In this document: piece by piece, positions 1 to 45,209 of the stretch
How positions within the stretch are numbered: position 1 is the first letter of the stretch
How the letters are laid out: the number at the start of each line of letters is the position of its first letter
Source of the DNA: a virus
Reading direction: 5' to 3' (one strand)
Virus record (IMG/VR): IMGVR_UViG_3300005253_000012
Span: 1 to 45,209 of that record
DNA length: 45,209 nucleotides
Made by a program: the position numbers and the translations under genes
Notes under the pieces: model-generated
What the model saw: only the letters and a program-made list of their open reading frames with translations
The model's database searches: none
Told to the model about the DNA's origin: nothing

Positions 1-121
1 TGGCAGAAGATGGGGCTCGGGATCTTGGGTACTCCAGATGGGCACTACCCGGTGTTGGCTGCTCGAGACTTCAACGTAGAGATTCTCAAGGGGTTCACCG
101 AGGTATGGAGGGCCGGCGAAA
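1..121. repeat. Left copy of 121-bp terminal direct repeat (circular contig overlap)
   Basis: Bases 1-121 are identical to bases 45089-45209. The reading frame of the giant gene runs through the join without change (43052 to 45088 is exactly 679 codons, then continues at base 1). This is what a circular or circularly permuted molecule gives when an assembler leaves one word-length overlap. The repeat lies wholly inside a coding sequence, which argues against a biological terminal repeat. Confidence 0.95.
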
Positions 122-3100
122 GCACACGGAGCGTACTGGAGACAGTTCAGCAGCTATTCGGTCACGAGAGCATACGGGAGACGGTGACGCAACTCCGAGA
201 CTACGGGGATGCGAGCTGGAACAAGCTGCAAGAGGCTGTGCGTGTGGGTGTGGGCGAAGGAGACGAAGGAGCAATCAACGTTGCCCGAGCTATCGACAGC
301 CGGTTGCTGACCAAGCAGACACTAGACAGCGCCCTCAAGAGTGCCTACGATGGTCGAACCCCGCTGACGCTCGATCACTTTCGTTGGATCGTGTACGATG
401 CGTGGCTGCAACATGTTGGTGACTGGTCTATAAAAGCCTTCAATGTGGAGATCGAGCCCATGTTCTATCGGCTGAGCAACGCAGTCAAGCAGGGTGCCTC
501 GATCGTGCTGCTCGACGGCAACCCCGGCTACCTGTACGCAAACTTCTGGAACAACACATCGACGACCGCCATTGACGGATCCATGGGTTTCAACAGCATA
601 GCTCGCATTGTGGACTACTTTGAGAACACATTAGGTTTTTCACCCAGCAAACTCGAGCAGGCATTCGGTGGTATAGCGGGCACGTTGGGAGAGGCCGGCC
701 TGGTGACATCAGAGCACCTCGCTGCGATGTCCTTTGCCGAAGCAATAGAAGCCGGCATACCTGAATTAGCGTGGGCCAAAGCAAGAGAGGCGGCCACATT
801 TCAAAAGCTCAGCGAGAAAACCATGGGGCAGGGCGCAATCAAGATGCTTGATCGCACTCTGGGCAGCCTTCGACAAAAGACAGGCCAAGAGGGACCCGGC
901 AAATGGAGCCCACTGATCATGTCCCGGCTGAGTGCAGGAATCGAGAGGCTACAAGGCGCCAACTCATACTACATAGGTACGAGGTCATGGCTCAACCGAG
1001 CGTGGCGGCGGGCCATTGGCTTTGACAAGCTGCCAGATGGAATAGAGTCAGCCTTGGGTCCTGAGCTGCTTGAGAAGGTCTACGGAATGGTCGAGGGCAA
1101 CTTGAAATACGAGCTCATCGAGAAGTCTTTGCTGGGCGATGGGCGCCTTGAAGCGAATGTACAGCAATTTGCGGGGCTCGTGGCTGACGCCATGGACAAT
1201 CGAGTGAATGCAGCAGACGTAGTTCAAATGCTTACAGACACCGACATCTTGCCCGTGCTGGAGGCTGAGCTCCCCAGAGCCAGGACAGCAGGCGACATCC
1301 ATATCATCTTCGCCGACATCGAAAACCAGATGCGAGGGTACATCAACCAAGTGCACGCCATGGAGCTTATTACCAAGGCGGGCGAGGTTGGTGAGGCAAT
1401 CAAGATGGGGGATCTGACGGGCGTCCATGACACCTGGGTAGATCTCAACGCACGCATGGCCGAGTGGTGGACGAGCCACGTCCTTGAGTGGGGCAACATG
1501 GTGGAAGAAGCCGACTTACTGGTGGGCGAGGGCTTTTCGGATGCGGCCAACGCTCTGTATAAAGCCCGCCTAGAGACAGCCAAGGCAGAGGCTACCCGGA
1601 TCATGGAGATGCAGACAGCCGTGATAGATGGCCTGGTGCAAGGGCTGAACGAGTCAGGCGTAGAGGTAGGCCCCAAGTACGCTCTGGGAATGAGACTGCA
1701 AATTGCAGAGCGGGCTAAGTTCTTCGAGATCAGGGACGCACTCTGGGAGGGCTACGGTGATGCCCGGAATGATGGCACACTGGAGACCGGGCGGTACGTT
1801 GAGATCATTGACGAGCTGGCAATCAGATACGACAGGCTGGCTGCCGACGAGATGGACCTGCAGCAGATCATGGATGCTGAGATAGTGTCGGCCACGGCCG
1901 ACGTGAACCTGCGTGCAGCTACTGTATTGTCGTCTCTGCTTGACACTATCCGAGAGCACCAGGCTAAGATATTCACCCAGGAAGCGGCAGTAAGGACAGC
2001 AGCCCATGAGCTATGGAACCTCACGACTGGTGCTGAGGCTGCCAATGTCCTGATGCGCAACTTTGCCGGACACCCCGAGCTGGCCAAAGCATTCGACACC
2101 TTAGTGAAACGATGGAAGCAGCGCACTACCGAAGTCACGCCTAGGGATCTGAGATCCTTCCGGCGCCAGGTGTATGACGTGTGGAGCAGGGACGTAAAGG
2201 TTGAGCACATCAAAGACTACTACCTGCTCAGGTCCGAAGGGATGCTTGAGGTTATGTCCGAGGATGCCAACGTGCGGCCGCCGGACGTTGAGAGACCGGA
2301 ACCTGTCAGGGCCACCACTGAGAGTACAGGGTCTGAGGCCGAGGTCGCTCGGGCAGTAGAGCTGGTGGAAGGTGGCACACCTCCCGAGGAGGCGACACGG
2401 ATAGCATCTGAGCAGATCGCCGGGGAGACGATGGACGTGGACTACAGCAAAGCCACCACAATCGAGGAGCTGCGCATGCGAGCCAACGATGCTGGTATAG
2501 CGACAGCGACCCGAGACGGGAAACCGTTTGATGGCCACCTGCTCAACGTTCTGAATAAAGACCTGGGGCTAAATGACAGTCCGATGAAGCTCAGGCGCTT
2601 AGGGGATCTGGTTGACATCCAGCGCGAGGGCGGGGGACCGACTGACGCCATGGATGCTGCTCGTCAGGCGCTAGTCAACCGGGGAGCGAAACGGCTGCAG
2701 TGGAGGCAAGAGAGCCGGATTGTAAACCTAAGCATAGAGGCATTGACAACCTTAGACGATGGTATTGACAACGTTGGGACCAAGAAGCTCCGTAGGATAG
2801 CAGAAGCCAACGGCCTAACCGAAGCCAACCTAATGCCCAAGGAGGCTCTGTGGTCGTGGATGGACAGCAGGAGAAACCGTCTCCGACCCGTCCCTTTTGA
2901 AGCGGCCACGCCCGAAGCCCTAAAGCTCCAGATCAAAGAAGCCATGGATAGGACAGGTTATCCGGGCTCCGAGATTGCCGACGCCACACTAGCTACTTTA
3001 GAGGCCAGGGCCAAGGCGATCGGCATGACGGTAGGCGAGTACATCGAGTTCCGCTATGGGCTCGACAACCCCGACATTATCTACACCTTCTCCCAGATGG

Positions 3101-6100
3101 AGGGCCGGCCCGAGAGCCCGTGGATTCAGAGGGCTCGGCAGATATTCGATATCAGATCTGACATAAAGCAAGTGGAGACGGGGTGGCTGCTAACGAACGG
3201 CGACATTGTTGAAATGCTCGAGGCCCATGCGGAGATAGGGAGAGTATGGGGAGAGGGTGAGACCAGCGTGGCGTCAGTCGAGAAGTTCCTCGAGACAGGC
3301 GCCGTGCGGTACGGTCTCTACGGAGGCCCCATTCCTGGGAAGCCCGGCATTGTCGCCATAGAGTTCAAAAGTCTGCCGTCCGCCATGCAGAGAGTCAAGC
3401 TCTCAACGCTCATGGAAGGGAACAAGGGCTACGTGGTGGAGTTTCGGTCGCTATCCGGCAAGGACATCCAGACCTTAGTCAACCAGGATTTTCCCACCAG
3501 ATCCCAGATCCAGGGTATGTGGCGCCAGATGATACAGGCGGCCGAGCAGCACACCACCACCTTCTTCCAAGATGCCGACGCTCATAGGCCCTTCTACTCG
3601 CAAATGATCAGGGTGATTGACGCCAAGATGCCGGAGAGGATGCCGGTCGGTGACTTCCTCAACTTCCTAAAAAACAATGGCGTGAAAGCCGACGAGCTCA
3701 AATGGAGCGGGATCGAGGAATATGCAAGGGGGCTGGAGGGAGGCATAGATCAGCCATCGGGTGTCTTTGCTGGTCCCGAGCCTGTGATAGAGAAGTCAAC
3801 GGCTCTGGCCGTCGCTCGAGACCTGACTCCCCTGGTGAAGGAGACCCTCTATCCCGTTGAGCCTACGCCGATACAGCGAGCCGATACATCATGGAGAACC
3901 GAGATCCCTCGTGAGCAGTGGATGGGGGCGGATGTAGGTCATCCCAATCTTGATGCAAGGCCAAGAGCTTTGTGGGCAGGCGGCTTCGACAGTCGTGTGG
4001 TCGACGTTGCTGCCGTCCGGTTTGTAGACAATCCAGGCGCTGGCGCCACCTACGTCGTACACGAATTCATAGGAGGACCGCCAGAGGCACCGTACCCCGA
4101 CATAATGGGCACAGGTCGATTCTTGTTGGAGCAACGTAGCACCGGAGATGTTGTTCGGGCCGACCCCGATCCTTTGACCGGCGCCCCTGATGTGGGGAAA
4201 GCACGGCAGATGATGTTCGACACATTGGAGAACGCCAAGGCCTACGCCGAAGCCATACCTTACGAGACCACAACACAGCGTGCCCAATGGGAGAATGTCA
4301 CCTACCCAGGAGGAACCAACTATCGAGAGGTCGTGCTACATCTGCCTCCGAGAGCGGAGACGGTCCGGGGACTCACAGACAAGATCAACGGCGTGTTCCG
4401 AGTAGAAGTATCAGGGGAAGGCAAGATCGCAGATCCACCGGGGGACCCAGTGGCAGTTCTTGGCCTAGAGCTAATCAGAAGAAACTACACAGGTGACGAG
4501 TTCCCAGGCGTCCAGCAGGCAGTGGCGGAGCTCGATGCGTACGCCAGGATGCTAGGCTACGATCCAGCGTCGATCACGGGAGATTTTGAGACATATGCAG
4601 CCAATATAGATTACCAAAGCCCTCACTTCTCAGAGGTCAACACCATCGCCTTCCCTCGTCTCAAGGATCGCTTCACCGCAGATGGGCGCCGTATCCTATT
4701 CATCGAGGAGCTGCAGTCTGATTGGGGACAGCTTTGGAGAGAGCAGAGCGGCAGGCTTAACGTAGAGGCCAATCGCCAGCCTCCACCTATGCCCTGGCAG
4801 AAGACCTGGCACGAGTACGCAATGCGCCGGATCATGCACATGGCAGCAGAGGAAGGCTACGATGGCGTAGCGTGGAACACAGGCGAAGGGATGTTCCGCA
4901 CGGAGACGGGAGATTTTGCGGGGGAGGGCGCTGTCGACTTCCAGAGCATTGAGTGGAACGTGAGCGACATCGAGGAAGTAGGAAGCCTGACAATCATACG
5001 GCCTGATGAATTGGGAGAGCCGCAGGTAGCTCGACACGAGAACATCACAGCAGCCGCTGCAGAGACCATTCTAGGGCACGACGCATTCATGCAGCTTGTG
5101 AACAACGGAGAACGCTATGCCTTTGACGACGCAACTGGCACCCATCACTACGAGCTCGGATCAGATGACATAGAGGGCAATCGATACAACCGAATGCTCA
5201 AGGGGTTCAAGGGCTTCTACGATGAGATCCTACCCAGCTTTATGAAAAAAGAAGTCAAGAAGTGGGGGGCGCAGGTCGAAGATTTTGAGTTCGGAAGTGG
5301 CGTCACACTAGACGAAACTAACGTGCGGGGGCTAAGAGATCCGGTGACTGGGCAACCGAGGCTAACGCCCGAGCAGCTAAAGCAACTCGAAGACACGACC
5401 TATTCGCCCGGCCACGTGGTCTACATCACAGACGAGATGCGAGCTGGCACGGGACCCGAGTTCAAGCTATTCCAAGAGGCTAACGAGTTCACGCTCAGGG
5501 ACAACGAGCTTACTGCCCGCCGGGCACTACTCGAGGTTATCAGGCAAGAGGAGCTACCCACCCAACCCTTCTACGAGATGGTGGGAGAAGGTAAGCCACT
5601 TGCTGACGTACTTGGCAAGGAGTGGGCAGGGCTAGACGTTCCCAAGTCAGTTCTGGATGCACACATTGTGTGGGAGGAAACACTCAGAGCAGGCCAGTGG
5701 CTCGACGGACAACGCAACATGACCGCAGAGCCGAAGGGTGCAGTGGCCATAGGCCGAGACGGCCGGGCACTCATGCGCTTCTTCAACAATGCCGACCCGT
5801 CGACTGCGATACACGAGGTAGGTCACATCTTCCGTCTGGATCTACAGCCTAGCGAGCTGGGCGTGGTCACGGATTGGCTAAGGAATACTGTACGAAAGCA
5901 TGACGGCGTGGACGTGTCCAAGGTGGAGGTGTTCGAGGGCAGGTTCACTGGCGACGAGGGTGTGCCCCGTGCAGCAGAAGAAGCATTCGCTCGTGGGTTT
6001 GAGAGGTATGTGTCCGAGGGCATAGCCCCGACAGAGGCGCTGCGCTCCGTATTTGAGAAGTTCAGGCAGTGGCTTCTGGGGATCTACCAACAGATCAAAG

Positions 6101-9100
6101 GCAGCGGCATTGACATCCCGCTCAACGAAAGCATGAGAGCTCTATTCTCGGACATGATGGGAGGGAGAGCACCGGACTTCGACATCTACAACACAACCTG
6201 GAAGTCTATCGAGACGGACTCTGTCATCAGGGGGCAGCCGGAGGTAGCGGGCATTCCGCCGCTAGCAACACCTGTATTGGATGTGCCGCCATCGACCCGT
6301 GTGGGAGGGGTAGAAGGCGGCATAACTTCTGCTCATGGTGCAGATCCGAACGTGAGCTACGACTTCCGATACAGAATTATGGACATCTCTGAGATCACGC
6401 CGTCGCATACGCTCGAGGGAAAGCTATCCGAAGGCTACCCCAAGAAGCTGCAGCCTAGAGACCGCAGCCGGGCTGCCAGTGTGAGACAGTCACAGCAGAT
6501 AGCGGCTGAGCTCAATCCAGTCACCCTCCTTGAGCCCAACGTCAGGATCGACGAAGGATCTCCGATCATTGGGCCCGACGGTCTAGTAGAGTCCGGCAGT
6601 GGGAGGATAAATGCCCTCGTACTGGCAATGGAACAGCACCCCGAGGGTTACGCAGCATACAAGCAGCTACTGCTTGACTACGTGCGGGAGGGAACCTATG
6701 GCGACATCGATGTCGCACAGATCCCCGACAATCCGGTGCTTATCAGAGAGCGCCTGACAGAAATGGATCGATTTGAATTTGCCAGGGTCGCCAATGAGTC
6801 TGCTATCCTGGGCACGAGTGCGGCCGAGCAGGCCCTGATCGACACAGGTAAGGTCAGCGACCAGATGCTAGCGGATCTTGTCATCAGCGAGGGGCAGACC
6901 GCGCAGGATGCGCTCAAAGCGCAGGCCAACCAAGGGGTAGTCAGGGAGTTTGTCAATCAGTCTCCGAGGTCCGAGCATGCAATGCTGATGACAAGCGACG
7001 GACAGATTACCCGTCAGGGCATGGATCGATTGCTTGCCGCCATCTTCATGTACGTGTACGGCGACGAGACGGGTAGCCTCCGCCTGGCAGAGACCGTCTT
7101 TGAGTCGACGGATCCGGTGATCAGAAATATCACTAACGGCATGATGGGTGCCGCTGGCGACATGGCCAAGGCAGAGGCATTGATACGATCGGGACGCAGG
7201 CCGCCTGAGTTGTCGCTGATGAGGGACCTGGCGCCAGCCGTTGAAACACTCGAGGGCTTGAAGCGTCGTGGCATACCCCTGGAGGACTTCACTGAGCAAC
7301 GATCTTTTGAGGAGATGGGTGTTGCGCTATCCGAGTTCCAGACTGAGATCCTTATTGACTTGGAGTTAGGAAAGCGCTCAGCCAAGGCCATACGAGACCA
7401 GCTACAGACGTATGCCCGCATGGTCATTCAAGAGCCGGACACAGGGCAGATGGGGCTGCTCGGAGCACACAAATACCCGACCGCCCAGGAGCTGTGGGTT
7501 CGAGCCAAAGAAAGTCCAGCGTCCACCGCCGAGCTATTCCAGTTACCCGAGCAGTACAAAATGCGAGGGCACTTCGATCAGACACCCGGCATCAAAGAGA
7601 ATGCATCCAAATCATCAGAGGGTTTGCGCAACATGCTCGGTATCCTCGACGAGGTGAGAGAGCAGATGACAGGCCCCGAGGGCTTCCTGCAAGAGATCAG
7701 GAGCGAAGACGTGAGAGGGCGCTTAGCACCTGATCAGCAGGCCGAGTTCCAGAAGTGGACAAAGGATCTAAAGGGCCAGCTCACCGGCACGAAATTCTCT
7801 GGTATGAAGTGGGGTGAGGAGACACGTAACTTCTCAATGCTGGACTACACTGCACTGAGGGGGATCGATCTAGGATTTCTTGGCCCCGTAGCTAACTACT
7901 CGTTCTGGCCAACTCGAACCCTGATGCGATGGGCGTTGAGATTTATGGAGTACCCAGCGCTGTTGGCAAACTACGCTCGTCTGAACGAGGCCCGGCGCAA
8001 GCAAGAGGAACGACCAGGCTTCCCAAGAAGGTTGCAAGGCAAGGTCTACATGCCGTTACCGTGGATGCCGGAGTGGATGGGTGGTGGGCTGTGGATTGAT
8101 CCCATTCGGCAATTCTTCCCTCCACATATGTTCCTTGACAATCTTGATCGAGTAGCCACGGCAGCGAACCGAGAGCACAAGCGAGCTACCTACATCTTGC
8201 AGAAGTGGGTAGAGAATGGGGACACACACCCCAGAGACGCACAGGAGGCCATTCAGACGAAGACCGGGCCGCTGTGGCAGATGGCCATCGACCAGGCCAA
8301 CTCCGAGATGGAGCAAGAGTTCAAGGATCCCTTGGACTACATGAATATCGTGACATCGCTCTCGCTCCCTCTCAGCATCGGTCACGAGATTGCCCGGGGT
8401 ACGCCTGAGCGCATTCAGCCAGTGCCATTGACTCGCTACACCAAGACAGCGACGAGCATGTTCTCGCAGATGACAGGCATTGGCCCTCCAGAGGGCATCA
8501 ATCTGGAAGGGCCTATCAGGGAGTTCTTCGACCTACCCAACTATGATCGCTTCGAGGACTATCGAAACGAACGGATGCTGGCCAGCATGGCAGCGGACGA
8601 TCCGAGCATTACACGGGATGCGTTGATTGCCGGCATCGAGAAGGAAGGACCGCTACATGACGAGTCTATACGGCGGGTCAATAGCGCTCGCAACTTCGGC
8701 ATCTATGCCAACCCGGCTTTCTGGGTCTTCGGTCTGGGGGGAGACACGTTCCCGACCGGGGAGGTACGCCAGCGTAAGCTCGGTGAGGAGTTCGGTCTCG
8801 CAATCACAGCCAGGGAAGTAGGCGACAGCACTGCAATCAATCGCTTCTTCGAGAAGTATCCAGAGTACGAGACTCGACTGGCCAGCTTTGACAGCCCCGA
8901 GGAACGGATGCGTTTCTTCCTGGTCGACGAGGTATGGGTCAGGTATCGAGAGCTAGGATCCGCCAACAAAGAGCTGGCACGCAATCAGCTAGGTCAGGAC
9001 TTCTACGATCTGTTCCTGAACAAAGAGACTCGGAGCTATGCGGACATACCGCTTGAGCACCTAGCGTCGTGGGCTCATCTGTTGGGTGGCTACGTGCCCG

Positions 9101-9642
9101 AGAACGCAGAGAACCGGATCGAATACAAGGAGCTGGCACCGCCACTCAATCAACTCCCGCCGGAATACGCCGACATCATTGACACGTTCCGAGAGCAGCG
9201 CAACGTGAAGTTCCCCAACTGGTTTGCGGTGCAGAATCGCTACTTCGCAGCCGGCCCGGCCAAGAGCCAGGCCCGCAAGGATTACCTTGCGGAGTGGCCT
9301 GAGCTCGAAGCCTATTGGGATTGGCGAGAAGACCAGCTCGAAGGTAACGAGTTCTTGAAATCCTACTACCGACGCTACGATCTGGAGAACTATGAGGCCG
9401 GGTCTCTGGGCAGCCTGGGCGTGGCGGAGATACTGACCAACCCCATACTGGTGCGGCAGCTTATGGCCGATCGCTACGGCGGACAGTCCCTCACCACTGG
9501 TGCTCTGGCGGAGCTGCGTCGGATCTATGAGCTCCTGCAGTCGCCAGGCGGAGACTTCAAGGAGTGGATAGACGGGCTTGAGTTCGAGCAGGGCATTGAG
9601 CAGCAAGGGCAGCCAGGCGCCGGGGGGCTGGGCCTGCCATAG
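1..9642 (+). CDS. Giant polyvalent-type virion protein, C-terminal 3,213 of 3,892 residues
   Basis: This is the continuation of the gene that starts at 43052; an ATG at base 10 is internal and not the start. Numbering in the full protein: a SAP-like stretch near 1490-1550; a module at about 2115-2445 with EELQSDW, then WHEYAMRRIMHMAAEEGYDG and a GFYDEILPSF block, a combination I know from very large phage proteins; HEVGH at 2617-2621 after FNNADPSTAI, a zinc-metallopeptidase (gluzincin-like) signature; a DdrB-like ParB superfamily region about 2800-3080 (SGSGRINALVLAMEQHP, MDRFEFARVANES); a Trp/Pro-rich LPD38-like region about 3280-3500. Such domain strings define the polyvalent proteins of phages and conjugative elements, thought to enter the new host with the DNA and to counter defences. 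It lies between portal and scaffold genes, so a virion role is likely. Catalysis and processing are inferred. Domain edges are estimates by eye. Confidence 0.85.
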   Translation, partial: WQKMGLGILGTPDGHYPVLAARDFNVEILKGFTEVWRAGESTRSVLETVQQLFGHESIRETVTQLRDYGDASWNKLQEAVRVGVGEGDEGAINVARAIDSRLLTKQTLDSALKSAYDGRTPLTLDHFRWIVYDAWLQHVGDWSIKAFNVEIEPMFYRLSNAVKQGASIVLLDGNPGYLYANFWNNTSTTAIDGSMGFNSIARIVDYFENTLGFSPSKLEQAFGGIAGTLGEAGLVTSEHLAAMSFAEAIEAGIPELAWAKAREAATFQKLSEKTMGQGAIKMLDRTLGSLRQKTGQEGPGKWSPLIMSRLSAGIERLQGANSYYIGTRSWLNRAWRRAIGFDKLPDGIESALGPELLEKVYGMVEGNLKYELIEKSLLGDGRLEANVQQFAGLVADAMDNRVNAADVVQMLTDTDILPVLEAELPRARTAGDIHIIFADIENQMRGYINQVHAMELITKAGEVGEAIKMGDLTGVHDTWVDLNARMAEWWTSHVLEWGNMVEEADLLVGEGFSDAANALYKARLETAKAEATRIMEMQTAVIDGLVQGLNESGVEVGPKYALGMRLQIAERAKFFEIRDALWEGYGDARNDGTLETGRYVEIIDELAIRYDRLAADEMDLQQIMDAEIVSATADVNLRAATVLSSLLDTIREHQAKIFTQEAAVRTAAHELWNLTTGAEAANVLMRNFAGHPELAKAFDTLVKRWKQRTTEVTPRDLRSFRRQVYDVWSRDVKVEHIKDYYLLRSEGMLEVMSEDANVRPPDVERPEPVRATTESTGSEAEVARAVELVEGGTPPEEATRIASEQIAGETMDVDYSKATTIEELRMRANDAGIATATRDGKPFDGHLLNVLNKDLGLNDSPMKLRRLGDLVDIQREGGGPTDAMDAARQALVNRGAKRLQWRQESRIVNLSIEALTTLDDGIDNVGTKKLRRIAEANGLTEANLMPKEALWSWMDSRRNRLRPVPFEAATPEALKLQIKEAMDRTGYPGSEIADATLATLEARAKAIGMTVGEYIEFRYGLDNPDIIYTFSQMEGRPESPWIQRARQIFDIRSDIKQVETGWLLTNGDIVEMLEAHAEIGRVWGEGETSVASVEKFLETGAVRYGLYGGPIPGKPGIVAIEFKSLPSAMQRVKLSTLMEGNKGYVVEFRSLSGKDIQTLVNQDFPTRSQIQGMWRQMIQAAEQHTTTFFQDADAHRPFYSQMIRVIDAKMPERMPVGDFLNFLKNNGVKADELKWSGIEEYARGLEGGIDQPSGVFAGPEPVIEKSTALAVARDLTPLVKETLYPVEPTPIQRADTSWRTEIPREQWMGADVGHPNLDARPRALWAGGFDSRVVDVAAVRFVDNPGAGATYVVHEFIGGPPEAPYPDIMGTGRFLLEQRSTGDVVRADPDPLTGAPDVGKARQMMFDTLENAKAYAEAIPYETTTQRAQWENVTYPGGTNYREVVLHLPPRAETVRGLTDKINGVFRVEVSGEGKIADPPGDPVAVLGLELIRRNYTGDEFPGVQQAVAELDAYARMLGYDPASITGDFETYAANIDYQSPHFSEVNTIAFPRLKDRFTADGRRILFIEELQSDWGQLWREQSGRLNVEANRQPPPMPWQKTWHEYAMRRIMHMAAEEGYDGVAWNTGEGMFRTETGDFAGEGAVDFQSIEWNVSDIEEVGSLTIIRPDELGEPQVARHENITAAAAETILGHDAFMQLVNNGERYAFDDATGTHHYELGSDDIEGNRYNRMLKGFKGFYDEILPSFMKKEVKKWGAQVEDFEFGSGVTLDETNVRGLRDPVTGQPRLTPEQLKQLEDTTYSPGHVVYITDEMRAGTGPEFKLFQEANEFTLRDNELTARRALLEVIRQEELPTQPFYEMVGEGKPLADVLGKEWAGLDVPKSVLDAHIVWEETLRAGQWLDGQRNMTAEPKGAVAIGRDGRALMRFFNNADPSTAIHEVGHIFRLDLQPSELGVVTDWLRNTVRKHDGVDVSKVEVFEGRFTGDEGVPRAAEEAFARGFERYVSEGIAPTEALRSVFEKFRQWLLGIYQQIKGSGIDIPLNESMRALFSDMMGGRAPDFDIYNTTWKSIETDSVIRGQPEVAGIPPLATPVLDVPPSTRVGGVEGGITSAHGADPNVSYDFRYRIMDISEITPSHTLEGKLSEGYPKKLQPRDRSRAASVRQSQQIAAELNPVTLLEPNVRIDEGSPIIGPDGLVESGSGRINALVLAMEQHPEGYAAYKQLLLDYVREGTYGDIDVAQIPDNPVLIRERLTEMDRFEFARVANESAILGTSAAEQALIDTGKVSDQMLADLVISEGQTAQDALKAQANQGVVREFVNQSPRSEHAMLMTSDGQITRQGMDRLLAAIFMYVYGDETGSLRLAETVFESTDPVIRNITNGMMGAAGDMAKAEALIRSGRRPPELSLMRDLAPAVETLEGLKRRGIPLEDFTEQRSFEEMGVALSEFQTEILIDLELGKRSAKAIRDQLQTYARMVIQEPDTGQMGLLGAHKYPTAQELWVRAKESPASTAELFQLPEQYKMRGHFDQTPGIKENASKSSEGLRNMLGILDEVREQMTGPEGFLQEIRSEDVRGRLAPDQQAEFQKWTKDLKGQLTGTKFSGMKWGEETRNFSMLDYTALRGIDLGFLGPVANYSFWPTRTLMRWALRFMEYPALLANYARLNEARRKQEERPGFPRRLQGKVYMPLPWMPEWMGGGLWIDPIRQFFPPHMFLDNLDRVATAANREHKRATYILQKWVENGDTHPRDAQEAIQTKTGPLWQMAIDQANSEMEQEFKDPLDYMNIVTSLSLPLSIGHEIARGTPERIQPVPLTRYTKTATSMFSQMTGIGPPEGINLEGPIREFFDLPNYDRFEDYRNERMLASMAADDPSITRDALIAGIEKEGPLHDESIRRVNSARNFGIYANPAFWVFGLGGDTFPTGEVRQRKLGEEFGLAITAREVGDSTAINRFFEKYPEYETRLASFDSPEERMRFFLVDEVWVRYRELGSANKELARNQLGQDFYDLFLNKETRSYADIPLEHLASWAHLLGGYVPENAENRIEYKELAPPLNQLPPEYADIIDTFREQRNVKFPNWFAVQNRYFAAGPAKSQARKDYLAEWPELEAYWDWREDQLEGNEFLKSYYRRYDLENYEAGSLGSLGVAEILTNPILVRQLMADRYGGQSLTTGALAELRRIYELLQSPGGDFKEWIDGLEFEQGIEQQGQPGAGGLGLP

Positions 9643-9644
9643 AC

Positions 9645-9673
9645 TTGCGCTTTCCCCGAAAATCCGAGATAAT
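9645..9673 (+). promoter_or_regulatory. Candidate sigma70-type promoter for the capsid operon
   Basis: TTGCGC (9645-9650) and GATAAT (9668-9673) are 17 bases apart and lie between the stop of the giant gene and the scaffold start. Position and spacing fit a promoter that would give extra transcription of scaffold and capsid. The match is by eye; no transcript data. Confidence 0.4.
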
Positions 9674-9697
9674 CTACTATGACGCTGGAGGTACAAC

Positions 9698-10462
9698 ATG
9701 CCAAGCCAATCAGACACGGACCCAACTGACACCACCGAGGCAGGTGGCGGATCTTCCAACAACCCGGCGGGACCGGGCGATCAGGGAGCAACCGACGAGC
9801 GGGACGGTAAGACCCAAGCGACGCTGGCAGATCTGAGCGCTCTGAAGGTTGAGTTCAAAGAAGGCTTAGCCACGCAATACCAGGGTGTTCAATCACTGTT
9901 AGACCGACAATCTGGAAACCTGAAGGCAGCACGAGAGCAGGTGGACCGACAGATCAAAGCCATGGAGGCTATGGGTATCGAGGTCACGCCGGCTCAGGCG
10001 GAGCAGCTAAAGCAAGACGAAGCAGTGCGGGCTCTGACGGCTGCTGAGGAGGAAGGCCCCGACGGTAAGCCTGTCCAGCCAGGACAGAAACCCGCCGAGA
10101 CCGCTCCTGCAGGTGAACAGACGCAAATGGGCAAACTGGCAATGGCCATGATGCAAGAGCAGGGTGTGGTGATTTTACCCACCGATATCGAGCTCGAGAA
10201 GATTGACCAAGAGACCAAGGATCCCAAGGTGTTCATGGACAGTATGCAAGATGCCATCGACGCCAAGATCCAGAGGCTCGCTAACCCAGACGCTACCGGC
10301 AACGGCGAAACCGAAACTGGTCCTCGGGTGAACCCGAGAGGTAAGGGCAGGAAGGCCAACACTGTTCTGCCGGAGAAGACCCCGAGCGGAGCACGGACCG
10401 GCAGCCTGGACTTCCTACAGACCGGGTACGAAGAGTCAGACAAGTTCCCATCCGGGGAATAG
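9698..10462 (+). CDS. Capsid scaffolding protein
   Basis: A 254-residue acidic, Gln/Glu/Lys-rich protein with no hydrophobic core, lying directly upstream of the major capsid gene as scaffolds do. The first 45 residues are low-complexity (Ser/Thr/Gly/Pro). A predicted helical, coiled-coil-like part runs about 50-120 and a second helical part about 145-200. The C-terminus ends in a short region after a basic RGKGRK patch, the usual place for capsid-binding residues. ATG 9698 is preceded by a GGAGG ribosome site. Scaffold proteins direct procapsid assembly and leave before or during packaging. The assignment rests mainly on position, length and composition, since scaffolds share little sequence. 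Confidence 0.75.
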   Translation: MPSQSDTDPTDTTEAGGGSSNNPAGPGDQGATDERDGKTQATLADLSALKVEFKEGLATQYQGVQSLLDRQSGNLKAAREQVDRQIKAMEAMGIEVTPAQAEQLKQDEAVRALTAAEEEGPDGKPVQPGQKPAETAPAGEQTQMGKLAMAMMQEQGVVILPTDIELEKIDQETKDPKVFMDSMQDAIDAKIQRLANPDATGNGETETGPRVNPRGKGRKANTVLPEKTPSGARTGSLDFLQTGYEESDKFPSGE

Positions 10463-10483
10463 AACTGACCGGGAGGAAGGCAA

Positions 10484-11455
10484 ATGCCTTCGACACTAAC
10501 ACTTGCTGACTATGCTCAGCTTGCTCCCACCAATATCGAGCGGGGCGTCATTGACGTCTTCCGCAGAGAGTCATTCATCCTCGACAGCTTGGGCTTCGAG
10601 GCGGCTGGCGGATTGCAAAAGACCGTCATTCGATCGGCAGGTCTCCCAGCAGTGGGATTCCGTAAGATCGGTGAAGGCTGGAGCTCATCCAAGGCTTCCT
10701 TCGAACCCATCACGGAGAGGGTGTTCGATCTCGGTGGCGACATCGACGTCGACAAGCTCTTAGTCAAGGCTGATCCATCCCAGATGGGGAAGCACACTGA
10801 GGCGTTCGTTACGGCGATCTCCTACGAGTTCAATGACTACTTCATCAACGGCAGTCCTATCGTGGATCCAGATGGATTTACGGGCATTTGGTATCGCCTC
10901 GTGAATTACCTGTCATCTCGACAGACTGTTAGTGGATCAGGGGTAGACATCTCTCCTAATGCGGGAGCTGGCCTAGCGGCCAACTTCGACACCGTGCTCG
11001 ACCTTCTCGACGAGCTGGCGCATGTTGTTGATGGACATGCACCTGCGATGTTCGTTCTAAACGAGCAACTGTTCCTGCGACTCAACTCTGCATTACGGCA
11101 GAACGGGTTGTGGAGCCAGGATGAAAATTCCTTCGGCTTGCAGATCACTCGTTACGGCCCTTCGGGACCGGCGATCATCGATCTCGGCGTGATGGCGGAC
11201 CAAGTAACTCAGATCATCGGGAATTTGGAGCATGATGCAGGCTCCGACTTCACGAGCGGAGACGCTACATCCATCTATGCAATGCGCACAGGTGGAATGT
11301 ACCTCAATGGACTGCAGCTCTATCCGATGGATGTGAATCCAATCGGCCTGCTGCAGGACGGGGTGACCTACCGCACCGTAATCGACTGGCCCATGGGGAT
11401 CATGCACGAGAACCCTCGGGCACTGGCTCGAGCTGTTGGAATTGTGGCAGCCTAG
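10484..11455 (+). CDS. Major capsid protein (HK97-fold type)
   Basis: 323 residues, directly after the scaffold with a strong GGGAGGAAGG ribosome site. The pattern is that of podovirus-type HK97-fold capsid proteins: an N-terminal arm, an early helix with FRRESFILDSLGF, a phrase GFRKIGEGWSSSKASFEP typical of the E-loop side, a long central region with helix LDLLDELAHVVDGHA, then MFVLNEQLFLRLNSALR and a C-terminal beta-rich part ending near GVTYRTVIDWPMGIMHENPRA. It forms the icosahedral shell and is probably the most abundant structural protein. A terminator-like hairpin follows the next gene. The capsid identity is secure by pattern and position; the exact family is not. Confidence 0.85.
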   Translation: MPSTLTLADYAQLAPTNIERGVIDVFRRESFILDSLGFEAAGGLQKTVIRSAGLPAVGFRKIGEGWSSSKASFEPITERVFDLGGDIDVDKLLVKADPSQMGKHTEAFVTAISYEFNDYFINGSPIVDPDGFTGIWYRLVNYLSSRQTVSGSGVDISPNAGAGLAANFDTVLDLLDELAHVVDGHAPAMFVLNEQLFLRLNSALRQNGLWSQDENSFGLQITRYGPSGPAIIDLGVMADQVTQIIGNLEHDAGSDFTSGDATSIYAMRTGGMYLNGLQLYPMDVNPIGLLQDGVTYRTVIDWPMGIMHENPRALARAVGIVAA

Positions 11456-11470
11456 TGAGGATGGGACAAA

Positions 11471-11923
11471 ATGTATGACACTAATCTCATGCTGCTAGAC
11501 AATGCGGCTCTCGTCACCTCTGGTGGCGAGGTCACAGGTGCGTACCTGGATCTATGGGAAGTGAACGCAGACATAGGCCCACAGTTCGATGCGTATGAAG
11601 ACGCTACGCCTGGGACTGGACAGGTAGTTCGTCCGCTGATCTGGAACTTTACCATTCACAGCGTCGGAACCGACGTAAGCGGTATCGTGGATATGAGACT
11701 GCAGTTCTCAGAAGATGGCACTGGAGCCGAAGAGGTAGAACATCGCTTCCCGGTCGTGGTCAACGCTGACCCTCCAGTGGTCGTCCGCCAGAGCATCTCA
11801 GTCCTAGCCCCGTACCGTTATGTGCGATACAGCTTCGGCCAAAGCACAATCAACGGCTCCGACAATATGGTGGCGAGTTTAGGTCCGACTGATGGTGGCG
11901 AGTACGCAAGTCCTGGCACCTAG
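11471..11923 (+). CDS. Capsid cement/decoration protein, Bbp16-like
   Basis: A 150-residue protein immediately after the capsid gene, beginning MYDTNLMLLDNAALV and predicted all-beta. This start, the length and the position resemble the Bbp16-type cement proteins of BPP-1-like podoviruses, which sit on the capsid surface and stabilise it. Strands can be guessed around GAYLDLWEV, WNFTIHSV, GIVDMRLQF, EHRFPVVVN and RYVRYSFG. It is followed by a terminator-like hairpin, so it probably ends the capsid transcript. Family placement is from memory and not tested. Confidence 0.6.
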   Translation: MYDTNLMLLDNAALVTSGGEVTGAYLDLWEVNADIGPQFDAYEDATPGTGQVVRPLIWNFTIHSVGTDVSGIVDMRLQFSEDGTGAEEVEHRFPVVVNADPPVVVRQSISVLAPYRYVRYSFGQSTINGSDNMVASLGPTDGGEYASPGT

Positions 11924-11950
11924 TCAAGCAGCCAACCAATTGAATATCAA

Positions 11951-11994
11951 GGGCCGCTCCAGACGACGCAAAGGATGGTAGCGGCTCTTTCGAT
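11951..11994 (+). terminator. Rho-independent terminator-like hairpin after the capsid/cement genes
   Basis: GGGCCGCT (11951-11958) pairs with AGCGGCTC (11980-11987) through eight pairs, one of them G-U, with a 21-base loop, followed by TTTCGATTCT. The loop is long and the U-run short, so termination may be partial, which would let capsid genes be expressed above the tail genes. Confidence 0.5.
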
Positions 11995-12007
11995 TCTGTC
12001 GTAGAAT
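11979..12007 (+). promoter_or_regulatory. Weak promoter candidate upstream of the E3BD-like protein gene
   Basis: TAGCGG (11979-11984) and TAGAAT (12002-12007) are 17 bases apart. The first box overlaps the 3' arm of the terminator-like hairpin. It resembles the boxes seen at 9645 and 27143. Low-information match. Confidence 0.25.
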
Positions 12008-12043
12008 ACAGGAACGAGTAGGCACCTTCAAAGGAGCAGTAAA

Positions 12044-12517
12044 ATGCCACAAGCGACACCTGGAGCACGGAAGCTAGCCAAGGAGCTAGGCGTAGATCTG
12101 GACAACGTGCAGGGCTCAGGCAAGAGCGGCTACATCGTGGAGGCCGACGTAAGACGGATGGTGGTCAACGCCCCCAACGGCAGGCCCGAGCAAGGACCCC
12201 CATTCACTCACGAGATGAAAGAAGACTTTGACGGGGAAGTCTACCCGGTAAGCGAGCTGTATAAGATGCGCTTCCGGCAGGACGATCCTGTCACCGGAGA
12301 CATGGTGGGCGAGGATCTATTAGCGATCAGGCCCAAGGCGGCCGGCGGGAAGTTCCGATCCCATGACGGGGTACTGGGCTTCTTCGTAGCCGATCGAGGG
12401 TACTTCGGCGAGCCCGCAGAGGTCAAACCTAAAGACGAGCCCGACGAGACTGGGCACCGTCCCGCTTTATCGGAGCCTACAACTGACGCAGCAGACAGCT
12501 TCGCAGTATCCGAGTAG
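12044..12517 (+). CDS. Structural-module protein with N-terminal E3-binding (PSBD)-like domain
   Basis: 157 residues. Residues 2-38 (PGARKLAKELGVDLDNVQGS, then YIVEADVRRMV) match the peripheral subunit-binding domain of 2-oxoacid dehydrogenase E2 proteins: A/P-x-ARKLAKELGVDL, a short G-S-G-K-x-G-x-I turn and an EADV helix. This roughly 35-residue two-helix domain is a protein-binding unit. In a phage it probably docks a virion protein rather than a metabolic enzyme, because no lipoyl or acyltransferase part is present. The rest (about 45-125) is of unknown fold and the tail is acidic. ATG 12044 follows AAAGGAG. It sits between the cement and connector genes, so a minor head or neck role is likely. 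Confidence 0.65.
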   Translation: MPQATPGARKLAKELGVDLDNVQGSGKSGYIVEADVRRMVVNAPNGRPEQGPPFTHEMKEDFDGEVYPVSELYKMRFRQDDPVTGDMVGEDLLAIRPKAAGGKFRSHDGVLGFFVADRGYFGEPAEVKPKDEPDETGHRPALSEPTTDAADSFAVSE

Positions 12518-12530
12518 CTAGAGGTAAAGC

Positions 12531-13385
12531 ATGCAAGATTTTTGGGAACTGACTCGAGATGTAGCCAGAGAGCTATACAAGGGCGGGCTGCATTCAGGCA
12601 CGTCCACGGCATCATCCACCACCACCGTTACAGATGCCACAATTCCACTGATAGAAGGTGCGGTGGACGGCGGTACGATCTGGCTGCATGACGAGGACCC
12701 TCATGTGTCTCGGATCATCTCGACTCTGAGTGCGGCAGGGATAGTCACGTTCACCCCGCTAATCGCTGCGATGACTGGAGTCCAGGCATACACGATTTTT
12801 GGAAAAGTCCACAACCGATCGACGCTAAGAGATGCGGTCAACCGGGCGCTCCAGAACATCGGAGAGTTTGCAGAGTACGACGAGTTCAGCTCTACCGGCC
12901 TCCAAGAAGATTACGACATCGCCACCCTATTGCCTAATGCCAATCGCATTATGTCGGTCGAGATATCGGCCTATTCAGACCCCAGCACAGCGGACAACCC
13001 GGCCTGGATGATGCACTACGGCTGGACGCAATTTGGTAACACGCTGAGGTTCTTGACCGACCCCCCCATCTATGACGGGACCGAGAACATTCGTATCGGA
13101 TGGAATATCCCTCACCCCGCATTGACGGGTGACGCTAGCGAGATCCGGCGAGAGGTCAGCCCCCTTCGCTTGAAGTGGGAGGCCGTTGCCGAGGCATACA
13201 TGCACTTGATTGGGCCTCGAGACTCCGAGAAGCTGGACGAGCAAACGCAGAATCTATACAACCGAGCATCTAAGACGGCCGGCAGGTATCCGGCCCATGG
13301 GAACCAACCGCTGCCCGAGCCCCAGCTATTTATGGGCGTGGGCTCTAGGGGTGGCGCCGCCATCAATCCCGACCTGCAGGTGTAG
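12531..13385 (+). CDS. Putative head-tail connector/adaptor protein
   Basis: 284 residues. The N-terminal part (1-100) is Thr/Ser-rich and beta-like; the middle has a helical section (STLRDAVNRALQNIGEFAEYDEF) typical of the helical core of adaptor proteins, then a beta section, and a long helix near the end (LRLKWEAVAEAYMHLIG, DEQTQNLYNRASKTAGRYP). In short-tailed phages a protein of this size between capsid and tail nozzle genes forms the ring under the portal. The next gene starts two bases after the stop, so they are probably co-translated. The call is from position and secondary-structure impression only. Confidence 0.5.
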   Translation: MQDFWELTRDVARELYKGGLHSGTSTASSTTTVTDATIPLIEGAVDGGTIWLHDEDPHVSRIISTLSAAGIVTFTPLIAAMTGVQAYTIFGKVHNRSTLRDAVNRALQNIGEFAEYDEFSSTGLQEDYDIATLLPNANRIMSVEISAYSDPSTADNPAWMMHYGWTQFGNTLRFLTDPPIYDGTENIRIGWNIPHPALTGDASEIRREVSPLRLKWEAVAEAYMHLIGPRDSEKLDEQTQNLYNRASKTAGRYPAHGNQPLPEPQLFMGVGSRGGAAINPDLQV

Positions 13386-13387
13386 CC

Positions 13388-16303
13388 ATGCCCGCCTACT
13401 CAATCGATGTCGGTCCAGACGTAGCAAACCCATCGCACCATATTGCCCTCGTGGCCGAGGATGGCAGTAAAATGGGCTTCATTCTGTGCAACTCAATCGG
13501 CGAGCGCACAGCGACATCTATTGCAAGGGCTAACCTTCAAACCACCCCGGTCAAAACGTCCACTGGCGATAGCCAATACTCGGACGCCGAGCTTCCATTC
13601 GTTGTGTCTGCCCAGCAGAGTTACACGGGCGGGCTAGGACAAGAGCGGTTCGAGGACAATCGAACCAAGTACCACACAGGCTGTAGAGTGCAGAACGTCA
13701 ACGGCAAGATGGTCTTGGGCCCACGTGAGCACTTTACGACAGGCTATCAACCGATGGTGATTTCTCAGCCAGCGCCAGGCCGATACCAATCCTACGCCGG
13801 TCGGATAGGGCGCATGAAGTGGACCCAGGGCGACGATCCTAATGCAATCTCCACTCTGTTCACCACAGAGGATGCAGTCAGCCCCGACTCTTTCTTTTTG
13901 TTTGGCAAGGCGATTGGTAGCAACACCGGGCCCGACGAAGACATAGACGCTGCGCACATCATCCATTGGGAGATCCGAGACGATGATGCAGGCGGGTCCG
14001 AACCTGGAACACTGGTGGACTCGGGAGCCAGCAAATTCACCATTTACCCAGACGAGATCATGCGTTGGATGGATGTTTTAGAAGACGGCCTACCCAACCT
14101 TGCCGCTACTACAAATTACTGGCTGACTCTGTACCCTAACTCAAATGCAAGCGCAGACAACCATATTGAGCTGGGTTTTTGGCAGGATCCCGACGCCGGC
14201 ACGTCTGTAATATCGTCCGATCTAGGGACAAACTGGGGCGCCTACCCCGACAGTGACCACCAGCTCATGTTTCGCATTGTGCAGGAAGACTTAGACTATA
14301 CGGGTTGGTACTTCTTCTACCGTGAGCAGCTCTATTGGATAAGCCGACCCACAACGGGTGCGCCGACGCTCTTGATGAATGGATGGCGAGGAGTCTGCGA
14401 TGCCAACGACGCTCAACTAGGCAAGCTGCTAGACGCTACTCAAACAGGGTGGGCAGGCGATGCGGTAGTAGGGTGTGTGGTCTGGGTGTTCGCAGGGCCT
14501 GGTAGCGACGAAGAAACTCCTTTTCGTCGAGTGACAGCTAGCGTCAGTGGCGAGCTGACGTGTGATGGCAACTGGTTAGTTCCTCACACGATCGACACCG
14601 AGTATGTGGTACTGGGGGCTGACGTTTTCTTCCCGATCGCAACGTCGATCCCTCACCCACCGACTGGAAGGCCAGCAATAGGGGTAGGTGGTAGCCCGCC
14701 GCAAGACGATCAGGTGATAGCCTACATTCCTCAAGGGCACAGCGCCGGACCCATCTGGATGTTCCGGCAATACAACAACGCCGGTACATTCACTACACAG
14801 GATAAGAGCATCAACGATGCAACGGGCGCCGCCGGTAACTACCGCTGCAAGCTGATGATAAATGTGCAGGACGACACTAAGGGGCCCATCTTGGTAAAGC
14901 TGGAGGACAACAATGCCAGCGGTAGCACGGGGCTGGTGTCCGAGACCAGGAAGCCGGGAACCTGGACTGAGCAGCTAGGGTGGGGCGGCGACGAGTGGAT
15001 GGGAGACAGCGAGCCGTCAAGCCTAGTGAGTGGCATAGAGTATGTGGACCCCCGTACTGATGCGAGAGTTGCGTGGGCCACCAGCAGGGGAGAGTTGTTC
15101 GCAAGAGAAAGCGGAGAAATACCTGGTCTCTGGGCTTCGATCCTCCTACCAGAGCTCAAGGCGTTTGCATCAGAACGAACAGGCAAGGCGGTTGCGGTAT
15201 GGAATGCGTCGCTATTTCTGACGCTGGCAGGGGGCCTGCTTGAAAAGCTGAGCGGAAATCAGTTGATTGACGTAGGGCCCACAAAGGACAAGGGACTGCC
15301 TCTTTGGAGGAGGGGAGAGATCGAGGCGCTAGCATCTTATCCTGGGCAACTATTTGTGGCGACATCTCCACCGCCCTCAACGGGTACCTTCTCAACTATT
15401 ACACGGCTGACGGGGCTCGACAGCCACGACCCAATCTATGAGAGCGGGCCGTGGCGGCGCATAACAGACATGATCGTGCAGCGTATGCCGGCCGAGCTTA
15501 GTTTCGTCGGAGTGAATAGCAGGCTCTGGTTTCAGGAGGGCACCGATCTTATGTGGGTTGACCTGCCCAACCAGGGTGCCAACCCATTGACCGACTCCAA
15601 TTATCAGTATGCGGCGGAGGGCTACGTTGAAAGCAGCCGTATCTATGCCAATCTTGACGACAGACTCAAGGTGTATTCATCACTCAAGGTAGTGTCCGAC
15701 GGCTTGCAACCCGCAGTGGCAGATCCAGGGGGGCCGGACGGAACAGTTTGGATTGACCCAGAATATGAGGTGGACGCAGACAATGGGGCCGGGTCGCTAA
15801 CTGCCGTGTACGGCGGGCGAATCAACATCTCACCATCACATGAGGTTTATCTGACCAATTACGACAACGACGCAGTAGTGCCGGTGCGAGGCAGATACCT
15901 CAGAACAAGGCTCAAGCTCAACAGCATCCTTGACACAGTGACACCCGTAGTGCGTGCTACCCTGATCGAATCTCTCCTCGGCCTGCCGAATAAATACTCC
16001 TTTCGGGGCACGGTGTTGTTTGAGGACAAACAGCTTGATCTAAACAACAACCCATACACAGACGAAACGGCCTGGGAACAGGCCGGCAAGCTGCAGGAAT
16101 ATGCAGAGAGAGGGGAGGTCTTCACTCTCGAGTGTATATCGCCTACGCTGGACGGGGCAAAGGTGATTGTCTCACCAGCAGAGGTGGGGCCGCTGGCGGA
16201 GTCGACGGATTCAGTCACGACCGAGGAAGGGGTAGTTATAGAGCGCTTGCTAGGAACGCTCCCCATCATTCAGGTGATTCTGCCTGACCTCGGGTTGATC
16301 TGA
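13388..16303 (+). CDS. Large beta-rich tail protein (nozzle/hub candidate)
   Basis: 971 residues, the second-largest gene. It is rich in Gly, Thr, Asp and Trp with short repeating beta-type phrases and no clear enzyme motif. Sections such as YFFYREQLYWISRP (about 310-325) and AVWNASLFLTLAGGLLEKLSG (about 600-620) look like blades or strands of a propeller-like fold, and about 700-760 (RLWFQEGTDLMWVDLPNQG) repeats the style. In podovirus-type genomes the long gene after the adaptor encodes the tail tube/nozzle or hub. It overlaps the next gene by one base. The structural class is likely; the specific part of the tail is an inference. Confidence 0.6.
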   Translation: MPAYSIDVGPDVANPSHHIALVAEDGSKMGFILCNSIGERTATSIARANLQTTPVKTSTGDSQYSDAELPFVVSAQQSYTGGLGQERFEDNRTKYHTGCRVQNVNGKMVLGPREHFTTGYQPMVISQPAPGRYQSYAGRIGRMKWTQGDDPNAISTLFTTEDAVSPDSFFLFGKAIGSNTGPDEDIDAAHIIHWEIRDDDAGGSEPGTLVDSGASKFTIYPDEIMRWMDVLEDGLPNLAATTNYWLTLYPNSNASADNHIELGFWQDPDAGTSVISSDLGTNWGAYPDSDHQLMFRIVQEDLDYTGWYFFYREQLYWISRPTTGAPTLLMNGWRGVCDANDAQLGKLLDATQTGWAGDAVVGCVVWVFAGPGSDEETPFRRVTASVSGELTCDGNWLVPHTIDTEYVVLGADVFFPIATSIPHPPTGRPAIGVGGSPPQDDQVIAYIPQGHSAGPIWMFRQYNNAGTFTTQDKSINDATGAAGNYRCKLMINVQDDTKGPILVKLEDNNASGSTGLVSETRKPGTWTEQLGWGGDEWMGDSEPSSLVSGIEYVDPRTDARVAWATSRGELFARESGEIPGLWASILLPELKAFASERTGKAVAVWNASLFLTLAGGLLEKLSGNQLIDVGPTKDKGLPLWRRGEIEALASYPGQLFVATSPPPSTGTFSTITRLTGLDSHDPIYESGPWRRITDMIVQRMPAELSFVGVNSRLWFQEGTDLMWVDLPNQGANPLTDSNYQYAAEGYVESSRIYANLDDRLKVYSSLKVVSDGLQPAVADPGGPDGTVWIDPEYEVDADNGAGSLTAVYGGRINISPSHEVYLTNYDNDAVVPVRGRYLRTRLKLNSILDTVTPVVRATLIESLLGLPNKYSFRGTVLFEDKQLDLNNNPYTDETAWEQAGKLQEYAERGEVFTLECISPTLDGAKVIVSPAEVGPLAESTDSVTTEEGVVIERLLGTLPIIQVILPDLGLI

Positions 16304-16746
16304 TGTATCAGTTTCCGGTCGCCAAAGCGGCGAAGTCCGCTAAGCAAGAGCGACAAAGAAAACTAAAAGACGACAAGTTAGAGGAGCGACTGCCGACCGT
16401 CATACAAGGAAAACCCGTCAACTCAGTGGAAGAAGCTCGCATTGCTGTCGGGTTGGAGATCTTGGGCTGGAGGTTCGTTTATCAAAAGGCTTACTATGGT
16501 GGTCGGTCGACGGCAGGCGGAATCATTGTCGATTTTTTGGTCCTGACGCCGGGATCTGCCACGCCGCTCTTGATGCAAAGCCGTTATTGGCATACAATCA
16601 GGGACAGGCGAGCGAAGGACTTTTATCAGATTAGCCGGCTGAGCAGGATACCTAACTTGGCAAATCCAATCGAGATCTGGGATTACTCTGTGAGAACCAT
16701 ACAACAGACAGTTCGCACACTGGTAGCCGTCTTGGGAAACCCATAG
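16303..16746 (+). CDS. Vsr/DUF559-like nuclease-fold protein, probably with altered active site
   Basis: 147 residues. After a basic N-terminus (AKSAKQERQRKLKDDK), residues about 48-147 follow the pattern of very-short-patch-repair-type endonucleases: SVEEARIAVGLEILGWRF, a Gly turn, IIVDFLVL (the metal-binding Asp), then LLMQSRYWHTIRDRRAKDF and a late strand IEIWDYSV. In active members the strand before the W-H reads with an acidic residue (for example E-V-D/Q-G-x-W-H); here that position is M-Q-S, so catalysis is doubtful. ATGA-type overlap with the tail gene suggests translational coupling, so it may act with the virion, for example on DNA at the tail. Confidence 0.55.
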   Translation: MYQFPVAKAAKSAKQERQRKLKDDKLEERLPTVIQGKPVNSVEEARIAVGLEILGWRFVYQKAYYGGRSTAGGIIVDFLVLTPGSATPLLMQSRYWHTIRDRRAKDFYQISRLSRIPNLANPIEIWDYSVRTIQQTVRTLVAVLGNP

Positions 16747-16789
16747 TGTCAAACAAAGGATACAGCTCAGAGCTACTGGAGGTGGCCTA

Positions 16790-17371
16790 ATGGAACAGGA
16801 AGAACCAACCAGCGTGCTACTCAAACGTCAAAGCATCGAGGATCCACAGAAGGAGCCCTGGAAATACCTCACCACACTGTTGTGCCCCCAGATAAACCTG
16901 TATCGGGCCTTGGCTGAGAAGGACAAGATTGTCGGCTCAGTGCTCGAGGTCGGTTTCGGGACCGGAGCTCAGGTGGTGCAGTATGCACACAAAGCAAACT
17001 ATGTTGACGCCATCGAGGTCGGCATTGCGGCGGTGGCGTTTGCTAAGCTGGCGTGGCCCATACCCAGTGTGCACTGGCTCTATGGGGACATCTGCCTCTG
17101 GGACGCTCCGGATATGTACGACACCGTTCTGTGCTTCGAGGTGCTGGAGCACACGACAGATCCCGAGGCTGCCATCCGCAACATGGCAGCCACGCTTAGA
17201 CCGGGTGGCACAGCCCACCTAAGCGTGCCTCACAACGATCCCGGCGTTGAGCTGCACAAGTGGAGGTGGACGCCGGATGATTTCAGGGACGATCTCCTGG
17301 TGTACTTCAAGCAGGTAAAAGTGAAGGCGTCCGGCCGTCTGATCTTTGCGGAGGCTAGTGCCAATGCTTGA
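16790..17371 (+). CDS. Class I SAM-dependent methyltransferase
   Basis: 193 residues with the Methyltransf_11-type core: motif I VLEVGFGTGAQVVQYA (about 47-62), an acidic end of strand two (AIEVG), a GDICLWDAPDMYDTVLCFEVLEH block carrying motif IV, and RPGGTAHLSVPHNDP as motif V/VI. This family methylates small molecules, lipids or proteins more often than DNA, and there is no DPPY-type motif, so the substrate is unknown. ATG 16790 follows CTGGAGGTGG. Its last codons overlap the start of the HNH gene by eight bases. It sits between tail and lysis genes. Confidence 0.8.
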   Translation: MEQEEPTSVLLKRQSIEDPQKEPWKYLTTLLCPQINLYRALAEKDKIVGSVLEVGFGTGAQVVQYAHKANYVDAIEVGIAAVAFAKLAWPIPSVHWLYGDICLWDAPDMYDTVLCFEVLEHTTDPEAAIRNMAATLRPGGTAHLSVPHNDPGVELHKWRWTPDDFRDDLLVYFKQVKVKASGRLIFAEASANA

Positions 17372-17795
17372 CTGCATTGAGTGGGAGGGTGCCACGCAGG
17401 GGGACGGATACGGGGCAAGACGAATTGATGGAGTGTTGCATTCCGTTCATCGGCTGGCCTGGCAAGAAGCCAACGGACCAATCCCTAGCGGCCTGCAAGT
17501 GCTACACCATTGCGACAACCCTCCCTGTCATAACCCCGACCATCTATTTTTGGGGACTCAGTCCGACAACATGAGAGATTGTTTGGCTAAGGGTCGGCAC
17601 GCCTCCGGCCATATGGTTGGCGAGAACCACGGAATGTCCAAATTGACGGAGGAGCAAGTTCGATATATCAAAGAGATCAAGGTCACAAGGCCATACACGG
17701 GAGTGCTGGGTCGAGCCGCAGACGAGTTCGGGGTAGCAAGGGGCACGATAGACGCCATAAGAAGCGGAAGGAATTGGAAGCATGTTGGAGCTTAG
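17364..17795 (+). CDS. HNH endonuclease with C-terminal HTH (homing-type)
   Basis: 143 residues from ATG 17364, which overlaps the methyltransferase stop; a TTG 18 bases earlier is a poorer choice. The HNH core is VLHHCDNPPCHNPDHLFLGT (about 47-66), with the His pair at 48-49, the two Cys residues, and Asn57/His60. Upstream HRLAWQEANGPIP is the usual first strand/helix. The C-terminal part (LTEEQVRYIKEIK, then AADEFGVARGTIDAIRSGRNW) is a DNA-binding helix-turn-helix of the kind found in free-standing homing endonucleases. Such genes are selfish and move between phages by cutting a target without the gene. It lies inside the late operon and overlaps the endolysin start by 14 bases. Confidence 0.85.
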   Translation: MLDCIEWEGATQGDGYGARRIDGVLHSVHRLAWQEANGPIPSGLQVLHHCDNPPCHNPDHLFLGTQSDNMRDCLAKGRHASGHMVGENHGMSKLTEEQVRYIKEIKVTRPYTGVLGRAADEFGVARGTIDAIRSGRNWKHVGA

Positions 17796-18624
17796 TACTC
17801 GCACAGATATTAGTCGCTTCAACAACTCTCGGCCAGCCGACGACACGATCAGGCCGATAGACTTTCAGCGCATGGTCGATCAGGGTGTTGACGGTGTTTG
17901 CGTTCGGAAGTCTATTGGACGTTTCCATGATCCGGCCTTCGAGATGAACTGGCAAGGAGCTGGAGATGCCGGACTCAGACGCACAGTTTATTCCGTGCCT
18001 TATATCCGTTTCGACATAGGACCACAGCAGCTCGTGATGAGCACTTGGCCGAGCGGGGGCGTGTTCGACGGCAGAGTAGACGACCCGGCCTGGGCTGACA
18101 TAGAGCGCAAACACGACCTACCGCTGAGCGTAGCAATAGCCAGGACACTAGATTTTATGTACTCCATGAAAGACACTTTTGGGGAGTGCGAAGTGTACAC
18201 CGGCAAGTATGTTTGGCAAGACTTCTACTCTCGCAGGCCGGGCTGGCACAAAGACTGGGCGCTCGTAATAGCGCAATATCGCAAGGATCTGTACTTGAAG
18301 GGCGTGGCTGCGGCAAAGGACATGGTAGCAAACCAGGTGATACATCCAAACGTGCCCGAGGGATGGTTGCGAGATCGCACGGGCAACACGATTCCGTCAG
18401 AGCTGCGTTGGGAGCAGTGGCAAATTTTCGCAGACGGCGACAACTTGGGCAACGAGTATGGTTGTCCAAGCAGGGACATTGACATTAGCTTCCGCCAAGG
18501 CAAGCTACTTCCTCCGCCTCCGCCTGACGATAGCGCCCTAGAGGATCTTGTAGTATCGTTGAGAGAAGCCTGGGGCGTAGCAGGTGACGTTCTAACTGAG
18601 ATTGAGGAAGAAGTCAGCGTATGA
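17782..18624 (+). CDS. Endolysin, glycosyl hydrolase family 25-like lysozyme
   Basis: 280 residues. The fold signature of GH25 muramidases is visible: an N-terminal strand with Asp (TRTDISRFN, residue 9), FQRMVDQGVDGVCVRKSIG, then FEMNWQGAGDAGLRRTVYSVPYIRFD, an acidic pair in AWADIERKHDLP where the family usually carries its D-x-E catalytic residues, YTGKYVW, and the C-terminal WEQWQIFADGD plus DIDISF. It should cleave the glycan backbone of peptidoglycan at lysis. After about 235 comes a Pro-rich linker (PPPPPDD) and a short helix. No signal peptide, so it needs a holin; the next gene, joined by an ATGA overlap, is a good candidate. Confidence 0.8.
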   Translation: MLELSTRTDISRFNNSRPADDTIRPIDFQRMVDQGVDGVCVRKSIGRFHDPAFEMNWQGAGDAGLRRTVYSVPYIRFDIGPQQLVMSTWPSGGVFDGRVDDPAWADIERKHDLPLSVAIARTLDFMYSMKDTFGECEVYTGKYVWQDFYSRRPGWHKDWALVIAQYRKDLYLKGVAAAKDMVANQVIHPNVPEGWLRDRTGNTIPSELRWEQWQIFADGDNLGNEYGCPSRDIDISFRQGKLLPPPPPDDSALEDLVVSLREAWGVAGDVLTEIEEEVSV

Positions 18625-18875
18625 ATGGATCGTTGAAGCGAAGGGCGACAGCTATCTACGAAGGCAAATATCTGGCCGACGACAGCGAGAAGCTAGATGT
18701 GCTGCTCGGTCTGACGCTGGATGTTCACGAAGTAGTCTCGGGCGAGGGCGGGCACGAGGAGCGCCTTGGAGTGCTGGAGGTATATCCGCAGACCCTCCGG
18801 CGTGTAGCGAAGCTCCTGATCGGCCTGGGCGCCCTAGCGGGTGCGGTAGTAGCGATCGCTGCACTTGCGGGTTGA
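18621..18875 (+). CDS. Small C-terminally anchored membrane protein, holin-like
   Basis: 84 residues. The first 60 are soluble and helical (DSEKLDVLLGLTLDVHEVV); residues about 62-83 (AKLLIGLGALAGAVVAIAAL) form one clear transmembrane helix ending at the C-terminus. This topology resembles XhlA-type accessory holins, and the gene overlaps the endolysin stop by ATGA, the standard arrangement of a lysis pair. The stop lies within the -35 box of the following promoter. A holin role is inferred from topology and neighbour; no family match was tested. Confidence 0.6.
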   Translation: MNGSLKRRATAIYEGKYLADDSEKLDVLLGLTLDVHEVVSGEGGHEERLGVLEVYPQTLRRVAKLLIGLGALAGAVVAIAALAG

Positions 18876-18899
18876 CACACCCGCTAAGTATGGTATATT
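18872..18899 (+). promoter_or_regulatory. Strong sigma70-type promoter of the early block
   Basis: TTGACA (18872-18877) and TATATT (18894-18899) with a 16-base spacer. This is the best consensus match in the window and stands before the replication genes and after the lysis genes, so it is the most likely early promoter. A palindrome covers the expected start point. Confidence 0.7.
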
Positions 18900-18902
18900 C
18901 TC

Positions 18903-18922
18903 ATTGTTGCAACATGAACAAT
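18903..18922. promoter_or_regulatory. Palindromic operator candidate at the early start point
   Basis: TGTTGCAACA (18905-18914) is a perfect 10-base palindrome, and it lies within a second inverted pair ATTGTT (18903-18908) / AACAAT (18917-18922). The position is 4-23 bases downstream of the -10 box, where a bound repressor would block initiation. Confidence 0.45.
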
Positions 18923-18950
18923 CAGGCCGAGAACAAACCCAGAGGAACAC

Positions 18951-19859
18951 ATGCCACTAATATCTAAGATCCGATTGCGCTATCAGCGTCGTATCGGCTT
19001 TCCCGGCTACAGCCACCTAGAGCTGGAGATCGAGGAAGAAATTATCATTGAGGAAGGCGACACCCCCGAGTCTATCGAGAAGTTCGCTCTCTCCCGCATG
19101 GGGCTCGGCGTCAAGACAGAGATGCAGCCAGTGGTTGACCTTTACAGGACAGCGACGGGTGCAGTGCCAGTCGAGGTTATCGACTCCCCGACCGACGCAC
19201 TCAAAGCCGAGGCCGCAGCAAGTCGATCGGCTCGCGAGGCGAAGGAGAAGGCCAAGGCAGCCACAGGACAGCCCACCCTGGACGGTGTGCTTGACGAGCG
19301 CGAAGATCTGCCAACAGAGCGTGAGCCGGCCCGAGACATGCCAGTCTACAGCGAGGAAGGCAAGCGGATCCGGGGCATGGGTCAAAAGGCTTTCAAGATA
19401 GCAGAGATCAACGAGGCGTGGGAAGCGCTGGTAGCAGCAGAGATCGTGGACACCAAGCCGGATTACTCAAAAGGCGCAAACCAAGATAGGCAGGACATCC
19501 GGGCATGGCTGAAAATGACTCCACTGGATCCTAAGTTTTCTAAGCCGGAGCTGGACATAGTGGTAGAGAGCTACGATAAGTGGCGGGGTCAGGGACTTAC
19601 GACATCGGAAGCAATGTTGGAGGTAGGAAATGACTACATCGGAGTCTACGGATCAACTAGCGACGACAGCGATTCCAATACTGGAAGCGGAAGTGAAGAA
19701 GCTGAGAGCGGCGAGGACGAAGATAAGCCAGTCGATCAAGGCGACGGAGGGACTGATCCTGATGTTGAGCCAGGAGAGTCCGGAGAACAGCCTGGAGGCG
19801 ATAGCGAAGGCGACGGAGAACAGCCCGGAGGCGCCGAAGTCGAAGCCAAAACTGAGTGA
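18951..19859 (+). CDS. Early protein with long acidic tail, unknown function
   Basis: 302 residues, first gene after the early promoter. Residues 1-75 form a beta-rich start (KIRLRYQRRIGFPGYSHLEL) with an acidic strand EIEEEIIIEE. A Lys/Ala-rich helical linker follows (about 80-110). A second folded part about 150-225 includes FKIAEINEAWEALVAAE and DIRAWLKMTPLDPKFSKPEL. The last 70 residues are almost only Asp, Glu, Ser and Gly. Acidic tails of this kind occur on single-stranded-DNA-binding and DNA-mimic proteins, and the gene precedes the helicase genes, so a replication accessory role is possible. The tail-coding part overlaps the next gene for 230 bases in another frame. Confidence 0.75.
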   Translation: MPLISKIRLRYQRRIGFPGYSHLELEIEEEIIIEEGDTPESIEKFALSRMGLGVKTEMQPVVDLYRTATGAVPVEVIDSPTDALKAEAAASRSAREAKEKAKAATGQPTLDGVLDEREDLPTEREPARDMPVYSEEGKRIRGMGQKAFKIAEINEAWEALVAAEIVDTKPDYSKGANQDRQDIRAWLKMTPLDPKFSKPELDIVVESYDKWRGQGLTTSEAMLEVGNDYIGVYGSTSDDSDSNTGSGSEEAESGEDEDKPVDQGDGGTDPDVEPGESGEQPGGDSEGDGEQPGGAEVEAKTE

Positions 19860-20157
19860 GCACCCAGCAATCCAGACCTACCGGGACGTGTTCCACACGT
19901 ACCCGAAGGTGCCAACCTACCCCACGATCATAGAGGCAGTGGGCGACAAGCCCGAAGATCTGGAGGTCTGGCGGGCGTGCTGCACCTTCTGGCTGGGTGT
20001 TGGCTGGAACCCCCAGAACATCACGGGCCAGCTCGAGCGCTTCAACCAAGAATGGCTGGACGCAGGACCGGGAGCGGCCCATGAAGAAGTAATCGACGGC
20101 GTGCTATACAACGTCTATCCAGACGGGACACGAGAGCTTGCAACCGACTCTGATTGA
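19630..20157 (+). CDS. Replication-associated protein (helicase partner candidate)
   Basis: 175 residues. ATG 19630 has an excellent GGAGGTAGG site although it lies 230 bases inside the preceding gene. The N-terminal 55 residues are coiled-coil-like (LEAEVKKLRAARTKISQSI); after a Pro/Ser/Lys linker, residues 80-150 form a compact domain (YRDVFHTYPKVPTYPTIIEA, then LEVWRACCTFWLGVGWNPQN, ITGQLERFNQEWL). The last 20 bases overlap the DnaB-type helicase gene. The position suggests a helicase-loading or DnaD-like role; I do not recognise the family. The strong ribosome site and the folded C-terminal domain beyond 19859 support it as a real gene. Confidence 0.7.
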   Translation: MTTSESTDQLATTAIPILEAEVKKLRAARTKISQSIKATEGLILMLSQESPENSLEAIAKATENSPEAPKSKPKLSEHPAIQTYRDVFHTYPKVPTYPTIIEAVGDKPEDLEVWRACCTFWLGVGWNPQNITGQLERFNQEWLDAGPGAAHEEVIDGVLYNVYPDGTRELATDSD

Positions 20158-21415
20158 CCACGATGCTGAGCTGGCGCTGATAGGTGCTGCCCTGATGGGC
20201 ACCGTCTCGCCGGCAGGTCCCGAGGTATTCAACAACAGCCTGCACCGTGACATCTGGCGCCGGGTCAAGGAGCTGGAGCTACGGGGCGAGCCGATCGACC
20301 TGCTCACTGTTGGAGAGCACAGCGCCGACTGGTACTCCACGCTGACCAAAGCAGCGGCGTCCGTTCCATCCCTTATGCACGTCGACACCTACACAAGTAG
20401 ACTGGGCGACCTAGCCGCCCGGCGCAGTTTCATTCGTGCGAGCGAGATTGCTGTAAAAGAGATCTACAACACCCAGGACAACACCCTTGACGCAGTGCTG
20501 GGGCGGCACTACTCGAGGACGTCGGGCATAGCGCACGGAGATCTCGGGGGCGCCCGACTTCTGGATGTTGGCCATGTGGTAGACAGCACCGTGGCGGCAC
20601 TAGCGGAACCGCAGGACGTGTGGGGCATTAGGACCGGCTTCAACGAGATTGACATCGAGCTGGGTGGGCTGCACCCTGGCGAGAGCCTGATCCTGGCCGG
20701 CATGCCTGGCGCCGGCAAATCAATGCTCACTACACAGCTATGCTTTCAGATGGCAGGAGTTGAATTCTGGCCCATGCAGGCGCTGTCCGACCCAGTGCCA
20801 GGGGCCATGTTTCAAATGGAGATGAAGGAGCCGGCCATCATACGGCGGGCAGCCTGTGGAATCGCACGAGTCAGCCAGCGCAGAGTGATGACCGGCAAGC
20901 TGGACGGTAGAGAGCAAGACAGGTTTATGGCCGCACTCGAGACCATCGCCAAGGCGCCTGTATATATCTCCGACCGGACTGACTGGGACACGCCCAGGCT
21001 AACGGTAGAGGTAGCCGGCCTCATGCGTGACCACGGCATTCGGTGGGTGCTTGTAGACTACGCCAGTCTCTTGAAAGATCAGTCGGAGAGCGAGATAGGG
21101 AGGGAGCGCAAAATATCCCAAGGGCTCGCAGACATGGCAAAGCTGGGGGTAGCAGTGATTGCAGTTGAGCAGCTCAACAAGAGTAAAAAGTTATACGGTA
21201 GTATACAAAAAGCATACGATGCTGACGTCATTCTAATGTTGACAGGGGTGGGCGGGAAAGACACACCAAAAGACAAGCGTCGGATCAAGGTCGAGAAGGC
21301 CAGGGAGGCAGACCGATCGCTCCAGTTCTACATGAAATTGGTGGGTGCGCAGAAGCGTTTTGAGCCATGGGAAGACGCACCGGAAGTGGTGGACGTTGAA
21401 GAAGTCCCGTTCTAG
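20138..21415 (+). CDS. Replicative DNA helicase, DnaB-like
   Basis: 425 residues, a little shorter than bacterial DnaB. The N-terminal helical domain begins DHDAELALIGAALMG; the RecA-type ATPase domain starts near FNEIDIELGGLHPGESLILA. Walker A is GMPGAGKS (188-195), the Walker B strand is WVLVDYASLL, and the H4-type section VAVIAVEQLNKSKKLYGS follows, then KDKRRIKVEKAREADR with probable arginine-finger residues. The protein should be the hexameric 5'-3' helicase at the fork. The only available start in frame is TTG 20138, which overlaps the previous gene by 20 bases. No primase or polymerase gene is seen, so it probably recruits host enzymes. Confidence 0.88.
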   Translation: MQPTLIDHDAELALIGAALMGTVSPAGPEVFNNSLHRDIWRRVKELELRGEPIDLLTVGEHSADWYSTLTKAAASVPSLMHVDTYTSRLGDLAARRSFIRASEIAVKEIYNTQDNTLDAVLGRHYSRTSGIAHGDLGGARLLDVGHVVDSTVAALAEPQDVWGIRTGFNEIDIELGGLHPGESLILAGMPGAGKSMLTTQLCFQMAGVEFWPMQALSDPVPGAMFQMEMKEPAIIRRAACGIARVSQRRVMTGKLDGREQDRFMAALETIAKAPVYISDRTDWDTPRLTVEVAGLMRDHGIRWVLVDYASLLKDQSESEIGRERKISQGLADMAKLGVAVIAVEQLNKSKKLYGSIQKAYDADVILMLTGVGGKDTPKDKRRIKVEKAREADRSLQFYMKLVGAQKRFEPWEDAPEVVDVEEVPF

Positions 21416-21437
21416 GGAGGGCTGGTACGGCTGGAGT

Positions 21438-21674
21438 GTGGACAAACTGGCAGAAAGTAGCTATCTCGACCGGGTAATGCTATCATTCTGGGACGAAGCT
21501 CAGTACCACGAGTTCAACAAAAGACACCGAGGGCAGTACACAATAATCCACACCTTGAATAACCCGACAAACGAGAGGTTCCACGTCTGGGTGGAGAAGA
21601 ACAAATCGGCATCGTGGGTGACAAACCACAACAAGGGACAAAGGAGCCACAGTGTCAGAGTCAAGAAAATCTAA
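21438..21674 (+). CDS. Small conserved-looking protein, unknown function
   Basis: 78 residues if started at GTG 21438; the open frame extends upstream into the helicase gene, so the start is uncertain. It is aromatic and basic: YLDRVMLSFWDEAQYHEFNK, RGQYTIIHTLNNPTNERFHVWVEK and a basic end. The alternation of strands and helix suggests one small alpha/beta domain. Its 3' end overlaps the next gene by 23 bases. No function can be given. Confidence 0.55.
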   Translation: MDKLAESSYLDRVMLSFWDEAQYHEFNKRHRGQYTIIHTLNNPTNERFHVWVEKNKSASWVTNHNKGQRSHSVRVKKI

Positions 21675-22152
21675 ACTCAAGGTCAGCGAGATCGTCAGCC
21701 TGGCCGGGCTGCTCCTCGGCATTGTTGTCCTGCTGTCGATGGTTGGCATGCTTGTCGGCCCTCGGCTCTGGGAGATGTACGGGCCTGCAACCCCTACGCA
21801 TGAGCCTGAGTGGAGAGACATCCGGCAGATCTACACTCCCTCCGATACGATGGTGGGGTGTGTGGACACCACGCTGCAGCTAGGCCCTGCCCAAGAGAAG
21901 CTCTACTTCTACTCGGCAATGTCAGTGGCGCTGGAGATGGACCTGATACCCGGCATGAGCGAGAAAGAAAACCTTGATGATTTCCGGGTTGCGTGGATCT
22001 GGAGCTCAGAAGAAGGGCTCAAGTACGCCCTAGTAGTAGAGGGTGCAGTGGCACTGGAATTTGAGCTACTGTGCACAATCCCCAACGAGGACAACAGCGG
22101 CCCCGGCTTGATAGTATTTGAATCCGTGGAGATAAAGACCCTTGATAGATAG
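21652..22152 (+). CDS. Single-pass membrane protein with extracytoplasmic domain
   Basis: 166 residues from GTG 21652 with AAGGAG eight bases upstream. A basic N-terminus (SESRKSKLKV) is followed by one transmembrane helix about 12-36 (IVSLAGLLLGIVVLLSMVGMLV). The remaining 130 residues are soluble, acidic and beta-like (QLGPAQEKLYFYSAMSVALE, FRVAWIWSSEEGLKYALVV). By the positive-inside rule the soluble part faces outwards. Sequence gives no family. Membrane proteins among early phage genes often act on the host envelope or in superinfection exclusion, but there is no direct sign here. It overlaps the phosphoesterase gene by 11 bases. Confidence 0.65.
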   Translation: MSESRKSKLKVSEIVSLAGLLLGIVVLLSMVGMLVGPRLWEMYGPATPTHEPEWRDIRQIYTPSDTMVGCVDTTLQLGPAQEKLYFYSAMSVALEMDLIPGMSEKENLDDFRVAWIWSSEEGLKYALVVEGAVALEFELLCTIPNEDNSGPGLIVFESVEIKTLDR

Positions 22153-23026
22153 AATCCTTGCTGTATTTTCAGACTTGCATGGTGGACACAAGCTGGGACT
22201 GATGGTTCCAGGTACGAAGGTCGTCGACGAGAGCCTGGTTCAGACCGATTGGGGGGTGTTCACAGACACCACAGAGCGGGCGCTGCATCAGAATCCCGTG
22301 CAGGTCTTCCTAGCTGACACCTACCGAGAGCATCTAATCTGGCTGCACAAACTAGCCAATGGCCGACCCATTGACGTAAAGATAAATGGTGACATCACGC
22401 AAGGCCGGAAGTACGTGCGAGAGTGGGTGAGCACCAGGGAAGCAGATCAATTCACCATTGCCTACTACTTCCTAAAGATGCTGCTCGAGCTGCCCACCGT
22501 AGCGAGCTTCGGGTTCATCGCCGGCACACCCAGCCACGAGATGGAGGAGATGACAGCTCCGATAATCCTTCGTGAGCGGTTGCAGGCCGAGACCGAGATC
22601 CCCATAAAAATAGCCAACCACTCGCTCGTGACAATCAACGGCACTGTATGGGACATGGCACATCACGGCCCTATCCCTGGCGGTCGACGCTGGCTCGAGG
22701 GCAACGGGCTGCGCTGGTACATGAACGACATGCAGCAGCGTGAGCTCGATCTTGGCCGCACACCTCCGGACTGGGTGGTGCGCTCGCACTACCACACCCT
22801 GGCTCATGCAACATCTGACTATCGAAAGGCCACCACACTCTATAAGACGCAGGGAATCTTGACCCCTGGCTACACAGGGATGGACGGCTATGGCCACCAG
22901 GCCACCCGGAGCAAGTACGAGGTACATGTAGGGATGGTAGCCTGGGAGATCGACGCCAACGGCAACACACAGCTCCGACCCAAATTCAAGATCATCGACA
23001 CCCGACACAGGGAGGTAATAGAGTGA
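22142..23026 (+). CDS. Calcineurin-like metallophosphoesterase
   Basis: 294 residues from TTG 22142. The metal-site motifs come in the right order: D-x-H in VFSDLHGGH (about 8-16), GDxxxG in NGDITQG (about 84-90), the GNHE equivalent in AGTPSHEMEE (Asn replaced, His-Glu kept), MAHHGP, and a late HxH in VRSHYHTLAH. These bind two metal ions and cleave phosphomono- or diesters. In phages such proteins may be nucleases, nucleotidases or cyclic-nucleotide hydrolases; the substrate is open. The usual Asn of the third motif is missing, which occurs in several phage members and may lower phosphodiesterase activity. It overlaps neighbours on both sides, pointing to one operon. Confidence 0.8.
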   Translation: MIDRILAVFSDLHGGHKLGLMVPGTKVVDESLVQTDWGVFTDTTERALHQNPVQVFLADTYREHLIWLHKLANGRPIDVKINGDITQGRKYVREWVSTREADQFTIAYYFLKMLLELPTVASFGFIAGTPSHEMEEMTAPIILRERLQAETEIPIKIANHSLVTINGTVWDMAHHGPIPGGRRWLEGNGLRWYMNDMQQRELDLGRTPPDWVVRSHYHTLAHATSDYRKATTLYKTQGILTPGYTGMDGYGHQATRSKYEVHVGMVAWEIDANGNTQLRPKFKIIDTRHREVIE

Positions 23027-23331
23027 GCCAAGAGAGCATGTTTGCTGCCATCGAGAAGGTAATGGCAGAGCGGGTAGGAAAAACAGGGGGGTACACAGTA
23101 CCCGACAAGGTACTAGACGTGCTGAGTGTGTCACCCGAGCCTATGTCGTCTAGGGAGATAAAGCTGGTGCTTATGAGGCTGAAACAAGCCCACAGTCAAA
23201 CAACAATATCGACAGCCGTAGGAGGTCTGATAGACCTGGGCAAGATAGAGTTTGTGGGCAAGGCGCAAAGAACGGTCAGGCAAACGGTCCATACGGTCGG
23301 CGTCTACAGAGCAGTGACCAAAGATGCCTAA
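23023..23331 (+). CDS. Winged-helix-like DNA-binding protein
   Basis: 102 residues from GTG 23023 (four-base overlap with the preceding stop). After a helical start, residues 28-75 read as a winged helix: VPDKVLDVLSVSPEPMSSRE (helices 1-2), IKLVLMRLKQAHSQTTISTA (turn plus recognition helix) and VGGLIDLGKIEFVGKAQRTV (helix and wing). A basic tail follows. It is probably a small transcription factor or a replication accessory protein. The layout resembles MarR/BlaI-like domains without their dimer parts. Assignment by pattern only. Confidence 0.6.
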   Translation: MSQESMFAAIEKVMAERVGKTGGYTVPDKVLDVLSVSPEPMSSREIKLVLMRLKQAHSQTTISTAVGGLIDLGKIEFVGKAQRTVRQTVHTVGVYRAVTKDA

Positions 23332-23638
23332 GAAGATCAAGACCACCGCAGCCGACCGTAAGTGGGCCAAGCTCATCAAAGAGCGGGACCATTGGGCGTG
23401 TCAGCGATGTGGAACTGTCTACCCAAAGAAGTCCCGAGGGTTACACGCCGCTCACATATTCTCCCGTCGATTCAAGCGCACTCGCCACGACCCTATCAAC
23501 GGGGTGGCTCTTTGCTTCGGCTGTCATGCACACTTCCACAGTAACCCGATAGAGTTTATGGCGTGGGCAGAGGAGCACCTGGGCGAGCGCACATTCAAAG
23601 AGCTGATGGGTAAAGCACGCAAACTTGCGGTCAACTGA
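23324..23638 (+). CDS. HNH/NinG-like zinc-binding nuclease
   Basis: 104 residues. Residues 20-75 hold the core: RDHWACQRCG (C26, C29), GLHAAHIFSRR (H41, H44), DPINGVALCFGCHAHFH (N59, C64, C67, H68, H72). The Cys pairs bind a structural zinc and the His/Asn residues form the HNH metal site. The His-rich 'AAHIFSR' phrase and small size resemble NinG/Rap-type recombination nucleases and small phage HNH proteins. A role in recombination, packaging or DNA processing is possible. Eight-base overlap with the previous gene. A large hairpin follows the stop. Confidence 0.75.
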   Translation: MPKKIKTTAADRKWAKLIKERDHWACQRCGTVYPKKSRGLHAAHIFSRRFKRTRHDPINGVALCFGCHAHFHSNPIEFMAWAEEHLGERTFKELMGKARKLAVN

Positions 23639-23642
23639 GCCC

Positions 23643-23704
23643 CACGCCGGATTGCTTATGGGGACCCCGCTGCCTCGACCCAGCGGCCCATCGGTTCCGG
23701 CGTG
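23643..23704 (+). ncRNA. Predicted 62-nt multi-stem hairpin (cis-RNA element or intergenic ncRNA)
   Basis: Three nested helices: CACGCCGG (23643-23650) with CCGGCGTG (23697-23704); ATGGG (23658-23662) with CCCAT (23687-23691); CCGCTG (23667-23672) with CAGCGG (23681-23686), loop 23673-23680. All 19 pairs are Watson-Crick. No U-run follows, so it is not a standard terminator. It fills the gap between the HNH gene stop and the next ribosome site. No tRNA features. Confidence 0.6.
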
Positions 23705-23720
23705 CGGCTGAGAGGATCGC

Positions 23721-23981
23721 ATGGAAAACAACTTAGTACTTCAAGGACGCAAGACAGGAAACAAGCGCAAGCACATGAGCGTGCGCCAGCGTCTCAAGCA
23801 CACCATAAGGGTAGCGGACAGTCTCAATCAGCTACTGGGTGCAGCCAACAGGAAGATGGTGGAGCAGCATGCAGAGATCCAGACAGCTCGCTACGCAGCC
23901 AAGTGGTATCGAGAGCGCTGGATATTCACGATGATTGCCCTCATCATAGTGTTCGGGGTGGTGGCTCTTGTCCTGGTCTAA
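23721..23981 (+). CDS. Small C-terminally anchored membrane protein
   Basis: 86 residues. The basic N-terminal part (RKTGNKRKHMSVRQRLKHTI) leads into a helix (ADSLNQLLGAANRKMVEQHA) and one transmembrane helix at the very end (about 68-86, WIFTMIALIIVFGVVALVLV). It looks like a tail-anchored protein with a positively charged cytoplasmic part, which could hold nucleic acid or the replication complex at the membrane; this is an inference. The ribosome site AGAGGA lies just after the structured element, so translation may depend on that hairpin. Confidence 0.65.
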   Translation: MENNLVLQGRKTGNKRKHMSVRQRLKHTIRVADSLNQLLGAANRKMVEQHAEIQTARYAAKWYRERWIFTMIALIIVFGVVALVLV

Positions 23982-24213
23982 AGAAGACATAGAGCTATTG
24001 AAACAAAACACCGTCGAGGTCTGCCCGAATCCAGAGCGGACCATCATCCAATCCAAAAGGTTTGGGCTGGGGGTCTACGACCCCTCGATAGGAGAGCTAG
24101 GTTTTCCGGCACAGAAAGTGGTGGTCATTCCGGCACTCCACGCCTTCTCGTACACAGGGCGGCCAGGTCACATCCACGACTTCCGATTTCGTATATCACT
24201 CAACATGAACTGA
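23968..24213 (+). CDS. Small protein, unknown function
   Basis: 81 residues from TTG 23968, overlapping the preceding gene by 14 bases. A start with WSKEDIELLKQNTVEVC is followed by a beta-rich section (KRFGLGVYDPSIGELG, KVVVIPALHAF) and a basic, aromatic end. It may be a small enzyme-like or binding domain, but I recognise nothing. The frame is open across the whole gap and the next gene begins seven bases after the stop, which supports it as a member of the early operon. Confidence 0.55.
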   Translation: MSWSKEDIELLKQNTVEVCPNPERTIIQSKRFGLGVYDPSIGELGFPAQKVVVIPALHAFSYTGRPGHIHDFRFRISLNMN

Positions 24214-24220
24214 GGGTACA

Positions 24221-24457
24221 ATGGCGATCGATTATGCGGAGAGACTTGAGATGGCGATAACAAGCAAGACGGTGAGCAGGCTATACTTTGCAGCACTAGA
24301 ACTACTGGAAGCCTTGGACGAAGCGGGAATAGCAGTGCTACCCGACGAGATAGTGTTGCAGGAGCCCGAGCTAGAGAGCGTGGAGAGACTGCGCACGGCC
24401 GTCGAGGCGTACCAGGGAGAGGAACTGACCAACAGTGGAAGTGACAATAAAGACTAG
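24221..24457 (+). CDS. Small all-helical protein, unknown function
   Basis: 78 residues, acidic, with two or three amphipathic helices: AERLEMAITSKTVSRLYFAA, LELLEALDEAGIAVLPDEIV and LESVERLRTAVEAYQG. No motif. The last 23 bases overlap the start of the next gene, so expression is probably coupled. Composition suggests a soluble helical bundle, possibly a partner of the HTH protein that follows. Confidence 0.55.
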   Translation: MAIDYAERLEMAITSKTVSRLYFAALELLEALDEAGIAVLPDEIVLQEPELESVERLRTAVEAYQGEELTNSGSDNKD

Positions 24458-25007
24458 CGATATTGACACTTGGGATACAGGGGTGTCCGTAGGGACAGAC
24501 CTGAAAGAAAACCTTGACACCGTACACATGAGCCTTGGGGTGCTAGGTCTGCATCTGTGCCCGATCAGGAAGGCCGGCGGCCAGGACCCAGAGAACCAAA
24601 GCCAGACCGTCACAGCATTAGCTAAGGCGATCGGCATTGATCGCTCGTGGCTCTCCAATGCAATATCAAATGCCCAATTTTATGCTGGGCACTACGAAGA
24701 CGTCCCTCCACAGGCCACCATCGGACAGCTCAACCGAGGCCGCAAGCTGACGGGGTGGACAACCAAGCTCGACAAACCCCCAACCAAAACGCAAATCAAG
24801 AAAGCCATGAAGTACTTGGAGGGCGAGGTAGACGAGCCGGCCAAGGTGTCACCTACCGCCATAGCGTACGTGCGTGGCGCCAGGGGCAAGCTAGTCAGGG
24901 CGCTCGAGCACGATGACCCGCTAACACCCCAAGAAGTGACTAGCGTAGAGCAGGCTAAGGATGAGCTCGACATAGTAGACAGCCACTACGAAAGCGAGGA
25001 CGAATGA
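24435..25007 (+). CDS. HTH-containing DNA-binding protein
   Basis: 190 residues from GTG 24435. Residues about 58-80 (VTALAKAIGIDRSWLSNAIS) fit a helix-turn-helix: a short helix, the G-I-D turn and a recognition helix with Ser-Trp. The following DVPPQATIGQLNRGRKLTGW and TKTQIKKAMKYLEGE resemble the helical extensions of ParB/KorB-like or DUF3102-type proteins, but I cannot place it. The C-terminus is acidic and ends Tyr-Glu-Ser-Glu-Asp-Glu, the same ending as the next small gene. It could regulate the early operon. Confidence 0.6.
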   Translation: MEVTIKTSDIDTWDTGVSVGTDLKENLDTVHMSLGVLGLHLCPIRKAGGQDPENQSQTVTALAKAIGIDRSWLSNAISNAQFYAGHYEDVPPQATIGQLNRGRKLTGWTTKLDKPPTKTQIKKAMKYLEGEVDEPAKVSPTAIAYVRGARGKLVRALEHDDPLTPQEVTSVEQAKDELDIVDSHYESEDE

Positions 25008-25105
25008 TGGGTGAAATGAGTCTGTGGATGCGCCTTAGAGGATGGGTTGCACGTTGCGTCTACCCCGAAATCTTCGAGTGGTACTACGAGAGCGAGGACG
25101 AATGA
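25004..25105 (+). CDS. 33-residue microprotein with YESEDE tail
   Basis: ATG 25004 overlaps the previous stop (ATGA) and its own stop overlaps the next start, so the frame fits between two genes with no gap. The product is aromatic (MMGEMSLWMRLRGWVARCVY, then PEIFEWYY) with an amphipathic, possibly membrane-associated helix, and ends in YESEDE like the preceding protein. The 3' end of the two genes is almost the same DNA (differing by one base over about 20). Too short to prove, but the coupling is persuasive. Confidence 0.5.
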   Translation: MMGEMSLWMRLRGWVARCVYPEIFEWYYESEDE

Positions 25106-25854
25106 AGGCTGAGAGAGTTCATCCTTTAGTAGAGCCACCAAAGAAAGGCGACAAGGAACCCGTCACCGACCTGGATCGCCAGATCTGGTGGTTTATGGGG
25201 CTGCCTTCCACGAACCACTGGCACATGACGAAGATGTGTATGCGGATCGCCAGGTGGACACCGACGCACTGGACGATGCTCGAGTCCCCGCCTCTCAAAG
25301 TCAACAGGCTTCGGCGGGAGATGATAAAGTTCTTTATGAAGAAGTCGAAGAACCCGAAAGACACACTGGTAATGCTGGACATTGATCACCTGCACCCCAA
25401 CACTGTAGTAAAGGATCTGGTGGGCGACGGCCAGTTCCCGATACACTGTGCTCTGACCTTCAAGCGAGCCCCCACCCTGCCGGTTCCTATGGCGATGGAC
25501 TACATCAACGGATGGGAATCGAGCCCTGCCATGTGCTCGCAGTTCACACCTGGCGAGGTCTTGAAGTGCGATCGAGGGGGCACAGGAGCAATAGCCATTC
25601 AGCGCCAGGTATTCGACGCGATCATAGCGCTAGGCTACCCCATTGAAAAGATGTTTATCTACAAAGACGGAGAGGACTGCGACAAGTGGTTCGCTCGACT
25701 GTGCACTCAGGCCGGGTTCAAGCAATATGTCAACACGGCAATCGAAAGCCCTCACTTCTCCGACGTGCCGGAATATATCAACTCTGAAATGTGGGACAAG
25801 TGGGCAAAAGAGAAAGGACACGGAGGGATAGTCAGAGATGCTGAACATACATGA
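25102..25854 (+). CDS. Glycosyltransferase-like protein (GT-A/GT2 type)
   Basis: 250 residues from ATG 25102, chosen because it overlaps the upstream stop; an earlier ATG at 25042 lies inside the small upstream gene. The nucleotide-sugar site D-x-D is in VMLDIDHLHPN (D93, D95), preceded by a strand and followed by FPIHCALTFKRAP. Near the C-terminus GTGAIAIQRQVFDAI and FIYKDGEDCDKWFARLCTQA then KQYVNTAIESPHF match the acceptor-site region of family 2 enzymes. Phage glycosyltransferases decorate phage DNA bases, capsid or host surface sugars; the target is not visible. It sits in the accessory part of the early operon. Confidence 0.65.
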   Translation: MKAERVHPLVEPPKKGDKEPVTDLDRQIWWFMGLPSTNHWHMTKMCMRIARWTPTHWTMLESPPLKVNRLRREMIKFFMKKSKNPKDTLVMLDIDHLHPNTVVKDLVGDGQFPIHCALTFKRAPTLPVPMAMDYINGWESSPAMCSQFTPGEVLKCDRGGTGAIAIQRQVFDAIIALGYPIEKMFIYKDGEDCDKWFARLCTQAGFKQYVNTAIESPHFSDVPEYINSEMWDKWAKEKGHGGIVRDAEHT

Positions 25855-26383
25855 GATCAGAAGGTATATTGGTGTCGTCGTACTGCTGGCGGCAATCGAG
25901 ATCGTCGTACTGGCCGTGATGATGGCCGGGATATGGAGGTTGGCAGATGGAATGGAGAACACAAACACCGTTCTACTGGGTCCGGTCGGGGTATCTGGTG
26001 GATGCTGCATCCTACGGTGCGAAAACGCTGGCGAACCTGCGGCTGATGTACGATATCCTACAGTCACACCTACTCCTGCCGCTTGCCAGGTGGATACCGC
26101 AACACCGGGGGTCGCGAGTACAGATACACCCGATCAGCCCACTCCACAAGCGACTCCGACTTCAACTGCGTTACCCGAACCTGAACCTACCGCTACCTCG
26201 GTGGCAACTTCATCGCCTGTTCCAAGCTCAACACCCAACCCTGACCCTGCCGCTACGAACGAGCCTGACCCTACGGCGAAACCGAAGTGTAACCATGGCG
26301 GAGGCAATGGGTCCGAGGGCTGCGATCCAGGGCGAGACCCAACCCAGGCGAACAACGATGGAGACCACACACCTGAGCCATGA
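25838..26383 (+). CDS. Membrane-anchored Thr/Pro-rich surface protein
   Basis: 181 residues. A signal-anchor helix lies at about 11-35 (IGVVVLLAAIEIVVLAVMMA). A Cys-containing stretch (GGCCILRCENAGEP) and then 75 residues of Thr, Pro, Ser and Ala (TPTPAACQVDTATPG) form an extended spacer, and the end carries KCNHGGGNGSEGCDPGRDP with two Cys about a Gly-rich turn. The Thr/Pro spacer and the CDPG ending are features I associate with exported proteins of Chloroflexota and their phages. It is probably exported and exposed outside the cell; its role is unknown. Another frame is open across most of the gene (see findings). Confidence 0.6.
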   Translation: MLNIHEIRRYIGVVVLLAAIEIVVLAVMMAGIWRLADGMENTNTVLLGPVGVSGGCCILRCENAGEPAADVRYPTVTPTPAACQVDTATPGVASTDTPDQPTPQATPTSTALPEPEPTATSVATSSPVPSSTPNPDPAATNEPDPTAKPKCNHGGGNGSEGCDPGRDPTQANNDGDHTPEP

Positions 26384-26448
26384 AAATAGCATAAGGGCCG
26401 CCAGTCGCAGGGTATCTGGCTTAGCAATGCACTTGAGGGAGTTCGAGC

Positions 26449-26871
26449 ATGACCAAGTTCGATCCGCCAAACTTCATTATCAAGAAGGGCTACGAGGATC
26501 AGGACCTCGGGCTCAAGGGCGGGCCAGTCAAGGAAGACACCCGGAGCTGGAGGGAGAAGGCCGGCAAGAGGCGGTCATTCGGGAGTCCCAGTGGCGGCTG
26601 GCCAGAGTTCGACAAGGGAGGTAACGTGGTAAAGAGACGAACGGATCCGGCGCCAGTAGAGAGCAAGACCCCCAAGGGTTATGCGTATGTCTGTTTCCTC
26701 TGCGCTGATGAGGCCGGGATGGCTGATGAGTTCAACATCATGCAGTCGGCCCTATTGCTGGGCACCTGTGACGTGTGCGGCAAAGAGAACGTCAGTCGCA
26801 TGGGCACAGAGGCGGCACGCTACCAGGCTCTGCTCGATCAAATAGGCATCGACAGTGGCGACACTGCCTAG
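26449..26871 (+). CDS. Zinc-ribbon-like protein with two CxxC knuckles
   Basis: 140 residues. The N-terminal half is polar and unstructured-looking (GGPVKEDTRSWREKAGKRRS). The C-terminal half has C82-x2-C85 (VCFLCADEAG) and C107-x2-C110 (TCDVCGKENV), enough for one zinc site, with a helix between them. A helical end (AARYQALLDQIGI) follows. It could bind nucleic acid or a host protein. The stop overlaps the next start by 17 bases. Confidence 0.65.
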   Translation: MTKFDPPNFIIKKGYEDQDLGLKGGPVKEDTRSWREKAGKRRSFGSPSGGWPEFDKGGNVVKRRTDPAPVESKTPKGYAYVCFLCADEAGMADEFNIMQSALLLGTCDVCGKENVSRMGTEAARYQALLDQIGIDSGDTA

Positions 26872-27145
26872 CGGTCGCTACGTAATTGTCGACACGAGCG
26901 ATGCGTACGTGCGGGGAGCCCTAGTAGACTCCCTGCGCTTCAAGGCCGAGCTCGACGACGGGGTATACCCGAAAGGGACTATTATCGAGCACGTACTGAG
27001 TGGCAAGATTTTCGTGGTTGACATAACAGCCCAACTATACCCGTTCGGGGCACTTACAACGATACAGAAGGACCGAGCCGAGAGATACCGAGCGCAGCAC
27101 TGGCCCAATCCAAAACATCGGCCCAAGCCCAGGCGCCGGAAGTAG
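26855..27145 (+). CDS. Small beta-rich basic protein
   Basis: 96 residues from GTG 26855. Strand-like sections GRYVIVDTSDAYV, GTIIEHVLSGKIFVVDI and FGALTTIQKD suggest a small barrel, and the last 15 residues are strongly basic (HRPKPRRRK), a possible nucleic-acid contact. No family recognised. It ends the block that begins at the early promoter; a promoter-like sequence starts at its stop codon. Confidence 0.6.
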   Translation: MATLPSGRYVIVDTSDAYVRGALVDSLRFKAELDDGVYPKGTIIEHVLSGKIFVVDITAQLYPFGALTTIQKDRAERYRAQHWPNPKHRPKPRRRK

Positions 27146-27171
27146 CGCCCACGTCGTACTTGTGCGATAAT
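27143..27171 (+). promoter_or_regulatory. Extended -10 promoter candidate
   Basis: TAGCGC (27143-27148) and GATAAT (27166-27171) with a 17-base spacer; the -10 box is preceded by TGC, an extended -10 element, which makes up for the poor -35. It lies in the 53-base gap before the membrane-protein gene at 27199. Confidence 0.45.
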
Positions 27172-27198
27172 GGGCAGACAACAAAAGGAGAGCGGTAC

Positions 27199-27840
27199 AT
27201 GGACACAATAGTAGGGTTTCTGCAATCACTTCCGAACGTGCTAGGTCCAGTCATCTCGACGGGTATGGGGCTCATCGTCCTAGATCTGGGGCTGGGAGTA
27301 GCAATCGCACTGCGTAAGGGTGTGTTCCAGTGGGAGAAGACCATTATCTTCTACCGCACCAACGTATTTCCCTTCGGTATAGCGGCTATTGTCATTGCCG
27401 CTGCAGCGCAGTTTATCAGCGCAGATGTACTACCGGCATACCTCGCAGATCCAATCGCTGACCTGGGCACCCTGATAGGTGTGGGCCCCATGTTTGCTTA
27501 CCTGGTATTGGGATCGATCATCCCTAATGTTCGAGCACTGGTGCTCGGCAAGTACAAGTGGGAGATCCAGTTCCCGGCCATCGCTGCACTTGACGATGCA
27601 GACAAAGAGGCAGTACCGCAGCCATCAGAAGGATGGGTAGAGGCTAACGAGAAGGCGGCCGTGGCTCCAGCGTACGAGGGGCCATTGCCCGGAGCAGTGG
27701 TTGCAGCGTCATTGCCCGATGACGCAGTGGACATAGCTGCCTTGAATGAAGACGGCACGGCAGTCGACCGCTACGATCCAGAGACATTGAACCATGTTGG
27801 ATCAGAGAGCGTCCCCCCAAAAGCTGGGGCGGATCTCTAA
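27199..27840 (+). CDS. Multi-pass membrane protein, possible holin
   Basis: 213 residues from ATG 27199 with AAAAGGAG upstream; an in-frame ATG 39 bases earlier lies in the promoter and has no ribosome site. Three hydrophobic helices are at about 12-36 (LGPVISTGMGLIVLDLGLGV), 54-73 (FPFGIAAIVIAAAAQFISA) and 82-108. The remaining 100 residues are soluble, acidic and Ala/Pro-rich. Three helices in the first half and a charged tail would suit a class I holin, but the tail is unusually long. It may instead be an envelope or virion membrane protein, since structural genes follow. Own promoter likely. Confidence 0.55.
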   Translation: MDTIVGFLQSLPNVLGPVISTGMGLIVLDLGLGVAIALRKGVFQWEKTIIFYRTNVFPFGIAAIVIAAAAQFISADVLPAYLADPIADLGTLIGVGPMFAYLVLGSIIPNVRALVLGKYKWEIQFPAIAALDDADKEAVPQPSEGWVEANEKAAVAPAYEGPLPGAVVAASLPDDAVDIAALNEDGTAVDRYDPETLNHVGSESVPPKAGADL

Positions 27841-27875
27841 GAACACGAGGTAAGCGCACCAAGTAGTGTGAGACC

Positions 27876-27913
27876 GTGGGCTCGGACGCCCCTTTGTCAG
27901 GGCCCGAGCCCAC
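27876..27913 (+). promoter_or_regulatory. Stable hairpin upstream of the 27931 gene
   Basis: GTGGGCTCGG (27876-27885) pairs with CCGAGCCCAC (27904-27913) in ten perfect pairs, and inside it GCCC (27888-27891) pairs with GGGC (27900-27903) after a two-base bulge, with an eight-base loop. No U-run follows; the GGAGG ribosome site begins eight bases after. Could be an RNA-processing or stability element, or block read-through. Confidence 0.55.
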
Positions 27914-27930
27914 TCCAAAGGGAGGTAGAC

Positions 27931-28263
27931 ATGAGACAAGTAGAACTAGAAGCAGTCATCGCAGGTGGCAGTGCCAATTCAGGCGGCATCAATGTCAAGG
28001 GAGCGATGGTCGTCGGGATCTATACCGACTCCGATTTCGCAGGTGCAGCCCTAGCAGCCGAGGTCTCCAACGACGGGGGATCTACCTGGTTTGACGTACA
28101 GACAGCAGCCGGCGTCGATGTTTCAATCATCATCGGAGCCAGTGAGTTCTCTCGTTTGGATCCTGCTGACTGGGCCTTCGCTGAGACGCTACGCTTTGTG
28201 TCCGATGGGGCGCAGGGTGGCGGCACACCCTCTACCCTAACAGTCGTTGTCCTGGCAGACTAA
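27931..28263 (+). CDS. Small beta-rich structural protein
   Basis: 110 residues from ATG 27931 after GGGAGG. Repeating short strands (GAMVVGIYTDSDF, LAAEVSNDGGSTWFDVQTAAG, VDVSIIIGASEF, TLTVVVLAD) with Gly/Ser turns suggest an immunoglobulin- or jelly-roll-like fold, as in head or tail decoration proteins. The following lectin-like gene starts three bases after the stop. Strong ribosome site and hairpin leader suggest high expression, in keeping with a virion component. No enzyme motif. Confidence 0.6.
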   Translation: MRQVELEAVIAGGSANSGGINVKGAMVVGIYTDSDFAGAALAAEVSNDGGSTWFDVQTAAGVDVSIIIGASEFSRLDPADWAFAETLRFVSDGAQGGGTPSTLTVVVLAD

Positions 28264-28265
28264 GC

Positions 28266-28904
28266 ATGATGATCAAAGCTAAGCGCCGAGAAGCTCAGCG
28301 GCGTTTGCTCCTGTTCTCGGGGGCACGGCCAGCAATCGCTTATGGCACCTTGCTATTCGTGGACCTATTCAACGACTCCGACGGGGTGGGGCTAGACGCA
28401 CACACACCCGACCTAGACCTGGCCGGCAACGGATGGGTTGAGCAGGCGGGCACTTGGGAGATCCAGGGTGACACACTTGAATTGCAAGACCAAGTGGTGG
28501 CAGACTACGCTGCGACCGTAGACATTGACCGGACGACAGACTTTGAGGTTGAGTTTGAGATCACTCAGATATCCCTGATTGACCACAACATACAGCTACT
28601 CCTTCGCTATGTCGATTCGAGCAACCTGATTAGGCTACTTTTGTTCGAGGGTGGGGATTGGGATCTACAAGACACAGGTGGGGGGGACGGGCTATTTGCG
28701 AATGGAGCCGGCCTGCGCCTGGTAGTCGGCAGCGTGGTGAGGGTACGACTTGAAGCTAACACGTTCTCCGTATATCACAACGATGTACTGCAAGGATCGG
28801 GCACGAGCTCATCGCACAGCGCAGCGACGACAATAGGGATCAGGGACAGAGACGTAGACGAGGTAGTACAGACTAGGTTTGATAACTTCATCGTGAGAGA
28901 GTAG
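28266..28904 (+). CDS. LamG/concanavalin A-like lectin-fold protein, putative receptor binding
   Basis: 212 residues. After a basic start (KAKRREAQRR) the body, residues 30-212, follows the concanavalin A-like pattern: LFVDLFNDSDGVGLDAHTPD, WVEQAGTWEIQGDTLELQD, DFEVEFEITQISL, NIQLLLRYVDSSNLIRLLLF, VVRVRLEANTFSVYHNDVLQ and RFDNFIVRE as last strand. Such domains bind carbohydrate and are common in phage tail fibres and head appendages. No collagen-like or trimer motif is present. It probably contributes to host-surface contact together with the small protein before it. Confidence 0.65.
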   Translation: MMIKAKRREAQRRLLLFSGARPAIAYGTLLFVDLFNDSDGVGLDAHTPDLDLAGNGWVEQAGTWEIQGDTLELQDQVVADYAATVDIDRTTDFEVEFEITQISLIDHNIQLLLRYVDSSNLIRLLLFEGGDWDLQDTGGGDGLFANGAGLRLVVGSVVRVRLEANTFSVYHNDVLQGSGTSSSHSAATTIGIRDRDVDEVVQTRFDNFIVRE

Positions 28905-28906
28905 AC

Positions 28907-29353
28907 ATGGCAGGCATCTTTGACAACTTCCTTGAGCAGCTTATCCCGGCCATGGGTTCAGGCATACGTCAGTGGAACATAGGGACCGAGCCCATCAGGG
29001 ACTACTTCAATCCCGTGCTCGGGTTGGGGGATCCGGAACGTCACAAGCAGCTTGTGTCGGCGCTGACGGGCGGACAGACAGCCAGGCAGGTACTACTGGG
29101 CGAGCTCGGAGATCTCAAGTTTCAGCAGGGCATCGATCAAGCCCTCGACGCAGCCGGTGGTATAGCCTCGTTTGTTGGTGACATTCAGCCTGACATCCTT
29201 AGCTATCTCTTTCAGAAGCCCTACCCCTCCGAGGGAGAGTTTCGGGAGAGGCAAGGGCCTGGTCTTGGCCAGGCTAGGAACCGCAGGGGCAGGAGAAAGA
29301 AAGGCACCCCACCTCCCAGCACCATACCTAACTACACACCGGGCAGAGCATAG
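28907..29353 (+). CDS. Unknown protein with basic Pro-rich tail, putative virion protein
   Basis: 148 residues. The first 105 are helical (DNFLEQLIPAMGSGIRQWNI, RHKQLVSALTGGQTARQVLL, FQQGIDQALDAAGGIASFVG); the last 35 are basic and Pro-rich (RNRRGRRKKGTPPPSTIPNY). Its style, a helical part with Gly/Pro-rich disordered tail and phrases such as 'LGLGDPERHKQL', is like that of the proteins near the giant gene at 41.8-43 kb. It follows the lectin-like gene by two bases and overlaps the next start. Function unknown; basic tail could bind DNA. Confidence 0.55.
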   Translation: MAGIFDNFLEQLIPAMGSGIRQWNIGTEPIRDYFNPVLGLGDPERHKQLVSALTGGQTARQVLLGELGDLKFQQGIDQALDAAGGIASFVGDIQPDILSYLFQKPYPSEGEFRERQGPGLGQARNRRGRRKKGTPPPSTIPNYTPGRA

Positions 29354-29976
29354 TGACCGTACCCAAGACACTTACTGACTACGTAAAAAGGGGACCGTTC
29401 GATGAGATTGACACCCCCTTCTCCGCAGTAGACTACCTGATCCCGTCGCTGCGCAAGCTGGCCAAGTTCGATGGCTCCTTCATGCGAGAGCCCGTAATTT
29501 GGGAGAGTGCGCCCCCGAGAGATCGACCGAGTCTGCTGGCCAATCATCTCGAGCAGCGTGGCTTCTCAGTGATAGCCTTCTCCGGTATTGACTACTTCCA
29601 AGGTGCCCCCGACCGAGACAGCTTCGATGTGATAGTGACCAATCCTCCCTTCTCCCTCAAGGAGCCATGGGTGACGAGAACCATGAGCTTCGGCAAGCCG
29701 TGGGCTCTACTACTACCAATCACTGCACTGGGCTGCAGGCGCAGCAATCTCAATGTCTACCTATCTGAGTGCCAGATCATCCTGCCTCCCAGGCGGGTTG
29801 ACTTCGTTGGTAAGAAGCGGCCATGGCAGTATGTAGCGTGGTACACCTGGGGGTTCAACCTGCCGGGTGGCAACCTGATCCCGGTCGACGACGATGGCCA
29901 ACCGCTAGAACACAAGAGCTATCTTGACTCGGACCAAAGCGACAGTATGATTGTTGCATCTGAAACAATCAGATGA
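29353..29976 (+). CDS. N6-adenine methyltransferase-like protein with degenerate SAM motif
   Basis: 207 residues from GTG 29353. FDVIVTNPPFSLKEPW (about 91-106) holds the N-P-P-F catalytic motif IV of adenine methyltransferases, and RVDFVGKKRPWQYVAWYTW is the usual late strand with Trp. The place of the glycine-rich SAM motif (normally E-P-A-x-G-x-G) reads VIWESAPPRDRPSLLANHLE, without the glycines, and the target-recognition part is short. It may be a weak or inactive enzyme, or use another SAM site. Phages use such genes to hide their DNA from restriction. Overlaps the next start by ATGA. Confidence 0.6.
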   Translation: MTVPKTLTDYVKRGPFDEIDTPFSAVDYLIPSLRKLAKFDGSFMREPVIWESAPPRDRPSLLANHLEQRGFSVIAFSGIDYFQGAPDRDSFDVIVTNPPFSLKEPWVTRTMSFGKPWALLLPITALGCRRSNLNVYLSECQIILPPRRVDFVGKKRPWQYVAWYTWGFNLPGGNLIPVDDDGQPLEHKSYLDSDQSDSMIVASETIR

Positions 29977-30284
29977 CATCTTACATCGAACGCACACCTA
30001 ACCTAACACTCCTGCTTACTGCAGTTCTCGACTTCGGGGATGGCCCATTCGAGGACTGCATTGTGATTCAGGTCGAAGATCGCCTCGGGCAGATCATCAC
30101 CCCCGATCCAGAAGCAACCGAGGAGATGCAGCAAAGGATCGACGATAGGTTGCAACACTACAGCACCAAGAGGAGGCTGGACAACGACATCCACGTGCTT
30201 CCCCTCCAGTCGGGCGACTGCACCCATGGGCTACCCAAGTTTGTTTGCACAATCTGTCAGCAGCCAGGAGGCGACTATGCCTGA
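29973..30284 (+). CDS. Small protein with C-terminal CxxC
   Basis: 103 residues. A beta-like start (NLTLLLTAVLDFGDGPFEDC, IVIQVEDRLGQII) is followed by a helix (TEEMQQRIDDRLQHY) and a tail with CTHGLPKFVCTICQQPGG: three Cys and one His that could bind one zinc ion. First of a row of small Cys-rich genes. Overlaps the upstream methyltransferase by four bases and the next gene by eight. Confidence 0.6.
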   Translation: MTSYIERTPNLTLLLTAVLDFGDGPFEDCIVIQVEDRLGQIITPDPEATEEMQQRIDDRLQHYSTKRRLDNDIHVLPLQSGDCTHGLPKFVCTICQQPGGDYA

Positions 30285-30477
30285 CGCACCGGAGCCCGTG
30301 AACGCCAAGCAGGGTGGCATCTGGTATGCGCTCTACTTCAATGGCTACACCGACGACGAGATCTCAGCGTGGTTCGAGGAGAAGCACGGCTACAAGCCTA
30401 ACGTCATCATTCACACGGGCGGTGGCAAGCTGGCCGGTCCACTGGCGTACGATCCAAAGGAGCCGAAGCATGACTGA
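30277..30477 (+). CDS. Small alpha/beta protein, unknown function
   Basis: 66 residues from ATG 30277, preceded by CAGGAGGC, an excellent ribosome site inside the previous gene's last codons; an upstream ATG has no such site. Sequence features: WYALYFNGYTDDEISAWFEE then HGYKPNVIIHTGGGKL, where the first phrase looks like a helix-turn-helix-like unit ('GYTDDEISAWFEEKHG' resembles the start of HTH domains that sense sequence). It could bind DNA, but it is too short for certainty. Eight-base overlap with the next gene. Confidence 0.55.
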   Translation: MPDAPEPVNAKQGGIWYALYFNGYTDDEISAWFEEKHGYKPNVIIHTGGGKLAGPLAYDPKEPKHD

Positions 30478-30730
30478 CAAACTGAGCGCAAGTGAGCGCA
30501 TGCATAGGTCGGCGCTAGACACTGACCCTGAAATGTTTATCGCTCTTAGTTCCGATGCTACACATGAATTGGCCGACGAAGTAGCCACCCTCGAACAGCG
30601 GGCGGAGTGGATGAAGCGTGTCCTAACAAGCATGGACAGTATTACTTGGATGCGTTGGGTCGAAGGCCCTTACTACGCAACGGGCGACATGAACGAGCTT
30701 GAGTTTTTTCGAGCCCTCGCAGAGGAGTAA
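30470..30730 (+). CDS. Small helical protein, unknown function
   Basis: 86 residues from ATG 30470 with AAAGGAG upstream. Mostly helical and acidic: SERMHRSALDTDPEMFIALS, THELADEVATLEQRAEWMKR, VLTSMDSITWMRWVEGPYYA and NELEFFRALAEE. No motif or membrane segment. The tight packing in the operon is the main support for it. Confidence 0.55.
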   Translation: MTDKLSASERMHRSALDTDPEMFIALSSDATHELADEVATLEQRAEWMKRVLTSMDSITWMRWVEGPYYATGDMNELEFFRALAEE

Positions 30731-30734
30731 GACA

Positions 30735-30962
30735 GTGCCAACTAGAGCATCACTGCTAGCAGCAGGTCTGGATCCAGACGAGGCTCGAGCCAGGAAAGTG
30801 TGCTACGTGTGTGACGAGCCGTTGACCTCTGGCCTCTGTCAGCGTGACGAACCCACCCCCAAGGCAGCACGCAAGGGTGTGGTCCTGGGTGACAGACACC
30901 GGGCCTGTGAGCCCAGTGAGCACGCCGACAGCTCGAGGAAAGTCTACTTGGGGGTAGGCTGA
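30735..30962 (+). CDS. Small Cys-containing protein
   Basis: 75 residues from GTG 30735, five bases after the previous stop. It begins with a helix (RASLLAAGLDPDEARARK), followed by VCYVCDEPLTSGLCQRDE with C23, C26 and C35, and DRHRACEP with one more Cys and His, which together could form a treble-clef-like or zinc-knuckle site. A basic stretch (PKAARKG) lies between. Next gene starts at the stop (ATGA overlap). Confidence 0.55.
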   Translation: MPTRASLLAAGLDPDEARARKVCYVCDEPLTSGLCQRDEPTPKAARKGVVLGDRHRACEPSEHADSSRKVYLGVG

Positions 30963-31225
30963 TGGATCAAATCAAGACCCACATATCGGGCATGGAGGTC
31001 GACGTAACCAAGGACATCTTTGCCAAGAACATCACCATTGACTTCTTTGCAGGAGGCAAGCAGAAGATAGGCTTCGTCAGGTTCAGCAAGATCACCGACG
31101 CTACCTACCTGTTCGAGCTCAACATCAAAGGCAAGAAGGTAGGCTTGAGCTACACCATTCCCCAAGAAGGCGTGGACACGAGCGAGTACGACGACCCAAC
31201 CAGGCCCCCATACCAGGAGAGCTGA
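30962..31225 (+). CDS. Small beta-rich protein, unknown function
   Basis: 87 residues. Alternating strands (HISGMEVDVTKDIFAK, NITIDFFAGGKQKIGFVRFS, ATYLFELNIKGKKVGLSYTI) suggest a small barrel or meander, with a polar acidic tail. No motif. It overlaps the preceding stop by three bases and is followed by a 28-base gap before the methyltransferase. Confidence 0.55.
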   Translation: MDQIKTHISGMEVDVTKDIFAKNITIDFFAGGKQKIGFVRFSKITDATYLFELNIKGKKVGLSYTIPQEGVDTSEYDDPTRPPYQES

Positions 31226-31253
31226 TGGAGAGTAGACGACAGCGAGTACACGG

Positions 31254-31829
31254 ATGCAGCCCATCATGACGCTATCGATTGAGGATAGGGCAGAGCAACA
31301 GCCCTTTACTGTCGCAGAGAGCGGCTGGTTGCACGGAATATGGTACTGCAGTACAGCCTGGCAGAAGGCGAAGCTGCACGGGCAGTTCCCCGGCAACCTC
31401 TGGAAGCGCTTCCGCTCTCTGTTCCCCGACGTAGACGACAGCAAGCTGCTGCATCTGTGCTCGGGGACCGTTCAGACACCAGAGGTACGGATGGACATAT
31501 CGAGGGAGTTCACCCCATCTGTGCAGGCCAACGTTGAGATGCTACCGTTCTCGGAGGGGCAGTTCGATCTCGTATTTATAGACCCACCATATTCAAAAGA
31601 GGATGCAGCCAAGTATGGGGTGTCGATGCTAAACAGAAAGCGGACGATGGCGGAAGCGAGGAGAGTGTTGGCGGTGGGTGGCAACCTGGCGTGGCTAGAT
31701 GTTAGGTATCCATCCTATCGACGTAAGGACTGGGCGATATGGGGGCTGATCGGGGTGGTGACGGGCTTCATGAGGGTTGTACGAGTTCTGTCTATATTTG
31801 AGAGACTGGCCGATGTCCCTACTGACTGA
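31254..31829 (+). CDS. DNA methyltransferase-like protein (DPPY motif)
   Basis: 191 residues. Motif I region is LLHLCSGTVQTPEVRMDISR (about 65-85), then VEMLPFSEGQFDLVFIDPPYSKEDA with D-P-P-Y at 110-113, and a conserved 'EARRVLAVGGNLAWLDVRYP' strand typical of the Rossmann fold. D-P-P-Y marks amino-methyltransferases for adenine or cytosine. No separate target domain can be seen, so it resembles short phage enzymes or those used for tRNA/rRNA bases. Start ATG 31254, with a later ATG at 31266 possible. It probably protects phage DNA, alone or with the protein at 29353. Confidence 0.75.
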   Translation: MQPIMTLSIEDRAEQQPFTVAESGWLHGIWYCSTAWQKAKLHGQFPGNLWKRFRSLFPDVDDSKLLHLCSGTVQTPEVRMDISREFTPSVQANVEMLPFSEGQFDLVFIDPPYSKEDAAKYGVSMLNRKRTMAEARRVLAVGGNLAWLDVRYPSYRRKDWAIWGLIGVVTGFMRVVRVLSIFERLADVPTD

Positions 31830-32052
31830 GTTTGGTATCAAGATCCAGACACAGCCCCGTCCCTACTGCCGGGAGTGCGGCGGGCAGATGTACCTCCGCA
31901 TACCCAAGCCCGACGCTGACTGGCAGGCCTTCTGGGGGTGTTCGGAATACAAGGCTGGGTGCGGCGGAAGCAGGAACATAGACCCACACACTGGAGAACC
32001 CGAGCACCATGCACAAGAATGGACCCAAGGAGTGACAAGCGATGGAGACTAA
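31813..32052 (+). CDS. Topoisomerase-type zinc-ribbon protein
   Basis: 79 residues from ATG 31813 (a start 36 bases earlier lies deeper in the previous gene). C19-x2-C22 (PYCRECGGQMYLRIP), then FWGCSEYKAGCGGSRNI with C43 and C50, is the pattern of the C4 zinc finger at the end of bacterial topoisomerase I (C-x2-C-G-x-[ML]... F-x-G-C-S-x-Y-x-x-C). In topoisomerase it binds single-stranded DNA. Here it stands alone, so it may act as a small DNA-binding or anti-host protein. Confidence 0.7.
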   Translation: MSLLTEFGIKIQTQPRPYCRECGGQMYLRIPKPDADWQAFWGCSEYKAGCGGSRNIDPHTGEPEHHAQEWTQGVTSDGD

Positions 32053-32581
32053 GAAATCTTACGAGAGACGGAACGAAGACGGGGAGTGGGTGTCGGAGAG
32101 CTCGGGTGTCGAAAACTCGGCTTCACTGGTGGAGCCTGTCATCATAGCGGGCGACGAGTCAGGACCATCACCGGATCTGACGGACGACTCGGGACCGTCG
32201 CTGCCATTGATTACGGCTGTGGAGGGGACAACATTCAGCCCCGCAAGGCAAGAGATTTTCAGCGATATATTCATGGAGCGTGAGCGTCAAGACGAGAAGT
32301 GGGGGCCAGTACCCAGGCAAAACCACACATTTGGAAGGTGGCTACAAATCCTTATTGAGGAGCTGGGCGAGGCGAGCGAGGCCAACCTAAACGTCGTGTT
32401 CTCGACCGAGACGGGCAATGATGTGGCGCACAGGGAAGCCGATGTAGACCACGAGCTCACCCAGGCAGCAGCAGTGCTAGTGGCCTGGCTCGAGCACCGG
32501 GCAGGCATACGAGAGCAGCAGGGGCCAAGCAAGCAACACCTGGCAGCAATCAGAGACGATCAGCAAAGGAGAAGCGAATGA
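32042..32581 (+). CDS. MazG-like nucleotide pyrophosphohydrolase
   Basis: 179 residues. The first 65 are polar and disordered (GDESGPSPDLTDDSGPS). From about 70 the phage MazG-like pattern appears: FMERERQDEKWGPVPRQNHT, FGRWLQILIEELGEASEANL with the E-x-x-E metal-binding helix, then DVDHELTQAAAVLVAWLEHR with the second acidic helix (H-E-L-x-Q). This all-alpha NTPase family hydrolyses NTPs to NMPs; in phages it may clean nucleotide pools or lower (p)ppGpp-type signals to delay host death. Overlaps the next gene by four bases. Confidence 0.75.
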   Translation: METKKSYERRNEDGEWVSESSGVENSASLVEPVIIAGDESGPSPDLTDDSGPSLPLITAVEGTTFSPARQEIFSDIFMERERQDEKWGPVPRQNHTFGRWLQILIEELGEASEANLNVVFSTETGNDVAHREADVDHELTQAAAVLVAWLEHRAGIREQQGPSKQHLAAIRDDQQRRSE

Positions 32582-32808
32582 AAGCATTACGCATGATGGT
32601 CGGGTTTATGTGTGGACTAACAACGATAGTCGCCGTGCTGTGGCTGCTATCGGTGCTGTGGCAGGCACCGATCTTGATACTGGCAGTGGTTCTATTCCCT
32701 ATCAGTCTGTTGTTTCTGCCCCTGGTGCCAACCATCCTCGCTGTGGTGCACACGTATGTCATCATCGCACTGGCGAGCCTAACGGTAGCCCTATTCGATG
32801 GCAGCTAA
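32578..32808 (+). CDS. Small two-helix membrane protein
   Basis: 76 residues, almost wholly hydrophobic: helix 1 about 5-27 (RMMVGFMCGLTTIVAVLWLL) and a longer hydrophobic run 30-70 (APILILAVVLFPISLLFLPL, VPTILAVVHTYVIIALASL) that can hold one or two more helices. Such small proteins may be holins, envelope-stress or superinfection-exclusion proteins. It is far from the endolysin. Overlaps the following small gene by 11 bases. Confidence 0.6.
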   Translation: MKALRMMVGFMCGLTTIVAVLWLLSVLWQAPILILAVVLFPISLLFLPLVPTILAVVHTYVIIALASLTVALFDGS

Positions 32809-32959
32809 GAAAGTACTGACTGAGAGAGTAGCGTTCTATCTGACCAAGAAAGAAGTGGTTGCCTTGAGGGCAGCAGCGCAGAGGGATTGCAGGTCGGTAT
32901 CAAGCATGGCCCGTAAGCTAATCAGCGATGGCGTCAAGGAGCAGCAGCGTGGCCGCTAA
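32798..32959 (+). CDS. 53-residue ribbon-helix-helix-like protein
   Basis: The frame from ATG 32798 reads ERVAFYLTKKEVVALRAAAQ, RDCRSVSSMARKLISDGVKE and a basic end (QQRGR). A strand with alternating residues (RVAFYLT), then a helix (KKEVVALRAAAQRD) and, after the short turn, a second helix (SVSSMARKLISDGV) is the Arc/CopG/MetJ arrangement. Dimers of this fold bind DNA with the strand pair. It sits between membrane and HTH genes and overlaps both, and could regulate this block. Confidence 0.6.
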   Translation: MAAKKVLTERVAFYLTKKEVVALRAAAQRDCRSVSSMARKLISDGVKEQQRGR

Positions 32960-33296
32960 GAAGGGCACGAGCGAGGGGGTCAAGTTCCAGCTCCGCAAGG
33001 GACTATCGCTGAACAAGGGGTGCGAGGCAGCGGGGTACAGCAAGAGCACGCTGTGGCGCCAGCGCCAGGCAGATCCCAAGCTCGATGCTGAGATCAAGAA
33101 CCTGATGGCGGGGCGTAAGCCGCTGAGGTCAACGCACCTAAATCTCACGGGAAGGGGCACAAAACAGGCACAAGGGGCCCAGGAATTCTGGGACAGGTGG
33201 AATGCAGCAGCCAAGAAGGGCAAGCTGCGCAAGGAGTTCGGGCTTCGCATAAACGATCGGCGCCCACCAGTCAGGAGGGTAATCGTAATCACATGA
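32949..33296 (+). CDS. HTH-like basic DNA-binding protein
   Basis: 115 residues from GTG 32949, chosen because AAGGAG lies eight bases upstream; ATG 32928 in the same frame has none. VKFQLRKGLSLNKGCEAAGY then SKSTLWRQRQADPKLDAEIK is a resolvase-like helix-turn-helix (C-E-A-A-G-Y-S-K-S-T-L-W-R-Q). The rest is basic with a Trp-containing helix (EFWDRWNAAAKKGKL) and a tail rich in Arg (RINDRRPPVRRV). Lacks a catalytic domain. Likely binds DNA; a terminase-small-subunit-like role is a weak alternative. Confidence 0.6.
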   Translation: MAAKKGTSEGVKFQLRKGLSLNKGCEAAGYSKSTLWRQRQADPKLDAEIKNLMAGRKPLRSTHLNLTGRGTKQAQGAQEFWDRWNAAAKKGKLRKEFGLRINDRRPPVRRVIVIT

Positions 33297-33472
33297 GTGG
33301 CGTCCGATATAAGGATTGCTACTGCCACACCTGCGATCGAGACATCCATCACTTGGGTATTGCAGGGCACCGAGCAGCACACCGTAGACGTCGAGAAGAT
33401 TGCCGGATAACATTCAGCGACGGAAGGACATCTTATTATCGGTACTCCCGCATAAAGGAGGCAACGGCATGA
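33293..33472 (+). CDS. 59-residue C2H2-type zinc-finger protein
   Basis: ATG 33293 overlaps the previous stop (ATGA). The first part reads CYCHTCDRDIHHLGIAGHRA then AHRRRRED: C11-x2-C14-x11-H26-x3-H30, a classic single C2H2 finger followed by four Arg residues. The C-terminal part is polar with Tyr (TSYYRYSR). Single C2H2 fingers occur in actinobacterial and other phages and in Ros/MucR regulators. It may bind DNA or take part in protein contacts. Confidence 0.65.
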   Translation: MSGVRYKDCYCHTCDRDIHHLGIAGHRAAHRRRREDCRITFSDGRTSYYRYSRIKEATA

Positions 33473-33810
33473 GAAAACTCAAGGCACTGGAGCACCACAT
33501 ATCGACAAACCGACTGGACGAGATGGGTGCGTGCGACCACTACATCGACCGCTTCGCCAAGCAGTTCCCAAAGTCAGTGAAGATCACGAGAAAGAACCTG
33601 CAGGCGGTAGCAAGATGGATCCCTGCTTGGTGGTTCGAGACTCAGTACCTGAGATTGAACGACAAAACCTACCACGATCTAAGTAGTCGGGCCTTTTACC
33701 TGTGTATAGATCGGGGCATTGAAGCGAGAACACCCGTGACCAGGGCGCACACTATCGAGCACAAGCGCATACGCATGGAAGTCCTGGCTGACTACCTCGG
33801 GCTGCCATGA
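33469..33810 (+). CDS. Basic helical protein, unknown function
   Basis: 113 residues from ATG 33469 with a strong AAAGGAGG site. His-, Lys- and Arg-rich helices (MRKLKALEHHISTNRLDEMG, DHYIDRFAKQFPKSVKI, NLQAVARWIPAWWFETQYLR) and a region with one Cys. Near the end HTIEHKRIRMEVLADYLGL forms another helix. Possibly DNA-binding. No motif recognised. Confidence 0.55.
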   Translation: MRKLKALEHHISTNRLDEMGACDHYIDRFAKQFPKSVKITRKNLQAVARWIPAWWFETQYLRLNDKTYHDLSSRAFYLCIDRGIEARTPVTRAHTIEHKRIRMEVLADYLGLP

Positions 33811-33905
33811 CCACCTACTCACGCCACGGTCGAGGATCTCGGACGGCTGGGGTTCGAGGTCGTATGAAGACTCAAAAAGACTCGTCAGCCAAGCGCAGTA
33901 AGTAG
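33807..33905 (+). CDS. 32-residue highly basic peptide
   Basis: ATG 33807 overlaps the previous stop (ATGA). The product (MTTYSRHGRGSRTAGVRGRM, KTQKDSSAKRSK) has eleven Arg/Lys and almost no hydrophobic residues, so it is a disordered, probably nucleic-acid-binding peptide if made. Its last 27 bases lie in the left arm and loop of the inverted repeat at 33879-33914. The only support is coupling and the open frame, so it may be leader sequence. Confidence 0.35.
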   Translation: MTTYSRHGRGSRTAGVRGRMKTQKDSSAKRSK

Positions 33906-33914
33906 CGACGAGTC
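33879..33914. repeat. Inverted repeat with 8-base arms upstream of the fibre genes
   Basis: GACTCGTC (33879-33886) and GACGAGTC (33907-33914) are perfect inverted copies 20 bases apart, just upstream of the terminator at 33933. The right arm overlaps a weak -35-like box (TAGCGA, 33903-33908; TACCAT at 33926-33931, 17-base spacer). May be a repressor site or RNA stem linked to the terminator. Confidence 0.45.
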
Positions 33915-33932
33915 GAGATACGTGCTACCATG

Positions 33933-33958
33933 GAGCCCTCAGACGAGGGCTCTTTTTC
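33933..33958 (+). terminator. Rho-independent terminator with built-in ribosome site
   Basis: GAGCCCTC (33933-33940) pairs perfectly with GAGGGCTC (33945-33952), loop AGAC, then TTTTTCT. This is the clearest terminator in the window. The GAGGG of the 3' arm is also the only ribosome site for the ATG at 33960, one base after the U-run. Confidence 0.8.
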
Positions 33959-33959
33959 T

Positions 33960-34337
33960 ATGGCGGAAGAAAAACTAATCATCACGGAAGAGGATGCAAA
34001 CAACGCTGTTGGCTTCCGCATTGATGACATAAAGGAGTTCGACTATGAGCTGCGTCAGAGCGGCGGAGGTACGACGCAGCTTCTCGTGCTAACGCTGGCC
34101 GATCGCACGGTGACGTTCAGTGGCGCCGAGGCTACGACGGTGTACGCCACGATCAAAGACTCGTTCAGCGAGGGCGGTGCAGATGCCTCGCCAGCGCCAA
34201 TCGAGACCACACAAGCGAGCATAGATGTAGCGACGCAGTTGATAGCTGAACTGCAGAAGGCTCTATCAGCGGTGGCGGGTGGCGTGTTCATCCGGGTAGG
34301 GACTGACGGCACACCAATAGAGATGGACGCAAGCTAG
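33960..34337 (+). CDS. Short fibre-N-terminus paralogue
   Basis: 125 residues from ATG 33960; an in-frame ATG at 33930 lies inside the terminator stem region and has no ribosome site. It starts MAEEKLIITEEDANNAVGFR and is homologous along its whole length to residues 1-120 of the next protein: the strand-rich part (TTQLLVLTLADRTVTFSGAE), the phrase IKDSFSEGGADASPAPIETT and the final AVAGGVFIRVGTDG. It then stops, where the neighbour continues into the fibre shaft. It is either a stub left by recombination, or a separate adaptor protein for the fibre base. Ends one base before the neighbour's GTG. Confidence 0.7.
   Translation: MAEEKLIITEEDANNAVGFRIDDIKEFDYELRQSGGGTTQLLVLTLADRTVTFSGAEATTVYATIKDSFSEGGADASPAPIETTQASIDVATQLIAELQKALSAVAGGVFIRVGTDGTPIEMDAS
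34143..34207 (+). repeat. 65-bp perfect direct repeat, copy 1 (copy 2 at 34526-34590)
   Basis: The two 65-base segments are identical and lie at matching codons of the two neighbouring fibre genes, 383 bases apart. The flanking DNA has diverged (for example synonymous changes on both sides), so the repeat is either under strong constraint or was renewed by recombination. Confidence 0.9.
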
Positions 34338-35653
34338 TGGCAGAAGAGAAACTAATCATCGTCGAGGAGGACGCCACGAATGCAGTAGGTTTTCGTATTG
34401 ACGACATCAATGATCTAACCTACGAGGAGCGTCAAAGCGGAGGGCTAGGTACGATCCAGCTACTAAACTTAGAGCTGGGGAGCGGCAAGAGGGTATCATT
34501 CAGAGGGGCCGAAGCAGTAACGGTCTACGCCACGATCAAAGACTCGTTCAGCGAGGGCGGTGCAGATGCCTCGCCAGCGCCAATCGAGACAACCCAGGCT
34601 AGCATACTGACACAGATGGAGCTGATAGATGACATGCGTGACGCTCTCTCGAGCGTGGCGGGTGGTGTATTCATGCGGATCGGGACGGACGGAGTACCGC
34701 TGAAAGTAACGATAACCGGAATAGATCACAACATTCTCGACGGCGACGTACATGGCGACAGCGTGGCCGATGCTGTTACTCAGGGTTCGCTTGTCGTCGG
34801 AAACGCAACCCCGAAATGGGATGAACTTATTTTAGGCGCAGATAATGATGTCCTGGCCAGCGACGGATCGGATCTTGCTTATGAAACGCTCGCTTCGCTT
34901 TTGAAAGCGACCCTATTGACCTCCGATGGGGATCTGCTTGTCAGGACTGGAGGAAACGTAACCCGATTGGCGGCGGGTGCGGCCGACGAGCTTTTAGCAA
35001 TCTCCGGCGGAGATCCGACCTGGGTAAATAAGATCAGCCGTAAACAATTTATAACTAACTATCCGACCTATTTCAAAGATTGGCGTGATTTAGTTGGTTT
35101 TACAGAGGCGCACTCAGGTACAGGTGCATTTACGGCCGGGTTTATGTTCGGAACGATCAAAACAGGAACAACACTAAACTCGGAAGGAATTATTCATTCA
35201 ACCGATCACTTTTGGGTACTTACTGGCACGACAGCATTTATCACACAGTTGTTGACTAGAATAAATATTGACACTGTTGTTACTAATTCACTGATATGGA
35301 TTGGCATGTTCGATAATCAAACTGCACCGACTGCAACCGAGGAGCATATAGGTTGGAAGATATTGAATGGCGATTTATTTGCTAGCTGTGGAAATGGATC
35401 AGATGGAAACTTAGAAGATACCGGAGTAGACATTGTGGCGTTTGGTACATATGACCTATATATAAAGAACACACCCAATAAGGTTGAATATTATGTCAGT
35501 AATGTTCTAAAGGCTACCTTCGAAACCAACCTACCTACATCGGGATTTGAGCTTCATATTACTTACTATGTGAAAACGACGGATACGGTTAGTAAGCAGT
35601 TCAAAACATTTCCGTTCTGGCTGACACACGGACCTAATGTAGACTTTGACTAG
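34337..35653 (+). CDS. Tail fibre/tailspike protein with AT-rich receptor-binding domain
   Basis: 438 residues from GTG 34337. Residues 1-120 are the module shared with the previous gene and probably bind the virion. Residues about 130-230 are the repetitive shaft (DHNILDGDVHGDSVADAV, GSLVVGNATPKWDELILGAD, GDLLVRTGGNVTRLAAGAAD, ELLAISGGDPTWVNK) typical of fibres. From about 240 to the end a beta-rich jelly-roll or lectin-like domain follows (HSTDHFWVLTGTTAFITQLL, HIGWKILNGDLFASCGNGSD, KVEYYVSNVLKATFETNLPT). G+C falls to 30-40% in this part (I counted 18, 23 and 24 of 60 bases in the lines at 35041, 35161, 35341) against 40 of 60 at 36721, so the tip was probably acquired by transfer. It should set host range. 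Confidence 0.8.
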   Translation: MAEEKLIIVEEDATNAVGFRIDDINDLTYEERQSGGLGTIQLLNLELGSGKRVSFRGAEAVTVYATIKDSFSEGGADASPAPIETTQASILTQMELIDDMRDALSSVAGGVFMRIGTDGVPLKVTITGIDHNILDGDVHGDSVADAVTQGSLVVGNATPKWDELILGADNDVLASDGSDLAYETLASLLKATLLTSDGDLLVRTGGNVTRLAAGAADELLAISGGDPTWVNKISRKQFITNYPTYFKDWRDLVGFTEAHSGTGAFTAGFMFGTIKTGTTLNSEGIIHSTDHFWVLTGTTAFITQLLTRINIDTVVTNSLIWIGMFDNQTAPTATEEHIGWKILNGDLFASCGNGSDGNLEDTGVDIVAFGTYDLYIKNTPNKVEYYVSNVLKATFETNLPTSGFELHITYYVKTTDTVSKQFKTFPFWLTHGPNVDFD

Positions 35654-35730
35654 GGGCCGGCAGCACGCGATCATCGCACTAAAGGACAGGCTAAGCGGTA
35701 CACTATTGAAATGAGACAACTGGGGGCCAT

Positions 35731-35940
35731 ATGAGCAAACACAAGAGAAGCAAGTTGACAGATCCGATGACCACAGAGAAGGCGGTAAGGTTGCTAGCAA
35801 AGCAGCGTGACGAGAGAGTCAAAGCGGTGCAGGTGGGCATACAGGAGCTGCTTGAAAAGTACGACTGCGCCTTGGACATGCGGATCACGTTGGGCAGCCA
35901 GGGGGTTGCAGGGAGCAGCATTGTAATTAGCCCGAAGTAA
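35731..35940 (+). CDS. Small helical protein before the terminase genes
   Basis: 69 residues. Basic start (SKHKRSKL), a long helix (TTEKAVRLLAKQRDERVKAV, QVGIQELLEKYDCALD) and a strand with ITLGSQGVAGSSIVI. ATG 35731 is preceded by a weak GGGGG site. Small proteins of this sort are common beside terminase genes; a head or packaging accessory is possible. The 77-base gap upstream and the 50-base gap downstream hold no clear element apart from a 5-bp stem (ACACC/GGTGT) before the small terminase. Confidence 0.55.
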   Translation: MSKHKRSKLTDPMTTEKAVRLLAKQRDERVKAVQVGIQELLEKYDCALDMRITLGSQGVAGSSIVISPK

Positions 35941-35990
35941 TTGTGTAGCTTGAAACATTAGCCGAGACACCATCCGGAAGGGTGTAAGCA

Positions 35991-36410
35991 ATGGCCAAGC
36001 AGCTAACGAGAAAACAGCAAAGACTATGCGAGATCATCGTCAGTCACCCCGAGTTCAGCCACGAGCAGGCTGCAGTTGAGGCCGGCTATCAGCTATCGGG
36101 CGCACGGGGCCGGGCATCCTACAACCTCCGCCAGCCCCATGTCCGGCGTTATATCGACGAGCTGCGCAAGATCCTACTGCCGGCACTCAACAGAGAGAAC
36201 GTGGCATTCAGGCTGCAGGAGATTATCGAGATCCCACTTGAAGCCCACAACTTCAACCCCAACGCCAGGGTCAGTGCTGCTCGAGAGGTCGGGCGCATGT
36301 ACGGATGGGGCAAGGAAGAAGTACACCACACACACGAGCTCGAAGGACTCGAAGACTTCACTGTTGTCTTTCACACAGAGGACGAGGTAGACGACGGTGA
36401 AAGCTCTTGA
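35991..36410 (+). CDS. terS: Terminase small subunit
   Basis: 139 residues. The start LTRKQQRLCEIIVSHPEFSH then EQAAVEAGYQLSGARGRASY and NLRQPHVRRYIDELR is the Terminase_2 pattern: helix-turn-helix of the A-A-x-x-A-G-Y type followed by the L-R-x-P-x-V-x-x-Y-I linker. A central helical part (LQEIIEIPLEAHNFNPNARV, AAREVGRMYGWGKEE) would make the oligomer ring. The end is acidic (HTEDEVDDGES), the part that usually contacts the large subunit. It recognises the packaging site. The gene overlaps terL by 14 bases. Confidence 0.85.
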   Translation: MAKQLTRKQQRLCEIIVSHPEFSHEQAAVEAGYQLSGARGRASYNLRQPHVRRYIDELRKILLPALNRENVAFRLQEIIEIPLEAHNFNPNARVSAAREVGRMYGWGKEEVHHTHELEGLEDFTVVFHTEDEVDDGESS

Positions 36411-37809
36411 CTTTCTCAAGCTAGCGAAGTTCACTCCGAAGCAGCTCATAGCATGGTGGAAGATCTATCCCGGCAGCGAGGGGAAGGGTAAGCGCTTCCT
36501 GCTATACGGCGGCGCCAGGGGAGGCGGCAAGTCACGCTTCCTACGATGGGCACTGCTCGGGCTGCTGATCTACTGGGGCAAGATCAATAAGCTCAAGGGC
36601 GTGAAGGTGGTGCTGTTCGCAGAAGACTACCCAACGCTGACCGACAGACAGATCGGCCCAATGCAAGACGAGTTCCCCAAGTGGCTGGGAGAATTGAAGC
36701 GCACCCAGGCAGACGGGCTCGGCTTCCACCTGCGACCCGAGTGGGGCGGCGGACACCTGCTACTGCGAAACATGGGTGAGGACATCAGCAAGTACAAGTC
36801 TGCAGAGTTCGCAGCTATAGCGATCGATGAGCTCACCTTCTGGGATTACAGCGAGTTCGAGATACTGCGTGGATCCTTGCGATGGGCTGGCATAGGACAG
36901 ACTATCTTCCTGGCAGCCACCAACCCTGGAGGCAAGGGCCATCTGTGGGTGAAGGACCTGTGGATAGATAAGAAGCTGACCAGGCACCCCGAGCTCGAGC
37001 CCATCTTTCAAACGTTCGACTTCGTGCAGGCTCTACCGACAGACAACCCCTACCTCGAGCAGACCTACTGGGATGACCTGGCTACACTATCCGAGCAGCT
37101 CAAGAGGGCGTGGCTGTACGGAGACTGGACTGTGTTTGAGGGCCAGGTCTTCACCGAATGGAACCCACTCATTCACACCTGCGATCCGTTCAACATCCCC
37201 GAGGACTGGCCGAAGTGGAGAGGCATCGACCCCGGCTACACGGCGCCGGCATGCACGCTATGGTTTGCAATGAACCCCGAGATGGGCAGGATCTATGTCT
37301 ATCGAGAGGCATACGGGCCAGGACGCAGCGACGAGGCCATGGCCAAGGTCATAGCTGAGTGGAGCAGGGGCGAGACCTACCAAATGAGCTACGCAGATGG
37401 GTCTCTATGGGTGGCATACAAGACTCAGCAAGCAGGCTACACCAGTGGGTACGATGTCTTTATGAGTCAGAAGCCACCTATCCTTATGGAGCCTGGCAAC
37501 AAACAGCGGATCAATGGCAAGCGCAAGGTACATGACGTGCTCGGCAAGCTCAAGGATGGCGGGCCAGGCGTCGTGTTCTTCAAGACCTGTGTCAACCTGA
37601 TCCGCACGCTGCCGGCGCTGCCCTACTCCAAGAAGGCGGGCAAACTCGAGGACGTGGACACTGACGCAGAGGATCACGCCTATGACGCATTCAGGTACGG
37701 ACTGACGAGACTAGCGCCCGAGAGCAGAAGGGGAGATAATGATAAAGCCGACCCAGACACAGCGAAGTGGGTGGCACAGCAAGAGCGACTAGCGGCAGCA
37801 TTTGGATGA
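36397..37809 (+). CDS. terL: Terminase large subunit
   Basis: 470 residues from GTG 36397. ATPase domain: Walker A GGARGGGKS (38-46), adenine/coupling strands VVLFAEDYPTLTDRQ, Walker B IAIDELTF with D144-E145, then the coupling phrase FLAATNPGGKGHLW. Nuclease domain (RNase H fold): first Asp in WRGIDPGYTAPACTLWFAMN (D278), further acidic residues in QMSYADGSLW and DTDAEDHAYDAFRYGL at the end. It pumps DNA into the procapsid through the portal and cuts the concatemer. All motifs are intact. The type of packaging (cos or headful) is not visible from the protein alone. Confidence 0.93.
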   Translation: MKALDFLKLAKFTPKQLIAWWKIYPGSEGKGKRFLLYGGARGGGKSRFLRWALLGLLIYWGKINKLKGVKVVLFAEDYPTLTDRQIGPMQDEFPKWLGELKRTQADGLGFHLRPEWGGGHLLLRNMGEDISKYKSAEFAAIAIDELTFWDYSEFEILRGSLRWAGIGQTIFLAATNPGGKGHLWVKDLWIDKKLTRHPELEPIFQTFDFVQALPTDNPYLEQTYWDDLATLSEQLKRAWLYGDWTVFEGQVFTEWNPLIHTCDPFNIPEDWPKWRGIDPGYTAPACTLWFAMNPEMGRIYVYREAYGPGRSDEAMAKVIAEWSRGETYQMSYADGSLWVAYKTQQAGYTSGYDVFMSQKPPILMEPGNKQRINGKRKVHDVLGKLKDGGPGVVFFKTCVNLIRTLPALPYSKKAGKLEDVDTDAEDHAYDAFRYGLTRLAPESRRGDNDKADPDTAKWVAQQERLAAAFG

Positions 37810-37830
37810 GCAGGTGTTTCGAGAGAAGGG

Positions 37831-37862
37831 CTGAACGACTGAACGACTGAACGAGAGAACGA
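37831..37862 (+). repeat. Tandem 8-bp repeat, three perfect and one variant copy
   Basis: CTGAACGA at 37831-37838, 37839-37846 and 37847-37854, then GAGAACGA at 37855-37862. The array overlaps the left arm of the inverted repeat and ends at the ribosome site of the next gene. Could be a protein-binding array (iteron-like) or a slippage product. Confidence 0.8.
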
Positions 37863-37875
37863 AAGGAGATCCACC

Positions 37876-38088
37876 ATGCACACCACGATTACGTACTGCT
37901 ACACCGACGGCAAGGGCAACGAGCAAGTGAACTATGTTTCTAACGAGCGGGGCGGAGGTCAGGTTGGTTACGACATTGACGAGTTCACCGCCCGAGTCTG
38001 GATCAACAACGAGAACGGCAAAGAGACTACGGTGTTTCCGCTTAGCCGACTCGTGTTCATCCGGGCAGTAGTGGGCACAGGCGAGTAA
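37876..38088 (+). CDS. Small beta-rich protein between terminase and portal
   Basis: 70 residues from ATG 37876 with GAAAGGAG upstream. It reads as five or six short strands: HTTITYCYTDGKGNEQVNYV, GGGQVGYDIDEFTARVWINN, KETTVFPLSRLVFIRAVVG. It resembles small barrel or Sm-like proteins but carries no named motif. Inverted repeats of 17 bp flank it on both sides, so it may be a movable or separately regulated cassette. Function unknown. The 113 bases after its stop up to the portal start hold only the right arm and hairpin. Confidence 0.65.
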   Translation: MHTTITYCYTDGKGNEQVNYVSNERGGGQVGYDIDEFTARVWINNENGKETTVFPLSRLVFIRAVVGTGE

Positions 38089-38201
38089 CGAGAAGGTTCA
38101 GCCCTTCTCTCGGAGCACTCGGATGAGATGGTGGATCAGGCACATACTGTGGGCATGGAAACAATTACGTGCACGTCGACGTAACGAGAGGAAGGGCACG
38201 C

Positions 38202-40001
38202 ATGGCTAAGCAGCGACAGAAGCCGGAGTCTGGCAGCGAGGGCTATCCAGAGTACGAAGATAAGAGCTTCCAGCAAATGAAGGATCTGGCCATCGAGCTA
38301 CGATCTGACTATCGAGAGCGCAACACAGTCCTCGACGAGCTCGAGCAATACTACACAATGATGTGGAAGAACCCCATACCCAAGGACAGCAATCAAACGG
38401 CCGTCACCTACGACACCGATATGACCAACAGATTCATGGGAGCGTGGCGATTGCTGACGGCCACCGAGCCTGAGTTCTCTGTGCCCACAGATCAGAACAG
38501 CCCAGACACCTTGGCCGTCTCGAGCCCAATGGAGAAGGCGGCCAAGATAATGTGGGCTGCTAGTGGCAAGCAAGGTGGGATGCCGCTCGAGAAGGAAGCG
38601 GTGCACTCGGCGCTGAGTGCCGGGCAGGTAGACATTCTGCTCTCGAACCTTATTGAAGAAGATCAGCCGGACGAGCCAGCACCCGACGAAGACGACGTAT
38701 CCTACTGGCGTCGAAAGAACGCTGAGGCAAAGACGCCCATCTATTTCGAGGTCAGCCCGGTTCGGAATGGTTATGCACTTCGAGCCAAGTACGGGCTGCA
38801 GGCATACGCTCGCATCTATGAGACAACGGTAGCCAAGTTCCGTGAGGAGTGGGCAGATGTCGACACACTGCCCTTCCTGGTCGGCAAGAAAGCACTTGAG
38901 CCCATCAGGGTGATTGACAGCATCAATGAGCAGTTCCGCTACGCCTGGCTCGATGGGGACGAGCGCCCATTCTACGCATACGAAAACAAGAGTGGGATTG
39001 TGCCCGTCATCAGCCAGGTGACAGAGGGATCTCTACTGCTCAACAACCCCAGCTTGCAAGCCCGACCGTTTTTATACACCGCACACAAGTCCGGTCTGCC
39101 TCAGCAGAAGTCAATGGCTCTTACCGCTATCTACACCATCATCAAATCTGTGGCCATGTCGGCAACTTGGAAGCACAAGCGCTCAGCCAAGGACCCTCAC
39201 GACCTGAGAGTTAGGCAGCTCGGGCCACTCAGTGTGTACGAGCTGGAGCAAGACGAAGACATACAGGCCATGCTCTCTAAAGGTGCCATTGACCCGGCAA
39301 TCTTGACGGCACTGGAGATAGCCAACCAACAAATTGCAGAGTCCACGATCTACAGTCAGGCTCTTGGGGAGCCGCTCGGGGCTAACGCTCCGTTCTCGAT
39401 GGTGGCGTTGCTACATCAGGCGGGACGACTGCCGCTAACGGCTCCCAAGGTTCTGACAGGCTGGGCCATAGCATCGGCGATGGAGCTAGCGTTTTTGTGG
39501 CTCAAGGCCACGGGCAAGGATCTCCACCTGAGCTCGATGGGACAGCAAGTGACCGTCAAAGCAGCCGAGATCCCGATCGACGTACAGTTCGAGGCCAAGC
39601 TCGAGATCGATTTGCCCCAGGACATTCGAGAGGTAGCCGGTGTGGTTGGCGCCTTCGAGGGCAAGGTCAGTCAGCGCTGGATCCGAGAGAACCTGATGAA
39701 GGGTGTGGGCCAGAGCGAAGCCATGCAAGAGGAAGTGTGGAGTGAGCAGGCCGGACAGTTCTTCTTCGAGCGCATGCTGATGATGTTCGATCAGATGCAG
39801 CAGCAGGCATCACAGGGTGCGGCGGGTGGTGAAGGTGAGACTGATGTAGCTGCCGACCAACGAGCCCGACTCGACACGACTCGTCAGCGACCATCGGGCA
39901 AAGGCCCACGAGTCGACGACGCCACATCCCGCAACCAACAGCCAACACCGAGGGAACAGAGCTTCGAGCCCTATGCTGGAGGCAAGACCCAGGCGAAGTA
40001 G
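38202..40001 (+). CDS. Portal protein
   Basis: 599 residues from ATG 38202 (ribosome site GAGAGGAAGG); an ATG at 38169 in frame is less likely. The start (SFQQMKDLAIELRSDYRERN, TVLDELEQYYTMMW) and a wing-type section with DMTNRFMGAWRLLTATEPEF are typical of podovirus portals. The stem/crown part has long helices (ATSAM-like VAMSATWKHKRSAKDPHD) and the C-terminus is disordered, Gln- and Gly-rich with Pro (QQQASQGAAGGEGETDVA). Twelve copies form the channel for DNA entry and exit. It lies after terL as expected. Next comes the small gene at 40026. Confidence 0.85.
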   Translation: MAKQRQKPESGSEGYPEYEDKSFQQMKDLAIELRSDYRERNTVLDELEQYYTMMWKNPIPKDSNQTAVTYDTDMTNRFMGAWRLLTATEPEFSVPTDQNSPDTLAVSSPMEKAAKIMWAASGKQGGMPLEKEAVHSALSAGQVDILLSNLIEEDQPDEPAPDEDDVSYWRRKNAEAKTPIYFEVSPVRNGYALRAKYGLQAYARIYETTVAKFREEWADVDTLPFLVGKKALEPIRVIDSINEQFRYAWLDGDERPFYAYENKSGIVPVISQVTEGSLLLNNPSLQARPFLYTAHKSGLPQQKSMALTAIYTIIKSVAMSATWKHKRSAKDPHDLRVRQLGPLSVYELEQDEDIQAMLSKGAIDPAILTALEIANQQIAESTIYSQALGEPLGANAPFSMVALLHQAGRLPLTAPKVLTGWAIASAMELAFLWLKATGKDLHLSSMGQQVTVKAAEIPIDVQFEAKLEIDLPQDIREVAGVVGAFEGKVSQRWIRENLMKGVGQSEAMQEEVWSEQAGQFFFERMLMMFDQMQQQASQGAAGGEGETDVAADQRARLDTTRQRPSGKGPRVDDATSRNQQPTPREQSFEPYAGGKTQAK

Positions 40002-40025
40002 CGCTTATCATGGAGGTAGTGTAAG

Positions 40026-40259
40026 ATGTTGAATGTAACGCACGCAGAGAGTGCCATCTTAGGAGGTCAGGCCAGGTTCAAGACGTGGCTTGACAAATTC
40101 ACTGAGCAATGGAACGAGCCTGCAATGAATGCAGTCGTGCTCCGCTGGTGGGATCTGATGCCCCCAGACATGAAGGAGCAAGCCAAAGCTCAGTTTCCAT
40201 CTGAGTTCGCCGAGATCGAAACACGGATCGAGGCGGTAAGAGACAGACCGGAGGAATAG
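40026..40259 (+). CDS. Small helical protein after the portal gene
   Basis: 77 residues, helical: ARFKTWLDKFTEQWNEPAMN, VVLRWWDLMPPDMKEQAKAQ and EIETRIEAVRDRPEE. Trp-rich amphipathic helices suggest packing against another virion protein. ATG 40026 follows GGAGGTAGTG. The next gene starts one base after the stop. No motif. Confidence 0.6.
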   Translation: MLNVTHAESAILGGQARFKTWLDKFTEQWNEPAMNAVVLRWWDLMPPDMKEQAKAQFPSEFAEIETRIEAVRDRPEE

Positions 40260-40260
40260 G

Positions 40261-40515
40261 ATGGCTGGACAAAACATCACCCTCGCAGTAACCGTTGAAT
40301 ATGCCGGTGCTCAAAGCACCGCACGTACCGCTCAGCTCACGTCAGCGCTGGGCACCCCAGATTCAAACAGTGATGTTGGTGGCACCTGGACGACAGTCTG
40401 GAACGCTATCCCGTTTTCAGTCAACCCATCGACTCAAGCACTGATGGAGTTCTTCGATGGCGTCATTGCGGTCATGCCCTCGGGCGTGACTGTGACGATG
40501 GTATTCGCAGCCTAA
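40261..40515 (+). CDS. Small beta-rich structural protein
   Basis: 84 residues of strand-forming sequence with Thr, Val and Gly: NITLAVTVEYAGAQSTARTA, SDVGGTWTTVWNAIPFSVNP, VIAVMPSGVTVTMVFAA. The style is like that of the protein at 27931. Probably a virion decoration or neck component. No motif. Confidence 0.6.
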   Translation: MAGQNITLAVTVEYAGAQSTARTAQLTSALGTPDSNSDVGGTWTTVWNAIPFSVNPSTQALMEFFDGVIAVMPSGVTVTMVFAA

Positions 40516-40554
40516 CAAACTGCTAATTCTGCAACCTAGTAAGGAGAAAATGCA

Positions 40555-41739
40555 ATGACTATTCACGCAGTAGTACTCGAGCAATCCATCGGCCTGCTCT
40601 CATCGATCTCCGATGCTTCGACGTTCTATCTTGGTGCAGCCGGTGCCGTCCCTACGGGTACAGCAGCGGATCACGCCATAGCTGGCGGACCGCTGGCCCG
40701 GACAGTTCGAGCAGTCAGACTCTTCGCAGACGTAGGCGCCTTCGGCACTGCCGAGCTAGTCGACGCTAAGATCCTCAACATCACTGACGGCTCAAGCTAT
40801 ACGATCAACTCCGATGGCTTCGACGCAGATGGCGTCTTCTTGAATGCAGACGTAGCTGCTCCGTTGGCAGTAGGAGATCAGTGGTGCGTTGAGCTCTCGA
40901 CGCTAGCCTGGGCGACCAACCCATCTGACCTTCAAGTAGATGGTGTGGTCTACATCGAGGACGACGCAGAGGAAACAGTTTTGTCTGCGGCCCTGGTCAA
41001 GATTGCGGCCACGTCACAGGGCTTGATCTCCGACATCTCGGGCCTGGTTGTGACCGACGCCAAGCTGGATCTCACATCAGCAAACGCCTCCTCTGATGTC
41101 TCGGACATTGTGGTAACAGACGCCAAGGTAGCCACGGTTTCTCAGGCGCTGATCTCCGACATCTCGGGGCTGGTCGTAACCGATGCCAAGCTGGTTCTTA
41201 TCTCGGACAACCTGGCCTCTGACATCTCCGACATTGTAGTCACTGATGCCAAGGTGGCGACCGTTTCGGACGCACTGGTCTCAGACATCTCAGCTCTGGT
41301 AGTGGCGGCAGCCGAGGCTGATGCAGTCTCAGACGCAGTGGTATCTATGCAAGCTGCAGCCGGCGTCATTTCCGATATAGTCTCCGACTTGGTCGTAACC
41401 GACGCCAAGGTGGCGACCGTTTCGGACGCACTGGTCTCAGACATCTCAGCTCTCGCTGCTCTACCTGATGCGAGTGCGGCAATCTCTGGAATCCAGAGCG
41501 ACATCGTATCCAACGCAGCTCGTGTGTCTGGGGTGATTGTGAATGTCACAGCAGCTCAGTCCGACGCAGATGTGAATGCAGCCTCGATTACGGCTCTCGA
41601 CCTAACCGCTCCAGAGATCGTAATCCTGAATGCACTACTTGCTGAAAATCCTCCGGGCATCTTGAGCGCCGAAGAAGTGGCAGCTATTCGCTCCAAGGTC
41701 ACAACCAAGCTGTCAGGTGACGCTGGCACAGCAAGATAA
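40555..41739 (+). CDS. Repetitive coiled-coil/fibrous virion protein
   Basis: 394 residues from ATG 40555 (AAGGAG upstream). Residues 1-140 form a beta-rich head domain. From about 150 to 320 a unit of roughly 25 residues recurs (SDIVVTDAKVATVSDALVSD, ISGLVVTDAKL), in which hydrophobic positions every three to four residues suggest a trimeric shaft. Two segments of DNA coding for it are identical for 50 bases (41248-41297 and 41404-41453). The C-terminus (LTAPEIVILNALLAENPPGI) is helical. A head fibre or neck whisker is a fair guess. Ser/Ala/Asp bias is strong. Confidence 0.65.
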   Translation: MTIHAVVLEQSIGLLSSISDASTFYLGAAGAVPTGTAADHAIAGGPLARTVRAVRLFADVGAFGTAELVDAKILNITDGSSYTINSDGFDADGVFLNADVAAPLAVGDQWCVELSTLAWATNPSDLQVDGVVYIEDDAEETVLSAALVKIAATSQGLISDISGLVVTDAKLDLTSANASSDVSDIVVTDAKVATVSQALISDISGLVVTDAKLVLISDNLASDISDIVVTDAKVATVSDALVSDISALVVAAAEADAVSDAVVSMQAAAGVISDIVSDLVVTDAKVATVSDALVSDISALAALPDASAAISGIQSDIVSNAARVSGVIVNVTAAQSDADVNAASITALDLTAPEIVILNALLAENPPGILSAEEVAAIRSKVTTKLSGDAGTAR

Positions 41740-41754
41740 GGGAGGGGCTACTAC

Positions 41755-43041
41755 ATGCCTTACCTTCCCTCAAGACGCTTTAGGCCAGCCGGCAACTATG
41801 GGAACTACAACCCTGTTGCCCAGCAAGGGCCTGGCGATGACCCAACAATGCCCGAGTGGCTGCGAAGTGCCCTTGCCGGCGCCTCGCAGCCCTCGCCCTC
41901 GCCTACCCCACAGCCAAGAGATCAGGCACGAGAGTACATGGACGCTATTAGGCGTGGGGAGCCCGGAGCTATCGGCCCATCAAGAGATCAAGGCAGAGAG
42001 TATGTAGATGCTGTTAGGCGTGGGGAGCCGGGCGCCATAGGACCCAGAGATCAGGGACGTGAGATGGCCGAAGCCGTAGTGTATGGTCGAGGAAGGGGGA
42101 CCAACAGGGCTCCCGAGCCTTCCGGTGCCATCCCGTTCTGGGAGGAGATTGGCAACTGGTGGCCTGGGTCGACCCCCAATAGGATGCTGCAAGAATTCAT
42201 AGCACCCAAGCCTTCTAACATACCCGAGCTCGGATCCCCCTACGAGGGAGGCGGCGGTTTCATCGACGACGAGGTCAACAAGTTCTTACAGAGTCTCGGC
42301 AACTTCGAGCTGCCAGGAACAGGCGTAGGCGGAGGCGTTGGCCCATTGCCAGCTTCAATGGGTGGTGGAGGCGGCGGAATTGAAGGAGCGCCTGACGTAC
42401 TGGATACGCTAGGTGCCCTGGTCGGTGATGCACCACGAGGCACCATGGCCGAAAACAGAGCGGGTTTCCAAGAGTGGCTGAGTAATCTGTTCCCCGCAAG
42501 CCGGTTCGAACCTAAGCCAGGTGTCATGGGCAACATTCAGGAGTTCTTTGCGCCATCACCTGCCGGCGAGTACCAAGGCAGGAACCCGTACGCAGCCACA
42601 AGGGGAGAGCCCCAAGGCCCAGATCTCCTAGAAGGCATAGCCAATTTTGTAGGCAACTTTGTGTTGCCGGGTACGGAGAACATACCTCACGCTACCACGA
42701 CCGATCGCCCTGGAGGAGAAGGTGGTGGAGCTGGAACATTCTATGACCAGGGTGACAACCAAGCCAACTTGCAAGCGTTGTCCGATTTGCTGGGCATTCC
42801 GATTGACGAGCTGATCAATCGAGGTCTCAACCCGACACAAATCCCCGGAGCATATCAGACAGGGAACATCATGCAAGATGCCTGGCTAGCCACAGGCGGT
42901 GTACCTGTTTACGATACGACAGGACCAGTGGGTCCGTCCTTCTCTGGCGCAGGCGGTGGTGGCTTCGGCGGATTCAACTTCGCTCCCGGCGACCCCGCAG
43001 ATCCTCGCTTCTGGCTGGACATGGTGCGCTGGCTGATCTAA
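41755..43041 (+). CDS. Low-complexity virion protein with 21-22-residue tandem repeats
   Basis: 428 residues, rich in Gly, Pro and Asn. Residues about 55-115 hold a repeat starting at 41917, 41983 and 42046 (RDQAREYMDAIRRGEPGAIG, RDQGREYVDAVRRGEPGAIG, RDQGREMAEAV), 66 and 63 bases long. Later a pattern of W-P-G, FxxP and Gly-rich loops recurs (LSNLFPASRFEPKPGVMGNI, QEFFAPSPAGEYQGRNPYAA). It lies 10 bases before the giant gene, and shares its Pro-rich, Trp-containing style, so both may be assembled in the head together. No enzyme motif. Probably disordered in part. Confidence 0.65.
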   Translation: MPYLPSRRFRPAGNYGNYNPVAQQGPGDDPTMPEWLRSALAGASQPSPSPTPQPRDQAREYMDAIRRGEPGAIGPSRDQGREYVDAVRRGEPGAIGPRDQGREMAEAVVYGRGRGTNRAPEPSGAIPFWEEIGNWWPGSTPNRMLQEFIAPKPSNIPELGSPYEGGGGFIDDEVNKFLQSLGNFELPGTGVGGGVGPLPASMGGGGGGIEGAPDVLDTLGALVGDAPRGTMAENRAGFQEWLSNLFPASRFEPKPGVMGNIQEFFAPSPAGEYQGRNPYAATRGEPQGPDLLEGIANFVGNFVLPGTENIPHATTTDRPGGEGGGAGTFYDQGDNQANLQALSDLLGIPIDELINRGLNPTQIPGAYQTGNIMQDAWLATGGVPVYDTTGPVGPSFSGAGGGGFGGFNFAPGDPADPRFWLDMVRWLI

Positions 43042-43051
43042 GGAGCGCCCC

Positions 43052-45209
43052 ATGCCCATTGAGCCACTTACACCCCCAGAACCCCCAGAACCCCAAGACC
43101 AAGAGCCCAGCCCATTCTCGGGGACTTCCGCATTCTGGCAGGATTTCTATTCGAAGCTCTTTTGGCGGCAGAAGAAAGATGAGGTCATTCAACAGGGACC
43201 CCAGCCAATCTTTGGGGAGGGCTATCATCCTGTCTGGGAGCAAGACACGGCTCGGTTTCAGGCCCAAGCCATACTTGAGACCCGAGGTAAACCAGGCCCC
43301 ATGGCTCCGTTCGGAGGGCTCGAGGGCTACGTTGAGAATCAATTAGGCTACCTGCCCAGCTATTGGGAAGATCCGAAGCGTATTGGTAAGTGGTATCACA
43401 AAATGGCTGCGCTCCCAGAGGGAGCCGACCCTCCCGAGTGGATCGATCGTGACAAGCTCACGGCAGCTTACAAGTATTTCGAAAAGGTGAATGAAGCCAG
43501 GCCATGGTGGGACTGGAAATTCCTGCACCCAACCGACCCTGGCCGGCAGTTCTTACAGAGCTTTACCGTGCCTCCGCCCGAGGATCTCTACCCAGAGGAG
43601 CTGCTCTACACGCCTGGCGTGGTGGCAGAGGAGCCGAGCACTGGCCCACCATTACCAGGTACACCTGAATGGGAGAAGATGGATCTGTGGCAGAAGGTCA
43701 TGGTGTCTGTCTTTGGGGCAGGTCCAAGCATCCTTGACCCATACGACATAGACCGAGGTGGCGTCTTAGGCGCCCCGCTACGCTCCGGACTAGCAACGTT
43801 CGGCAAGGGCTTTGTGAAGGGTGCTCCAACAGGGGCAGCTATCGGCTTCTTCACCACAGGGCCAGCCGGCATTCTCGGTGGCGGGCTGATTACTGGAATG
43901 GTTGGAGGGTTGGCCGAGGTAGGGCTTGAGACTATTCACGAGCTGCAATCCAGGGGTTTGAGCTTCGAGCTCGGCGGCATCACGGACACGGCACTCGAGT
44001 ACTTTCTAAATCAAGCCTTGGGATTGATCCAGTATCCAGCAGAACAAATCGAGCGTGCTATCGGCACAGGCGTACAGATCGAGTCAGCCTTACAGGATCC
44101 AAACAAGTACGGGCCTGTAGCTGAGGTCTTCGGCAATCTCAACCTACTAGAGTTTCAAGGCAAAAAGGCGCAAGGTCTGGTGAGCTTCTTGCCGTACATC
44201 GGAGGAGCAACGGGCAACATCGCCAGCCTGACATACGAAACAAACGTCGGCGTGCAGCGTGTCATCACGCACGGCTTGGAATATCTAAGCACGGCAATCT
44301 CTCAGCTCGGCGGCCAACCCGAGCAGCTCCAGCTCTCTAAGCCCGATGAGATCTGGGACCTGGGAGGCACTGAGCCACGCAAGATAGGGCCAAACACTCC
44401 GGACACTGCAGTAGCAGTATGGAAGTGGGCGCTAGCAACAGGGCGACAAGAGCTGATGACGACCGAGATGGCGCCTCGTGACGCAGTGCTGGGGATAGGC
44501 GCTCGGTTCGGGATCTCCGGCATCCTGTCTGATCTATTCATGCAGGCACTACTGGACCCCCTCAACTTCACACCCAAATTCGAGGTTGGGCTGGCTCGGG
44601 GCATAGCCAGGGACACAGGTATAGGTGGCCAGCTAAGCAAGATCTTGAAGATAGGTGGCGACGAGAAGGCCGCACTCAACAAAGCCATCACCATGATCGA
44701 GCTGGATCAGGGTAGGTTCCGTGACATACGTGGTGTGCCGTCAGGGCTCAAGTTCCTGCGAGGCCAGATGCAGGTGGGTGGACGAGAGGTACTGGCTACA
44801 TTCGCCAACATCCTCCGCACAGATGTAAACCTGGGCCAGATAGAGACAGTCAAAGGCATGGGCACGTTCGCTCGCTGGCTAGCCGGCGTTGACGCAGAGG
44901 GCGCACCGAGGATTACCATGGCTCAGAAGGGGGTCTTTGGTAAGCTGTTCGGTCTCACACCTAAAGCCCGAGCAACCAAGTTCTTATTCACATCGCACGA
45001 TGTGGTCAAGCTGGTGCTGGACATGGCTGATAGCCCCGAGGCCATAGCTAAGACCTTCCAGGCAATGGCGTCGGGAGATGCAGCGCAGTGGCAGAAGATG
45101 GGGCTCGGGATCTTGGGTACTCCAGATGGGCACTACCCGGTGTTGGCTGCTCGAGACTTCAACGTAGAGATTCTCAAGGGGTTCACCGAGGTATGGAGGG
45201 CCGGCGAAA
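43052..45209 (+). CDS. Giant polyvalent-type virion protein, N-terminal 679 residues (continues at base 1)
   Basis: ATG 43052 follows AAGGAGCG and opens a frame that runs to the contig end and on through the join to 9642: 679 plus 3,213 residues. Bases 45089-45209 repeat the first 121 bases. This part starts with a Pro-rich stretch (EPLTPPEPPEPQDQEPSPFS), a Trp/Tyr-rich folded section about 25-160, then a long Gly/Ala hydrophobic stretch about 240-293 (GAAIGFFTTGPAGILGGGLI) that could enter a membrane. The rest is helical (FGNLNLLEFQGKKAQGLVSF, LSKILKIGGDEKAALNKAI). An N-terminal membrane-active region on an ejected giant protein would resemble the internal core proteins of podoviruses, though no lytic transglycosylase motif is seen. 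No stop, frameshift or break at the join. Confidence 0.85.
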   Translation, partial: MPIEPLTPPEPPEPQDQEPSPFSGTSAFWQDFYSKLFWRQKKDEVIQQGPQPIFGEGYHPVWEQDTARFQAQAILETRGKPGPMAPFGGLEGYVENQLGYLPSYWEDPKRIGKWYHKMAALPEGADPPEWIDRDKLTAAYKYFEKVNEARPWWDWKFLHPTDPGRQFLQSFTVPPPEDLYPEELLYTPGVVAEEPSTGPPLPGTPEWEKMDLWQKVMVSVFGAGPSILDPYDIDRGGVLGAPLRSGLATFGKGFVKGAPTGAAIGFFTTGPAGILGGGLITGMVGGLAEVGLETIHELQSRGLSFELGGITDTALEYFLNQALGLIQYPAEQIERAIGTGVQIESALQDPNKYGPVAEVFGNLNLLEFQGKKAQGLVSFLPYIGGATGNIASLTYETNVGVQRVITHGLEYLSTAISQLGGQPEQLQLSKPDEIWDLGGTEPRKIGPNTPDTAVAVWKWALATGRQELMTTEMAPRDAVLGIGARFGISGILSDLFMQALLDPLNFTPKFEVGLARGIARDTGIGGQLSKILKIGGDEKAALNKAITMIELDQGRFRDIRGVPSGLKFLRGQMQVGGREVLATFANILRTDVNLGQIETVKGMGTFARWLAGVDAEGAPRITMAQKGVFGKLFGLTPKARATKFLFTSHDVVKLVLDMADSPEAIAKTFQAMASGDAAQWQKMGLGILGTPDGHYPVLAARDFNVEILKGFTEVWRAGE
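45089..45209. repeat. Right copy of 121-bp terminal direct repeat
   Basis: Identical to bases 1-121; see the left copy. The repeated bases should be counted once, giving a 45,088-bp circle. Confidence 0.95.

Follow-up and report, generated by a model that had tools for sequence, protein, structure and literature searches.

The viral record IMGVR_UViG_3300005253_000012, analysed here over its full 45,209 nucleotides (the window), encodes a giant protein of 3,892 amino acids in one chain without a single cysteine. Its two ends are constant in a family of uncultured-phage proteins, its middle is variable, and the presence of a zincin in the family goes with long cargo. We consider it likely that the giant is an internal virion protein of the podovirus type, ejected with the DNA, whose exchangeable cargo is probably released by the zincin. 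The ejection reading is supported by the synteny of the gene, the constant ends with their variable middle, the association of zincin and cargo, the cysteine count and the likeness to N4 vRNAP.

Giant gene and its genomic context

The record carries an exact direct repeat of 121 bases at both ends (1..121 and 45089-45209), and is circular or terminally redundant. Joining the ends gives a single ORF of 3,892 amino acids that reads across the repeat. Its N-terminal part (residues 1-719) lies at 43052..45209 on the plus strand and, via the terminal repeat, carries on from window base 1; the remainder, to the stop after residue 3892, occupies 1..9642 (+). A Shine-Dalgarno-like aaggag starts 12 bases 5' of the ATG at 43052. 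Residues of the joined ORF are numbered differently from those of the protein read from the start of the window (P0001): the EELQSDW motif, at residue 1569 of P0001, is at residue 2248 of the joined ORF.

The initial annotation of this DNA, whose interpretation is partly supported overall, had described a string of an EELQSDW module, a HEVGH zincin and a ddrB-ParB region. All three lie in one frame at the place claimed, and a chance origin is excluded for each. The roughly 2,100 residues said to precede the string exist only on a circular reading of the record, which puts EELQSDW at residue 2248. The order of the units had been taken as a hallmark of polyvalent proteins; EELQSDW, zincin and ParB follow one another in that order in only 4 of 40 family members.

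The gene sits between portal-like and scaffold/capsid genes. A scaffold-like ORF (9698..10462, +) lies directly 3' of it, with homologues in 34 of 43 loci, followed by the major capsid protein (10484..11455, +; phrog_212, E 8.3e-39). Of the 36 loci that extend 2,400 bases or more past the 3' end of the giant gene, 31 have a capsid homologue on that side. The terminase large subunit (36397..37809, +; phrog_2, E 6e-34) precedes a putative portal protein (38169..40001, +), homologues of which lie upstream of the giant in 21 of 43 loci. The window's own portal-like ORF has no PHROG or Pfam family match; three of seven homologues tested match the phrog_64 portal family (best E 6.3e-9). PHROG matches for terminase and capsid, and synteny with phrog_64-matching homologues for the portal, support the view of the giant as a polyvalent-type protein encoded among virion genes.

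Constant backbone and variable middle

The family was collected with the C-terminal part as bait; a scan with the region of the domain string as a single protein returned no viral contig. Family counts include near-identical pairs (L021/L036; L013/L036, 94% identical in the C-terminal domain). Common to the 40 giants is a backbone made of residues ~99-1264 (N-frame) and a helical C-terminus, residues 3306-3869 (CT). The first part of the N-frame (43346..45208, +) comprises N1, N2 and N3, which an iterated HMM map places in 11, 22 and 27 of the 40 giants, 13 of which are cut at the 5' end. N2, at about 43820-44140, is hydrophobic and rich in Gly, with Gly-zipper Pfam matches in one member each, of 14. 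The second part (1..1755, +) holds an NPxY/LPD38-like region (~376-678; 28/40) and a helical region, Hel, reaching to ~1755 (31/40). Identification of the NPxY region as LPD38 was rejected, the match (E 0.0038, 17.8 bits) falling below the cut-off of 27 bits.

CT (7879..9570, +) is a conserved all-helical domain without a named family. It has no fold match in PDB or BFVD, and most of the 36 members have no PHROG family; its alignment leaves out L021, L041 and L042, which are partial or divergent. Profiles of CT and the N-frame gave no convincing PDB sequence match, and P0001 itself gave none.

Judged by sequence conservation, neither backbone region is a new effector. The initial annotation had suggested that the half of the protein preceding the string may hold such domains; its first ~1,260 residues belong to the conserved backbone and are found also in nearly cargo-free relatives, and the suggestion stands for residues ~1265-2000 only. 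Candidate extra modules are limited to about this stretch, part of which, module M1 (2761..3933, +; 6/40 giants), travels with EELQSDW as its upstream companion. A small SAP/Rho-N-like module (2464..2616, +; 4/40 giants) has no Pfam match and was named by eye only.

In the 30 giants with both backbone ends, the middle ranges from 300 to 3,322 amino acids. L020 and L030, for example, are 73% identical in CT, with middles of 538 versus 2,924 amino acids. Middles carry ART, GGDEF, helicase, PBECR5, ddrB-ParB or EELQSDW modules: among 27 other giants we found ddrB-ParB and ART-PolyVal in six each, GGDEF in four, Helicase_C_4/AAA_34 and SLT in three each, and PBECR5, LPD1, LPD3 and LPD5 in one each. 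This points to a constant chassis, about 1,200 + 600 residues in size, into which very different enzymes can be fitted, with carrier separated from cargo in a phage protein class whose injection is mostly inferred. No chassis-like polyvalent podovirus protein was found in the open-access literature. The exchangeable-cargo layout, the cysteine absence and the possible acetyltransferase-like fold of EELQSDW go beyond the initial annotation.

Cargo modules

The EELQSDW module (4306..5472, +; the motif itself at 4705-4725) has at least 508 confirmed relatives in viral contigs. It has no Pfam match, its profile no convincing PDB sequence match, and no earlier description was found in the open-access literature. 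A model of EELQSDW plus zincin was built from alignment A8, the mixed alignments A5 and A7, with EELQSDW rows on other domains, being set aside. Moderate evidence indicates that the predicted EELQSDW fold resembles GNAT acetyltransferases: the structural matches have Z from 8.8 to 6.9 with 102-126 residues aligned at 2.8-4.8 Å, and nearly all among the matches listed are GNAT. The GNAT acyl-CoA loop after strand 4 reads Q/RxxGxG/A. This loop is not found in the EELQSDW family, where QSDWHQxGR stands at its place, and we therefore call the module GNAT-like without assigning it as a GNAT member. This provides a fold hypothesis for a domain that occurs in >500 viral contigs and has no Pfam name.

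The zincin-like domain (5731..6168, +) occurs in 24 of the 40 giants. Profile searches bear out both this domain and the ParB unit: P0001 residues 1920-2047 match phrog_9880 with E 9.8e-17, and PF18763 (ddrB-ParB) matches P0001 residues 2118-2251 with E 7.1e-24 (84.7 bits, cut-off 27.6). HEVGH (5812-5826; P0001 residue 1938) falls at model residues 505-509, inside a predicted helix (500-514, pLDDT about 92-95), as the initial annotation expected. An alignment of 23 family members shows the first His and the Glu of the motif to be invariant, together with two Glu downstream (5980-5982 and 6001-6003). Of the latter, which lie on a predicted helix (555-573), one could serve as the third zinc ligand that had been anticipated; the motif's second His is conserved to at least 90%, and L014 has lost it, with Tyr in its place. 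The structural match list of the zincin-containing model was taken up by the EELQSDW domain. Comparing the zincin profile with PDB sequences gave nothing convincing (best E 0.085, oligopeptidase A), and hhalign against N4 gp50 and P1 DdrB aligned the HExxH helices alone, with probability <4%.

In the 30 giants with both ends of the backbone, the zincin accompanies every middle of 864 amino acids or longer (21 giants) and no middle of 553 or shorter (nine giants; Fisher 7e-8, ignoring kinship). L026 is an exception, with cargo and no zincin in its visible part.

The DdrB-type module (6307..7527, +; Pfam ddrB-ParB core 6352-6753) is present in 14 of the 40 giants. An active-site arginine has been described for the ddrB-ParB domain (PMC5512222), and the module here is a candidate nuclease or anti-restriction unit.

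Cysteine exclusion

The 40 giants contain 4 Cys in 104,411 amino acids, where ~906 would be expected from neighbouring ORFs; other ORFs in their loci have 1,049 Cys in 120,846. Trp makes up 1.98% of the giants, and TG-starting codons are therefore not avoided. Ejection or internal virion proteins of known phages (T7 gp14-16, N4 gp50-52, P22 gp7/16/20 and phiKMV gp35-37, the last internal virion proteins by annotation only) have 1 Cys in 10,280 amino acids, compared with 98 in 15,218 for further virion and packaging proteins from these phages. P22 gp7, gp16 and gp20 are reported to be injected (PMC8402733).

We read cysteine absence as a mark of ejection, a reading that open-access searches did not find in the literature. 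The mark is not absolute. Cysteine is missing from proteins not of the ejected type (the P1 tape measure and, in the window phage, portal, capsid and several small virion proteins), and is present in the injected P1 proteins DarB (9/2255), DdrB (2/995) and DarA (1/639), in the e15 (5/2574) and crAss001 (7/7478) candidates, and in the provirus giant L129 (4/3311). We lean slightly towards a rule of cysteine exclusion for proteins ejected through the phages' own envelope channel, above all in short-tailed phages. If true, the proteins that a phage ejects, large effector arsenals like the swappable-cargo giant among them, would be recognisable by sequence alone, and the mostly untested claim of injection for phage polyvalent proteins would become a prediction checkable phage by phage. 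In uncultured phages, the mark could also serve to draw up lists of proteins that may be injected.

Comparison with known systems

As in the polyvalent proteins of Iyer, Burroughs, Anand, de Souza and Aravind 2017 (PMC5512222), several unrelated activities share one chain, the domains include ddrB-ParB, zincin, ART, PBECR5 and LPD types, and the genes lie beside virion genes in terminase-portal phages. The giant itself joins disparate domains in one polypeptide, and its gene adjoins late virion genes, as in the phage type of that class. Unlike the polyvalent proteins described there, the giants carry their cargo flanked by two constant backbone regions that match no named family, and are nearly cysteine-free family-wide; the word "cysteine" is absent from the main text of PMC5512222.

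N4 vRNAP gp50 is an ejected chain of 3,500 amino acids with an HExxH domain (PMC12633501). The window protein, for which ejection is our interpretation, resembles it in length, HExxH domain and large helical C-terminus (PMC12633501), and gp50 likewise has zero cysteine in its 3,500 amino acids. In contrast to gp50, the window protein has no RNA polymerase Pfam match, and a CT-gp50 profile link is absent (hhalign probability 0.2%).

P1 is not a short-tailed phage. Its DdrB combines a DdrB-type ParB with HExxH in one chain, the ParB region being 35.8% identical to ours, but is 995 amino acids long, has ParB first (the reverse order) and contains 2 Cys. A P1 DarB search in plasmids, intended as a conjugative control, recovered mainly P1-like records and was left unused. 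The podovirus ctptF532 (MW202608) protein UOF79210.1 shares the gene order, a CT 31% identical, NPxY and SAP-like modules and the lack of cysteine. It differs in its length of 2,156 amino acids and in having no zincin, EELQSDW or ParB, and represents a nearly cargo-free form of the backbone.

Proposed function and alternatives

From these data we infer how the giant would be packaged, ejected and cleaved, on what it would act, and why it would lack cysteine. The N-frame with its Gly-rich hydrophobic stretch and the helical CT would form a constant delivery chassis, which probably holds the giant in the virion and carries the chain through the tail and cell envelope. The stretch between the chassis ends would be exchangeable cargo that acts on the newly entered host, in this giant the GNAT-like EELQSDW module (a candidate acyltransferase), the zincin and the DdrB-type ParB. 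Most likely the zincin acts on the chain itself, cutting it either during maturation or once it has entered the cell, which would free the cargo. Loss of cysteine would fit an unfolded chain crossing an oxidising envelope or the cell exterior without disulfides. Most Chloroflexota are regarded as monoderm, in which case an argument built on a periplasm may not carry over unchanged.

The giant could instead be a structural or tail-type protein, akin to a tape measure or tail lysin, that stays with the particle and whose polyvalent domains are incidental. A few CT members weakly match transglycosylase, lytic tail and tape-measure PHROGs, the P1 tape measure likewise lacks cysteine, and the PHROG, PDB, BFVD and gp50 comparisons showed no sequence or fold link from CT to a known ejection protein, which counts against the ejection reading. 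We nevertheless judge a structural role improbable: the gene is flanked by portal and scaffold/capsid genes and is not in a tail module, most of the 36 CT members match no tape-measure family, and the cargo families are intracellular enzymes. A more serious contender, though still less probable than processing, is that the zincin is an effector against host proteins in a chain that works uncut. N4 vRNAP carries a zincin yet is reported to be packaged uncleaved (PMC5512222), and the other cargo domains are effectors. The tracking of the zincin with long cargo whatever the other domains are, with L026 as the exception, fits a service role, and P1 DdrB is reported to be cleaved before packaging (PMC5512222).

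For EELQSDW, the structural match may reflect a common alpha/beta arrangement in a module that is not GNAT-like. The best match (Z 8.8, 3.0 Å over 120 residues) is near the level of chance best matches, the best Foldseek E of 0.012 is not significant, none of 32 EELQSDW rows has a Pfam GNAT match, and the strand before EELQSDW is not followed by the canonical Q/RxxGxG/A. We find this rather unlikely, as nearly all of 50 chains among the matches listed are acetyltransferases or GNAT-type toxins aligned to the same model range (3-391). That the lack of cysteine is an effect of lineage or composition, uninformative on ejection, deserves little credence. Virion proteins of the giants' phages are indeed cysteine-poor in general (199 Cys in 27,136 amino acids for other ORFs of at least 600 amino acids), and several virion ORFs of the window phage have none. 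The giants, however, lie about 190-fold below the rate of those other long ORFs, low cysteine is common to the ejection proteins of unrelated phages, and EELQSDW-bearing ORFs in other phages (CT in 1 of 80) have 13 Cys in 105,622 amino acids versus 480 in 51,060 for their neighbours.

Hosts

One pattern scan of genome contigs found CT in three loci, all in MAGs named Chloroflexi/Anaerolineales; L128 and L129 are Chloroflexota proviruses. Among 400 genomes of Chloroflexota, a strong CT match was found in G002 alone, plus one weak partial match (E 2e-4); carriage is therefore rare.

A giant polyvalent protein encoded across the terminal repeat

When the 45,209-base window, a whole IMG/VR record, is read across the exact 121-base repeat found at both of its ends, a single open reading frame (ORF) extends from 43052 to 9642 and encodes 3,892 residues; its ATG is preceded by aaggag, which resembles a ribosome site. 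The polyvalent string proposed in the initial annotation was confirmed within this giant: the motifs EELQSDW and HEVGH start at 4705 (residue 2248) and 5812 (residue 2617), and Pfam detects ddrB-ParB at 6352-6753 (E 7.1e-24). This part of the giant also matches PHROGs 5143, 2299, 14693 and 9880, all four without function. The window protein is of an established type, the polyvalent proteins.

A constant chassis with exchangeable cargo

Using tblastn against 50,697 phage records, we found no match to the N-terminal 719 residues of the giant or to the next 1,450. The remainder matches P1 DdrB-type regions, and the C-terminus is 31% identical to that of podovirus ctptF532 (Manatee Spring). The gene order of ctptF532 is like that of the window, but its protein, unlike the 3,892-residue giant, has 2,156 residues and carries no EELQSDW, zincin or ParB.

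We compiled 40 giants, comprising 38 viral-contig loci found with the C-terminal alignment, the window and ctptF532; 13 are cut at the 5' end. Iterated profiles built from window segments were run over all 40. The modules of the N-frame were recovered as N1 in 11, N2 in 22, N3 in 27, NPxY in 28 and Hel in 31 giants, and the all-helical C-terminal domain (CT) in 40/40, by construction of the family. The middle, between Hel and CT, holds the SAP-like module in 4, M1 in 6, EELQSDW in 5, the zincin in 24 and DdrB in 14. Its length ranges from 300 to 3,322 residues in the 30 giants measured from Hel to CT, and two loci with 73% identical CT (L020 and L030) have middles that nevertheless differ by 2,386 residues. 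A Pfam census at E 0.01 in 27 other giants returned ddrB-ParB (6), ART-PolyVal (6), GGDEF (4), Helicase_C_4/AAA_34 (3), SLT (3) and one each of PBECR5, LPD1, LPD3 and LPD5; Gly-zipper families also matched in the first of the giant sets scanned. With constant ends, a variable middle and such varied cargo, the string is one cargo among many. The long stretch before EELQSDW, initially put forward as space for new effectors, is mostly shared chassis in the module map of the 40 giants.

Relatives in two alignments (A10 and A11) carry GGDEF, ART-PolyVal, a Strawberry-notch-type helicase and PBECR5. The Pfam scan placed a domain in a given giant for L028 (ART) and L010 (ddrB-ParB) only.

The zincin accompanies long middles

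Among 23 aligned zincin rows, HExxH never varies at its first His or its Glu, and at least 90% keep the second His; equally invariant are two downstream Glu, located (in window numbering) 52 and 59 residues past the last His. The AlphaFold2 model (pLDDT ~84-95 in the zincin part) places HEVGH in helix 500-514, as the initial annotation had anticipated, and both Glu on helix 555-573. A structure search with the zincin-containing model returned a match list filled by the other domain, EELQSDW.

Every giant whose middle has 864 residues or more carries the zincin (21 of 21), and none of the 9 whose middle has 553 or fewer does (Fisher 7e-8 over 30 giants, kinship ignored). Outside these 30, the 5'-cut L026 has cargo and no zincin in its visible 4,053 residues. 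Because the zincin tracks long middles, we favour a service role in which it would free the cargo. Iyer and colleagues (PMC5512222) propose such a role for polyvalent proteins in general; they also report N4 vRNAP as uncleaved, a counterpoint to cargo release.

A GNAT-like prediction for EELQSDW

The EELQSDW module occurs in at least 508 viral contigs, of which 80 were retained. No Pfam family gave a consistent match across 32 EELQSDW rows, with no GNAT among the families listed, and Foldseek alone found no significant match to the model. VIA-align on the predicted model listed acetyltransferases of the GNAT type and GNAT-type toxins, the strongest match reaching Z 8.8 at 3.0 A over 120 residues. 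Isocitrate lyase 2 or its fragment Rv1916 accounts for five rows, the top one included; these align through a GNAT-like C-terminal part. The classical acyl-CoA loop motif is absent at its expected place, which is occupied by QSDWHQxGR. We predict from the model that the module is GNAT-like; polyvalent proteins include two RimI-like GNAT families, according to PMC5512222. One giant, L030, has two EELQSDW modules (residues 1284-1613 and 2338-2740) flanking its zincin.

Near-absence of cysteine

The window giant has no Cys in 3,892 residues, and the full set of 40 contains 4 in 104,411, against ~906 expected from neighbouring ORFs (1,049 in 120,846 residues of 417 further ORFs, each 100 residues or longer, at the same loci). 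Of these four, fragment L041 contains one, and the other three fall in N-terminal extensions that are themselves doubtful. By region, the 30 measured giants have 2/29,564 in the N-frame, 0/38,808 in the middle and 0/19,797 in CT. Trp, the other TG-starting codon, stands at 1.98% in the giants. The 80 EELQSDW-bearing ORFs of other phages, only one of which has CT, contain 13 Cys in 105,622 residues when trimmed to a start codon (73 Cys-free) and 34 in 105,982 when read stop to stop (58 Cys-free); their neighbours contain 480 in 51,060.

As a yardstick we took the ejection or internal virion proteins T7 gp14-16, N4 gp50-52, P22 gp7, 16 and 20, and phiKMV gp35-37, which have 1 Cys in 10,280 residues, versus 98 in 15,218 residues across the other virion and packaging proteins retrieved for these four phages. 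Several proteins speak against a strict rule: Cys occurs in P1 DarB (9/2255), DdrB (2/995) and DarA (1/639), e15 gp14-17 (5/2574), the crAss001 candidates (7/7478) and the provirus giant L129 (4/3311), and is also absent from the P1 tape measure, N4 gp56 and gp57, and the portal and capsid of this phage. The missing Cys thus supports ejection of the giants but does not prove it.

As far as we searched, the split between chassis and cargo, the link between zincin and cargo, the GNAT-like prediction and the near-total absence of Cys common to giants and known ejection proteins are new.

A host lead

One scan of genome contigs with the CT pattern (84,980 species by database description) found three loci, all with the zincin and all in metagenome-assembled genomes (MAGs) named Chloroflexi or Anaerolineales. 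Two of the loci are internal to contigs, 248 and 130 kb in length, and have genes of ordinary bacterial type to either side (class I tRNA synthetase, HypF and NiFe hydrogenase; iron hydrogenase, RNA polymerase large subunit and MurJ); these two are therefore proviruses. L128 and L129 are giant-bearing proviruses in Chloroflexota MAG contigs. Giant carriage is rare in 400 genomes of Chloroflexota, a phylum with few described phages to our knowledge. We regard Chloroflexota as a host lead for the giant family, not for the window itself.

Genes around the giant

The giant gene lies downstream of the terminase large subunit (phrog_2) and of a 610-residue ORF with homologues at other loci, 3 of the 7 tested matching portal profiles (best 6.3e-9), and is followed by a scaffold-like ORF and the major capsid protein (phrog_212). 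A capsid homologue lies downstream in 31 of the 36 loci with at least 2,400 bases there; none was found in L002, L009, L014, L026 and L038, and in L002 a capsid is annotated by its depositors.

Just 3' of the capsid gene, a small ORF (12044-12517) matches E3_binding (PF02817, E 5.5e-14, residues 3-37), the peripheral-subunit-binding domain of 2-oxo-acid dehydrogenase complexes; its presence among phage head genes is unexpected. A methyltransferase-fold ORF (16790-17371) overlaps an HNH_3 endonuclease ORF (17346-17795). Two consecutive ORFs at 33930-35653 share an N-terminal stretch of ~124 residues at 71% identity, a tandem duplication of this module.

What the first reader, a model, noticed from the sequence alone, without database searches (positions are those of the whole stretch)
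43052..45209. One 3,892-codon gene hidden by the contig break
The frame from 43052 (679 codons) joins exactly in phase with the frame ending at 9642. Read linearly it appears as two partial genes with an incorrect ATG at base 10. The joined protein would fill 26% of the genome and rank among very large phage proteins. Its place between portal and scaffold genes suggests a virion or ejected role.
Basis: seen in the sequence. Interest (0 to 1): 0.85.

Follow-up and report, generated by a model that had tools for sequence, protein, structure and literature searches.

The report
Giant phage cargo protein, cut artificially
An uncultured bacterial virus carries one 3,892-residue gene that the assembly cut in two; it belongs to a family of giant phage proteins with two constant ends around a cargo section of very variable size, probably injected into the host cell with the virus DNA.

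Summary
The 45,209-base contig ends in an exact 121-base overlap. Once it is closed, frames 43052-45088 and 1-9642 join in phase into one 3,892-codon gene, 26% of the 45,088-bp genome. Nine relatives carry the same region uninterrupted, and each gives a single collinear protein match across residue 679/680 (best E=1e-97). A second circular contig is opened in the orthologous gene and also rejoins in phase (3,418 aa). The break is an assembly artefact; the gene is real.

The protein is a phage-type polyvalent protein, a known kind: DdrB-like ParB domain (Pfam E=7e-24), zincin-type metallopeptidase (HEVGH), located between a TerL-portal block and scaffold-capsid genes. In this uncultured lineage, 32 analysed genes share a constant N-terminal module (~1,050-1,350 aa) and C-terminal module (~700 aa). 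The section between them ranges from 30 to 4,887 aa. The metallopeptidase occurs in 21 of 22 long-insert members and none of 10 short ones.

Best reading: a virion-packaged ejection chassis carrying swappable effectors (nuclease, ADP-ribosyltransferase, RNase, GGDEF, helicase), released by the peptidase. Packaging, ejection and cleavage are inferred, not shown. New variant of a known kind.

The parts
43052..45088 (+). Giant gene, first part: codons 1-679 (ATG 43052 with AGGAG upstream)
   Evidence: matches in relatives continue across the join
1..9642 (+). Giant gene, second part: codons 680-3892 and stop
45089..45209 (.). Second copy of the first 121 bases: assembly overlap that closes the circle
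   Evidence: a comparable 127-bp overlap in G007
43334..45088 (+). Constant N-terminal module, first half (residues ~95-679), predicted mostly helical
   Evidence: model of a relative, (mean pLDDT 67)
1..2013 (+). Constant N-terminal module, second half (residues 680-~1350), with a sub-threshold LPD38 match around residues 800-929
43814..43921 (+). Glycine-zipper-like hydrophobic stretch (residues ~255-290); the most hydrophobic segment lies within residues 150-380 in 26 of 34 family members
   Evidence: glycine-zipper Pfam matches in some relatives
2020..7434 (+). Variable cargo section (residues ~1353-3157)
4114..5343 (+). Cargo domain of unknown function (residues 2051-2460); present in G002 and L024, twice in G009; related to part of Pelagibacter phage HTVC028P gp34
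5731..6162 (+). Zincin-type metallopeptidase module (residues 2590-2733) with HEVGH at 2617-2621 (window 5812-5826)
   Evidence: homologous to BPP-1 Bbp10 and Cobetia phage Carin1 gp32
6352..6753 (+). DdrB-like ParB domain PF18763 (residues 2797-2930)
   Evidence: E=7e-24; 36% identity to P1 DdrB
7435..9615 (+). Constant C-terminal module (residues 3158-3884), predicted almost all helical
   Evidence: model (mean pLDDT 73)
41755..43041 (+). Gly/Pro-rich 428-aa partner gene directly upstream; in the family it keeps mainly a C-terminal motif (here ...FWLDMVRWLI)
38169..40001 (+). Portal-like gene (610 aa), by position after TerL and weak PHROG matches of relatives
36397..37809 (+). Terminase large subunit
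   Evidence: (TIGR01547 E=1.7e-8, below its cut-off); TerL profile match of a relative
9698..10462 (+). Putative scaffold gene, directly before the capsid gene in the family
   Evidence: position and homology
10484..11455 (+). Major capsid protein (GP7 / phrog_212 type; homologous to BPP-1 major head protein)

Best explanation
Bases 43052-45088 and 1-9642 are one 3,892-aa gene split by where the assembler opened a circular genome (shown). The product is a phage-type polyvalent protein (shown by domains and context). It is built as a constant N-terminal module with a glycine-zipper-like stretch and a constant C-terminal module, with a variable cargo section between them (shown by comparison of 32 genes). 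The constant modules most likely package the protein in the capsid near the portal and take it through the envelope with the DNA (inferred). The zincin-type peptidase in the cargo section most likely cleaves the polypeptide, before or after entry, to free effectors (inferred). In this phage these include a DdrB-like ParB nuclease that would act against host restriction or DNA (inferred from homologues).
For: Join. Domains: DdrB-ParB E=7e-24 and 36% identity to P1 DdrB; HEVGH module found by profile in 21 of 32 family members and homologous to BPP-1 Bbp10 and Carin1 gp32. Context: TerL-portal-small gene-Gly-rich gene-giant-scaffold-MCP order repeated across the loci. Chassis and cargo: total length 1,801-7,000 aa while N and C modules stay constant and the middle ranges from 30 to 4,887 aa. 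Cargo diversity in relatives: ddrB-ParB, ART-PolyVal, GGDEF, PBECR5, LPD5, LPD1, RadC, DarB-like, DNA methyltransferase, weak SNF2. Peptidase present in 21/22 with middle >=657 aa and 0/10 with middle <=363 aa; at least six changes of state on the C-module tree, sisters G009 (4,695 aa) and L022 (2,282 aa) differing by the cargo. Precedent: Iyer et al. 2017 (PMC5512222); P1 virion proteome with DdrB in the head (PMC9024508).
Against: No virion proteomics, no cleavage data and no cultured relative. N and C modules match no known ejection protein by sequence or fold, and the models are of modest confidence. The link between peptidase and cargo has only 5 informative independent pairs (sign test p=0.0625), and G004 has long cargo without the peptidase. 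The glycine-rich stretch is weak or absent in some members.
Confidence: 0.72

Rival explanations
1. The 121-base repeat is a true terminal repeat of a linear genome, and the two frames are separate partial genes at its ends.
For: Some short-tailed phages have exact terminal repeats of one to a few hundred bases (own knowledge); the repeat is exact.
Against: The repeat lies inside a coding region that is internal and uninterrupted in nine relatives. A second contig with a different overlap length (127) is cut at another place in the same gene. Real ends inside an essential-looking gene are unlikely.
Confidence: 0.02
2. The giant is purely a structural or ejection protein; the inserted domains are tolerated passengers or help DNA entry rather than attack host systems.
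For: Minimal members of 1,801-1,890 aa consist of the N and C modules almost alone, so the conserved function does not need cargo; both modules are predicted helical.
Against: The inserts are recognised effector-type domains seen in polyvalent proteins elsewhere (PMC5512222), are gained or lost repeatedly, and nearly always come with a peptidase.
Confidence: 0.15
3. The giant is made late and acts inside the producing cell (capsid assembly or genome maturation) and is not ejected.
For: Its gene is in the morphogenesis cluster; P1 Dar proteins are linked to capsid morphogenesis as well as antirestriction (abstracts).
Against: P1 DdrB is found in the mature head (PMC9024508), and packaged entry is the usual proposal for this class (PMC5512222).
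Confidence: 0.1

Closest known systems
Phage-type polyvalent proteins (Iyer et al. 2017, PMC5512222)
   Same: Very large; DdrB-ParB and zincin-type peptidase in one chain; ART, PBECR, GGDEF, RadC and methylase-helicase in relatives; encoded by a portal-terminase phage among virion genes.
   Different: This family has constant N and C modules framing one variable section. The paper says polyvalent proteins did not conform to the constant-plus-variable layout of secreted toxins. The modules are not covered by Pfam apart from a sub-threshold LPD38 match and glycine-zipper hits.
Phage P1 DdrB
   Same: Homologous ParB-type domain, about 36% identity over residues 2787-3056; P1 DdrB also carries a C-terminal peptidase (PMC5512222).
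   Different: P1 DdrB is a much smaller head protein (108.7 kDa in PMC9024508) without match to the N and C modules; it helps load DarB.
BPP-1 Bbp10 (2,052 aa) and Cobetia phage Carin1 gp32 (about 2,855 aa)
   Same: Homologous peptidase module (E about 1e-28); BPP-1 also shares capsid and terminase ancestry with the window.
   Different: They lie after the internal virion genes, not between portal and scaffold, and have no match to the N or C module.
Uncultured podovirus genomes from Manatee Spring (MW202725 and like records), UOF81132, 2,156 aa
   Same: Same gene order; N and C modules homologous.
   Different: Short-cargo form without peptidase or ParB domain.
DarB-like giants of Bcep22-like podophages, e.g. 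Parlo 3,764 aa (PMC6606913)
   Same: Similar size, antirestriction-type cargo in a short-tailed phage.
   Different: Methylase-helicase and transglycosylase architecture; not among the listed matches of searches with this protein.

Membership tests
Phage-type polyvalent protein | Large multidomain chain (often >2,000 aa) | tested here: met
   3,892 aa
Phage-type polyvalent protein | At least one signature domain above curated threshold | tested here: met
   PF18763 ddrB-ParB, 84.7 bits against a cut-off of 27.6
Phage-type polyvalent protein | Zincin-like metallopeptidase in the same chain | tested here: met
   HEVGH module conserved in relatives and homologous to Bbp10 and Carin1 gp32; no Pfam peptidase model matched it in the window, activity untested
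Phage-type polyvalent protein | Encoded next to virion genes of a portal-terminase phage | tested here: met
Phage-type polyvalent protein | Packaged in the virion and delivered to the host | not testable with these tools
   needs virion proteomics
P1 DdrB orthologue | Homology over the whole length | tested here: not met
   only the ParB-type region matches
N4-type virion RNA polymerase | RNA polymerase module | tested here: not met
   no RNA polymerase family in Pfam, PHROGs or NCBIfam scans
MuF-fusion effector | MuF domain | tested here: not met
   no MuF match in the window or relatives
Podoviral ejection proteins (T7 gp14/15/16, P22 gp7/16/20) | Sequence or fold homology to known ejection proteins | tested here: inconclusive
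   no sequence match and no Foldseek match at E<=0.001; models of modest confidence (pLDDT 67 and 73); N module not compared with the PDB by fold

The most novel reading that the evidence does not exclude
The N and C modules form a previously undescribed single-chain virion ejection machine that works on its own (minimal forms of about 1,800 aa) and serves as an expandable carrier: effector cassettes of up to about 4,900 residues are inserted between the two modules together with a peptidase that cuts them free in the host.
Probability: 0.35. Interest if true: 0.75.

Novelty: new variant of a known kind. Interest (0 to 1): 0.52.

Why it matters
It corrects a gene-calling error that will recur: a gene filling a quarter to a third of a circular phage genome is often cut when the contig is opened, and it happened in a second genome here. 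It also defines a family in which the same carrier is seen with almost no cargo and with thousands of residues of it, sometimes between sister genomes. That is a natural experiment for how phages load, move and release protein effectors.

Tried and rejected
Search for close relatives with the join region in viral contigs: none; solved by using an alignment of the C-terminal module. PDB sequence profiles of both modules: only chance matches. Fold searches of the C module (viral, PDB) and of the N module (viral): nothing at E<=0.001; tape-measure and helical proteins at the top are not meaningful. LPD38 in the N module: E=0.004 in the window and one of 29 relatives at E<=0.1, so only a hint. Peptidase encoded as a separate gene in short members: none found in the held flanks. 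Genome scan for hosts: one usable hit. N4-type RNA polymerase and MuF: no match. In one search two proteins from one file were run together as one subject; the reported matches lie within the first protein and agree with clean input. A GGDEF-like motif in the N part of G009 is not a domain match and was ignored.

Full report
CHECK OF THE OBSERVATION. The contig begins and ends with the same 121 bases, so the circle is 45,088 bp. Frame 43052-45088 has 679 codons and frame 1-9642 has 3,213 codons and a stop; they join in phase into 3,892 aa. The start at 43052 has AGGAG upstream, codon-position GC is alike on both sides, and a stop-free run of this length has a chance probability near 1e-68. An in-phase join by itself is a one-in-three event, so I looked for homologues.

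THE JOIN IN RELATIVES. Using the C-terminal part aligned with a Manatee Spring podovirus protein, 49 loci were found in viral contigs. Full frames were read from the loci and from further stretches of their contigs. BLASTP of the joined protein against them gives single collinear matches running through residue 679/680 in nine relatives with an uninterrupted frame, best E=1e-97. A second circular contig, G007, is opened in the orthologous gene with a 127-base overlap and rejoins to 3,418 aa in phase. The contig break is therefore an assembly artefact.

WHAT THE PROTEIN IS. Pfam finds a ddrB-ParB domain (E=7e-24, residues 2797-2930) and a sub-threshold LPD38 match; the ParB region is 36% identical to P1 DdrB. 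A module with HEVGH at residues 2617-2621 is homologous to modules of BPP-1 Bbp10 and Cobetia phage Carin1 gp32 and fits the zincin peptidases described for polyvalent proteins (PMC5512222). The genes around it are TerL, a portal-like gene, small genes, a Gly/Pro-rich gene, the giant, a putative scaffold and a capsid protein of GP7/BPP-1 type. The portal and scaffold names rest on position, homology among relatives and, for the portal, weak PHROG matches.

FAMILY ANATOMY. In 34 full frames, of which 32 had clear boundaries, profiles of the N module (about 1,050-1,350 aa) and C module (about 700 aa) match throughout while the section between them ranges from 30 to 4,887 aa; total lengths are 1,801-7,000 aa. 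The N profile was built from rows cut at 1,200 residues, so its right edge is approximate. The middle carries different domains in different members: ddrB-ParB, ART-PolyVal, GGDEF, PBECR5, LPD5, LPD1, RadC, DarB-like and DNA methyltransferase families, weak SNF2. The domains change position and can be duplicated.

PEPTIDASE AND CARGO. The peptidase module is found in 21 of 22 members with a middle of at least 657 aa and in none of 10 with at most 363 aa. On a tree of the C module the state changes at least six or seven times; five of six independent pairs agree and one is uninformative (p=0.0625), so the association is suggestive but not secure by that test. Sisters G009 (4,695 aa) and L022 (2,282 aa) differ by the cargo. 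No separate peptidase gene was seen in the held flanks of short members. G004 is the exception: long cargo, no peptidase found.

STRUCTURE. AlphaFold2 models of the C module (pLDDT 73) and of the N module of relative L071 (pLDDT 67) are almost wholly helical. No fold match reaches E<=0.001. The most hydrophobic segment lies within residues 150-380 in 26 of 34 members and is usually rich in spaced glycines, which would fit membrane contact during ejection; this is inference.

MECHANISM. Shown: one gene; domain content; constant-variable-constant layout; conserved place among virion genes. Inferred: packaging in the head, ejection with the DNA, membrane contact by the glycine-rich stretch, release of cargo by the peptidase, and counter-defence by the ParB-type nuclease. 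Precedents: DdrB in P1 heads (PMC9024508) and the general proposal for polyvalent proteins (PMC5512222).

COMPARISON AND NOVELTY. It meets the tested criteria for a phage-type polyvalent protein. GGDEF and other cargo domains, and mosaic cargo in one orthologous family (Helicobacter prophages), are already described in PMC5512222. What I did not find described is a family with two constant framing modules, existing with and without cargo; this was judged only from the papers read here. No cultured phage in the 50,697-record collection matched the short-form family proteins; only Manatee Spring environmental genomes did, and the window's portal-like protein has no match there. One relative lies in a prophage-like region of a rumen Chloroflexi MAG contig with chromosomal-type genes around it, recognised by eye: a hint to hosts of the family, not proof for this phage.

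VERDICT. The split is a routine artefact; the interest lies in the family layout.

Noticed in passing
41755-43041 and the equivalent gene in about 26 loci: The Gly/Pro-rich gene just before the giant is hardly alignable across the family, yet its last ~12 residues keep a pattern like PxW...L..W(R/N)(I/F); a hand-made pattern matched 19 of 26 such ORFs against 10 of 707 others (the pattern was made after seeing the sequences). One homologue begins with a LysM domain. The tail may be a docking peptide.
   Followed up: partly
L074 + L075 (G008, 86,691-bp contig, about 28.7-49.7 kb): A relative has an uninterrupted ORF of about 7,000 aa with a 4,887-aa cargo section.
   Followed up: partly
L028 and L077 (G007, 44,790 bp): Another circular contig is cut inside the same gene: 127-bp exact overlap, 3,418 aa when joined.
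   Followed up: yes
L073 (G009), L021, L074 (G008): GGDEF (diguanylate cyclase) domains above the Pfam cut-off in the cargo section of three relatives; the GGDEF motif is intact in G009 and L021.
   Followed up: partly
L083 (CADATZ010000005.1): A relative of 3,311 aa in a rumen Chloroflexi MAG contig with flanking genes of chromosomal type: likely a prophage and a host hint.
   Followed up: partly
L022 14092-14787 and L034 12831-13541: Both sister genomes carry an ORF between the giant and the scaffold gene that looks like a DNA adenine methylase (read by eye), a further candidate counter-restriction gene.
   Followed up: no
MW202608, MW202725, MW202812, MW202826, MW202842: Five GenBank phage records of equal length appear to be rotations or strand flips of one genome.
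   Followed up: no
L054 (IMGVR_UViG_3300005663_000171): A 28-kb contig has a capsid protein identical to the window's, probably the same or a very near phage; no part of the giant's C module was found in it.
   Followed up: no
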